From Selaginella tamariscina (lineage: Eukaryota > Streptophyta > Lycopodiopsida > Selaginellales > Selaginellaceae): 64,000 nt of DNA. The translations under genes were made by a program, and so were the position numbers. The DNA is taken from positions 424,511 to 488,510 of the forward strand of contig PUQB01000157.1 in assembly GCA_003024785.1 (NCBI GenBank), read 5' to 3'. Below, piece by piece: positions 1-64,000 of the stretch. The notes beneath the pieces were generated by a model, which was given only the letters and a program-made list of their open reading frames with translations, was not told where the DNA came from and ran no database searches. Each line of letters opens with the position of its first letter. The stretch's first letter is position 1.

Positions 1-126
1 AAATACGATCAATTTTAAATGTATAAATGTAAATTTTCCTAAGATTTGTAATATATATAATTTAAATAATTAGTAATATTTTTAATAAATAATTAATTAA
101 TAATATGTATTTATTTTAAATTTCAG

Positions 127-668
127 ATGATTGCGGCAGGAATTGCAATAGCGACGATAATCCACGCTGGAGTCCACGTAGCATGCGATTTTCCAAGAAT
201 TATTAATTCCCCAATGATCTTTTTATTTCCACATTAGGCAAACCTTTCCATTATAAAAAACCATCATATTTAGACTTAGTTTTAACTACAGTGGGCATAA
301 CTGGTATTTTAATAAGTATTATTATGAGTTTCACATTTGTTTTAGCAACTCCATGGTTTCGTAGAGCTCGTGTTAAACCCTTTTGGCCCTTACACAGATT
401 AAGTGGGTTTAATGCGTTTTGGTATTCACACCATCTTTTTATTTTTGTATACATTTTATATATTTTTCACTCTATTTTATTTTCTTATCTCATCACTGGT
501 ACCAAAAACGGTAATTATTAATATTTATAATTGTTTATATATATTAATATAAATATTTATATATGTATAGGCTTGGATGTATATTGCGATTCCCGTTACT
601 TTATATGGTTCTGAGCGACTCTTACGTGCTATTCGGGCACGATTATATACAGTCCGTGTTCTTAAGGT

Positions 669-758
<90 letters not shown>

Positions 759-2493
759 CGCACACGCACATTTGCGGTTTTCTAAATTGCAGGCTGCTGT
801 ATATCCTGGAAACGTGTTGGCTTTGTATATACAAAAACCAAGTGGTTTTAAGTATAGAAGCGGCATGTATCTCTTCCTTAAGTGCCCTGCAATTTCACAT
901 TTTCAATGGTAATTGTATATTAATATTACACACACACACATACACACACACACATATATGTTGTATGCAGGCATCCCTTCTCAATAACTTCTGCACCGAG
1001 TGATGATTATCTTAGCATACATATTAGAACTGCAGGGGACTGGACATCAAAAATGAAAAAGATCTTCTCGGAGGTACAATATATATGTGTGTGTGTGTGT
1101 GTGTATACATATATGTGTACACACACATTTGTGTGTGTGTAATTCTATATCTTCTGTACATTCCAATTATACATATAGATGTACACATATATATACTACA
1201 TATACATATACACACACACATACACACATGTATGTAATTTTACACTTGTAGGTTTGCCACAAACCGGAGATTGGCAAGAGTGGTCTACTAAGAGCTGAGT
1301 ATATAGACCGATATTGAATTCCAGTCACAGCCAAGGTAAAGTATTAAACTTTATATATATATATATATACATATAGGTAAAATATATAAAGATATTTAAT
1401 AATGTATATTTTTTGTTTAACATGCATATAATTTTATTTAATATAATAAATCATTTTTAGATTTCCAAAACTGAGAATCGACGGTCCATATGGAGCCCCA
1501 GCACAGGATTATATGAAATATGACGTGCTTCTTTTAGTTGGACTGGGTATTGGAGCTACACCTTTTATCAGTATATTAAAAGACATTCTAAACCACATTA
1601 ACCGTGCGGAAAATACAGTAAGTTTAATACTTATTTTAATTTTAATAATATTCAGTATTTACTTTTAATAATATTAAATGTTTAATTTTAATAATATTTA
1701 AATAATTAATTTAATAATATTTAGAATGGTCAAATGAGAAAGAAATGTCCCAAGAAAGCTTATTTTTACTGGGTGACAAGGGAGCAAGGATCTTTTGATT
1801 GGTTCAAAGGTGTCATGAATGAGATTGCAGAAATGGACCAGAAGGTTGTGTGTGTGTCTGTGTGTGTGTGTGTGTACACATGTATACGTGTATATATACA
1901 TACACATGTGTACAGGGTGTGATTGAGATGCATAACTACCTTACTAGTGTATATGAAGAAGGAGATGCAAGATCAGCTCTTATTACAATGATACAAGCAC
2001 TGAATCTTGCTAAAAATGGAGTTGACATATTATCAGGGACTCGGGTAATTAGTATATATGTGTATATGTATACATACATACATAGAGAGGGGTACACATA
2101 TCTATATGTATACATGTATACTAAACAGTAAATCAATTATTGTGCACACACACACGTGTGTGTGTGTGTGTGTGTGTGTTTATTGTAGTATTGCAGGTTC
2201 GAACACACTTTGCAAGGCCAAACTGGAAAAGTTGTGTTTTCTAAGCTCTCAGGCCTTCACAGACATGCTAACATAGGTAAGTGTTTTAACAATAATAATA
2301 ATAATAATAATAATAATATTTAATAATATAATGTGTAAAATTCATATTAAAATTATTAATAATAATGGGAACTCTAAAATATAGGTGTGTTCTACTGTGG
2401 TGCACCAGCGGTAGCAAAGGAATTGGATGGTTTATCTAGAGAATATACACATGAGAATTCTACAAGCTTTGTTTTACACAAGGAGAATTTTTA
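127..2493 (+). CDS. RBOH: Respiratory burst oxidase homolog (RBOH NADPH oxidase), 3' part
   Basis: Plasma-membrane NADPH oxidase that transfers electrons from NADPH via FAD and haem to make superoxide. Only the C-terminal half is in the window (5' end is outside). Exons read approximately 127-510, 569-666, 792-908, 971-1072, 1251-1310, 1461-1618, 1725-1844, 1915-2044, 2197-2275 and 2383-2493. Seen: [13 protein letters not shown] and [11 protein letters not shown] (transmembrane haem region with paired His), [32 protein letters not shown] (FAD binding), [11 protein letters not shown] and VGLGIGATP (NADPH binding), [14 protein letters not shown] near the C-terminus, ending HKENF. The family's N-terminal EF-hands are not in the window. 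Two frame breaks: near 235 (before GKPFHY) and near 2228 (one extra A in AAAA after ARPNW). Several introns contain CT/CA/TG microsatellites. Family assignment is firm. Confidence 0.95.
671..764. repeat. (CT)n-(CA)n compound microsatellite in RBOH intron
   Basis: About 50 bp of CT repeats pass directly into CA repeats between the exon ending TVRVLK and the exon starting AAVYPGN. Similar TG/CA tracts fill RBOH introns at 1085-1140, 1846-1875 and 2143-2180. Confidence 0.95.
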
Positions 2494-3035
2494 ATTATTT
2501 TTTTAATTTAATTAATATATTTAGTGTAATGTATCATAATTTTAGGTAACCACAACTGCAACAGATTTATCTAATAATGTGATTTAAATTTTTATTAATG
2601 TATATTTTTTTATATTTCTTTTTTCCAATATGACATTATATTAAAAACTACAAAAGAATGCAGCAGTGGATATTTAAAAATTAAAAATTGGAATTCAAAC
2701 TTATGACCTGAAGGCTGGTTGCAGCGTTAGTTTTAGTTTTCTTTCTTTTTTTTTATAATTCTAAATAACTCTACAATATAATTTTAAATATTTGAACAAA
2801 ATCTCAATATACTATTTCAGAAACAACCCTGTATTTGTTATATATTTTACAAGTTAAGATATGTATAACATTCATGCATACATACATGGATATATCAATA
2901 ACGTGTCTTACATATATATCAGATGTACGCTTACGCACACACACACCACACACACAGAGGTTTGTGTAAGTTTACAATTCGTTTAAAATTTAAACCTCCA
3001 GATAATTAACTATCCAGTTTTACACTAATCACTCG

Positions 3036-3676
3036 CTAAACTCCAGCAGGCCTGTCCACGTCATTGTTGGTATAGAATGCAACTTCTGATGGCGAAAGAA
3101 TCCTTATTCCACGTACAGACGTTACAAACTCCCTGCCATTTCAACACATATCAATTATATATATAGCATTTAATACTAATGTGTACGCATACGTGTGTAT
3201 ATAGCTGGTGTATATATATACATGTGTATAACATACAGTACTGTAGATATGGAACCAATAACTAAGCTAACATGTCCAACATCAACATAAAATCTATAAT
3301 TATACAGCACTGTAGATATTAAATACATATAATATATAATAATACACATATTTAGTATAATTAGAGTTAATTAAATTTAATAAAATACTTACTCCCATGG
3401 ATCATCTCCGACGAGCAGTATATCGCCCTCGTGATCGATGAACACTAGTTGCCAGCCTGATTTCTGGTCGAGTTGGCCGTCTAGATTGAACATCCGCGCC
3501 AGTTCCCATCTCAGCTCAGTGTAGTTACTGAACCTTGTCACGTCTACAGCTCGTCCAATCGAACCCAGCTTATATACCTGTTTAACACCTCATTAGCCTT
3601 AATTAAACACCTACACACACCTACACGTACGTCTCGACACATAAATATAATATGTATGTAGCTATCTATCAGATAC

Positions 3677-3711
<35 letters not shown>

Positions 3712-6178
3712 CTACACTAAACAATGTATATAGATAAATACAACAAGACTTTTATGATGTGTGTGTGGTTCCATATCTATAGAGCTGTATATTATACACA
3801 TGTATATGTATGTATATACAAACACGAATATTAAAATCTATACTTATCCAGGTTTAATATATTAAACATATACATATAGCAGAATACTTGTTTAAACACC
3901 CCATTACTACGTATCCATACTGTATGTAGCTATCGAAGAACATATTAGATATATACGCTCTCTCTCTGGACACTAAACAATGTATATATAGATAAATACA
4001 ACAAGATTTTTATGATATATATGAACTATATGTGTGTGTGTATGTATATGTATATATACGTTGTAAATGTGTATTTTTGACTAGTATAGTATATATTATT
4101 ATATAATATAGTATCGTGATATACATACATCATAGATAAATATTGTAGCATGATAAAAGTACGTACATATGCACTATGATCTCTCTCTCTCTCACACACA
4201 CACACTCACACACACATTCATAATACGTTATACATAATAATGAATCATTAGTACAAACAAGACACAATAAAACAGAAAATGCCATACAGGTGTATACATA
4301 TACACATACATATTATTAACATATACGGACACACACACACACACACACACACACGTGTATAGACACATAATACATAGATGAATACACACAGTTAAATACA
4401 TACTTACACAATAGTATCTATGCATATTTATATATAATATATGTTTATACACTTAATAATGAATCATTAGTACAAACAATACATAGAGACAACGAAAACA
4501 GAACGAAATGTCATACATGTGTATACATATACACATACATATTATTAACATATACAAAGAGACACACACACACACACACTCATGTGTATAGACACATAAT
4601 ACATAGATGAATACACATAGTTAAATACATACTTACACAATAGTATATATGCATACACACACACATTATAAATGTCTAAATACATAGTAATGAATCAAAA
4701 GTGCAAACAATACACAGAGACAATGAAAACAGAACGAAATGCCGTACATAATTATTGACATATACGGAGACACACACACAGAGACATACGCAATAGGATA
4801 TATGCATATTAAATATAAAGAATGAATCATTAGTACACACATACATATTACTAACATATACGGACACACACACGCACACGCACACACCTTTGTATACGTC
4901 CTGGTGGGAGGCTGCTTGTTAGTGGTGACAATCCTCTGTGCTAAAGTAGTGGTATCTTCAGGGCTACCATTCTGCATGAAGTAGAAGAAGAAGCAGCTGC
5001 TGCATTATGAACACTCGTCACAGAGCTCCCCGCGATCTCCGAAGAACAATGTGAATTATTATTAATATGATGATTATTATTATGATGATTATTCTGCCCC
5101 TTTAATGAATTCATATTGCTGTTGTAACCATTGATCTGCTTGTTCCTTGGCATGTTCAAGTTGCTGCTGTTGAACATTGGCTCGGGGTGGGAATGTATGG
5201 GAATCGCTGGGAGTGGATCGGGAAACTCTGGGAACGAGGGGGGAATCACGTCTGGGAAAGGTGGGAGAGCGTCCTTCGTTGGGATCGTTGTAAACCATGA
5301 ACATGGATCTCTTAATAACCCCGGTGCTTGTGGTAATATGTAGTTTTGTAAACCTGCTGAGTTTACCATTGAACCTCCTGAGTTATGCAGACCTGCTGAG
5401 TTCACCATCGAACCGCCTGGGTTTACCATCGAGTTCTGTAAACCACCTGGGTTTACCATCGAGTTCTGCAAACCCTGGGTTTACCATCGAGTTCTGCAAA
5501 CCACCTGAGTTTACCATCCCATTCTGCAAACCACCTGAGTTTACCATCCCATTCTGCAAACCACCTGAGTTTACCATCGAGTTCTGCAAACCACCTGAGT
5601 TTACCATCGAGTTCTGCAAACCGCCTGTGTTTACCATCCCATTCTGCAAACCACCTGAGTTTACCATCGTATTCTGCAAACCACCTGAGTTTACCATCGA
5701 GTTATGCAAACCCATCGAATTCACAATGGGTTTTGCAAACCGGAGTTTACCAAATGGTGATGGTGAATATGGGAAGACCTTGCTGTACATGTCCATGCTA
5801 CGTATACCAGGTGACGGTGGTAAACTATTACTAAGGGTAAAGGGAATAGTATTACTTAAGGGTGTAATGGTAAATGGTCTAGCATTTGTAACTATTTAGC
5901 AGAAGATGAAGGAATGTACCACGTATTTCCTGTAGTGCAGCAGCCGCCATTACCCTTTGCTGGAAGTTGAGATTATTAGTACCATTATTACTGGCTTGAA
6001 CAGGATTTGATGAAGGATTAGACGTCTTAATCCACTGCTCATAAGCTTGATTAGTCGCATTAGATGTACTAATCATGTTGTTCTCGCTATACGAATTCCT
6101 CGATGTTTTCGACGGCTTTTCTTCGTGTTCTTCTATGAAATCTTCCTTGGCCCGCTTGTTGCCTGCGTAAGTAGCCAT
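3036..6178 (-). CDS. Auxin response factor, ARF6/8-like (class A), middle region and PB1 domain
   Basis: Nuclear transcription factor of auxin signalling. The C-terminal PB1 (Aux/IAA-type) domain is clear: exon about 4977-4893 (PPTRTYTKV), exon about 3582-3396 ([18 protein letters not shown], then LVGDDPWE) and exon about 3135-3036 ([13 protein letters not shown], stop). It carries the PB1 lysine and the acidic OPCA motif. Upstream is an activator-type middle region with [10 protein letters not shown], the signature seen before the Q-rich region of ARF6/8, then about ten decapeptide repeats (consensus [10 protein letters not shown], 5395-5730), a proline-rich stretch and Asn/His-rich runs. 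The exon starting at 6178 ([13 protein letters not shown]) follows a good acceptor. No B3 DNA-binding domain was found; two short open exons at 6310-6700 are not recognised. Frame breaks near 5467 (2 nt missing inside the repeats) and near 4980. Confidence 0.85.
4228..4870. repeat. Tandem duplication of about 230 bp in the ARF intron
   Basis: A unit beginning AATGAATCATTAGTACAAAC and running through CATACATATTATTAACATAT and an ACAC tract is present at 4239-4457, again at 4458-4685 and partly at 4690-4870. It lies in the long intron between the PPTRTYTKV and [10 protein letters not shown] exons. Confidence 0.8.
5395..5730 (-). repeat. 30-bp coding tandem repeat (decapeptide [10 protein letters not shown]) in ARF
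   Basis: About ten 30-bp units on the minus strand encode L-Q-N-(S/G/T)-M-V-N-(S/P/T)-G-G. A 2-nt deletion near 5467 breaks the frame inside the array. Beyond it two imperfect units (SMVNSAG) remain. Confidence 0.92.
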
Positions 6179-6309
6179 TCTAAGGGCGAAAAGGGCAATA
6201 AGAAACTGAGAAAATCTACATAAATTGTATCTGAAAGTCAAATATTAACAAAAAAAGGGCGGAAAGGGCGAGGGAAAAGGGTAAAAGGGCGAGAAATGAG
6301 AAACTGACT

Positions 6310-6705
6310 ACAACCCAAGAGACCCAATGGCTTGTTTTGTAGATCTGTGGAGAAAAATTGAGAAAACAAAAGAAAAACGAAAAAACACACCCTTTTTCGA
6401 ATAACCTTAATGTAACGTACTCAGTGACAGGCACGAGATCCGGAGAGTCCCATAGAATTCCATAGAATCCCCACTTGTTGTTCATCCTTGACATTCATTG
6501 CCCTTTTCTCCCCCTTTTCTGTTGGTATATATCACTAACAGACCATCTTACTGTAAAAAAGGGAAAAAGAATGCACAATCCTCAGAACCAGATGAAGAAG
6601 ATTTACACTGCCTTATATATATATATATATATATATAATGATGGTACTTACTTGGAAGCTTTGGCATTTTCAGTGCCAAAAAACTTGTGTTTCTGAGACA
6701 TGGAA
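6310..6705 (-). other. Possible upstream exons of the ARF gene (unrecognised)
   Basis: Minus-strand open stretches MSQKHKFFGTENAKASK (about 6701-6651, followed by a GTAAGT donor) and NNKWGFYGILWDSP (about 6484-6424, followed by GTACGT) look spliced. NKW....WD is faintly like the end of the ARF DNA-binding region, but the match is too short to claim. They may be non-ARF or 5' UTR exons. Confidence 0.25.
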
Positions 6706-6719
6706 GGTATACAAACCCG

Positions 6720-8790
6720 ACCAGAAAACCACACCTCTCTGATATCTGTCACACTTTGCTAGTACTACAGAGGAATATATATATATATATTTGTTAATAA
6801 ATGAAAACACACTTTTACTAATTACAAATTAATGAAGAGTTAATGTTTTTCAATTAGTTAAAACAAATGATTGATTAAAGAAAGAATCTATCATGTTTGG
6901 GTTTTACTTGTATCATTGGCTATGCATTCAGGTTACAAGATTAAACTATCTACATTAGTTTATGTAGATAGATATAATTTCATTGTTTTTTGGGTGTTGT
7001 TTTTTTAGCATTTCCCATTTGTGGGCATCTGTGTGTAGCAAATATTATATTTGTTAAATATATATTTTTATTTATTAAAACATTGCCTTTCTCTGTTTCA
7101 ACAAGAAGATGCCAATCTGCCAGCCTTGCTTCATTTGACCCTCTTAATCCCATTTAATTAACAATTAATTAGGTGTATATATATTTTAATCAATAGTGGA
7201 AGCAGATGTATGTAATTAGATATTGTTAATAATTAGTATTAATTATATTAAAGTGGTAGAAAACAGGAGAGTACTTTAAACTATTATGCACACACTTCTG
7301 CAGTCACCTGCATTCTGGTTTTCTAGCACTGTGTAGATTTTAATTGTACATGTGTGAATATTTCCATTTTATTTTTTATTAAAATTAATCATAAAAATAA
7401 AAACATATAATTAGTGCAATTTCAACCTCAAAATGATTAAATAAATTGTAATTCAAACTATGTAAAGTTATATTTATAAGCTTTTTACATTTTTATTAAG
7501 TTTAATATATCTGAAACAATTGACTGTCTGTCTGGCTGCTGTCTGCTCTTTTCTGTTTTCCTACCATGGGTGGAAAATGTGACCCTTACTTTTAAAGAGT
7601 TTTTTATTATTAAATAAATAAAAATTTAATTTTTTAATATTTAAAATACAGTTAATTGATGTTTAAGTTAAACCAGATTAACTAAGATTTAAGCTAAGTT
7701 TGAATATGACTTGTGTGTAGTGATTAAGCTAACACACATACACATTGTTATATATTACTTTACTAATTATTAATAATAGATTAGTTAACTAATTAGCCAC
7801 ATTATTATATAGCTAACTATTACTGATTAAATATTTTAGTTACTTGCAATCACTGTCTGTGAAGTATAAAGTGAGTGAGAAATATCAACATGCAACGGAA
7901 CAAGATGGAGACTTTCAGGAATAAAATTAATTAAAAATTTTTGAAAAAATAAAAAATAACCAAAATTAAAAGGAATATCCTACCATGCTTTGTAGTATAT
8001 TCTCATTTAAACTATATAAATGATATAATTATATATAATAATATTTAAACTATATATATGAGGGGTAAGTGAGATGTGTTGCTTGCTCAACCTCCTCTCA
8101 TGGCTTGTGCATTCAATAGCACATGGATATTTATTTAAGTATAAATTTAAAAGAGTATATTCCTTAGAGAATGAGTATATTCAATTTAAATAATCAGGTT
8201 TAGTCAAAGTAAATTAAATTTGCAAATGCCAAGGAGAATATTAAATTTGCTGCACACCCAATGTGTTAGCACGCTTGGTTTGCTTTCCAATGTATATGTA
8301 TATATATATAGTTTTATGATACTATTCATTACAACTAGTTATTAAATAATCAAGTTAATATACATAATAGTATACTTAATATAATACATCTCACCTATGT
8401 ACATAATAGGTGCATATATAATATAAGTCTTATAGGGCAGGCGGTCAAATACCTACATAGCTATTAAATGGTTGCCAGGCAGGCAAATCTCCACGTCATT
8501 GCTGACGCGTAAATATACTAACATCAACATAATAAATGTAGAAATTCATAAATTAGGAACTTTCAACTATAACTATTATGAGAAGGACTACCTCAATGTG
8601 GTAAATTCAATCCATAATAATTTGAAAGGAACTGCAAAAAGGAAGTATATACACATTACATACACCCCACACATAGATGTGTGTGGATACATACAAATAT
8701 ATCATGTCATATACACATACACATACATACATGTCATACATCATACAAACATACTGCATGCCCATACATACATAAATACGTAAAAATACC
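6720..8790. other. AT-rich intergenic region, no supported gene
   Basis: About 2 kb of AT-rich sequence between the ARF and bL19 genes. An open frame at 8472-8783 has low-complexity composition and no recognisable domain, so I do not call it. Confidence 0.6.
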
Positions 8791-8796
8791 TTGGAA

Positions 8797-11700
8797 TTAT
8801 GACCTCTTTGAATCTGAAGCAGGAGGTAAGTTAAACCCTTGAGGCTGTTTAGCCTTCTTCTTAACCTTAATCGACTTAAGCTTATGGTCTCCGTCTCTTA
8901 AGTAATATAGTTTGGCTCTTCGTACTTTTTTCCTGTCCAGTATTTCGAACTCCTTTATAAGTGGTGAATATCTGTAACCACACCCAATGTGTATATACAT
9001 ATATCAATTATGTATGTATATCAATATCGAGAGAGAGAGATTTCACGTGTTTCAAGCAAAAAACATGCTATTTTCACATAATAAAGCGTAGTGTTGTCCC
9101 CACAATATCGAATACATATATTATTGCTACATGCAGACGTGTATGCTTGCGTAGAGAGAGAGAGCGAGAGTCTGCCTATCTATCTATACATGTTTTATAT
9201 ACATATAGGTGTGTACGTACGAAAGTATGTATCTAAATACATAAGAATGCATGTTTGACTGTGAAGCTTATCTAGTTTAGTGGAAGGCACAAATCCACTC
9301 ATGTAAAGATATGCATATGACGTCACTACACATAGACATACGTGACAGTGTAGTATGTGTGTGTGTGTGTGACCCTGTGAATATATATTAAAGGCTTACA
9401 AGGGTAGAACATTCTCAACGTAGGCTCCACCAATTTGTCGTCTGATTCTGAATGTCGTGTGAATACCATTGTTTCGCATGGCTATTATTATTCCCTTGTA
9501 CTCTTGGATCCTTCTCTTATTTTCCGGGATTTCCTATATAAATCCATATATCATGTAAGAAGATAAGAAGAAACCATGTAATATACTAGCACACCATAGC
9601 GATACACTCACAAACGTACGAGAGAGAGAGAGAGAGGGAGGGAGGGAGAGAGGGAGAGGGAGGGAGAGGGGAGGGAGAGGGGAGGGGGAGAGGGGGAGGG
9701 GAGAGGGGAGGGGGAGAGGGAGAGAAGAGGGAGAGGACAAGAAGTATATGTTATGTATTGAAATTTCAAAAGGTTTGGAATCTAAAATGGCGGTTGTCTT
9801 CTTGTGTTAATTATACACATATATATATTTATTAAATTATATGTATAGAGAGATATATGTTATTGGATTCTAAAAGCTTTTAGAATCTAGAATGATGGTT
9901 GTCTTCTTCTCATCTTCTAAGGAGATACTATATTATATTTCTCCACACACACATGCACAACACACGCACGTATATGCATGTACATATATATAAGATGTAT
10001 GCATGTACATATGTATAAAGTGAGACGGGCGGCGGGGAAGAATGATGTTGTCTTCTTTTTTATTTCAAGATATTGTGTTATAGATAATACATATGTATAT
10101 GTATATGTAAGCCCGTATACTACACGTGTATATGTATGGCAAAGATAAACACTAGCATACATTAACCAAACCCACGCAAAGAGAGAGAGTGTGTGTGTCC
10201 CAAGAAAGGCCAAATAATATATACTACTAGACATTGGAATTCTAAAAGCATTAAGGAATCTAAATGATGGTTATCTTCTTCTTATCCCGTGAGAAGATAA
10301 TATGTGACACGTATATGTATGTATATATGTATAGTACGAATATGAGCGTGTGTAAAGACAGCATACCACTTTAAGCCGCACTATATAACCTGGCTTTAGC
10401 TCGGGAATCTCACGTTCCTTCCGACTTCAGCAACAGCCTCTTTATTCAATATCGCCATATAATGGGACCTTATAGATATAATATTCCAATACAATATAAG
10501 CAAAACAAAGTATATATGGTATACACACATAGTTTTTAAAATTTTTATGTTGTTGTAATCTTTAAGTCTTCTTTAGTAACTAATTAGAACCACCGTATCA
10601 AATGAGTGAATGGTATTAGATACGAAAAGAATGGCACGTTAGGTGTATGTATGCGTGTAACTATATACGAAGAGTAAATTACCATTGAAAGAATTAGCGA
10701 TAATATGCATACCTTGTATATAAATATAGTATTTGAAATATATGATATATATTAATTGTATACGAACCTCCATGATAAAAGCAGCAGTTTTCCCAAGCTT
10801 TTTAGTTTTAACATAAGGTGGTGGAGTTATAGAGATTGTCGTAACATCAGCTGCAGGTGGCTCTTCACCAGGAGGTGCATTCTTAGCAGCTGCATCCCTA
10901 AACAGCTTCTCTGCCGCCATCTTAAACTTCCACCTGTAAATAAACAAGTATATAATAAACATACTTATAAATGTGTGTTTGTGTGTACGTGTAAGGGGTA
11001 TTGAATAATTACCTCGATGAAACAGTCGTAAAATTGGTCGTTGTGGTCCAAACTTCTTTGGTGGAATATAATGCTCGCTTCGCTCGCCCCCTGAAAGAAC
11101 ATAAATCTACATATACATATACACATGTATATATAGATACAGTTTGTTTTGTTTTCTTGAGTCTGTGTGTGCGGGCGCGTACCAGCAGCTTGGTTGAGAC
11201 CGTCTGTCTGGTTCGTATAAGTTGGTGGAGCACTGTGGTAATCTCTGATTGCAGTCGACTCCTTAAGAAACAAGCACAGGTTAATATCCATGTTAAATAT
11301 TAAACACTTGGTCTCTCCATTAAAAACTTAAAAATAAACTCTCAGTTGATATATATAAAAACTTTCCAGTTTCTGTATATATGTGTGTATAAACCCTGTA
11401 CATATTATATCAGAAAATACAACCTGGTCTTCATATGGCTTAACTTTATGTACGTGTGTATGTGTATCCAAGACCGTAGACAAAGGACATTATAACTTAT
11501 ATATACATATAAAGAAAACTAACCAATTTTATGTGTCTGTACACCTTGTATAGCAATCTGGAAGTTTAATATGTAAAACTATATTATGCTGTGTGTGTGT
11601 GTGTACCAATGTGTGTATTATGTTCACATATATATATACATGAGAAAATCTCTATATTTTGATTCATACCGACAAAATCATGATTACTCTGTGAAAATGA

Positions 11701-11801
11701 TTAAAAATGCAGCGATTGTAGAGAGAGATGGAGAGATACCTGTCCGATCCATGAGCGCCCGAGCTTTGACAACAGTCTCCTTTGTGCGAGAAACGCCATA
11801 G
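8797..11801 (-). CDS. Organellar (mitochondrial-type) ribosomal protein bL19
   Basis: Nuclear gene for bL19 of the organellar large ribosomal subunit. Exon 1 (11801-11740) encodes [20 protein letters not shown], an Arg-rich amphipathic start typical of a mitochondrial presequence. Exons near 11265-11182 and 11092-11013 continue the N-terminus; the exon near 10934-10771 has [20 protein letters not shown]. The conserved domain follows: [10 protein letters not shown] and [17 protein letters not shown] (about 10466-10373), [20 protein letters not shown] and [12 protein letters not shown] (9533-9402), then [20 protein letters not shown] and [11 protein letters not shown] (8974-8797). These are the bL19 signature blocks, with a short Lys-rich tail. 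Frame breaks: between AEVG and KEREIP (one base near 10415) and a phase mismatch at two splice junctions, so the N-terminal reading frame is tentative. Confidence 0.88.
9622..9737. repeat. Polypurine (GA/GGGGA) tract
   Basis: About 115 bp of almost pure G and A, starting as (GA)n and turning into GGGAGAGG-type units, inside a bL19 intron. Such mirror-like polypurine DNA can form triplex or G-rich structures. Confidence 0.85.
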
Positions 11802-11941
11802 CCTGAGCTTCAGAAGCCCTAAGGGAATATGCGGCCGAATATTCTAAACTAATAAATATAAACACCGTTTTTAGTTAATTAACTATTTTATTAGACTAAT
11901 TAATGAAAACAAAAGTAATTAATGAAAATTAAACTAAGTAC

Positions 11942-13056
11942 TTAAAGTAACTGCGGAACACCTTGCGTAAGTGCAGCTCGAGCAATAAGCTTGTTCATCG
12001 TGTCCGTCGGATGGAAGCTGTCCCAAAACACATACTTTGTTGCATCTGGACAAGCCCTATCTTCGGATTACATAATATAGCCACTTCAAGCCTCCCCGTC
12101 CCACAGCACCCCGTTAATGTCTTCTCAAATCCTATTAATTAATTCGTTTAAATTAAGATTTATAAATATAGGAAAATTATCAAACTGACCCTCTAATTTT
12201 ATATAATTATCAAATCTAGTTTTATATAATTATCAGACTAACCATTTAATCTTATATAATTATCAAATTGACCCTTTGATTTTATATAATTATCAAACTA
12301 ACCTTTTAATTATCAAATTGACTCTCTAACTCTCTACTTTAATTGTATTTGACTCAAGGCTAATTTAATAATTATATAAAATAAAGGGTCAATTTCATAA
12401 TTACCATATTTTGAAGGCTGGCTGAAGACGTCACTGAAGAGGGGATACACGTCAAGGTAGGCAAGCTTGAGATCGGACAAGGTTCCTCGCAGGGATCGAA
12501 CCGTGGAATTCAGAGCCCGGTTAAACAACAAAGCATCCTCGTTCTCAAACTCTATACACTTCAAAACACCCTGTCCGTACAGCGTCCTTGTGACGGTACG
12601 CACCCAGCGCGTAAGGCCCCACCACTGCTATCCTACGTGCACCCAGTCCGTACAGCTTCTGAAATATTAATTATTATTGTTATATTAAATGAATTTGTCG
12701 TTAATAATAATTAATATCTACCTGGACAAACTCTGAGAAAGAATCCATGAGAACCCACGATATGTATCCTTGTCAAACTCCTTCTGGGTGATAGGGTTTA
12801 TGTAGTAATTGTTAACATAATCATTGCTTCCTGTACTGAGTGCAAAGAGCGCCTGAAAAAAGAATACACACATTACACACACATACATACGTGTTTGTGT
12901 GTATGTGTGTATATATGCTGAAGAATATACCTGAGAAATGACGCTACTTGCATTTTGCTCCCCACTGTACCCTCGAGCCTCTCCTTGTATTCTTTAAACC
13001 ACTCGACTTGTGTTTCCAGTGGAGGTACGTTCTGTTCACAAACATACTGACTCGTA

Positions 13057-13087
<31 letters not shown>

Positions 13088-13701
13088 GGATTGAACACAC
13101 ACACGTGTTTGTGTGTACCATTTATACACACATACGTTGTTACTTACAAAGGTGACATACTAACTCATATACGAAGAGGGGGGGGGGGGGGATTGAACAC
13201 ACACACACACACGTGTTTGTGTGTACCATTTATACACACATGCGCACGCATACGTTGTTACTTACAAAGGTGGCAGCGGTTTTCCAATATAAACCAGATG
13301 CAGAGGTAGCAAAGTTAACCCCCTAACAATGGCCTCTTGTGCTGCTGGGTCTAAGTAAGCCGGAACAAGAGGCAATCCCAATTGAGCCGCTGGAAAAAAC
13401 AAATAATTTTATTATATATGTATATTACACACACATACACACACGCGCGGTACATACACAGCCAGTCAGCCGGAGTTCTTCCATTGCAAAACCTGCCAGT
13501 CGCAACATGGGTATCGAAATCCCTCCCATAAGGCGGGAAATTCGCCTTGATGATCGTCTTAAGATAGTTATTATTCCCCGCATCTACCGTGGAATCTCCG
13601 AACACGTACAGCGCGGGTACCAGCTGAATCTGTGCCACAACACAAGGAGCAACAGTGTGCAGCACTAGACATACACACACAAACGCCTTGTATGCCTCCA
13701 T
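11942..13701 (-). CDS. GDSL esterase/lipase (SGNH hydrolase), secreted
   Basis: Plant GDSL-type esterase/lipase. The start [20 protein letters not shown] is a hydrophobic signal peptide. Block I is [16 protein letters not shown] with the catalytic Ser, followed by FPPYGRDF and [15 protein letters not shown] (exon 13701-13462). Next exons: [15 protein letters not shown] (13395-13270), [20 protein letters not shown] (13030-12930), [18 protein letters not shown] (block III region, 12853-12720), [13 protein letters not shown] then [20 protein letters not shown] (12660-12410), and the C-terminal exon (12125-11942) with [13 protein letters not shown] and [15 protein letters not shown], which carries the catalytic Asp and His. 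Length and order fit the family. Single-base breaks occur in the run GGGGG near 13322, near 12752 (before MDSFSEF), near 12590 and near 12060; all flanking sequence stays conserved. Confidence 0.93.
13036..13272. repeat. About 110-bp tandem duplication in GDSL intron, including the splice donor
   Basis: The block running from the GA or G tract through GATTGAACACACACAC, GTGTTTGTGTGTACC, CATACGTTGTTACTTAC and AAAGGTG is present twice (about 13060-13153 and 13170-13272). The second copy contains the minus-strand 5' splice site of the exon ending near 13270; the first copy is a decoy donor in the intron. Confidence 0.8.
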
Positions 13702-14645
13702 GCGTGTGTTTAAGAATGTGTACCAAGTTCAGTTGTTTATATAAGGGTATGACGTCATCATTATTTGTTTTTTCCCTTTATAAGCACATTATGACATGAG
13801 CATAATTTTTTTTATCATATATTTATATGAATGAATGCGTGAACAGGAGCGTTTTGCTAAGAAAAAGACATGTTTACCAATCCAATAACTATGTTTAAGT
13901 AAACGTATAACTGCATGACTTAAGGTGCCCAACAAATCTACAGTTGTATTCAACAGAAACAGGGAAAGCCAAGTGTCAATCTATGCATAGTATGTCATAC
14001 TTATGTGTGTGTGTGTAAATATAGATTATTAATAATTAAATATTGGTGTGAGACATTAAATAGACATATGTTTTATGTCCACATAATTAAACTTCATTTT
14101 TGTTCTCTAAAATGTGAGGAATTGTATATTCAATAAAATATATAAACAATTTTAGAATACAATCGAACTATGTTTATATTATAATTAAATTACATAAAAG
14201 TATATTATATAATGTATATATAATAGTTGACAAATTCTAATTAAAATAAGTTTTGATATTGATTATGTTAAAATTTTCCTTCTAAGCCAACAGCATGATT
14301 TAGCTTACTTGATAGTGTATAATATACCTAATTAACAGTGTTTAAATGTTAATCAGGTAAGTTGCCTTTTATATATATCCTTAAAACATTACAGTATTGA
14401 ATCTTTCAAAGTTACACATTAAAGTCGTATAAGCTCTGTGAATTGTTCTCCAGGTACAGTACGTGTGTGTGTGCGCGTGTGCGCGTGTGTGTGAGAAAGA
14501 GACGGTTGATTTTTCCCTTTTGAAATCCAAATAACTGCAGTGAAATTGTTTTACTATAGCAACACAGAGATTGCTTAATGACGAGGAAAACAACCAGCAG
14601 GACCACAATCTTGCGGACGACATTCAGGAGTTCCAGAGCGTAATT

Positions 14646-15147
14646 ATGAAAGCTCTAACCAATGCACTCCATGGCTCGGCAAATCTCTCTAACATGCTCC
14701 CACTGGGACAGTACTCGTCTTCCAAATGATCGATCCTGGAAGCTGCAAGGATAAGAACTTGACTGCGGCTTTCCTCATTGTCTGCAGCTTAGTGTGCTTC
14801 ATACTCTCGTTCACTGACAGTTTTCACGCACCAAATGGTGTGTGCGTGCGTGCGCGCTCGTGTGTACTATGGACTTGCTACGTTTGGAGAGCTGTGGACT
14901 CCTGAGGTGAAAGTGAAGTGTGAATCTCTCGAAATACAAGATTACATTTAGAGATTTTGTACTCGCACTCCTTGCAGTGTTCATGTTCATGAACTACATT
15001 CTCCTCGGATGTTATAAGTTGCTTCTTTCATGTTCCGGACGGTCGGCGCCATCTTTGTCCGGGTTTTTAGTTAGCGTAGTTTTTATATTTTTTCCAACTA
15101 CTAGACACGGTGTAGGATTCCCTCTTACACCATCTTCTAGTGGTTGA
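14646..15147 (+). pseudogene. DMP (DUF679) membrane protein gene, frame-broken copy
   Basis: DUF679/DMP proteins are small four-helix membrane proteins of plants. Seen: KALTNALHGSANLSNMLPLG, then after a missing base VLVFQMIDPGSCKDKN, VCSLVCFILSFTDSFHAPNG, an intron with TGCG/TGTG repeats, YYGLATFGELWTPEVKVK, then YKITFRDFVLALLAVFMF and PTTRHGVGFPLTPSSSG with stop. The motif order (LSFTDSF, GLATF..LW, FPTTRHGVGFP) is diagnostic. Breaks: GGACAG where the family needs GGAACAG (about 14710), and a 5-nt loss near 14922 compared with the neighbouring copy (AAGTGTGAATC against AAGTGCAGTATGAATC). The 5-nt loss is less easily an assembly error, so this copy may be a pseudogene. Confidence 0.75.
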
Positions 15148-15344
15148 AATATGCAAAATTTAATATTTTAAAGAATAAAAGTATGAATCATTATAATTTT
15201 ATAAAACAGTCATGTGGAACATGCTTGTTAATTAAATAATAACCTAATAGGCACAATTTAGTAAACAAAATATTAGAATATAATAATGATAATAAAGAAA
15301 TAGAAGATTTATTGTTAAACATGATAATTAAACTTTATAAATAC

Positions 15345-15594
15345 TTTAATATACGTTGTAATTAAACTGGGCATATATATAGTTTCAATTTTTAATAATA
15401 TTAGTAATTTTGAAATTTTAATTAGTATTTTTTAATATTAAAGAAATATTCTTTAGAATAATATATGTTTAAAGAAAAATTTAATTATATATTTATAAAT
15501 AATTAATTAAAAATTTAAAACTTAATCATTAATTATTTATTTTATATTCCCATTTTCACATATCATGTCTATTTGAGTTGCAATGTGCATATTA
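15345..15594. mobile_element. MITE-like relic sharing termini with the 37.6-52.1 kb transposon
   Basis: The left end (15345-15375) and the inverted right end (15594-15564) both match the termini of the large element: core CGTTGTAA then TGGGCAT at the left; TGCACATTGCAACT at the right. Similarity to the big element's left end continues inwards past the right terminus, through ATATGTGAAAATGGGAATAT (28/29 bases over 29 bp). No coding potential, AT-rich, about 250 bp. It lies between two DMP genes and abuts the stop of the minus-strand copy. Target duplication not resolved. Confidence 0.7.
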
Positions 15595-15601
15595 GAAATT
15601 G

Positions 15602-16158
15602 TTACTTGTAACTAGCAGCTGGTGTACGAGGGAAGCCAACACCATGTCTTTTAGTATGAACAATTAAGAAGAGAAAGCTAATTAAGAAGCCTGACAAGGG
15701 TGGTGCAGCCCTAAGAAGACCATCAGGTACTTTGACGAAACACTGTATAACATCGGAGGAGGAGGATGTTGTCGTCGTTAAGAACGCGAACATAATAAGG
15801 AAAGCATATATAAAATCCCTGAGATGGAGCTTATAGTCGGAGAGATTCATACTGCACTTGACCTGAGGAGTCCATAGTCCCTGGAAAGTAGCTACCCGTA
15901 GTAAACTTTGCCTGTAAAAATACAATTAGATAGCTTAAGTAATAAGAAAACATCTTTATATATATACATATACACATAGTTGTAGCCAACGCGTTCGGAT
16001 ATGCAACCAAACGTGTTTGGCTGCAATTATGCATGTACAAGGGTTAAATGAAAGTTATATTGTTGTTAATTAGATATATACTCTCACTTCTTTTTAGATA
16101 TATAACATTTTCAATCATCTAAAGAAAGCCCACAAGAAAACATTGCATTCTAGCATAT

Positions 16159-16218
<60 letters not shown>

Positions 16219-16440
16219 CACACAAACCATTTGGCGCATGAAAGCTATCTGTGAATGAAAGTAAGAAACAGACTAAGCTGCAAATAATGAGATTGGCTAA
16301 GCTCAACCAGCAACTTCCCACGCCGGACAGGATTGGATCGAGCGTTTGAAAGAAGAGTACAGTCCCCGTTGGCAGCATATTAGACAGTTAGCCGATCCAT
16401 GAGTGCATCGGTTAGTGCTTTCGTGATTAAGCTATCAAAC
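15602..16440 (-). CDS. DMP (DUF679) membrane protein
   Basis: Second DMP copy, inverted relative to the one at 14646-15147. Reads ITKALTDAL (about 16430), MLPTGTVLFFQTLDPILSG, IICSLVCFLLSFTDSFHAPN (first exon, to about 16230), an intron with a (CT)n(CA)n tract, then LLRVATFQGLWTPQVKC, MNLSDYKLHLRDFIYAFLIM and RHGVGFPRTPAASYK with stop at 15602. DMPs are plant-specific four-helix proteins of endomembranes linked to senescence and gamete fusion in known members. Two single-base deletions between ALTDAL and MLPTG (about 16390-16405) are exposed by aligning with the other copy. The start is uncertain; an N-terminal extension with EEFDSL may belong to it. Confidence 0.85.
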
Positions 16441-16675
16441 TCCTCAATATCTTCACCGCGGTGGCCGTCTCCTCGTCATGAAGTAAGTTCTGTTTGCTGC
16501 TGAGTTATCCATGATAAAATAGCTTCAGTATATGTTGCGTAAGTTTGATTTGCTCTCATATAAGAGTAGCCTGCAAGGAATACATGGAATCACACGCACC
16601 ACGCAGAGTGTTGAAGTTTTTACCTGCAATCTTCTGATCTATTCACGGTTCATACGACTTAAATTTAACCAGAAA

Positions 16676-17200
16676 GCAGTACAAAGATACAGTGTATGAA
16701 TATTAAACTTGTGGCAAGTTGAAGAATTGAACAAGCATGAATGCATTGTTTATTAAGTTTTATCAGTTTGAATCAGCCAGCGCTGGTTGCAATTTGCATA
16801 TCATTGTTCATTAAATTGATACAAAAGCTTAAGTTGACTTAACGAATACGTGCGCACTGACATTCTTGACGTGCATACAGATCCAACTCGTTCACGGACA
16901 AAATACATATGTTATATGAATAATATTTATTATAAATATATAATTAATATAAGTTTCACTGTATAGATATATAAGATTAGAGAAAAGCACAGTGAAACTT
17001 ATATTAATTAATTATATTAATAATAAATATTATATCAAACTCCTCAATAGAACCTCTGTGGAAAAGCACAGTGAAGTATATTTATTATTCAGTGATAAAA
17101 CTTAATAAGTAGTAATATATTAATAAAAGCATTCATGCTTGTTCAATTCTTCAAGTTGCCACAAGTTTAATATTCATACACTGTATCTTTGTACTGCTTG
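16676..17200. repeat. Foldback-like nested inverted repeat
   Basis: Outer arms about 16676-16770 and 17095-17205 are reverse complements (GTACAAAGATACAGTGTATG and ATTGAACAAGCATGAATGC occur in both, inverted). Inside, arms 16919-16962 and 16990-17034 pair (AATATAAGTTTCACTGT / ACAGTGAAACTTATATT). No ORF. It looks like a foldback or MITE-type insertion upstream of the minus-strand DMP gene. Confidence 0.75.
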
Positions 17201-17499
17201 CTCTTGTTTCTGGTCATAGAATTTTATAATATACACATGTATATATGGACACACACATATATATATTTAAAGACGGATATATGTTCTAATTACATATACC
17301 TGGAAGAAAATTTTCAAGAAGTATCATCAATAATTTATATATTTAAACTCGTGTATAATGTATACTAGTTATAAGGACAGAAAGCTACATACACACAAAA
17401 ATATCAAAAGATGTTCATACTACAGCCATAGTTATATATAGATATAAATAATTATTTCGAACTTCTGCAAATACACACAAATATTTGGTGTTTTCACTT

Positions 17500-17519
17500 T
17501 CTCTTTCTCTCTCTCTCAC

Positions 17520-17556
<37 letters not shown>

Positions 17557-17711
17557 AGCACTCTTTCTCTCATACACACACAAGAACCTCTCTCTCTCTC
17601 ATACACACACAAAAACTCTCTCTCTCTTACACACACACACACACAAGAACTCTGTCTCTCTCTCTCTCTCACGCACACACAAGCACTCTTTTTCTCATAC
17701 ACACACAAGAA

Positions 17712-17749
<38 letters not shown>

Positions 17750-18350
17750 AACACTCTCTCTCATACACACACAAGAACTCTCTCTCTCTCTTACACACAC
17801 ACAACAAAGCACTCTCTCTCTCTCTCTTACACACACACACACAAGAACACTCTCTGTCTTTCACACACACACACACACAAGAATCTCTTTCTTTCACACA
17901 CACACAAGCACTCTCTCATACACTCACAAGAACTCTCTCTCTCTCTTTCACACACACACACACAAGAACTCTCTCTCTCTTTCACACACACATAAGAATT
18001 CTCTTTCTCTCTCTCTCACACACACATAAAATTCTCTATCTCTCTTTCACACACACATAAGAATTCTCTTTCTCTCTCTCTCTCACACACAAAAATCTCT
18101 TTCCCTCATGCACACACGCAAGAACTCTTTCTCTCACACTTATACACACACAAGAACTCTTTCTTTCTCACACACATACACACAAGAACTCTCTCTCCCT
18201 CACGCACACACACAAGAACTCTTTCTCTCACACCTATACACACACAAGAACTCTTTCTTTCTCACACACATACACACAAGAACTCTCTCTCTCTCTCTCT
18301 CTTACACCCACAAGAACTCTCTAGAACTTTCTCTCTCTCACACACACACA
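17500..18350. repeat. 850-bp compound (CT)n-(CA)n minisatellite with AAGAACT hinge
   Basis: About 20 imperfect units of 25-60 bp, each a CT run, then a CA run, then AAGAA/AAGCA leading into the next CT run. The long open frames on both strands are products of the repeat and not genes. Confidence 0.95.
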
Positions 18351-19363
18351 AATCTGATATTGATTGGGAGTTGCTTTAGAAGCTAATCTTATCTTTGTTG
18401 TGAATTCATCACAAGTTAATGTGACTGCACATTGAGGGAAGGAATCCTTAAAAACAATTCAATAGTACTACTTGTAATGAAGGGAAACAAGGTAAGAAAC
18501 ACACAAAAGATTGACAATAACATTATAAACAAGAACAGTAGTTAAGTCTCATTCATTTATATAAGAGAGAGAAGGAAAGAAAGAGGAAAAGGGAAAGAAG
18601 GAGAGAGAAAGAAAAAAGTGACATGTTTTACTTACCTTTGATGGTAGGTGTGTGTGAGAGAGAGAGTGCATTGTAGTATGGTTTTAATTACAGAATTTAA
18701 TTAGCTAAACAAAGGGTCTCATAAGAAGATTAATATTATTTCTTATAATCTATAATTACATGATAGTAATTTCGAGAGAAACACTATATATATTAATGCT
18801 TTAATAATTTGTTGGTTTATGCATAAACTTGTGATAAATCCACATCAACAGATGATTTGGACAGTGTGTAGATGATAAACAAGAAGCTAAACAAAACTAA
18901 GTGTAATGAATATGGTAACATTTAACGTGAGTGTGTATGCGTGTGCATGCGTGCGTGTACGTGTGATGAACATGCACAAACTATCTATAGTTATATGATC
19001 TCTCTCGTGTGTTTTTATTATTAGTGAGAAACAGTTTGTCTTGTATACGGGGAAGAAAGACGGGTTTGACACGGTGCGTGTGTGCGTGTGTCTGCGTGTA
19101 AATCATATATATATACATACACTTGTGTTTGTACACACATACATGTATAGATCAAGTATCAGTGTACAACATATACATATCTATATTATCCGCATGTGTA
19201 AGAGAGAGAGAGACGCATTCGTGATGCTTCAGTAGAGATTTTGTCTAGTATGTGTACACACTATAACATATACGTATGTACATTGAAAGTCGTTTTGAAT
19301 TATTGAAATTATTATATTAAATAATTAAAGATACTTTGTGTATACATACATAGTTATTAACTG

Positions 19364-19425
<62 letters not shown>

Positions 19426-19771
19426 GCTCCTTTTATGTAGAGAATATGGGAGGCCATATGTTTAGCAGTCTCTAGACAGACTAACGCCTCAGTCCTTTTT
19501 AAAATTAGGAAAAATCTTTATTATAATGAAATAGTGATTATCAGTCTTCATTTTTAACTTAATTTCATGTTTAAGTTTGCCATAATTTAAATTTAAGTTT
19601 AAATCAAAATGTTGGCATTGGAAACGATAAATTAAATAAGTAAATAACATTGATATCGAGCGTCATATATATATCAACTCCAAGTTTAGGGAAAACAACT
19701 TTGCAGGACCTTTCTTCCTTGCGTGCGTGTGTGTAAATGTATGTGTGTTATGTGATGAACATACATACATA

Positions 19772-19808
<37 letters not shown>

Positions 19809-19818
19809 ATATATTATA

Positions 19819-19825
<7 letters not shown>

Positions 19826-19906
<81 letters not shown>
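19826..19906. repeat. (GA)n microsatellite
   Basis: About 80 bp of uninterrupted GA preceded by CATA repeats (19760-19805). Another (CT)n(AT)n tract lies at 19371-19425. Confidence 0.97.
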
Positions 19907-19909
<3 letters not shown>

Positions 19910-19986
19910 ACATATAGAAGTACTGTATGTGTGTGTGTGTGATGTATATGTGTAATATTAGTAAAAAAGATCTTCTTCTATTTAGA

Positions 19987-20071
19987 ATGACAAAGGAGTC
20001 TGTACCTAGTTTTAAGTTATATTCTAAGAAACATGGAAAACGTTCAATACCACAGGCAAGTAAAATTGCTT

Positions 20072-20115
<44 letters not shown>

Positions 20116-20682
20116 TGTGTGTTACTTTGAGTATTACTGTATTAAATTATCTACATCATAATTTAAATAAAATTCTATAAATATCATTTTTATGTATAAT
20201 TAATTTAGGATTAATAATTTTACAGAATGAAGAAGAACCAATAAACCAGAAAGTTAAGGATATTGAAGTAAAGAAAAGCTATAAAAGACAAAGAGAAAAG
20301 AACAAGAAGATATATTCCGGAAAGGAATGAAAGGAATATTCTTGGGGAAGAAAAAATATTCCCGAAGGAGAAAGAATATTCGGAGGGAGAAAAAACGATT
20401 CCCAAGGGAGAAAAGAATAGTCCCATGGGAGAAAAATATTCCCGAAGGAGAAATGAATATTCCCGAGGAAACCGAGTTTAGCTTTCTAAGCGGGTTTATG
20501 ATTGGTTAAGAAAGCTTAAGCTGCTTAAGTACGCAGAGTGCTTTCAAAGGCATGAGATTGAAGACGGTGTTTTACCTTTGCTTACCCTCCAAGATCTACG
20601 GGAGCTGGAGATTTACGCAGTGGGTGCTCGTAGAAAAATGTTTGTTCATAAAAAAATGTTTTTAAATTTATATTTAAAATAG
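19987..20682 (+). CDS. SAM (sterile alpha motif) domain protein
   Basis: Starts MTKESVPSFKLYSKKHGKRS (exon 19987-20055), intron with a TG tract, second exon from 20225 (NEEEPINQKVKDIEVKK...) rich in Lys/Glu. The middle (20330-20470) is a degenerate 16-18-bp repeat (ATTCCCGAAGGAGAAA-like) encoding EGEK/PKGEK-type units. The C-terminus is a good SAM domain: VYDWLRKLKLLKYAECFQ, then HEIEDGVLPLLTLQDLRELE and IYAVGARRKM (20485-20640), a helical protein-interaction module. The frame changes around 20325 and 20480 (the latter could be an intron acceptor TTTAG), so the exact protein is uncertain. Similar short basic proteins with a C-terminal SAM domain are common in plants; the partner is unknown. 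Confidence 0.8.
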
Positions 20683-20689
20683 TTATTTA

Positions 20690-21780
20690 TAATTTTATTA
20701 AATTGTAATATAGAACTTTTATTATATACAATTTACGTATATATATTTCAATTTATCTATAATGTTTCGCACTACTGTACTATAAAATATAAATTAAGTT
20801 TATTTTAAATCAATGGTCAAGTTTTTAATTAGTAAATTAGGGCAAGCAAAGTATATGTATTGTATAAATAAATATATAAACATCGTTATTCAATAATAAC
20901 GTACTATTTGCATTGAACTATCGCAATATATAAAGAAAGAAAGAAAGTGTATTATAATATTATATTTAAAGAAATAATACAATATTTCTATAGCATATAA
21001 GTATTATAGTTATAAATTATAACAAGTTAAAATATTAATTTTATAAATTACTTATAAATAAAAACATATTTCTAAATACACATGTAATTTAATTATTTTT
21101 CTAAAGAACCCTTTGAGAATATATAATATATGTGACACATGTACCTGTGCGTGTGTGTGTGATCTTAAATATATAGTGTGAGGACCCCCATTACATTACA
21201 CTAGTTATATATACGTGTATTTTTTATAATTATAAACATTGAACCCAAGCTTGTTTTATCTTTATAGTAGACTAATGCATGTTTGTATAGTTTTATGTAG
21301 TATGTATACACAGTTTACTAGTCACACACACGCACACGCACACACACACACCACACACACATATATATATTCCAGTAATATGCTGCAAGATATATTTCTT
21401 CGAGCTTAACTTTAAACAATGCTTGTTTCATTGTGTATGTGCGTGTGAACACACGCTGCATGTGTATTTTAAGTAATTTTATATATTTAAAATTCGATGT
21501 TCTTTTTAAACATATTTCTTTGATATGTATATACTTAATTAAACAGCATTTGGTTAGTATATATACATCATGAAGTTATATTTATTATATATAACCCCAT
21601 TAAAATACGTTCTCATATATATATCTATAATATATGCTGGCGGAGTTTTCAATAACCACAATCTTCCATGGTATAAAAGAGGATTACGTGGCGTCTTCAG
21701 ATGCCAGTAATTACTTGTAGTTTAGCAGCTTAAACAATAAGTGGATATATATTAAACTGTGATTTAGGGTTCTTGAGCAA
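20690..21780. other. AT-rich intergenic spacer
   Basis: No coding signal. Contains CA tracts near 21320-21360 and AT-rich sequence; the last 120 bp is presumably the promoter and 5' UTR of the LON-RING gene. Confidence 0.6.
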
Positions 21781-25701
<3,921 letters not shown>

Positions 25702-25749
25702 TATTTACATACACTGGATACTGGTAAAAGATATAATACATAATGTATA

Positions 25750-26750
25750 TTAGGAAATAAACATGTTGTATATGGCTATGCAGTAAAATTTTATATCATA
25801 TAATTGAATAACTTCTATAATTTAGGTCCCTTAATTTAATAAACATTTTTAATTTAGCTTTGCAAAAGAACCTCTATAATCTAATAATTGTTTAATTAAT
25901 TAATTTAATTTAATTTAATAATTTTTTATGAAATAACAACGTCTATGATTTATTACCCGATTCCTGATCCCAGGGTATTAAATTACAGGAGTTTTACATG
26001 TACACTGCTTATTACAGTTAATACATTGACATAATATTTTAAAGCTGGTGGTAATTTTTTTTTTCATATTGATATAATTTTATTGAAATAAAGTGTAGTA
26101 TAGTATTTTATATTCTTTTATGCATATATATAAATTTGTATATGCAAAATATTTTAGAACTTTAATTATTTTCTATTTACATAGTTGATATAGTTTAATC
26201 AAAATACTGAATTAAAATATAAGCAATTTAATTTATTACAATCCCATATTTCAAATAACGAATTCTTAATTTATACCGTATTAATATTATTGATTTATTA
26301 AAAGTTAAAAAATATACAGATACACACAAACTACATCAATACGTAATGTAACATATGATAAATAATATATGTATATAGTTTTGCTCCTTTATTTTTATAA
26401 TGTTTTAACAATATTTAATATTATTGATTTTATTGATTAATTTATTTATATTACTAACATATAAAGTCTTACTGTGTTTGAAACTAGAATATGTATTATG
26501 ACATAATAAAATGTTTAAAACATATATTACAAGCGCGCGCGCGCACACACACACACACATATATATAACTTTAATTTATAATTGATTTTTTACATATTAA
26601 AATGTAAACTAAACGTCAATTCGAGGCTTCAAATTCTATTAATGTTAAACTTTTTTATAAATGAATTAAAACATATGAAGCAGGATATAATTTGATCAAG
26701 CAAACTATGTATGATAATATAAGAGTTTGAAAATTAGAATATACCTCAGG
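25750..26750. other. AT-rich intergenic spacer
   Basis: No ORF of interest and no recognised element. A (GC)n(AC)n tract lies at 26534-26560. Confidence 0.6.
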
Positions 26751-26754
26751 TAGG

Positions 26755-27088
26755 GTTTAGGGTTTACTCTCAGAATTAGGGTTTTAAGAATGTTGTACAA
26801 TCAGGCAGAGAATGTGGGATTCGTGGGGATGTTTGGGGCAGAGGTTGGGAAGACATCAGATTTAGAAGAGGGTGAAATCCCAAGTGGTATTTGGGATCCG
26901 TGATTTTTTAAGAAATGAAGACCCACTGAGCTCTCAAAAGAGTAACATTGATTTTCTCCTGGATGGTACACAACACACACACACCACATATATATATAAT
27001 GTGCATATCACACCAAAAAAAAATAAGGGAATGCAAAACTAATCGTATAATATATACAATGTATACACTTGTTATATATCATATACAA

Positions 27089-27134
<46 letters not shown>

Positions 27135-27580
27135 TGTGTGTGCGTGTGAATGAGTGAGTGAGTGAATGAATTGATGTACATGCCCTACTTTTTTTGATTA
27201 ACTTATTCTTTACTTCATATTTATATTTATTGTTTCAAAATATATATGTGCACACACACACAACACACAAATTCGATACACATGTGTATGCATTATAAAG
27301 AGAATGTTAGTAATGAATTGTGTCTGTGTGTGTGCGTGCGTTTTCATATATATATATATATATATATAATATATATATATGAGAGAGAGAAGAGAGAGAG
27401 AGAGACACATATATATACACACATATTGTTGTAGGGATGCAGAACCCCAATGAACTTTGGAATTCATGAAGGAAACACCACTTGGTGCACTGCCTACAGA
27501 TTATTTAGTGTGGCTTTCAAACGATTTCGGTCAGACACAATTAACTGGAGATGGTGGAGAGACGTAGCCAAGAGAGTATG
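26755..27580 (+). other. Possible 5' exons, gene not recognised
   Basis: After a telo-box-like promoter stretch (TAGGGTTTAGGGTTTAC, 26763-26779), an ATG at 26791 opens MLYNQAENVGFVGMFGAEVG and continues LEEGEIPSG up to about 26896; a further exon-like piece follows a microsatellite at about 27436 (PNELWNS, or TPLGALPTDYLVWLSNDFGQ in another frame). Composition looks coding but no domain is recognised and the frame breaks. It could be the start of the PPR gene downstream or an independent small gene. Confidence 0.3.
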
Positions 27581-28223
27581 AATATTTCTAATTAATTAAT
27601 TAATTATTTTAATAATAATATTTTATAAACTTGCTATAGCTTGTTATTTTAGATAATGTGAAACTTTACTAGGAATTTAATTATAACATGAATATGGTAT
27701 AAATTCCAGGGCTCTCTATCCAGGAAACAGTTTTTATAACATACCATTAAACTTTCACCTATGTAAGAAACTACACTTAAGTTAGAAATTATTAAACTAC
27801 TATTATTTTAACAAATAACATATGTAGATTTGTATTGGATACATTATACTTTAGTTAAATTTAATTAAAGTTCAGAATTTAATTATATATAATTCCTCTA
27901 AAGTTTAAACAAACAGGAAGAGTTATGAAAGGTGAAAGAACTATTCAAAATGATTAATATATTTAAAAGTAGTTAACTTTTAGACAATTTTATTTTTCAA
28001 TTAACTTCGTATTTAATTGAAAGTCACCTTACACTATACTAAATGCAGTTAACTTTGTAATATCTATTATTAGATTGGGGTAAACCATTGTTTAACTATA
28101 CCAATTGTTACCACTTAAGTAAATTTAAAAATAGGTAGTTGAACAATTTTAAAATAGTTTATTAATTTTAATTATATAAATGTTAATATGATATTTTAAT
28201 ATTCGAACTGTTTTTACGTATAG

Positions 28224-28821
28224 GTTCTTAAAGAGAGGCAATCAGTTCATATTGGGAAAAGAAGAGAGTTATAACAGCACTTTACGAGCTGGAAATGTTG
28301 ATTATTCTCTGGAATTACTTAAAACAGAGGCAAACCAGGTACCGTAATATATATATATATATATATATAATATATATATATATATATTCATTCATTCATT
28401 CATACAGATACATATATGCCATATATGTATATCACAGTATATGATATACTTTTCATTATTGTGTATCAGTAATACATATGCATTACACACGCACGCATGC
28501 ACGTACATACACACACTTCATTACAGTGGATTTGCCACCGGGATATGCAGCATTGATAATTTAATTGTCGGGATCACAAAGCTTTAGAACAAGGAATCAA
28601 GTTCATAACCAATTACATGGTCAAGGATATTCCGGAACTCGTACCTTTCCGAGCTCCTCATGCAGATGTAAGTCGTTGTGACATGCTTGATCTTGCTAAA
28701 CAGGTCCGTCTCTCCCCCTCTCCCACACGCACAACGTTATTCATCCGTTTGCCAAACAGGTTTTTGATGGACTTCCAAAGAAACCATCAGTACCTGGACA
28801 ACCTATATCAGGTAAAACACC

Positions 28822-28868
<47 letters not shown>

Positions 28869-29141
28869 CACACACTCCTTGTTATTGAAGATGTAGTATT
28901 ACAACGGTAGATTGTCACAGATCTTATCAACATTATATAGTACTTATGCTATCTATATTTGTGTCAATAATGCATTATATTAACATGTGTGTGCGTGTGT
29001 ATACATACAGGTGTCACGTTGAACATTCTAAGTACAAAGAGGCCATAGAACTCTACAAGAAGATGGACTTGACCTGACCAGCAGCTCCTGATAGTAATGT
29101 TCGACTGTTGTGCAAAGGCATGGACATATATATGTAGTATA

Positions 29142-29174
<33 letters not shown>

Positions 29175-29580
29175 ATATATATAATGAGATCTATACATAG
29201 GCGAATGCACTAGCAGAGGGGAAGGTTATACACGCATGTTTACACTCGAGCGAGGTGAGAACAGATTTACCACTAAGGACAGCGATTTTCGAGTTCTACG
29301 CGAGGTGCGGCGCAGTCGACGTGGCAGGGAAGCTCTTCCTCAACCTGGAGAAGAAGAAGGTGGAGACATGGAACTTAATGATGTGCTTACGCTAAACACG
29401 GCTTAAACAAGCTGCTTACGGAACCTACCAAAAGATGGGCCGTACGAAGAACGCAGAGAGTTTTATATTGGGTGTAGGTGCGTGCGAGTCTCTGAGCAGG
29501 TACGGAGCGTTGAAAGTGAGTTCTGAAGAGTAAGATTAGTACGGACCCGGGCGTCAGGGCCGCTATAGATTCTGCTAAAG
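28224..29580 (+). CDS. Pentatricopeptide repeat (PPR) protein, frame-broken
   Basis: PPR proteins bind organellar RNA. Recognisable helical-repeat pieces: SYNSTLRAGNVDYSLELLKT (28224-28339), HKALEQGIKF and YMVKDIPELVPF, then CDMLDLAKQVFDGLPKKP (28570-28790), SKYKEAIELYKKM (29025-29075), and ANALAEGKVIHACLHSSEVR, FYARCGAVDVAGKLFLNLEK, VETWNLMM (29203-29385), with YAKHGLN in a shifted frame just after. These match PPR motif grammar (GK.IH, YA.CG..D.A...F, V.TWN.M). Stops and frame changes near 28555, 29078 and 29390 mean either assembly indels or a decaying gene. No E/DYW extension was found. A (CT)n tract interrupts an intron at 28825-28866. Confidence 0.7.
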
Positions 29581-29599
29581 AACAGGTTTAAGGTTTAAG

Positions 29600-31170
29600 G
29601 TTTAAGCAGGGTTAAAGTAGGGTTTATATATGGCATATAGCATATGCTAATATACCTTAGAATATTCACATTATTTGCCTGTTCATGCAGCGACAAAGCG
29701 CGTGAAACAGGGGAACTTGTTTTACATTGACGGCTGTTGTAAATACTTATATATTATATTATTAAATTAATTATTTAATTAATACTAGATTAAATATTTC
29801 ACCTAGTGACAAGCATGTGGATTATTAAACTTGGCGGCTGTTGTTAAGCTGAATTATTGTTTAAGTCATCTAAGTTAATCATCATCCACTTAATCAAATC
29901 TCTCTATTATACCACTAACTGCAGTGGCGTGTCATCATACATACACGTGTATGACGCATGGCATATGTATGATGCATGACGTGTTGTGTATACTCGTATG
30001 TATGTATATATACGTGTAGAATACCAGAGAGTTACAAATGAGACGCGTTTCATCACCTGCGAAATAAAAGTCTACAACACGGGCGTGGTATGAAGTCCCC
30101 AGAATCCCGATCCCCATCAATCCCATTCATTTTCATCCCGACATCAACATTATCACTTCACCAACAACCCCATATATATATATATATAATAATATTTAAT
30201 TAATTAAAGTTTAATTAATTTATATTATAAAGAAAAACACGTGCAAAAGACATTTCTGACGGCAGTATATATTTAAGATATTGAAAAACATAATGTATTT
30301 AGAAATGTTTAAAATAATATATACGTATAGGGGCAAACTTTAAATACTGCACGCACGGATATGCAATCTAGACACGGATCCAAAGCCTGCACAGAATCAA
30401 AGCGTTATGTTAAACAAAACCCTAACCCCTTCGAATCCCGTAAAACCCCCATAATTACACGAGCTGATGTGTCTGCACACGTCAGCGTTGCCGTTTCGCA
30501 GCGGATCCGTACCACCTCTACAAATGTTCAACGCGGCTCACACGCTGCCACGTGGGTGCCGTAAGTGGATATTCTTCACACGTGCGGGAATATGCCGGTA
30601 CGGTCTGAAAGCGGGAATGTGGGAAAGTAGACGTGCTCGGGAAGTAACACGAAAGCCTAGCTATGGCGGATTAGGGCTTTTCTTGTGTTCTTTGAAGGCG
30701 AGCGTGTCTTCTGTTCGTCAAGGCGCATGTAAGGCGGCGTGCTGCTCCGGCTGTGATGAATGCGAGCTGCGTATCAGGTGCATATCGTCTGGTCGAAATG
30801 TGTGATCTTTTGTTCTTTTCTTGCATTCTGTGGAAAGTCCGTGAAAAATGTTTTTTTACATAGATTTGTATGTGAAATGTATGTTTTGGCTCCGCTCTGT
30901 GCCTGTTTCTTTATGAAATCAATGAGAAATTTTGATTTTGATTCCGCCATGAGTTTCTATTCTTAGAATTCATCGAGGTTTTTGTCTTGTCCACTTCTGT
31001 GCCGTTTGGATGTCCCTTTAGCTGCTTATATCTTAAAAACTGATTCTTTCCCACCGGTTGAATCGATCGGCCTTGGCGGTAGGCGGCGGCCGGTGTATTT
31101 TTGTCTGTTTCTCAATCCGTGACGCGTTTTTCAAAAATCTCTGTTTTGATTCTCTTTCAATCGCAGAGGA
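29600..31170. other. Intergenic region and MAPKKK promoter / 5' UTR
   Basis: AT-rich to 30340, then distinctly more GC-rich with open frames (30361-30966) that show no domain. The position directly upstream of the kinase start suggests promoter and 5' leader, possibly with a leader intron ending at CGCAG (about 31166). Confidence 0.5.
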
Positions 31171-31177
31171 GTGAAGA

Positions 31178-34100
31178 ATGCCGTCGTGGTGGGGTAAAGG
31201 GAAGGAGCCGAAGGATCCCAAAGAACCGAAGAAGCGAAGAACAAGGACGGCATGAGGTTGCAAATCGGGAGTTGGAAGAGCAGGCTCTCATCGTGGACAG
31301 ACGACGAGCGTAAGAACAGTTTCTCTCCGGTTACCGCTCGATCTCGGACAATTCCAACTCCTCCAGACCATTATCTCTTGCACACCTTCTTCTGATTCAA
31401 CACACAGGCAGCCATGGCCTCTTCCTTCATCCCCCTTATCTCCTCAACACGTAGCCGATGTTGGATCTCGGAAAAATCAGTCTCTTCCGCTGCCTCCTCC
31501 CAGGGACAGAAACCCAGAGCAGGGGAAGCCTGTCCGACATCGGCATCTTCGAGTCTAAGTTCGTCAGGAGTGGAGATCCGTGCGATGTATGTCATTCGGA
31601 TAAACACGCATCCTCGTTCATGTAAGTGACTCATTTCTTTATTGGGTTCCCAATTTCCTCAATTTTATCGTTGGGTTTCTCAGGAAAAGTCCGATTTCAA
31701 TGAAAAGTGGAGGAACTAATGTGGATAGACCGTTCAGTCCGTGCAGGAGTCCCAGAGCGATTCTAGACGCGGGGACGCGTTTCTGCCAGCGGTTGTTCAG
31801 AAGAGTCCGAGCATGTCACCGGCTCCAAGCCCGAGAATACAGAATATGCCACACCCACTCCCATCACCTCCTCGTGGAGCTCCATTTCCATTGTCACCAA
31901 CTCTTTCGCCTTCAAACAGGAGCGCAACGACAACGTGCTGGCAGAGAAAGGCAAGCTCATTGGCAATGGAACCTTTGGATACGTGTATGTTGGGTTTGAC
32001 AGGTACCGCACTTTAGTTTTTAAATCACGTTAGCTTATTTTACCTACATTGGTTAGTTTTGCTCTTATTTTAATTGCTTGTTTCTCTTATTATTCAATCC
32101 ATTGTTCCGTTCGATTTTGCTATTATTCTATATACACTTGCAATTTTTTCTCATAGTTTAATTACGTGGGTTATCTAAGAAGATTCTTTGCCATGTGCAG
32201 CAACAACATCGGGCGAATGTGTGCGATGAAGGAGGTTCACATTATTGGTGATAATGATCAGTCCAAAGAAAGTGCTAAACAGCTCGGACAGGTACCCTTT
32301 GTTATTATGTGTTATTGATATATCGTTTTCTAACCCTTTGCGTGTTTCATGCTCTTTTAGGAAATTACGCTTCTCAGTGGCTTAAGGCATCCCAACATTG
32401 TACAGTACTACGGATCAGAATCTGTGAGTATCTTTTGTTGTATTATTGCTAATCAATTGTCTCATAATACTTTACGTGTGCAGGTGGAAGATAAGCTATA
32501 TCTACTTAGAGTACGTCTCCGGTGGATCGATTCACAAGCTACTTCAAGACTACGGTCCATTTAAAGAGTCTGTGATCAGAAGATACACGAGGCAGATATT
32601 GTCCGGCCTTTCTTATCTGCATAGCATGGGAACTGTTCACAGGTACTTTTTCACGTGTTCCACTTATCCGCATTCATGTACATATCTTAATCGTAAAGGT
32701 CGTTGGTATTATACATCCATTTATAAATACGCACGCAGAGTTATACACAACACGTCTATATATATAATTATTGTCTATATTATTGTTATATACACAGTCT
32801 CATAATCAACAGGGATATTAAGGGTGCCAACATATTGGTAGACACTAATGGTATGTGAAGCTTGCGGATTTTGGAATGGCCAAGCACGTGAGTTGGTCTC
32901 CTTTTAAAGTTTTTAATTTGAGTGAGTTGTGTATCTACGCATACGCACATACACATTTATGTGCATCTTTATATACTCGATAACTAATATACTCTGTGTA
33001 TTATCCTTATATAGATAACAGCTCAGTCTTTTCCATTGTCTTGCAAAGGAAGTCCGTATTGGATGGCTCCTGAGGTTAGTTCCTTTGATAATCAAATATT
33101 AGACTGTATATTCGGATTTGCGGATTGACTATCACTTCCATTATTTAGAGTGTTGTGCGCGTGTGTTCTGCTAGTTTAGTTTACGATATAATCTAAGAAT
33201 ATCTATAGAATGGATACAACATATACCAACAATACATGTATATACTACAGATCTTAAAATCGACGAATGGCTACGATCTTTCAGTGGATATTTGGAGCCT
33301 CGGTTGTACCGTGATTGAAATGGCCACCGGCAAGCCTCCTTGGAGTGATTTTGAAGGGGTAAGTGTGTTTTACGATCTCCCACCCCCTCCCCCGCTCTCT
33401 CTCTCTCTCTTACACACACAGGCGCGACGCACGCATGCATGCACGCAGGCGCGACGCACGCTTACGCGCACATACACACACACACACACACAGAGCTAAT
33501 AGGCAGCTAATGAGACTAAAAATGTTTCCAGGTAGCTGTGCTGTTTAAGATTGGGAACAGCAAGGAGACACCTCCGATCCCCCGTGTCTATCTGAAGAAG
33601 GTCAACAATTTTTGAGGCTTTGCTTACAACGAAATCCTGTGGACAGGCCAACTGCCAGTGAACTCATGGAGCACCCTTTTGTGCTGGATTCCCAAGAATG
33701 CAATACGGAGCATCTTTCACCTTATCAGGTATGCTTCACATACGCATGTATGCACTAGAGAGAGAGAGAGGGAAAAAGCGCTGTATATGTAGTACAGGTT
33801 ATTTGCATTCTTATACTCTATTTAACACCACACACACGGTAGAGCGTGCTTTTACTCTTACTCAATTTCAGGCTCGCGGACTTGGTATGCCAGACGGTTA
33901 TCAGAGCTCACCAAGGTATGTTTTCTTTTTAAATTATTGTATGTTCGTTAAACAATTTTGCATACTAATCCAAAAAGTAACTGACATATACATAATATGG
34001 TTGTTTTGTGTGTGTGTGAGAATAGGAGTGCATCTTTTTGTGTATGTGGATTATAGACTCATATACACATGTCTATGTATTATATATAGATATTAAAATG

Positions 34101-34323
34101 GCATGTTGATTACAGGTATACTCCACCTCGACCATCTTCTACTGCAGCACAGTTTGGATTCCATCCTTTTGTAGAAACCAAATCGAACGGCAGCAGAGAT
34201 GCGACGAGGCCAGATGACTTGTTCAACAGGAGAGTGAGAAACAGCTATGGGAGATTCCATATCTTGCTTCGAATATTCGTAGTCCAGCCCATCACCAGAG
34301 ATTGGCCAGCTGCTTGGACCTGA
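31178..34323 (+). CDS. MAP kinase kinase kinase, YODA/MAPKKK3/5-like (MEKK type)
   Basis: Protein Ser/Thr kinase at the top of a MAPK cascade. The start [19 protein letters not shown] matches the conserved N-terminus of plant YODA-type MAPKKKs; a long Ser/Pro-rich region follows ([24 protein letters not shown]). Kinase domain exons from about 31945: [18 protein letters not shown] (glycine loop), MCAMKEV (ATP-binding Lys), [37 protein letters not shown] with [10 protein letters not shown] (catalytic loop across an intron), [20 protein letters not shown] (activation segment), [37 protein letters not shown]. The C-terminal region is Ser/Pro-rich, stop about 34323. Breaks: several in the N-terminal region (31250-31750), near 32496 (YIYLEY), near 32852 (one G short before VKLADFG) and near 33590. 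All kinase residues are intact across them. Confidence 0.92.
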
Positions 34324-34559
34324 AATGCTAAGACACTTCATCTTCTGTCCCGGTAGGAAATCTCAAAGTGTTAATCTTATTACTTGTAATGTCATAAGTG
34401 TGTGTGTATCTACATACCTTTATCAAAAACTTGCATCAGGAACAGCTTCGGAAAAATATATAAGCTTATATTAGTTTAGATCACACGCATACACACAACA
34501 CAGCGTGTAAACACATACACTCGACTGACGTACATTATTTATTTATACAGGAAGGCTTT

Positions 34560-34640
34560 ATTTATTCGGGAAGAGTGAGTTCGGATTTGAGAGACTACAA
34601 CGGGTACGACAAAAGTATTTACCTTTAGTGTGTATATATA
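34560..34640 (+). other. Possible last exon or 3' UTR of the MAPKKK gene
   Basis: A good acceptor (TTATACAG, ends 34551) precedes SGRVSSDLRDYNG..., with a donor-like GTACGA. No domain is visible; the link to the kinase gene is inferred from position only. Confidence 0.25.
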
Positions 34641-35070
34641 ACACCTCTCACAATTTTGTCTTGGATTATATATTTTGTACATTCTACATATCAACGGGTA
34701 TTATTTACAGTTGTTTATTACGATATGTGTGTGTGTGTGTGGCGAGCTACTTAAGATTAATGATGTAGATATATAAGCTTAGTTTATAGTACTCTTGGAG
34801 CCATATATGCAAAACTTATATTATATTTTTAATAGCATGACCTTTATGAAAATGAATTTACTTAACCTTCGGATCTGAGTTTTAATTATTAATTAAAATT
34901 ACTAGTGAAAATTTTATTAAATTACTAATGAAATTTAACTAAATCCGAAGTTTATACGGATTTTTAATTGCAATTCATTATAAGTGGTGGCAATGCCACG
35001 TTTAAATATTCCACGTAAGCAACCACGTCAGCCAATTTTGCCGCCTTAATTAGGGTTTAAACAAGGGGAT

Positions 35071-35513
35071 ATGGCTATGGTGGCTCTGTTCTCTGCACAG
35101 CCTCTTCCATGTTCCCAAATCTCATTGCCTAGAAGAAGATGTGGGAGAATATTCGCTTCAGAATCCCAGCAAGAACCCGAGATATCCCCAGAATCTCATG
35201 AAGAAGAGAATACAAGGGGATGCAGAACATGCGGGAGAGAAGACGTAATGTGGGGATGTAACGGGATGGGAGAATTCAGGGGGGAATTGCGGCTGTTCCG
35301 GGATTTGGGTGGTGGCCAATCAAGGCATTCAGGCCGTGCCCGGCTTTCCTGGAGTCCGGGGGGAGATATAAACGGCAGGGGCAGCGACTGGACGAATTTG
35401 CATACGGCAGGAGGATCGATAGGAGTGTGAGCGACAAGGAGAATGTTCCTGTTAGGATTCCTGCTCCAACAAGAGCAAGAAAAAACGTAATTAAGCATGC
35501 TTTAAAGTTATAA
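35071..35513 (+). CDS. Conserved plant protein with CxxC and GxIxGGI..PGFGWWPIKA-type motif, likely plastid-targeted
   Basis: A single-exon reading frame starting MAMVALFSAQPLPCSQISLP, Ser/Arg-rich like a transit peptide. After a Glu-rich linker come CRTC and WGCNGMG, then with one base inserted near 35270 the frame continues RIQGGIAAVPGFGWWPIKAF, RPCPAFLESGGRYKRQGQRL, DEFAYGRRIDR, ending RARKNVIKHALKL. From memory these motifs recur in small conserved plant proteins with a zinc-finger-like Cys pattern; I do not know a function. Without the base correction the frame ends at 35430. The uncorrected reading (FRGELRLFRDLGGGQ) looks non-native. Confidence 0.65.
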
Positions 35514-35519
35514 GTAAAT

Positions 35520-36687
35520 CTTCATAAAGATTATATAATTTTTGTTTATATCTTGGTCCTTTTAAAGTTTGAGTATCTTAATAATATCTATTATTAATAA
35601 AATATTTAAATATTCTAATAATATTTATATATTTTAATGATATATTTAATCGGAGGGTTTTTCAATCTTTAAGATTTTTCATAAATATATCTTATTTTAT
35701 ATGAAGTGATGAAATATATGCTTTAAATTTGATTTAAGACATTTTAGTAGTAAACAAATTAGATCTTATTTTATATTTAAGGTGATTTTGCAGTGTATAT
35801 CCCAATTTCATTTTACTATTAAATTCTTTGACAAATTTAAAATTATATAAAATCTAAAATATTAGTGTTTAAATAATGTATTTTGAAAATATACCTTAGT
35901 TGAAAATTTTAAATTTATTTAACATGCCTGTTTATTTAAATCATATGTTGAAGTTGGGATAAATGCTCCACCATTTAAATTTTAATACACTCGTATACAT
36001 GTATATGTACAAGTATGTTAGTATGTCCATTAATTCAGCTTATGAAATAATAATCATATCAAAATATATTAATAATAATTTTAATTGTAATATAATTTAA
36101 ATTAATTGTGAGATTCTAACCAGCTTGTTTATTGTGCATACCAAGTTGAAAACATAGATAAATTGCATTAAATAGTGTTTAAGATAAATTAATATCATTT
36201 ATTTTATCGTACAAATTTATAATAGTATCAAATTTATATAAAAAGCCCCTAAGCTAAGTTTGAATCACTTAAAATCTTTTCTACATGGTCGTGAATATTG
36301 TATATTCTTAAAGAATTTTATATTCTATTAATTAAATAATGTATTGGTAATTATATATATATATATATATATGATATAAATTAAATTTTAAATGTTTATA
36401 GGACAAGCATAAAGAAAATCAAAGTAATGCTTTTTATTAAGATATAATACATTATAAAATAAGTATTAACTTTAAGGTTTAGATTGTAACAAAGTGATTA
36501 GTCAAAAATTATAATTGTCATAAGTGACCTTTAAAAGTTATTCATATAAATGTTTATATTTAAAATATCCATAAAAAATAATATGAAGTCGTTATGACAC
36601 ATGAGTCAGTAATGATGTGAAATTTATACTTAAAAATGAAATATTGTTAAGCTTGAATATATGAATAGTAATATTAATGTATAAAAA

Positions 36688-36718
<31 letters not shown>

Positions 36719-37615
36719 AAACGACTCATATTCTTAAATTTTTTTTTGTATAAAAGTGTATTTTCGTAACAAACCAAATTTATAAGTAAAATAACAAGGG
36801 TTTGTGGTTTATATTCAAATATGAAAGATATTTCAATTATATTTTACTTAAATTAATTAATTATGTGAATGGAAAATCATTGGAACTAATCTCTAGCTAT
36901 CACTAATAAAAATGTTTAGTTATGTAAAATGTGGAGATTTATGCCTACTTTACTAGCAATATTTCAAGTTGATCCTCACTAAAGTGCCATATATAATGCT
37001 TTATATTCTTATGATAACCAATTTTATAATTTATATTTTGGGCTATAGCTTTGAATTAAGGCTATTTAATTTTTTATGATTTGATTAACATGAGTAACAT
37101 ATTTGGATTATTTGTAACTTAAAAAATAATTTTTAGAGATGCAATTGTGAAAACAAGATGTCTCCACTCTTTTTTTAATAAAATACTAAAGAAGTCATCC
37201 AAAAGCATATAAAAACATGTTTTTTAGTTGGTTAAAAATTTGCATGAGTCAATTTAGAGGCTTGATGAATGAAATAAAATGTATGAGAAAGTCCATAGGA
37301 TTTGTTAATCAACTTAAGATTGATTTTTTCACTAAAGAAGACTTATAAGCATAAGTTATTTGTAAAGATTTAGTAAGTTACATTCAAAACTGATGAAGTT
37401 ATAATAATTATTATCAATAAGCAATGTTGTAATAAAAAGAGATTTCTATGTATAAAACTGTATCAAAAAATGCATTTAAAAAAATATATATGAAGATTTC
37501 CACTTTAAACATGAATATGTTCATTTACTTGAATAATATTAACGAATGACGTGCAATGAAAAATCATCATTATGCTGGTGAAATATAATTTCTATTTTAC
37601 ATAACATAATGCATG
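35520..37615. other. AT-rich intergenic region
   Basis: About 2.1 kb of very AT-rich DNA with no supported gene; contains TA tracts at 36355-36372 and 36688-36711. It is the left flank of the large transposon. Confidence 0.65.
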
Positions 37616-37620
37616 CACAC

Positions 37621-37651
37621 TTAAATGCACGTTGTAACTAAAGTGGGCATG
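37621..37651 (+). repeat. Left terminal inverted repeat
   Basis: Begins TTAAATGCACGTTGTAACTA and ends TGGGCATG. It pairs with 52028-52058 with two mismatches (positions 10 and 23). Confidence 0.75.
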
Positions 37652-37885
37652 ATACGTGAAAATGGGAATATAAAATAAATTACTAATTAATACTTAAGTT
37701 TTAATTATTAATTAATCATTTAATTAATATGTAATTAAGCCTTAAATATTAATTAATTAATTAATTAATCCTTCAATAACCTTACTTAGTAAGGAATATT
37801 CCTAAAATATCTTAGAATATTCATATTATTCTAAAAATAGTTTACAATAATGAAGAAATACTATCAAACATAATTACAAATGAAA

Positions 37886-39110
37886 TCATTTTCTTATCAA
37901 CATGTTAATTTTTTTATAAATACTTTCTTCTATCATACAAAGAAATCTTTTCATTTTGTCTAAATCATCACTCTCCGGATTAATCAAATCATTTTGGTCA
38001 ATATCTTGATGTTGTTGCCACCACTTAACACTCTCACGAATGCAATTGGGAGTTGCCATCCTTGTTAATACATAAGATGTGATAAGAGAAGGTCTGCATA
38101 AAGGCTCATCTAAAAACTGACGTTCCTTAAGAATAATATTATAAAGCGCCCGGTTGCTATCCTTCATTTTATAAAATTCAATATCACGAGAAAGAAAAGC
38201 TTCAGGAAATGTATGATACGGTGGATACTGCTCACAAAAATTTTCGAGATTCTTCTTTCTGAGGCACGTATCCAAGTAGTTCACTAGCTCATCCATGATA
38301 TCGGTATCAGAATATGGATCGAAAGTGATTGGATGAATACAAGCAATGTTTTGGTTGAGCATAGCCTTCTGAGGAGAGTCGTCTACTACTAAGATATGTG
38401 CATTCTTCATTATCCTTAAGCGACTGATCTCCCCATGAGTCCCAATTATTCTTTCATTCTTGAAGAAGTATGGCTTGCTTTCCTTTCTTATATTGTGAAA
38501 TTCGAGAGGTTTATGACACATTCGCTGGTCAAAAATCCAATCTTTACGAATCACCTCTTCTGCAACACTACAATGTTTCTTAAGTAAATTCAACAGCGGT
38601 GTTAAGTTATGAATCTGCATGCATGACCAAATCCCCACAAGCGCACCCATCTCCTTAAGCTTTTGAAAGAGACGATCCAACCCTGGACGAAAAATAATAT
38701 CATATCGAAATTTACCATGACAAGGAATGAAATCTCCTTGTTTGATTTCTTTTTTCTATCCTCGGGCCTTTGTCGATGAAGCAGAACACCATTGACATCC
38801 AACAACACAATATGGCCATGAGTAACATGAGATAGCGTTGCCTCTTGAATACTTTGCAAATCACTTGTTTGCTCCCTTTCACATTTATCCGTTGCCACTA
38901 TTCGTTGCCTATCCCTTCATCATTTAATTGTACATCATCCTTACAAGATTCAGATATTGCATGCGCTGAAGAAATTGATTTCGGAACTGAAGCCAATAAA
39001 AATGATGATGCAAAAACTGAAGTGGCCCCCATGGTAACGATGTTTTGAGCTGCATTATTATCCATTTCCTGCATGAACTCTGTCATTCTGACATGTGGCA
39101 CAAGAAATTG
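37886..39110 (-). CDS. FCP1/NIF-type HAD phosphatase-like protein
   Basis: Similar to the plant FCP1-homology (NLI-interacting factor) family of HAD phosphatases, which act on RNA polymerase II CTD or related phosphoproteins. Seen in order: acidic N-terminus (DDVQLNDEGIGNE), HGHIVLLDVNGVLLHRQRP (HAD motif I, D-x-N-G as in plant NIF members), then GDFIPCHGKFRYDIIFRPG, LFQKLKEMGALVGIWSCMQ, RKDWIFDQRMCHK, NAHILVVDDSPQKAMLNQNI (motif with DD), HPITFDPYSDTDIMDELVNY. C-terminal 100 residues are unassigned. Breaks: in the A6 run near 38752 (joining DRKK to EIKQGD) and near 38910. The second Asp of the classic DxD is Asn here, so activity is uncertain. It lies inside the inverted termini, downstream of and collinear with the ParB-like gene; it may be cargo or a captured host gene. 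Start not certain. Confidence 0.7.
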
Positions 39111-39451
39111 TCGCCAAACCCCTCTCTTACCTCATGCAATGCTGAAAATCCATGTTCTCAATTATTTCATTACATCTGCAAAATGATAATTAGCTGACCT
39201 TAAAATTATCAAGGTATATTATTTACCTTGTTAATGTGTGACCCATGTTTGAACTAAAAGCTTCATTAATCCTTGAGAATTTATTTTCTGTACAAATATA
39301 AAAGAAATATACAAAAATGCCTTATGTTACACTCATTTACAACTATTCATCACTCTATCAATTCATTATCAATTCTTCTTCGCTATTACCTTCTGATGAG
39401 GCGAAGAAGGTCTAAGCCGCTTGTGAGATGGTTCAAGATCTTCTGCATCTT

Positions 39452-42400
39452 CTATTGATGTTTCCATGGGTCCTGGAGTGTGCGAATGTTCTGTACTCCT
39501 CGAGATAACTTCCGGTCTAATATCTGATTGAGTTCGTTCTCAGACTCCGAGATTGAACCAGATTCACCTTCAGAGCTATCGCACTTATCTGGAGGGAACT
39601 TTCTCAAATACGCCTTTATGGATTCGTTGGGGTACTCAGTTGAGACCCAATCTATCCACTTGTTCAGGTCCTCAACCATGGTCTTATCCTTTTCAACGGC
39701 AAACACACATGTATGCCGAAGGTAACACTCCTTCAAGACGGACCCCCTAGTGCAGTAGTCAAAAACCCACGCATCACTGTGAGGACCCCTGATCAAGTTG
39801 ACGATGCTCCGTGCCGCTTGACTTGTAATGTTTGGATAACGTACATTGCCGAATACGTCACTCATACCTATCGGTGTATCGGATGGAGGTTCAGGGCCGT
39901 TGGAGTGCAAACAGATGCCTGGCCAGTCATTTGGAAGCTTGAAATTGTTTGGCGCATTCCTAACAACCAAGTGAACAACGTATCAATGCACTTGGGATTA
40001 GCATCGTTCATATAAAATCCTGTCCAACGATGTCTATTCTTCTTGGCGAAGGCGAAGGCAAAAGTATCGGTGACATGAGCAAGAATCAAGAAATAAATAC
40101 CTGAAAAAGTAGGTATCAGTGAAGAGCGCAAGCATGAATTCAATAATAAATACCTTCTATGTATATGCTTGCACGGCTAAGTTTCTCCACCAGATCCTCT
40201 AGTGCCCTATCTGTCGAAAGATTTTTTGACACCCGCCGATCCATCACGAACAATTGAAACGGTTTCCTACAAGCAGTGATGTTACCCCATAAAGTCTCCG
40301 AATCTAACAACAAACATCTGTAGGGCTTGTCGTGATTCGTAGCATCCTCCTTTATAAGGTTCAATTCGGTTCTCCGCTGCTGAAGGACTGCCATAAGAGA
40401 AGGCGTCATCCCAATGTTCTCCTTTTTGGCGTTGGCGTGCAATAGATTCTTGCCAGATCTTCCGATTGGTTCACCCATTCGACAAGCATATCATCGTTCG
40501 TCACATGCAAATATTTGCTGACCTCTTCATATGTTGAAGTCGAGGTCCAACCCAGTTTGTGGCAGTGTATTCCCAACCACTCCTTGAAATGCCTGACCGT
40601 CTTCAACTCCATTGCCTTGAGATGAAAAGGAGAGGTTGGGCTGCTGTTATTAATTTGTAGTTTGCCATCGATCACCAAATCAGCCAAGACTTCCATCTCC
40701 TCCATCGTTGTTCCATTTAAAGGCTTCAACCATGTGAGCTTGAAATCGTTGTCTACATCCTTTGTAGATTGAACAGACTTAGCCTTCGGCGTCTTACTGG
40801 GTTTCTTTGCAGACTTTTCTGAGGGCTCCCCTTCACTTGTCTGCTTCTTCTTCAGTGTTCCTTTTGAAAAGGATTCCATAATCCCCAACCATTTGGCAAA
40901 GATCCTATCTTCGGGGCAAGAAATCAACATCATCAGAAAGGATGTTTCCTTCCCGCCCACCTGGGCAAAATCAACTGCTGCAATTTCTTCAACTCTCTGA
41001 GGAAAAAGACAGATTAATATACCGGCGAGATAAATCCCGCCCAAACAATTTGCTTACCCGGTATTCCGCAGATTGTGTATTCCCTGCGGTAGCTCTTTGT
41101 GGTCGCTGAAGAGATTCCCACACGGCTCGCGTGTGTTTAAACTTCTCCCATATTTTGCTGTTGTAGTGGTTGGTGTCGGCAGCGTCCCATTCCGCCGATA
41201 ACTTATGGTACTGCTCGATTGTGAGATTCGGCTTAGCTAAAAACGCCGATCTTTTTGTCAGCTTCTCACGGGTATGCTCGGAAAGTTTTGTTGCCATCGT
41301 TCCTTTGTTGTGTTCATCGAGAAGTCGTTGGGCTGCCGTTATTGTGTGCTGGCCACTAATGATGTAGTACTTGATAGATTTTTATTCTCCGTCTGAATCT
41401 TCATGAGTTGTTCTGGTGTTGTGATCCAGACTTTGTCAGCACCCTTCCTTCTTTCATAGTATGGACACAAAACAGCATTATGTGGAACGGTATAAGAATT
41501 GTCGTCCTTCATCTTCTCCATGAGCTCAGCTACACGTTCCTGGTTGAGTGGCCTGTAATTGAAGTTTGGGTTGACGCTGCAATATTTAACCCTACAAGGA
41601 TAAATCTTATCATCCAACATCATTTCCTTGTGACTTATTGCAGCATGAGATGCCACAGGTGCAGCTGACAAAACGATTGATGATTTTCTTTTGCGATCCG
41701 AATCAACATGTGTGATCCCCGACTGCAGCTGTTCTAGTGTTCTCGGCACACTCTTCCAGCTCCCAAAGCTTCCTAAGCAAATTGAACGTGATCTGTAGAG
41801 AACCTGAGACCGAGCCACCTCTCAATCTCCTTATGATGTCGCTGTGTTCTTCTTCAATGTGAAGAGGGAAGATTGCTCCACTTGCTGATTTTCTGTATTG
41901 TGAAGCAATATCTCCTGACAATACACCTACTCGATGAGTCTGAAGATCTTCGAAGTAGACATCCAGATGGATCCCCTCCATAGATGGGCTTTCGTTGAGT
42001 TGAAGAAGAACTCCAAGGTCAACATCATTAGTGAACACGTGAACGTCATTATCCACAAGTCGACAAAACCACCCGAGATTAATGTTGTAACTGACGACCT
42101 CTGGATCCGAGAACGTGACATTGGATGGAACAAGGCATATCTGTCGAGCATCGTCCAATCTGGGTTCGCAGCCTGCTTTCGGGTGCTTGACTAGCGAATC
42201 TACTTTCCATTGTTTTGCTTGTCCATGAGATGTGACAGAGGTTAATTTGACAGCAACCATGGTTGCTCCAATGCGCTTCCCATTTATCTTAAAATATGGC
42301 CAAGTTGATTCCAGAATCCCCCTGCCCATCTCTTCTCCTGCTCTTGTCTTTAATGTCACCTCAATTCCACATCTGAATACAAAAATGATTAGTTCAAGTA

Positions 42401-42456
42401 TCCGAGTATAACAGATTTTATTTTAATTCTTACCCAGAATTTGACGACGACTCCAT
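39452..42456 (-). CDS. ParB-like domain fused to degenerate N6/N4 methyltransferase-like domain, transposon-borne
   Basis: Exons (reading order) 42495-42434 with ATG at 42456, 42372-41058, 40996-40154, 40100-39452; all junctions GT-AG and in phase. N-terminal domain: GDRVISMESSSNSGCG, then GRGILES and GKRIGATMVAVKL, vaguely like the TNP1/En/Spm (Transposase_23) fold. Middle: YPCRVKYCSVNP, YRPLNQERVAELMEKMKDD and YYIISGQHTITAAQRLL, the ParB/sulfiredoxin pattern. C-terminal: FQLFVMDRRVS where N6/N4 methylases have DPPY/W, a glycine/alkyl-rich stretch, then ITSQAARSIVNLIR, WVFDYCTRGSVLKECYL and VFAVEKD, like the SAM-binding end of N6_N4 methylases. DPP is replaced by DRR, so catalysis is doubtful. 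ParB-plus-methylase order is known from phage and bacterial DNA modification proteins. Four one-base breaks (about 41740, 41357, 40430, 39975). Domain calls are by eye. Confidence 0.6.
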
Positions 42457-42600
42457 ACTAATGACTCGATCTCCTTGTTTGATCAAATCGTCCTTCTGCA
42501 AAATAATACACTATAAATATAAATTATATAAAAACGCACACACACTTGTATAAACCCGAATATACAAAAATAATACACAGAGAGAAGTAGACGTAATTAA

Positions 42601-42683
42601 CTGTCCGAAGCTCACATTTGTGTTAGTGCAAAAGAAAGATAACATTTCGTTTTAGAACCACCACAAATGTGAGCTCTGGACAG
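42601..42683. repeat. Long hairpin upstream of the ParB-like gene
   Basis: Arms 42601-42622 and 42662-42683 are reverse complements apart from one gap per arm (CTCACATTTGTG / CACAAATGTGAG core, CTGTCC / GGACAG ends), with a loop of about 39 nt. It lies in the leader/intron about 105 bp upstream of the first coding exon. Confidence 0.85.
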
Positions 42684-42792
42684 TTTTACATAGATTCCTA
42701 GCTTTTACTCGAAATATTATGATAAGATGATAAAAGTAAATAAAATGAGATATGCAACTTATATATACTAATACACATATATATTCACATGG

Positions 42793-44175
42793 AAGGTGCG
42801 GCGGGATTAATCTCGCCACCCCTTCAATGCCTCCTGAAAGAGTGGGCGGGATTAATCTGCCACCTTTCTGGCTCAGAGAGAACTGGGCGGATTTATTTCT
42901 CACACCCTTCAGTGACTCCAGAAAAGGAGGCGGGATTAATCTCGCCCACCATGTCAGTGATGGTTAAATGAATTTCCCACCCTTCCCATTCTCTCCATTG
43001 GTATGTTGAAAACCTCTACGTCTCAGACAGAAACGTTGGGATTGGTCCGACTCAACAATGGAGAAAAAAAGAAGGGTGGCGGGATTCATTCCTCCAACAG
43101 GCATTGAAGGCTCGGCGGGATTAATCCCGCCGCCCAGGCCCTTCACTCGGTCCCTATGCGGCGGATTAATCCCGCCGGACGCCAATTCCCTTCGCGGAAT
43201 CGGGCGGGATTAATCCCGCCGCCTAGGCACTTCAGACAGGCCAATGGCGGCGGGATTAATCCCGCCCGATTCCGAGCAGGGAATTGGCGTCCGGCGGGAT
43301 TAATCCCGCCGCACGCCAATGCCCTGTGCGAAATCTTGCGGGATTAATCCCGCCGCCTAGGCCCTTCAGGCAGGCCAATGGCGGCGGATAAATCCCGCCC
43401 GATTCCGCGCAGGGCATGCGTACGCGGCGGGATTAATCCCGCCCACCATGTAAGGGATGATGAAATTAATCCCACCACCCTTCTCGGTTCCTTCCATTGG
43501 CATTTTGTAAACCTTCTCCGTCTCAGACAGAGTTAGTCGGGATTGATTCAACATACCAATGGGGTAATGAAGGTTCTCGGAGATTAATCTCGCCACCGGG
43601 TAATGAAGGTTCGGAGGCTAATCCCGCCGCCCTCTCGTAAATCATGCGCTCACACATATATATTGAGGGATGGGTGGGGGCGGGATTAATCCATCCGCCC
43701 AGGGAATTCACGCAGGATATGAACGGCGGGATTATTCCCTTTGAGGAGGGCGGAGGGATTAATCCCGCCGTTCATGTCCTGCGTGAATTCCCTGAGCGGC
43801 GGGATGAATCCCGCCGCTCTACGACAAACCGAAGTGCGGCGGGAGTAATCCCGCCCCCATGGCCTGCGTGAGGGGCCTCGGCGGCGGGATTAATCCCGCC
43901 GCCCATCCCCTGTAAATGCCCTGCGCGGAATCCGGCGGGATTAATCCCGCCCATTAGAACCTTCACACAGGCCATTGCCGGCGAGATAAATCCCGCGCAT
44001 TCCGCGCAGGGCATGGATGAGCGGCGGGATTAATCCCGCCGCCCATAGCCTGCGTGAGGGGCCTCGCGGCGGGATTAATCCCGCCGCTCACCCATGCCTG
44101 AAGGGCCTCGGCGGCGGGATTAATCCCGTCGCCATGACCCCAACCATATAGCGGCGGGATTAATCCCGCCGCTCG
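42793..44175. repeat. Palindrome array 1 (GGCGGGATTAATCCCGCC), about 28 copies
   Basis: Perfect or near-perfect copies of an 18-24-bp GC-rich palindrome with ATTAAT at its centre recur every 41-48 bp, for example near 43114, 43157, 43202, 43247, 43292, 43336, 43380, 43426, 43880, 43933, 44021, 44066, 44112 and 44152, with decayed copies at both flanks. The 20-25-bp spacers come in a few families used in alternating orientation (spacer 43178-43201 equals the inverse of 43268-43290), so larger palindromes form. It lies just upstream of the ParB-like gene in an otherwise AT-rich region. Confidence 0.95.
43699..43793. repeat. Large palindrome inside array 1
   Basis: Arms 43699-43735 and 43758-43793 pair over about 35 bp (CAGGGAATTCACGCAGGATA against TGTCCTGCGTGAATTCCCTG), with the inverted repeat cores at the inner ends. 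Confidence 0.85.
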
Positions 44176-44199
44176 AGGGGCTTAGCGAGATAAAACACA

Positions 44200-44909
44200 C
44201 ACATATATAATGTGTTGTGTGTATATATATATGTATGTATGTATGTATGTATAGGAGTGTACGTGTGTGTGCAAGAGATAGATAAATAAATAAAATTATA
44301 CAGTACTGGTACACCTAATATATGTGTGTACATAGGTATATATGTGTGTATATGTATATCGTGTGTATGCGTGTGAGCGAAACAAATAAAATCATACAGA
44401 TAAACAAACACACACACACATATATATATACACAGGAGTGTGCGTGTGTGTGCGAAAGATAAAACTAATAAATAAATAAAATTATACAGATAAACACACA
44501 TATAAATGTGTGTATATAGATATATAATCTATAGAGAAAGAGAGAGAGTCTGTGAATATATGCATATATATAAACTAGTGTTGTATGTATGTATATATGT
44601 ATATAGGTATATATATATGTGTATATGTATATTGTGTGAATGCGTGTGTGAGCGAAACAAATAAAATCATACAGATAAACAACACACACACACATATACA
44701 TACACAGGATGTGCGTGTGTGGTGAGAGATAAAACTAATAAATAAATAAAATTATACAGAAAAAACACACATATATATATGTGTGTATATAGATATATAA
44801 CCCAATATGAATATATAAGCATATATATAAACTAGTGTTGTTATACTATTTGTTAATATGCATTGATTATATATATATAATATATATTATATGTGTGTGT
44901 GTGTGTGTG

Positions 44910-44949
<40 letters not shown>

Positions 44950-44960
44950 TGTGTAAAGCA

Positions 44961-44995
<35 letters not shown>

Positions 44996-45057
44996 GCAGT
45001 GCGCGTGTGTGTGGGAGAGATAGATCAATAAAAAGAAATTTACAGATACTGGTACAC

Positions 45058-45119
<62 letters not shown>

Positions 45120-45300
45120 GCAAGATCAATAAAAAAAAATTTATAGATACTGGTACACATAATATATGTATGTATATATGTATATAGGTATATATATTAA
45201 TGTGTATATGTATATCGTGTGTATGCGTGTGTGAGCGAAACAAATAAAATCATACGCACACTCCTATACATATATACAAACATACACACACACACACACA
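44200..45300. repeat. TG/TA microsatellite block with tandem units of 150-300 bp
   Basis: Units containing GAGCGAAACAAATAAAATCA and AATAAATAAATAAAATTATA recur around 44270, 44374, 44466, 44652, 44740 and 45235, separated by TG and TA tracts. ORFs here are low-complexity artefacts. Confidence 0.85.
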
Positions 45301-45309
45301 GATCTCACC

Positions 45310-45360
45310 TGTGTGCACAGCCGCCGCCGCCGATTTCACAGCCGCCGCCTCTTGAAACCC
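45310..45360 (-). other. Possible 5' non-coding exon of the ParB-like gene
   Basis: On the minus strand a GGC-repeat stretch (GGCGGCGGCGGCTGTGCACAG) is followed by a strong splice donor GTGAGATC at 45309. If joined to the acceptor at 42496, palindrome array 1 would sit inside a leader intron. No cDNA evidence; inference from splice grammar. Confidence 0.35.
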
Positions 45361-45689
45361 TAAGAATATACCTAAACCCTAAAGGAATTAAATATATATA
45401 TCAACCCTAATAGAATATTCCTTCTGAGAATATACTTAAACCCTAAAAAGAATAAAATATAGATTCGCCCTAAACGAATATTCTTTCATTATATTATTAG
45501 CGCGTGCGTGTGCATGGGTGTATCACATACACCTCAAAAATATAAATCATGCAGGGATTTAACATGTGTGTGTCCATGAGAGTGTTAAAGTTTCATGTGT
45601 ATCAATACATACATACACATTGCATATATTAATACACATAATATATACATACACACGTGTATACACACAGACATACACACATATTACAT

Positions 45690-45716
45690 GGGTTTAGGGT
45701 TTAGGGTTTAGGGTTT
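45690..45716 (+). repeat. Interstitial plant telomere-type repeat (TTTAGGG)n, first block
   Basis: Nearly four TTTAGGG units. A second block of about the same size is at 46099-46126. Confidence 0.95.
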
Positions 45717-46098
45717 TGGATTTAGGATGGATCATGCATGGTGTGTATGTATGAGAGAAGAGAGAGTGTTGAAAAATTATTTTTGTACACATTGCATATA
45801 TTAGTACACATATATACTTACACATATTATACACAGACATACATACATATTAGTACATAATATTAGAGAGACCGAGTACATATTATAGATCATGCATGGT
45901 GTGTATGTTTGAGAGAAGAGAGACAGTACATATTAACATGGATCATGCATGGCGTGTATGTATGAGAGAAGACAGAAAGTACACATATATACATACAGAG
46001 TACACATATATATATACAGAGTACACATATATACAGCACACGTGTATACACACAGACATACATACAATTACATGAGTAAATTCATTGTGTTACATATT

Positions 46099-46126
46099 AG
46101 GGTTTAGGGTTTAGGGTTTAGGGTTT
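46099..46126 (+). repeat. Interstitial plant telomere-type repeat (TTTAGGG)n, second block
   Basis: Nearly four units of TTTAGGG, followed by a lone GGTTTAGGGTT at 46260. On the minus strand these read AAACCCTA, the plant telo-box. Confidence 0.95.
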
Positions 46127-46385
46127 GCTCCCAACAAGCTTAATATAAATATTACACATGTAAATTCAATGTGTTACATACACACACAGATTGAGTACAT
46201 ATATCATACATGCGTTGAACATGATGTTTTCAATAAAGAAGCAACATATTTCTTCAGTTTGGTTTAGGGTTGTGCATGTGTGTGCATATGTGTTTTTGTA
46301 AGTTCTTGTAATGCGTGTGTAAATTTATGATTGTGTTTATATATGTGTGCAAAACAAACATCGAATAATTAAGAAAATAATATTA

Positions 46386-47100
46386 ATAAACACACTAGAA
46401 CATATTTTAAATTATACATAATAATATATGATTTTATCTAATATATAGCCATATATAGTTAATAATATATATTAATTTAATATTGATAAAAAGGTTTAAC
46501 ATTGAAATATTCTTGAAATAATAAGAAATTAATTGAGAAAATCCCATTAATATATACAAATGTAAATTAAGTACTCAAATAATTAACTAAATTAATTATC
46601 ATAATCATGTTTAATATTGGAATATTCTTGGAATAATAAGAAAATAATAAAGAATATCCCATTAATATAAAGAAGATTAATTACTCAAGTAATTAAGGAA
46701 ATGATATTAATATATATATTATTAAAACTATATATGACTATATATTAGATAAAATGATGTATTATTATGTATAATTTAAAATATGTTCATAGTGTGTATT
46801 AATTTAATATTGATAATAAGGTTTAACACATGAATATTCTTGAAATAATAACAAATTAATTGAGAAAATCCCATTAATATATACAAATGTAGAATAATTA
46901 CTGCAATAATTAAGAACAAGACTAATTTAATTATGATAATCAGGTTTAATATTAGAATATTCTTCAAATATTAATAAAATATTAAAGAATATCCCATTGA
47001 TACTAGGAAATGAAAACTAAATACTCGAGTAATTAAGAAAATAATAATAATAAACAGACTATGAATATATTTTAAATGATACATAATAATATATCAATTT
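46386..47100. repeat. AT-rich repeat cluster with direct and inverted units
   Basis: A unit of about 115 bp (GAATATTCTTGAAATAATAA, CCCATTAATAT, ACTCAAGTAATTAAG) starts near 46493, 46608, 46818 and 46945. In addition 46391-46465 and 46727-46801 are inverted copies of each other and 47043-47095 is a third, direct copy. Confidence 0.8.
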
Positions 47101-47379
47101 ATTTATTGTATAAGTATATATTTATATATATATATAATATAAATATACTTGAATACTAAGAATGTAGAATATAGTCTAAAATTTCGTAATATTAAACAGC
47201 TTGAATCACTTGAATAACATTAAATGCAATTTTAAAATACTCATTGGAACTGGAGAGTATATATGTCAGAGTGTCGGATATTTGTGTCAACTCATCTTAA
47301 ATTTTATTTTCTGTTCTTTTTAAAAAATTTGAATTTCTGACATATGTATTGTCGGTCTGACATGTAAATTTGAAAATGC

Positions 47380-47554
47380 ATTTAATTTCCCACTCAAATT
47401 CAGATCTGGTTCTTTCTCCGGCAAGGGTTTCTTCATTTCTGTATTTTTCACTCTTTAGATCTTCTTTTTTCTTCATAGTGATCATCTCAGGAGCGAGATT
47501 AAATTGGGTGCTATTCTTTATAGGAAAGCACGGCGCCTTCAGTGCTGTTTACAA
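47380..47554 (+). other. Possible 5' leader exon of the DUF7869 gene
   Basis: A CT-rich leader-like stretch ends ACAA|GTAAGT at 47554/47555, a strong plant donor; the next good acceptor is at 48424 (TTATGTGCAG), directly before the coding exon. If real, palindrome array 2 lies in this leader intron. Confidence 0.4.
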
Positions 47555-47719
47555 GTAAGTATTATAAACAAATTTAAAAATACTTATAAAGATTCACTCT
47601 CTTACATTCTCTCTTAAAATTACAATTTAGGGGTTTAGGAATGCATTAGGATTATAATATATTCCGTTAGGGATTTATCCCGTTTAAATATCCTTTTAAC
47701 TTAATATTCTAGGTTAACC

Positions 47720-48278
47720 GGGGCGGCGGGATTAATCCGGCCATTTCTTTTTCGCCTCTTCGAAGAGGTGGCGGGATTAATCCCGCCACCATCTCGGGCA
47801 ATGCTTCTCCGCCACTGAAAAAGAGTGGCGGGATTAATCCCGCATAACCTTCTCAACTGATGAAGAGTTACCAGAATTTATTAGAAAGAGTTGTCGGCGG
47901 GATTAATCCCGCCAACCATTTTAGGAGGCAGGGAAGGGGTGGCGGGATTAATCTCGCCACCACTCCCTGTTTTAAGATTTGGGGACAGGATTTATCCCGA
48001 GATCTCTTTGAAATCATAGTTTTGGAGAGAGTTATGTGCGGGTTTAATCCCGCCACCCATTCCCCGTCGTAAGAATTGTGGGCGGGATTAATCCCGCCTT
48101 GGACTCCCTCCGACAAGGAAGAGCCGGCGGGATTAATCCCGCCGCCTCTTCCTTGTCGGGGAGTCCAAGGCGGGATTAATCCCGCCGACTCTCTCCGAAG
48201 GGGTTGAGTCGGCGGCGGGATTAATCCCGCCGACCGTTCCTCGTCGGAGGGATTCGTGGGCGGGATTAATCCCGCCCA
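47720..48278. repeat. Palindrome array 2 (GGCGGGATTAATCCCGCC), about 12 copies
   Basis: Same palindrome as array 1, copies near 47724, 47768, 47826, 47895, 47940, 47986, 48037, 48081, 48126, 48169, 48214 and 48260, spacing 43-60 bp. Copies nearest the transposase gene are perfect, the distal ones decayed. The array ends about 150 bp upstream of the transposase ATG. Confidence 0.95.
48081..48186. repeat. 106-bp near-perfect palindrome in array 2
   Basis: Three copies of the core (48081, 48126, 48169) are linked by spacers that are inverse copies of each other (CTTGGACTCCCTCCGACAAG and the inverse of it at 48150-48169), so the whole block can fold back on itself. Confidence 0.9.
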
Positions 48279-48430
48279 TCAGTTGTATTAATCAAACATG
48301 AGATATTATCTCTAAACATAATTATGTATTATTGCATATGCATATTATTAAGTAACCGTAATTCAGATTTCTTAGAAATATTGCATAAACAGATATCATA
48401 AATAATACAATTATTTATGTGCAGGACAAT

Positions 48431-51400
48431 ATGTTTAATACTGGAGATAAAGTATGTCTTCTTCGGAACAACGAGATAGTTGGCACTGGAACTGTGGAAG
48501 TTCGAGATAATAATGCATCATGTCACAATATTGCCCAAGGATCTTGTGTGTACGTATGGGTGAACACCATTTACAAGCATGTTGAGGTTCTGGGAATGGA
48601 ATTTGAGGAGGGTTCTCCTGTATTGTGGAATTTGGATGAAGTCAAGGCTGACACAGAATATGCAGAGTCACAAACAAATAGTAGCACGAGTTTACCAGAT
48701 GATGGCTTGCCTGCTGTGATGGATGAGGTGATTCTCTTTCTTCGTGAGATTGAAGTCGGAAGAGGCATCATCACAGCTATAAATCCAATGGAAGCAGTGT
48801 CAGAAGAGAAACTAGGGTCCGACTTCGTGGGTGTAGTTGTGACAGAGGTTTCACCTAATGGCACATTGTATCCTGGATCCCTCGTGAGGTGGCGAACATC
48901 TGAATTAAGACGGCAAGATGGTTCAACATATTCTGGGTTGGATTTCAATAATAACAACCCGGAAGAACAACTCATATTTGAAGAGGTTCCTTGCATTGGT
49001 CCTATTGTAAGAAAAAGGCGATTCATGGGTTGTAGATCTTCCCCTGCAAGTTTCAGCAAGAGGGTAAAGATGGATCCTACATCTTCCGAAAGTGTTACGA
49101 GCATTTCCACGATTGACTGTTGCAAGAAGAAGTGTTGTCAGATGGCAGACCGGAATGAAATTACCCAATGTAGACATGTCTTTCGTATGCTCACCCAAAA
49201 GCAAAGGCATGAGTTTGTATATGCTGCACTAACTGGGTGTATTGATGGAATGGCCTCGGACACAGGTTATCAGAGTACATCCATGGTATTTAATAAGGTG
49301 GCCATCTGCTTCAAAGCTTGGTACAGTATATACGGGATCCCAAAGACCACGTTCTACCGTCGGAGGGATGAGTGGCTAGATGGAGCGCGAACCTCAGTTC
49401 ATGGGAACACTGCTTGGTCAAAACCCGCTCTCACATCATGGCAGCCATAGAGATACTCAAGGCTTTTGTGGAAGCAAATGCAGACAGGATGCCTCACAAA
49501 TGCCGAACCACAAATGCAGGGGTCAGGGAAAATCTCAAGGTTTTACCTTCAATCTACACTCAATTGAAACTGTGTGAACATGTGAACAAGTGCCTCAGTT
49601 TGATGGGGCTCCAAGCAATCTGCACTGGTACCTTCAACAACATATGGAATACTCATTTTAAGGATGTGGAGATTGCAAAACACTCTAGCTTTTCTAAGTG
49701 TGACACTTGTACATCATTGAAGGCTGCAGAGGCTTGTGCAAAAACCTTGGTGGAGATCACTACCATTCAAAGGAAGATGGAGGCCCACATGATTGCACAA
49801 CAAACTTGCCGGTCTCAGTACTATGCACACCGCATGCTTTCTGTGTCACGCCCATCAGAGTACCTGTGCTTGATCCATGACAAGATGGATCATTCAAAGA
49901 CCAGCATTCCAAAGCTCTTTGCAACACCAAAGTGCCTTGGAAATGTCATGAAACTTCCGATTTCATTGACAGGTGTGCTAACACATGGACACGGTTGTGA
50001 GTCATATGGACACTTTTCACTTCCACATTGGTCTAGCGACTCCAATTTCACTATTGGGTCGTTAGCCATGTGTTTCAGAAACCTTGAAGCCCACTCACAG
50101 ACAAGTCCTATCAGTGATCTCAAAGTGAAGAAACAACACCTTCAACCTTTACATAATGCTCTCATGAACACGTCTGCACTTGAGGCTACTTGGGAATATG
50201 AGAGGCATTGTCAGCAACCTGCACAAAAAACAGATGGCCCTGTTGAGAGTTCAGGTTCAGTGGAGGGATCTAGCTCAAATAGTGTACATGTGTCCTCAAC
50301 ATCAAATAAGCTTCCTCGTCATTTGCTTTTACAGATGGATAATTGTGCAGGCGAGAACAAAAATAGGTAAATCATTTTACTTAAGGGTTTCTCAAGCTCA
50401 TACTTACTTTTATTTTCTAGATATGTGCTAGCATACTTGTCAATGCTTGTTGCCAAAGGTGTGTTTGAAACAATCACGCTCAGTTTCCTTATGGTTGGTC
50501 ACACTCATGAAGATATTGATGCGTTCTTCAGCAAGGTCTCCAACTCTACAAAAAGGACAAGTGCACTTACCTTACCGCATATGATGAATCTTTTTGAAAA
50601 TTGCATCTCCAAAAAAAGTTGTGCTTTGCTTGTGACTGAGGTGCCAGACTTCAAAAAATTTCTCAAGGAGTATATAAAAGAAGGGAGTGATTCTTTAGTT
50701 GGTCACCTTGTGCCGCTACAATTCTTTTTCTCCATACGAGATGGTATACCTATTATGCAGTACAAGTTACGGCCATCAGAGCAGGAGTGGTTACCGAAAG
50801 AGGGCTTAATGCTCTTCAAAAGTGGAGAGGATGGAAAGCCACTTCTCCCAGAAGGACAACCAGACCCTATTCCATTGAGTGCCCAGCTCAAGGAACAAGA
50901 GGTTATTATTGATGGCATCAAAAAATATGTGGCATGGGTTCAAAAATCGATGCCAAAGAATTCTGATAAGGCAACTGGTTACTCAGAACTATATAAGCAT
51001 GTGGTCAACTATTGGGAGACTGTTGTTCGAGAGTTGGAAGGGCCTACTGTCACAAGTACAGAATTGCAACACCCTTTCTGGCCTAAAACAAGGTGGCGAG
51101 AGGAGATTGAAATGACATCACTGAGCATAGACGACATAGAAGCCAGTAGTGATGTGGAAGTGCAAACCCCACACTTTGTTGGACAAAGGAACCAAAAACC
51201 TAAAGCATACTTTGATTGCTGCAAGGATCTTCAAAAACTAATGATGGTTCTCATTACTCCAGATGCGTCATATAATCAGCCTATTTGGATGGGTCAAATT
51301 ATCGACACACCTGAAGTAATCACAAAAAATAGTATTGTTAAGGTTGCATGGTTCAAACCACAAAAAAGGCGACACGAGAAGGAGAGCGAAAGATATAATG

Positions 51401-51549
51401 GATGCCTAGAGAAAACATGGTCTCCCAATCAAAAAGACCCAGCATGTTTTATAAATGTTAAATCCATTCGATATGGGTGGATGTCAAGAAGCGTTGATAA
51501 AGTCACGATTAACAAAACTGCAAGGGAATGTATGTTTTCTGAAGCTTAA
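48431..51549 (+). CDS. DUF7869-type RNase H-fold transposase-like protein
   Basis: Exons 48431-50366 and 50421-51549 (54-bp intron, GTAAAT...TTCTAG, splitting an Arg codon). A protein of about 1,020 residues. N-terminal domain NMFNTGDKVCLL, GTGTVEV (similar in place and pattern to the start of the ParB-like protein) and HVEVLGMEFEEGS; a Cys cluster CCKKKCCQM; a helical region FYRRRDEWLDGA; then the conserved core: CDTCTSLK, LIHDKMDHSKT, LLQMDNCAGENKNRYVLAYL, FLMVGHTHEDIDAFFSKVS. The DN..GENKN and VGHTHEDID blocks are the hallmark of DUF7869 proteins, which look like DDE/RNase H transposases. C-terminal 250 residues include PQKRR..KE and a possible DNA/chromatin-binding part. One missing base near 49425 joins two long frames. 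Coding is otherwise intact, so the gene looks young. Confidence 0.82.
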
Positions 51550-52027
51550 AGCAATTACAAAATTATAAAATCATATATTTAATATTCATAATTATTATAA
51601 ACTCTTTAATAATAGTACCAAATTGTATACTTAACTATATAAATTTAAAAAATGATATGGAAGATTGACTATATTATTATAGGATTTTATATATATATTA
51701 TTACTACTACAAATTTTTAATTAATAATGTTATATTTAAATATTAATATTTTAATAACAACATCAATATTTATATAATGTACCTCTTATGCTCTTCCTTA
51801 ATTGTTATATTAGGCAATATATTATATAATTTAATACATTCTACTTTTATAATGTTATTAATTTTTGTTCAATGAATGCTATAATTTATTAAAGGGTAGA
51901 ATACAAAATAGAATATTCTAAAGAATATTCTCTTTTCAAACATATATTCTAAAGAATATTCCTTTAATATTAGAAAATGCTAATTAAATAGCTAAAATTG
52001 CTAATTATTAGGAAATGGGACTATAGC

Positions 52028-52058
52028 CATGCCCATTTTAGTTACAACTTGCATTTAA
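52028..52058 (-). repeat. Right terminal inverted repeat
   Basis: Inverse complement of 37621-37651 with two mismatches; seen on the plus strand as CATGCCCATTTTAGTTACAA followed by CTTGCATTTAA. Confidence 0.75.
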
Positions 52059-52059
52059 A

Positions 52060-55000
52060 CTTGTTTATAATTTCTATGTTTAATGTTCTTAACATCATTC
52101 ACAGTAAGGACAATGAATATAATAAATAGACTATTAATAATAGTTAGCCTATTAATAGATCTGTAACTTATTAATAATGTAGCAGTAAAAAAAAATATCA
52201 ACCTCTTTTGTAATATATTTTTTAATTAATAATTATAAAATTTAGAATATTTAATTATTTAATAATTACTTTTATATATCTTTTAACTGGACGAATATTT
52301 AATTTTTTTAGAAAAAAAAAGGTTAACAAGTATTCTTATTGTTATAATCCATCTTGAATTATAAATTTTATATGTAATATTTAAATTTAACTACAAATAT
52401 TTACAAGTCCAACATATTTTATCGTCTTTAAAATCAAATGTTAAAATTTGCATCGATGCATAACCATTAAATAAAGATTTATATGATACTTTAACAAATT
52501 TGAAATCAAAATGTTTAAAGATCTCTATGATTCACAAGTAATTAAAGTAAAAATCTAAATAATATAAAATCACCCAAAACATGCTATAACAAATGTGCAT
52601 TTAAGATGCATAATGCACATAGAACACGTGCACAAAATATGTTAATGAACACATGCACTTTCATTACAATACAATCTCAAACTCTTTAAGTGTTATATAC
52701 AATGCTTAAATGGCTTGTAAATTGTCATATTTATATATAAAAAGATGTAAATAAATATGTATATATAAATATATCACATCACTTACACCCCTATTATTTG
52801 TCTATTATGTTATGAATATTAGATTAACATATAATATTTATATATACATATATAAATATAATAAATTTTTAAATTTAATATTCATAAAATAAAACATCAA
52901 GATTTAATGAATTTATTTTTAAAATTAAATTAATAATCCAATCTCCATTTTGTTCTTTTATTTATGTATTCATTTATTTCCTCATTTAGTTTGTGAGGCC
53001 CTAAAGGCATAATATTTTATTTAAAAAACGTATCTGTACTTATAAAATTGAAGATTGATTAAAAAAGATTATTATTATATACAAGTGAGTTTTAAAACAT
53101 ACGCATGCAGATGTTAGCAAATGCAAGAATTATTATAGCATGAGGTAACAATAAACGTGCATTTTTTAAATCAACTTTATGAAAATATTTATATCAAGAA
53201 TCTTATGTTTTCTAACTTTAATATATTTCTTTTAGTGACAAATCATGGCATGTTTATTTATAATTATGTTTGGACAATATTTAATATAGTTTTGCTTATT
53301 CCCATTCTAAATATTCATAAACATGTTCATATTAACTTCACTTATTTTTCTTATAATTTAATATTAAACTTTATAAAATTTAATAATTATGATAAAAATA
53401 ATTTTAACAATATGTTTAAATATATTTCTTAAAAATTAAATTTCATAAAGAAAAACCAATTGTAAAAACATGTTTCCTTCAAGACATAATTTTCTATTTA
53501 ACACATGTGAGTGAAAGAAAAGCTATATTAAAACATGAAAAGATGAAAAAACAAAATAAAATGCACTACAATATAGACAAGAAAATCTAAAGAATTTAAA
53601 GTCAATATGATTTAGAATTTAAAATAAAGGCCTATTTAAATAACTTTAATTATTAAATAATGTTATTTTTATTTACCATAGATTTAATTTTTAGTTATTA
53701 ATTTACGTGGAATAGGAATAAAAATGAATGTTAAAATATATTGAAGACAATTATAAAATTTAATTATATTAATACATATGCAAAGTATTAATACAACAAG
53801 AATTATATTATATGTTTACATTAATTAAAACAACCCTAGTAGCAATAGGTTTTATCTTCTTTTCCTTTCTTCTTTTATTATTAATACAAAGTCAAAATTT
53901 AATCCCTTAAAAAAAAAAAACAAGGGTAATCATTTTCAGACATTGTAAAATGTTAAAATTACTGAATTATACCTTAAACCTACGACTCACAGTTAGTGTT
54001 AGAATATTATTAACACATTTTTATATTTAAATTTAATTAAGATTCTTCACTGTGTTAAAATAATAACTTAGTTATCATTCAAAAATATATATTATAAATC
54101 TTGTTTAGAATATTTTAATTTTTGTATAATTATAAAAAATGTATATTAGTTAAGCTAATTTATACTAACCTATATTAAGTGTTTTACAGTTGTTCATCTA
54201 AAAGTTTATTTATATATTCACTAAGTGTAAATATGTATTACACATTATATATGAAACATGTAATTTGTAACTCTCACTATATGTGTGTGTATGGCTATTT
54301 TTATGCATGTATGTGTATATATTATATACTTGCATCAAGAATAACATGAAATGAATCGGAGCAAACAAACATTTTTCATAAGTAATCTCTGAATATGTGC
54401 ATAATTTATGTGTAATATATTTAATAAACAATTAAACTCAACTTAAAGATTGTTTCTAAGTATGATGATTATATTAAAAAAATAAATTTCTTTTAAATGT
54501 ACATTAAAGAAAAGGTAGGTAGAAACTGGTAAGGTGTCTACTTAAGTCTCAAATAACTTAAGCAAAAAAACATTATACATTGACATTTAAAAAATATTTG
54601 ACATTATACATTTGACAATTAAGCTTAATATAGTATTACTTAAGTGTTAAAATGTTTTGTGTATATATGTATATAAGCATCAAACTTACACTTTAATCTT
54701 TATAAGAATATTATATATATTAATACACTTAAGTCTATGCAATATAAATCATACTCATATATTTGATTTATCATAAATAGGAAATGAATAAATGTTAATA
54801 ATTCGTCTATATGAGTGATAACATTATCATGCCCCTATACTTAATTGTGCTTGTATATAATGTTTCTTAAACTAAAGTATTTATCTATCTAACTATATTC
54901 TAATTATTTTAAAAAATTTCCAAAACGAAGAACATCAAGTGTATATATATACTGTGGCCCAAATGCACTAGTGGCTAACATGTTAAAGTACAATCAAAGT

Positions 55001-55230
55001 ATTTAACCTTTAAGAACCTTTAAACCAAATTGAGTTTTTGAGCTAGAAGAGTATTATTAGTTAAGCTAATTTATACTTAGGCTATATTAAGCTTTGAATT
55101 AATAAGGAGTAAGGTGGAAGATGGATTTGTGTGTTCGCATCTGTGCGCTTCCTGTCCGCTTTGAAGGGCGTATATGAATCAAAATACGGGCCAGTGAAGA
55201 AGAGCCACAAGAAAAATTCAGATGTGAAAA
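52060..55230. other. AT-rich intergenic region
   Basis: About 3.2 kb with no supported gene or recognised repeat; open frames at 53157-53432 and 54210-54431 are AT-rich and domain-free. Confidence 0.6.
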
Positions 55231-55236
55231 GCGAGT

Positions 55237-55622
55237 CAGTTTGCATACGCAACGGTTGGACACACCATGGTGAGGAGATGGATCCTGAGGAAGCAATTTC
55301 TTGATGATACTGGGCTAGGTATGGAGCAATTAGTGTCGAAGGCTTTTACATGGAAGTCATACGAATGTGCTGCAACCAAGACAAGAAATCTCACGGCTGA
55401 GGAGTTTTGTGGAGGATGGGAACGAGCAGGTGTGTGTCTACCTAAGCAACCGTGGACACGTGTTGGGGGTGAGAAACAAAACTTTGACGTGGTTGACAAT
55501 GAAGTGTTTAAAGTGAGTGGACGAGGATGTTGAGTATCTAAACAAGGAACTGGCCAGTGTGGGCTTAAAAAGCGAAGGGATATACCCAGGTTGGATGTTT
55601 GAATGCTCTATAAGTGAATGAT
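55237..55622 (+). CDS. Unrecognised ORF, possibly a gene fragment
   Basis: Normal-complexity coding-like sequence in AT-rich surroundings. One frame reads FAYATVGHTMVRRWILRKQF, then LVSKAFTWKSYECAATKTRN, LPKQPWTRVGGEKQNFDVVD up to VFKVSG (55237-55520); a shifted frame continues DEDVEYLNKELASVGLKSEG, IYPGWMFECSISE with a stop at 55622. The continuity of sense across one shift suggests a single protein of about 125 residues. I recognise no domain; a transposon-derived fragment is possible. Confidence 0.35.
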
Positions 55623-56730
55623 TTATAAACAAATTTTATTCGGTCGTAAAAGTCAATAGTGAATCTATATACTATTTAATGTGAAACAATAGCTATCACA
55701 CTATAATATATAACACATGGCTGTTTTGTTTTAAATTTGATTACGACACTTGCCACATTAGCTAAATGCGGATATCCTTTCGAATATACAGATAAACATC
55801 AATAATGTTTCTGTTTCTAGTAGACTACATTCTGCAACACGAAGTATAAAACATATAAATATATACAATTGCATATATGTGTCATACATCTGCTAGAGTT
55901 GTAGGTGCTCCATCTCTGTTAATTTCATTATTATTACGGCCGAGCAACATGCACACACACGAAAGCTAGTTTTGTTACACTCGTAGAGCTTTATGTTCAT
56001 GGTATAATTATATACATTTTTAAATATATTAATAGATAAAACAAAACATTACCTAGCCCATGATCACTAATGTGTTAGTTGAATTGTTCAGTTATAGCAT
56101 CTCTACATGAATCATAAATACAAATGTAGCATATTCAAGGCATATTATTTATATATAAAATAATTTAAAAAAATACATATAATATAAAAGAGTATTCTAT
56201 CCGTACATAAAATTATTTGGGCTGCAAATATTATCGCTCCTGAGATTGGTACAAGTTAATATTAAGAGATATAATCGTATTATCACTCACAATATTAGGA
56301 TGCCAATACCCAATATTTATTTTTTCTCAGTTTAACAATGCTCGTATATTTAGTATGTATATTTAAATTAAATAAAAATCTACATATACATCTGATATGC
56401 AGATTGCAGTGTTTTTAAACTAAAGTTTTTAGTTTTATATAAAAATATTTGCATAATCAAGCATATTCTAGTTGTTGATTCGTAACTTCCTGCATATTTT
56501 TAAAATTTTTTATTAACTACAGTTTCATTATTCTAAAATAATTTTCAAAATGAAGAATGTAAAGTTGTTATATATTTTTGTTGTATCATAAACTAGTTTA
56601 TATATCTATAGAGGTATTTCCACACATACAAATACACATGTACATACATATTATATTGATTTTTTTATCTGATTTTCAATGGAAGTCGACAAATATTGTT
56701 GGAATGTAAAGATTATAAGCAGCTCTCAAT

Positions 56731-57870
56731 GTTGTTATGGCCTTTATATAAATATAGTTAATATTATTTATAAGTAAGAATAAAGGTAGGAATAGATCAG
56801 GTGTGGAGAGAGCAACATGCACGGACTAGAGGCAACCTGAGGGTGGTCGGGTGGTTCTGGGAGAGTATCTAGTATTATACATGTTAAATGAGTATGGGAG
56901 CCAAGTTTGAGATAAGTAATCGGTGGGAATGAGAGGATAATACCATTGAAAAGTAAACAAATCAAAAAATCGTGCTTAGTGAAATATATGGAGAAATTTC
57001 AGGAGTATGTACATGGCTCTTTGGAAGTAATTGGTAAGTGGTCTGATACTATTGAAGATCAGTTTGCTTAAGGATTTGTTGGTGGTAAGGGCCGATATCG
57101 TGTTTGAGTTATACACTGTAGCGAAAAATACAGAGAAATTTCAAGAATATATAAATGGCTCCTTGGAGGTAATTAGTGAGTGGTTGGATACTATTAAAAA
57201 TCAATTTGTTCAAGGACTTGTTTGTGGTAAGAACCAAGTATTAAATTGTCTTCATGTTTCACCTTTTTCTGGTAAAGAATCTACAAATGAAACTATGAGT
57301 TGGTTGGAGATAGCAACAAAATTGCTTATTGCACAATGAGTGACTATTTAACATGCTATAATAGTGTCAGTGGCCTTGAAGGATAAAGTTGTGAGGTGGT
57401 GGACACACATTCAAAATCAGTGCTAATTAGCTCACCAAGAGTTCTCTAAGCCGTTTATGCTCCTTAGTTCAATGTCTATTATGTAAGACAAGAACTACAA
57501 CACTTAAAGAGAAGGTTTATTTTATAGATGGTGCTAATTTGCGTAGACATTTAATTTGGTAATTAAATCCGAGAGTTTTGAAGGAGCTGTTCAAGTATGT
57601 TTGGTTATTAAATGAGGAAGAGGTGTTTAATGAGAACAAGTGACATGGCAAGAAGCATGGGAGGAGCACCTCTCCAAGTCCTTATGAACACTATGAGTAT
57701 CAAGGTAACAACAATCATGCTAGGTCGAAATCTAAGCTAGTGGCCTCTAGTTATTATCCCACTGACAAATAGCCTAAAAAGATTGTTAAAGTGTTTGATA
57801 ATGAAAGTTGTCATATGATGGACTTTGTGTCTTTGACAAATGAGTGATAAAGTCCATAGAGTTATTGCCT
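56731..57870 (+). mobile_element. Degraded Ty3/gypsy LTR end, primer region and gag (left arm of inverted repeat)
   Basis: LTR-like end with TTATATAAATATAGTTAATA (56740s), then gag-like frames: EKFQEYVHGSLEVI (57000s) duplicated as EKFQEYINGSLEVISEWLDT (57130-57200), QVLNCLHVSPFSGKES, VRWWTHIQNQ, LNEEEVFNENK. Many stops. The first part is tandemly duplicated (56990-57080 and 57125-57225). Confidence 0.75.
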
Positions 57871-57949
57871 CACTGCATGTTTGGAATAGGCAATGGTACT
57901 AATAGCTCACATGGTTTCTCCTTAGGTACTTTTACTTACTGACACTTGT

Positions 57950-58707
57950 CACTTTATCACTCATTTGCCAAGGACACAGTGTCCAACAATTTGTAGGTAG
58001 AAACGTTCATTATCAAATACTTTAACAATCTTCTTAGGTCATTTGTCAATCCAATAAGAACTAGAAGCCATTAGCTTGGACTTCGGCTTAACACAATTGT
58101 TGTTACCTTGATACTCATGGTACTCATGAGTACTTAAAGAGGTGTTCCTACCACGCTTCTTACCACGTCACTCATTCTTCCTAAACACCTTGTTTTCCTC
58201 ATTTAACAACCAAACAGACTTGAACAGTTCCTCAAAGCTCTTGAACTGAATTACTGAGTTAAGATGTATATGCAAGTTAGTACTTTATAGCTCATTTATA
58301 AAATAATCCCTTTGTTGGTTGGCAAACATGTCAGGTACATGCATAATAACTTACTTAACTTCTATGTAGTCATACAAGATCATCTTTCTTGCTCTAAGTG
58401 TCACAGTTCACGTCTCACATAAGAGACATCAAATTTAGGAGCATAAACAACTTAAAGAACTCCTTTCAAGTTACAATCATCTCATGGTGAGCTAATTGAC
58501 ACTAATTTTAGATGCGTGTCCACCACCTTGATGCTTTATCCTTCAAGGCTATCAATATAACTATCATAACATGCTCGGTAATCACTCATGCAGTAAGCAA
58601 GTTTGTTTCTATCATAGCCTCGTCTATGAATTCTCTACCAAAAAAAGATAGGACATGAAGACAATTTAATACTCAAGTCTTACCACCAACATTTCCTTGA
58701 ACACACT
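57950..58707 (-). mobile_element. Gypsy gag fragment, right arm of inverted repeat (first part)
   Basis: Reverse complement of the gag at 57200-57870 (shared AATGAGTGATAAAGT, CAAGGTAACAACAAT, GAACTGTTCAAG in inverse). It is interrupted at 58707/62092 by the younger LTR element and resumes on the far side. Confidence 0.75.
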
Positions 58708-58918
58708 TGTTATGACTCATATAACGAATCAAAAAATATTCCCTAGAAAGGTATACGATAGAATATTCTTAAGGAGTTATACCTATATCTAAGAGAGAAT
58801 TAAGGGCACACTAAGATTGGAAGCCTTTTGGAGACCAGCGTGTGGAGGCTAGAGATAGCTCAGGGGAGGTCAGGTGGTTTTGTGAGGGTCTCTAGCTTGT
58901 ACGTAGTGGTGCCTAACA
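58708..58918 (+). repeat. 5' LTR
   Basis: 211 bp, starts TGTTATGACTC and ends GTGCCTAACA. About 15 bp longer than the 3' LTR through small indels and several substitutions, so the insertion is not recent. Confidence 0.92.
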
Positions 58919-58921
58919 ATT

Positions 58922-58933
58922 GGTATCGGAGCA
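58922..58933 (+). other. Primer-binding site
   Basis: TGGTATCGGAGC, three bases after the 5' LTR, complementary to the 3' end of initiator methionine tRNA with one mismatch to the usual TGGTATCAGAGC. Confidence 0.85.
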
Positions 58934-59172
58934 AGGTTCGAGATGAGTGACCGGTGGGAAGGAGAGAATAATGTCACTTGTGTGAAGATGTTAGACACTG
59001 AGAGGCAAATTGTCCAAGGAAAAGCAAGCCCAAGGGCAAAAGTTTCAATGGCAGCAAGGACAAGTAAACGTCTACAAAGCTTCAAGAGATGGAGTGTGAA
59101 GAGGAGCACAAAGGAGACTTCTCTAAATCACAAGGTAAATTTTTATTTGTTCTTGCTCAATAGGTAAACTGC

Positions 59173-59320
59173 ATGGCACGGGAGGAGCCACACACACGTG
59201 CTATTGTGGTGGAGGGACAACTTGGTGAGCTTCCAATGCGAGTCCTTGTGGATAGCAAGAGTAGCGATAACTTTGCGTCAACAAAATTAGTGGAGTGCAA
59301 CTTGCCCATGAAGACTGTGC
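59173..59320 (+). pseudogene. Retropepsin fragment of the LTR element
   Basis: Reads IVVEGQLGELPMRVLVDSKS then SDNFASTKL. The gypsy protease active site D-S/T-G is D-S-K here, so it is inactive. It runs into the tandem-repeat block. Confidence 0.7.
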
Positions 59321-59865
59321 CTCAATACGAATTGAGGGCTCAGTTATCACATAGAGTTATAGTGCTTGTGTGGAGGAGTTACAGCTGGAGGTTGGCAAAA
59401 CCTAGCTGGTGGAGTTGTGCAAAGACTGTGCCTCAATACGAGATTGAGGGCTCATCTATCACACATAGCTACAGTGCTTGTGTGGAGGAGTTGTAGCTGT
59501 AAGTTGGCAAAACCTAGTTGGTGGAGCTGCATAAAGATTGTGCCTCAATACGAGATTGAGGGCTTAGTTATCACACATAGCTACAGTGCTTGTGTGGAGG
59601 AGTTATAGCTGTAGGTTGGCCAAACCTAGCTGGTGGAGTTGCATGAAGACTGTGCCTCAATACAAGATTGAGGGCTTAGCTATCACACAGAGCTACAATG
59701 CTTGTGTGGAGGAGTTACAGCTGTAGGTTGGCAAAACCCAACTGGTGGAACTGCACGAAGACTGTGCCTCAATACAAGATTGAGGGATCAGTTATCACAT
59801 AGAACTACAGTGCTTGAGTGGAGTTACAGCTGTAGGTTGGCAAAACCCAACTGGTGGAACTTTCT
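59312..59865 (+). repeat. 110-116-bp tandem repeat inside the LTR element, five copies plus a partial one
   Basis: Units start GACTGTGCCTCAATACGA near 59313, 59422, 59538, 59647 and 59758 and run through GCTTGTGTGGAGGAGTTACA and GTTGGCAAAACC. They replace the rest of protease and the reverse transcriptase. Confidence 0.92.
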
Positions 59866-61852
59866 TTCTTGTGGAGTTAGTGTGTGTGGACCTCATCCTT
59901 GGGATGAGTTGGGTGGAGCAATGGCAGTTCCTAGCAATGTACAAGAGTTACAGAGTTTCTTGGGCATGGCTGGTTATTATCAATGGTATGTCAAGGATTA
60001 TGCCAAGAAAGCTTCTCCGTTAACTAGGTTGCTAAGGAAGGACGTTCCCTTTGCATGGAGTGCTTCAGAGGAGAGCAGTTTCCAAGCTTTGAAACAAGCT
60101 TTGGTACGTGCACCAGTTTTATGTATTGCAGATCCCTCTAAGCCTTATGAGGTATCGTGTGATGCAAGTGGAGTGGCCATTGGAGCTGTACTTATGCAAG
60201 AGGGAAGGCCTATTGCTTATGAGAGTCGTACTTTGAATCCTGCAGAGCAACGGTACTCAACGTATGAGCAAGAACTACTGGCTATTGTTAATGCATTACG
60301 AGTTTGGAGGCACTATCTTTATGGTGCAAGTTTCAAGGTGTTTACAGATCACAAGCCTTTGGTGTATCTGTTCACACAAAAGAGTTAAACTCTCGGCAAG
60401 CTCGCTGGATGGTTAAGCTCATGGAGTTTGGCAAATTTCCTATTGAGCATCGCGGAAAGCTAACGTGGTGGCAGATGCTTTGTCACGCGTTAGGAGAGCC
60501 ACAGTAGTGGGAGAATTCCAAACACGCTTATGTAATGCATTAACAAGGACGGTCAGTGAGTTTAGCCAAGTAGTTCAACATGCTCAAGCACAAGACGCCG
60601 AGGTGCAGGAGCTCAGAGGACAGCTAGAGCCACCATTCTCATTTCAGGATGGGGTTTTGTACTACAATGGCCGTGTGTACCTTCCTCGTGTGGACCATTT
60701 GATCAACCAGGTACTATATTTTCATCATGATCGCCCGGAGGCTGGTCATTTTGGGGGAGGAAAACGTATGAGTTGATCAAGAGGAGGTTCTACTGGAGGA
60801 ATATGAAAGCTGATATCATAGAGTACTGCAGGACTTGTGACAAGTGTCAGCAAGTAAAGGTGCCCAGGGAGAAACCAGGTGGGCTATTAGTACCATTGCC
60901 TATTCCAGACAGGCGATGGGGCAGTATCTCTATGGACTTTGTCACCCATTTGCCAAGGACACAGAGGCAGAATGAACAGGTGTGGGTCATTGTGGACAGG
61001 TTGACAAAGTTTGTCAAGTTAGTTCCCTTGGGGAAGAATGTGAATGCATCCGAGCTGGCTACGATGTATTTACAACATGTATTTCCTATCCACGGATTTC
61101 CAGATGATATTGTAAGTGATAGGGACTCCAAGTTCACTTCTAGCTTTTGGAGAGGCTTTTCTAAGTGCATAGAAGTGAAGCTTAAGCTGTGTAGGAGATC
61201 ATCCCGAAACAGATGGGCAAACAGAGAGGGTGAACCAAGTTCTGGAAGATATGCTAAGGTGCACTATTAACCAGAAGGAAGGCCAGTGGGATAAGTATAT
61301 TCCATTACTCGAGTTTGCTTATAATAACAGCCAGCACAGTGGCATTGGAATGAGTCCATACTATGCTATGTTTGGACGACATCCCAAGACAGCTTTTGAG
61401 CTCGGTTTAGCAAGTAAGAAGGCTCAAGGCAACATGGATGAGGAAGCTAAAGATCTGAGTGTTGAACTTGAAAACATTCAGAGTTTGTGCAAGAAGAACT
61501 TACAAGCAGCTCAGAGCCGAGCTATCAAGTTTGCTAATGAGCACAGAAGCTTCCGAGAGTTCCAGGTGGGGATTATGTATATCTCCGAGTGGTATTTGCC
61601 ACACATGTAAGGCGGAACACAGTTGTGGCCTTACGGAAGGGACGCAATGATAAGTTGTCTCCCAGGTACTCAGGTCCTTATGAGATTCTGGAGCGTATCG
61701 GTAAGGTGGCATATCGACTACGGCTGCCAGAAGGAGTGAGGGTGCACCCAGTGTTTCATGTTAGCCAGTTAAAGAGAGTACTCACAAGGAACGAGTCCCG
61801 GGTAGATTCTTTGTGGATGTACGAGGCTAATGATATAGGACCAATTGAGTAA
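59866..61852 (+). pseudogene. Gypsy pol remnant: RT end, RNase H, integrase, C-terminal domain
   Basis: RT end/connection VQELQSFLGMAGYYQWYVKD; RNase H: CDASGVAIGAVLMQ, YSTYEQELLAIVNALRVWRH, FTDHKPLVY; integrase zinc finger region HHDRPEAGHFGGGKRM and CRTCDKCQQVK; catalytic core SMDFVTHLPRT, IVDRLTKFVKLVPLGKN, IVSDRDSKF, HPETDGQTERVNQVLEDM (frame-shifted near 61190), LLEFAYNNSQHSGIGMSPYY; C-terminal [20 protein letters not shown] and [13 protein letters not shown]. Frame breaks at about 60388, 60770, 61190 and 61600. Chromovirus-like by the integrase C-terminus; no clear chromodomain. Confidence 0.85.
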
Positions 61853-61896
61853 GTTATACTGCCCTTGAGGACAAGGACTTGCTAATGGGGGAGGAT

Positions 61897-62091
61897 TGTT
61901 ATGACCCATATAACAAATCAAAGAATATTTCCAAAAGGTATAAGCTAGAATATTCCTAAGGAGCTATACCTAGATCTAAGAGAAAATTAAGGGCACATTA
62001 TTGGAAGCCTTTTGGAGAGCAGACTAGAGACAGCTCGGGGGAGGTCGGGTGTTTGTGAGGGTCTCTAATTTGTACGTAGTGGTGCCTAACA
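61897..62091 (+). repeat. 3' LTR
   Basis: 195 bp, TGTTATGACCC...GTGCCTAACA, preceded by a polypurine tract (GGGGGAGGAT, 61886-61896) and followed by the ACACT duplication. Confidence 0.92.
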
Positions 62092-62765
62092 ACACTTATC
62101 TTCAATAATAGCCAACCACTCACAGATGACCTCTAAGGAGTCATTTACATACTCATGAAATTTCTTTAAAATTTTCACCATGGGGTATAGCTCAAGCACT
62201 ATCTCTTGGTTTGTCTACTCCTCGACAATACTATCCTCTCCTTCTCATCAATCACCCATCTTGAACTTGATTTCGATACTAATTTTTTAGGCAACATCAT
62301 GTACAATACTAAAGACCCTTACCAAACACCATTTGCTAGACTCTTAGAACCACTCAACCACCCCCAAGTTGCCACATGTTGCTCTCCAAAAAGGCTTTTT
62401 TCCTAAATTCTTTTGTCCCTTTTTATACCATAGGCCTATGTTCTTTTATGAATTCTTCTAATTGTTATTGCCCATATATAAATATAGTTAATATATTTAT
62501 AAGTCAGAATATTCCCTAAAAGTTAGAAAGACATGTGTACATAGCCCCCCATTAATAAGTCCTTGTCCCTGAGGACAATATAAACTTACTCAATTGGTCC
62601 CATATTAAATCTCCTTGGACATCCACAAAGAATCTACTCGGGCCTATGATCACTCTTTTTAATTGGCTAACATGAAACATTGGGTGCACCCTAATCATAG
62701 TTGATATGCAACCTTATCGATACGCTCCAAAATTTCATAAGGGCATGAGTACCTAAGGACTTACA
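62092..62765 (-). mobile_element. Older gypsy copy in minus orientation: gag start, LTR and pol end
   Basis: Continues the minus-strand gag arm broken at 58707 (inverse of KFQEYVNGSLEVI region at 62100-62170), then the inverse of the LTR/primer region (62205-62400, matching 56776-56960), an LTR-like part with ATATAAATATAGTTAATATA (62470s), then the inverse of an integrase C-terminus (62590-62765: [20 protein letters not shown]). Pol-LTR-gag order means a junction between two tandem or rearranged copies. Confidence 0.7.
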
Positions 62766-62911
62766 TATGTTTAGTGTTTAGAGTAAATAATTAGAAAAAT
62801 GTGCATGCATTTAGTTTATATTAGTATAGAGATTTTATATTAATATATATATTATGTACCATATAAATTTAATAATAAAATACTTGCATTGGGTTTAAAC
62901 CTTAAACCAAA

Positions 62912-63942
62912 CTGAAGAGATATGTTGCTTCTTTATTGAAAACATTATGTTCAACGCATGTATGATCCATATGTACTCAGTCTGTGTGTATGTAACACAT
63001 TGAATTTACACATGTAATATGTATGTATGTTTGTGTGTATACACATGTGTATGTATATATGTGTACTAATATACGTGTGTATGTATATATGTGTACTAAT
63101 ATATGCAATGTGTACGATTTTAATTTGTTAACACTCTCGCTCTTCTCTCATACATACACACCATGCATGATCCATAATATGTACTGACGTGACAATATTA
63201 TGTACTATGTACGTATGTCTAGTGTATATTATATGTGTGTATATATATATTGCTACACGTGAAAATTTAACACTCTCATAGACACACATATGTTAAACCC
63301 TTGCATGATTTATATTTTTGGGGTATATGTGATACACCCACACACCCACACGCACACAAATTAAAATATAATGAAAGAATATTCATTTAGGGTCATTATA
63401 TATTTTATTCTTTTTAGAGTTGAAGTATATTCTTAGAAGGAGGTTAATATATATTTTATTTTTTTTAGAGTTGAGGTATATTCTTAGAAGGAATATTCAA
63501 TTAGGGTTAATATATATTTTATTCTTTTTAGAGTTGAAGTATATTCTTAGAAGGAGGTTAATATATATTTTTTTTTTTTAGAGTTGAGGTATATTCTTTA
63601 GAAGGAATATTCAATTAGGGTTAATATATATTTTATTCCTTTTAGGGTTTAGGTATATTCTTAGGGTTTCAAGAAGAAAGGCGGCAGAGGCGGCGGTGGT
63701 GAATTAGAGCGGCTGTGCTAGTGGCTATGCCATAGATGTATAGATCTTTCTCTCAAAAGGTGTGGCGATGCAAAATGGCACAATGGTGCAGTAGGGTTTG
63801 AAGGCACATTCAAATAGGTGAAATATCTCTTCACATACACACTCCGGTGTATATTTATTTATCTGTATTTACATATACATTTATATGTGTGTATCTGTAT
63901 AATTTTATTTATTTATCTATCTCTCGCACACACACACACTTA
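62912..63942. repeat. Inverted copy of the transposon's internal promoter region (45.3-46.3 kb)
   Basis: The reverse complement of 62912-63030 matches 46146-46270 at roughly 90% (GCGTTGAACATAATGTTTTC, AATAAAGAAGCAACATAT, AACACATTGAATTTACA). 63230-63360 matches 45500-45600 inverted, and 63400-63720 matches 45340-45480 inverted, including the GGCGGC stretch and three extra 80-bp tandem copies of the AGGTATATTCTTAG unit. Confidence 0.85.
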
Positions 63943-64000
63943 GCTACAATGTATCTACAACATGTATTTCTCATCCACGGATTTTTAAATGATATTGCAA
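63943..64000 (+). mobile_element. Gypsy integrase fragment at the window edge
   Basis: Closely matches 61060-61120 of the LTR element (ACAACATGTATTT..ATCCACGGATTT), encoding a TMYLQHVF..HGF-like stretch; runs out of the window. Confidence 0.8.

Follow-up and report, generated by a model that had tools for sequence, protein, structure and literature searches.

Sola1-1_Ec32 from Ectocarpus is a giant DNA transposon of 21.5 kb, described as carrying a gene with ParB-like and DNA methyltransferase parts on the strand opposite the transposase (PMC12477816). In Arabidopsis, VANDAL elements encode an anti-silencing factor, VANC, and contain family-specific arrays of a short motif; these arrays are non-coding and intronic, and their units are gained and lost between copies (PMC5735166). 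Other groups are characterized by their ends and target duplications. EnSpm/CACTA elements have 5'-CAC..GTG-3' termini and 3-bp duplications, with C(2)C and H(3-4)H between the second D and the last E, while Zisupton (KDZ) makes 8-bp duplications (PMC12730594). Kolobok and piggyBac make TTAA-specific duplications (PMC9587614).

Here, we describe a 14.4-kb element in the genome of Selaginella tamariscina, lying within the 64-kb stretch of DNA under study (the window; Table 1). By description alone, it resembles Sola1-1_Ec32 as a giant DNA transposon with an opposite-strand accessory gene, for which the algal gene, in the part of the account available to us, is a precedent. It differs in having palindrome arrays, which that part of the account does not mention, an FCP1-like frame, and an accessory gene (gene A) without recognizable ParB or methylase profile matches. 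It also shares family-specific arrays that turn over between copies with VANDAL elements, as these are presented in the available part of the source. This likeness is one of organization, since the VANDAL motif is a 9-mer in one orientation, whereas the motif here is a palindrome.

Table 1. Features of the element and its short derivative, in window coordinates.
Feature	Position	Strand	Basis
Short non-autonomous derivative, both large-element ends joined, interior lost	~15345..15594	- (inverse orientation)	sequence comparison
Target-site duplication, left copy TTAA	37621..37624	.	boundary from other genomic copies
Left terminal inverted repeat ATGCACGTTGTAACTAAAGTGGGCATG	37625..37651	+	window termini and genomic copies
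FCP1/NIF-like phosphatase frame (motif DVNGV 38779-38805), frame-shifted	37889..39086	-	PF03031
Gene A, methylase-like C-terminal part ('DAWVFDYC' 39752-39775)	39524..39982	-	motif only
Gene A, middle exon	40424..40993	-	sequence, codon counts
Gene A, probable intron (GTAAGC...CTCAG), one palindrome site at 41025	40997..41057	-	read from sequence
Gene A, ParB-like segment ('NPNFNYRPL...IISGQHTITAAQRL')	41343..41602	-	motif only
Gene A, N-terminal 37-residue module, common to gene B	42222..42332	-	ungapped score
Palindrome array 1, upstream of gene A, 25 sites	42801..44169	.	scan of 64 kb
Palindrome array 2, upstream of gene B, 13 sites	47668..48275	.	scan of 64 kb
Gene B, DUF7869 transposase	48431..51546	+	DUF7869 match, motifs, copies; fold from homologue
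Gene B, copy of shared N-terminal module	48752..48862	+	ungapped module comparison
Gene B, one frame break	near 49420-49432	+	
Gene B, HDKMD motif	49876-49896	+	
Gene B, second D in DNCAGENKNR	just before 50366	+	
Gene B, intron	50367-50420	+	
Gene B, VGHTHEDID	50494-50520	+	
Right terminal inverted repeat, 25/27 identical to left	52028..52054	-	window termini and genomic copies
Target-site duplication, right copy TTAA	52055..52058	.	boundary from other genomic copies

One large transposon with 4-bp target-site duplications

A sequence-only reading of the window had proposed that 31-bp inverted termini 14.4 kb apart enclose one mobile unit. The termini, at 37621-37651 and 52028-52058, are identical at 29/31 positions, far above the best 31-mer match in 50 dinucleotide shuffles of ~26 kb (21/31). 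The inverted repeat thus stands, but its length does not. Other genomic copies set the boundary such that each 31-bp terminus comprises a 27-bp terminal inverted repeat (TIR) and a TTAA target duplication, and the element proper spans 37625-52054. We assign the first four bases to the target duplication because the exact 4-bp flanks of other copies (CCTT, ATAT, TAGA, GTTT, TTAT, and TTTT) differ from TTAA.

A fixed-length target duplication had been set beforehand as a test of mobility. We find an exact 4-bp duplication in 9/14 copies with both ends resolved (13 genomic copies and the window), against a maximum of seven in 100,000 re-pairings. Ends were mapped in 20 copies; seven with unresolved left ends (C581, C592, C647, C804, C915, C962, and C1193) were dropped before the count. 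Scored as misses were C568 and C113, where a 4-bp repeat follows one extra base, C453, where it is displaced by one base, and C514 and C787. The right flank of C1259 fell under the match threshold in end mapping and was confirmed in the whole-copy comparison.

The window alone suggested a TTAA-specific element. However, 8/9 exact duplications in the copies are not TTAA, which rejects both this possibility and membership of Kolobok or piggyBac. Duplications of 4 bp likewise exclude Zisupton. Sola elements are defined by 4-bp target duplications, and the window element fits this definition, compared by duplication length alone.

The host genome contains at least 105 matches to the last transposase exon, with 100% identity among the matches listed. 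Full-length copies sharing both ends do occur elsewhere in the genome, and the two gene units, rather than being always separate in other copies, lie together between the ends in 9/9 copies retrieved whole. These nine were picked from a listing ranked by the transposase exon, so their zero divergence in that exon arises by construction. Gene B is present in all nine; in C14 and C1170 (~14.9 and ~14.8 kb, by arithmetic from end positions), the collinear pieces end at element position 10656, and gene B was nonetheless found in both.

Before the genome search, unity rested only on the window termini and one short element, and the interval might have held two independent elements or genes between chance inverted repeats. 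The presence of both units in every whole copy, the 4-bp duplications, and the palindromes and module common to both genes make this extremely improbable. Shuffles, whole copies, and duplications together rule out a chance pairing of the termini. The 14.4-kb interval is thus demonstrated to be a single large DNA transposon whose TIRs enclose the two gene units.

The short element, which had been noticed for having the same termini, does share them. Its first ~126 bp correspond to the right end of the large element (78.6%) and its last ~115 bp to the left end (83.5%). By sequence comparison, it derives from the large element by deletion and retains both ends.

Gene B and its predicted transposase core

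Genes A and B are divergent and multi-exon, on the minus and plus strands, respectively, as had been claimed. Gene B had been read as a DUF7869 transposase-like gene. In the predicted model of its DUF7869 homologue P0018, the elements follow RNase H order and the acidic residues are nearly invariant; the same acidic residues are present in the window's gene B protein. As judged from this homologue model, a DUF7869 transposase core with an RNase H fold and D, D, and E/D residues is supported. Foldseek searches of PDB and viral structures returned no match at E<=0.001. TIRs with fixed-length duplications in several copies are those of a cut-and-paste DDE element. Judging from the ends, the duplications, the conserved residues, and the homologue fold, gene B would encode a transposase of the DDE type, cutting at the inverted termini of 27 bp and inserting the element with 4-bp duplications.

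The core also differs from that of EnSpm/CACTA. In P0018 numbering, 38 residues separate D389 from E428; this stretch lacks a nearly invariant C pair, and H425 and H427 are its only nearly invariant H residues. Together with ATGC...GCAT termini and 4-bp duplications, this rejects an EnSpm/CACTA assignment. Pfam lists DUF7869 proteins in Physcomitrium, Riccia, Ceratodon, Mytilus, and Strongylocentrotus, among which gene B belongs by sequence and by its nearly invariant acidic residues. A literature search under the word DUF7869 found 0 papers, although transposon ends of these proteins might have been mapped elsewhere under another name.

Homopolymer-associated frame breaks are present in the element genes. 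The gene B break is identical in 10/10 copies and is therefore not a random local assembly error. In gene A, one homopolymer is G4 in 9/10 copies and G3 in 1/10, and another is A5 in 4/10 and A6 in 2/10, with the pattern unmatched in 4/10. The patterns used for two more gene A sites had no match in any copy or in the window.

Gene A and the FCP1/NIF-like frame

Both proteins start with a common module, whose ungapped score of 62 was reached by 0/2000 shuffles (30.3 +- 4.8). The gene B copy weakly matches PF03017 Transposase_23 (E=0.012, under the PF03017 cut-off). From this shared start, it follows that the two proteins probably arose or work together.

For a ParB/methylase-like identity of gene A, as originally proposed, the motifs stand, but tests with Pfam, NCBIfam, PHROGs, PDB, and hhalign do not confirm it. 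There is no PF02195 match at E<=10, and GQHT replaces the GxxR that ParB/Srx proteins have in Box II (PMC12704722). Neither PF01555 (E<=10) nor NCBIfam gave a methylase match, DPPY was not found by eye, and intact DPPY and FxGxG signatures were not found in the gene A sequence. We also compared gene A parts by hhalign with a single family of phage ParB-methylases, represented by 69 distinct sequences taken from 80 loci, using profiles with and without eight added methylases. Probabilities were <1%, and scores fell below those of at least 6/60 shuffles in each of three comparisons. The best alignments lay at the expected motif positions, which we do not count, as the segments were preselected for motifs. 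A search of 5.8 billion proteins with gene A gave 0 matches (8000 candidates scored), and viral contigs searched with P0005 and with gene A gave no relatives. By tblastn, the ParB-like part had no match in phages and plasmids, and the methylase-like part hit four phage records at E about 5. AlphaFold of P0005 alone gave a pLDDT of 32.7.

As has been suggested for the algal proteins, gene A might encode an active, ParB-guided DNA methyltransferase and mark the element that carries it with N4mC or N6mA. The strand arrangement of Sola1-1_Ec32, as far as the available account describes it, is the same (PMC12477816), and in phage ParB-N6/N4 methylase fusions, such as the Javan113 protein, the ParB-like part also precedes the methylase-like part. 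However, gene A has no significant profile similarity to these fusions and lacks the intact signatures, which makes an active enzyme quite unlikely.

Codon differences were counted between the window and nine related copies, which are not independent events. Within gene A, we find 11 synonymous and 8 non-synonymous differences in the methylase-like part (26 indel columns), 11 and 2 in the middle exon (28 indel columns), 6 and 4 in two pieces covering the ParB-like segment (10 indel columns), and 7 and 34 in the N-terminal piece. The FCP1-like frame has 12 synonymous and 43 non-synonymous differences and one stop codon, and thus shows no sign of strong constraint. Its claimed FCP1 identity is borne out by PF03031 (E=6.5e-9 on the uninterrupted frame, E=8.3e-12 on joined frames), in a frame broken by a frame shift. 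Against PDB, this part matched only cyclin-inhibitor chains (E 0.03-0.21).

Palindrome arrays and a proposed mode of control

Palindrome arrays had been noticed between the divergent genes, and we find one upstream of each gene. A scan of the whole 64 kb for >=12/16 matches to GCGGGATTAATCCCGC gave 39 sites, 39/39 of them inside the element; the sole control, 49.6 kb outside it, has 0. Rfam at gathering scores gave 0 matches. Across 10 copies, array 1 has 25-30 sites and array 2 has 12-20 (12 in the window, within the anchors used for this comparison). Unit number differs between copies, and the palindrome cores vary less than the spacers. Fast change in unit number with slower change of the core is what one would expect of arrays bound by a co-evolving partner.

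We suggest, with a probability of roughly 60%, that this is a DDE transposon whose gene A protein binds the palindromes, controlling both genes and preventing silencing. Gene A would most likely encode an accessory DNA-binding protein, with a ParB-like segment and a methylase-like tail. It would recognize the 16-18-bp palindrome, present 12-30 times per array beside each gene and once in the gene A intron. Bound there, it could control the expression of both genes and may keep the element from being silenced.

Repeated transposase-binding sites are common in transposons. The arrays could instead be bound by the transposase, for self-regulation or as an end-recognition enhancer like CACTA subterminal repeats, with gene A an unrelated passenger. 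In gene B, the C162, C165, and H191 columns (P0018 numbering), which precede the catalytic core, are nearly invariant, and HTH_psq is matched weakly (E=0.14); both the FCP1-like part and the N-terminal piece of gene A change in a passenger-like manner. We consider this reading unlikely, as the sites lie away from the termini, at gene starts and within an intron of gene A, and as the codon counts of the middle exon and the module common to both genes argue against a passenger.

If the gene A protein does bind the palindromes, a further, tentative reading is that a divergent ParB/methylase-derived protein loading on parS-like arrays provides element-specific anti-silencing or self-marking. This would have been invented independently of VANC, in a transposon lineage that combines DUF7869 with 4-bp duplications and still awaits description as a superfamily; it would also be effective enough for a very recent burst to >100 copies.

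The element represents a family of large transposons that has amplified recently and whose transposase, ends, and 4-bp duplications are defined. Through it, DUF7869, a Pfam domain without a name, is linked to a mobile element whose ends have been mapped. Its encoded protein and palindrome arrays form a compact, testable pair, and thus a good system for studying element control. Should gene A prove to bind the arrays and counteract silencing, sequence-specific anti-silencing would have evolved more than once, and a function could be proposed for the ParB/methylase accessory genes of algal transposons.

The element and its genome copies

The large element is a mobile unit, with defined ends flanked by 4-bp target duplications. 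The inverted termini proposed in the sequence-only reading are real: they are identical at 29 of 31 positions (one read as reverse complement), while the best chance match to the 31-bp terminus in 50 dinucleotide shuffles of ~26 kb was 21/31. We sought both ends in 20 genome copies; counting the window as well, both were resolved in 14 cases. In nine of these 14, ATGC...GCAT is flanked by a perfect direct repeat of 4 bp, TTAA in the window and CCTT, ATAT, TAGA, GTTT, TTAT, TTTT, ATAT and TTAT elsewhere; one right flank was confirmed by separate alignment of the whole copy. Mispaired left and right flanks agreed in 5/182 pairs, and none of 100,000 re-pairings reached nine matches (maximum, seven). 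The fixed-length duplication named earlier as a check was thus found. Because it lies outside ATGC...GCAT, the inverted repeat is 27 bp, and the other 4 bp of the originally proposed 31-bp terminus are target duplication.

Features of the window and of the large element
Feature	Position	Strand	Remark
NADPH oxidase-like frames	240-460		plant-like, judged by eye
Short element	~15345-15594		250 bp
Protein kinase fragment	32428-32802		PF00069, E=5.5e-11
Element proper	37625-52054		27-bp inverted repeats
Inverted termini	37621-37651; 52028-52058		31 bp as first proposed
FCP1-like frame	37889-39086	minus	
Gene A pieces	42332 to ~39524	minus	first called ParB/methylase
Array 1	42801-44169		25 palindromes, upstream of gene A
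Single palindrome			1, in probable gene A intron
Telomere-like heptamer runs	45690-45726; 46097-46126		short, mid-element; GGGTTTA, TTAGGGT
AT-rich repeats	46398-47136		115/123 bp, inverted arrangement, between the divergent genes
Array 2	47668-48275		13 palindromes, upstream of gene B
Gene B	48431-51546	plus	DUF7869 transposase
Gene B frame break	49394-49458		at AAAACCC
Ty3-type remains	59311-61610		RNase H, integrase; 112-bp tandem repeat; CpG low (0.37)

The host assembly (300.7 Mb, 1391 contigs) holds at least 105 scored matches to the last DUF7869 exon, a lower bound because only the best candidates were scored; all are listed at 100% identity, without internal stops. We retrieved nine copies whole for comparison with the window. 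Seven of them could be aligned along their full length of 14.5-15.1 kb; in the other two, C14 and C1170, aligned pieces end at element position 10656, and both copies' ends were mapped separately. Full-length copies with both ends, another of the checks proposed, therefore exist. We probed 14 regions spanning the element (its two ends, the FCP1-like frame, gene A, the two arrays and gene B), and each is present in 9/9 copies, which, with the duplications, bears out the claim that both gene units travel together. Mean coverage of 45200-47700 by the longest single match is 0.83. Within the aligned parts, 12 to 31 mismatches per kb separate the copies from the window (coding pieces, 0-8; arrays, 56 and 27). 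The element has recently amplified.

On contig C918, two transposase exon matches lie in opposite orientation ~14 kb apart (71343-72518, minus; 86142-87317, plus), perhaps nested or head-to-head insertions.

The short element has ends related to those of the large one. It is inverted relative to the large element: the opening ~126 bp correspond to the right end (78.6%) and the closing ~115 bp to the left end (83.5%), so it looks like a large element minus its interior. Even by itself, the short element suggests that a single family carries the two ends.

Sola elements also make 4-bp duplications, consistent with the length seen here. EnSpm/CACTA, Kolobok, piggyBac and Zisupton were rejected on termini or duplications.

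Coding content

The FCP1-like domain is solid (PF03031; E=6.5e-9 for the open frame, 8.3e-12 for joined frames), as first proposed. The ParB/methylase assignment of gene A is plausible but unproven, because the motifs are present (IISGQHTITAAQRL; DAWVFDYCTRGS...AVEKD) but searches gave no support. No Pfam or NCBIfam model matched at E<=10, no relative was found among 5.8 billion proteins, and its profile scored no higher than shuffles against phage ParB-methylases. PHROGs gave just two matches, to families of unknown function (E 0.04 and 0.34).

Across nine copies, synonymous/non-synonymous codon differences suggest constraint on the middle exon of gene A (11/2), its ParB-like pieces (6/4) and its methylase-like piece (11/8). 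They suggest none for its N-terminal piece (7/34) or the FCP1-like frame (12/43, one stop). Indels occur in every piece, with totals of 2 to 68 indel columns across the nine copies.

The gene B transposase is shown, through a homologue's model, to have a predicted DDE-type fold. Its frame break is common to 10/10 copies; a 28-base GT...AG stretch there is seemingly too short for a usual intron. The proteins of genes A and B begin with a similar ungapped 37-residue module (score 62; shuffles 30.3 +- 4.8, 0/2000 reaching 62), of which the gene B version shows a weak likeness to Transposase_23 (E=0.012, short of the cut-off). A literature search for the word DUF7869 found no paper.

Palindrome arrays and their possible role

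All 39 palindromes found in the window lie inside the element, spaced 43-46 bp in 23 of 38 successive intervals. The arrays are family-specific and turn over between copies: site counts in ten copies were 25-30 for array 1 and 12-20 for array 2. Between the two arrays the core is retained and the spacers differ, and across copies core positions vary less than spacers (0.050 vs 0.084; 0.004 vs 0.017). Within 48079-48278, and likewise within 43163-43306, adjoining array stretches are reverse complements of one another (88% and 97%, respectively). The array units are thus not only repeated but also inverted, and the arrays may grow through inversion mediated by the palindromes. The arrays have kept their CpG, with observed/expected ratios of 1.02 and 1.06, and the ratio in gene B is low, at 0.40; but a ratio of 1.0 also occurs outside the element at 30-34 kb, the region of the kinase fragment.

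In Ectocarpus, the transposon Sola1-1_Ec32 is described as carrying a ParB-methyltransferase gene on the strand opposite to its transposase (PMC12477816); if gene A is one of these, the accessory gene and its orientation are of a kind already known. In VANDAL elements (PMC5735166), VANC binds short motifs within tandem repeats of non-coding regions and introns, and these motifs lose methylation; our arrays behave similarly to these targets. The gene A protein would bind the palindrome arrays and, from there, may act on the expression and silencing of the element.
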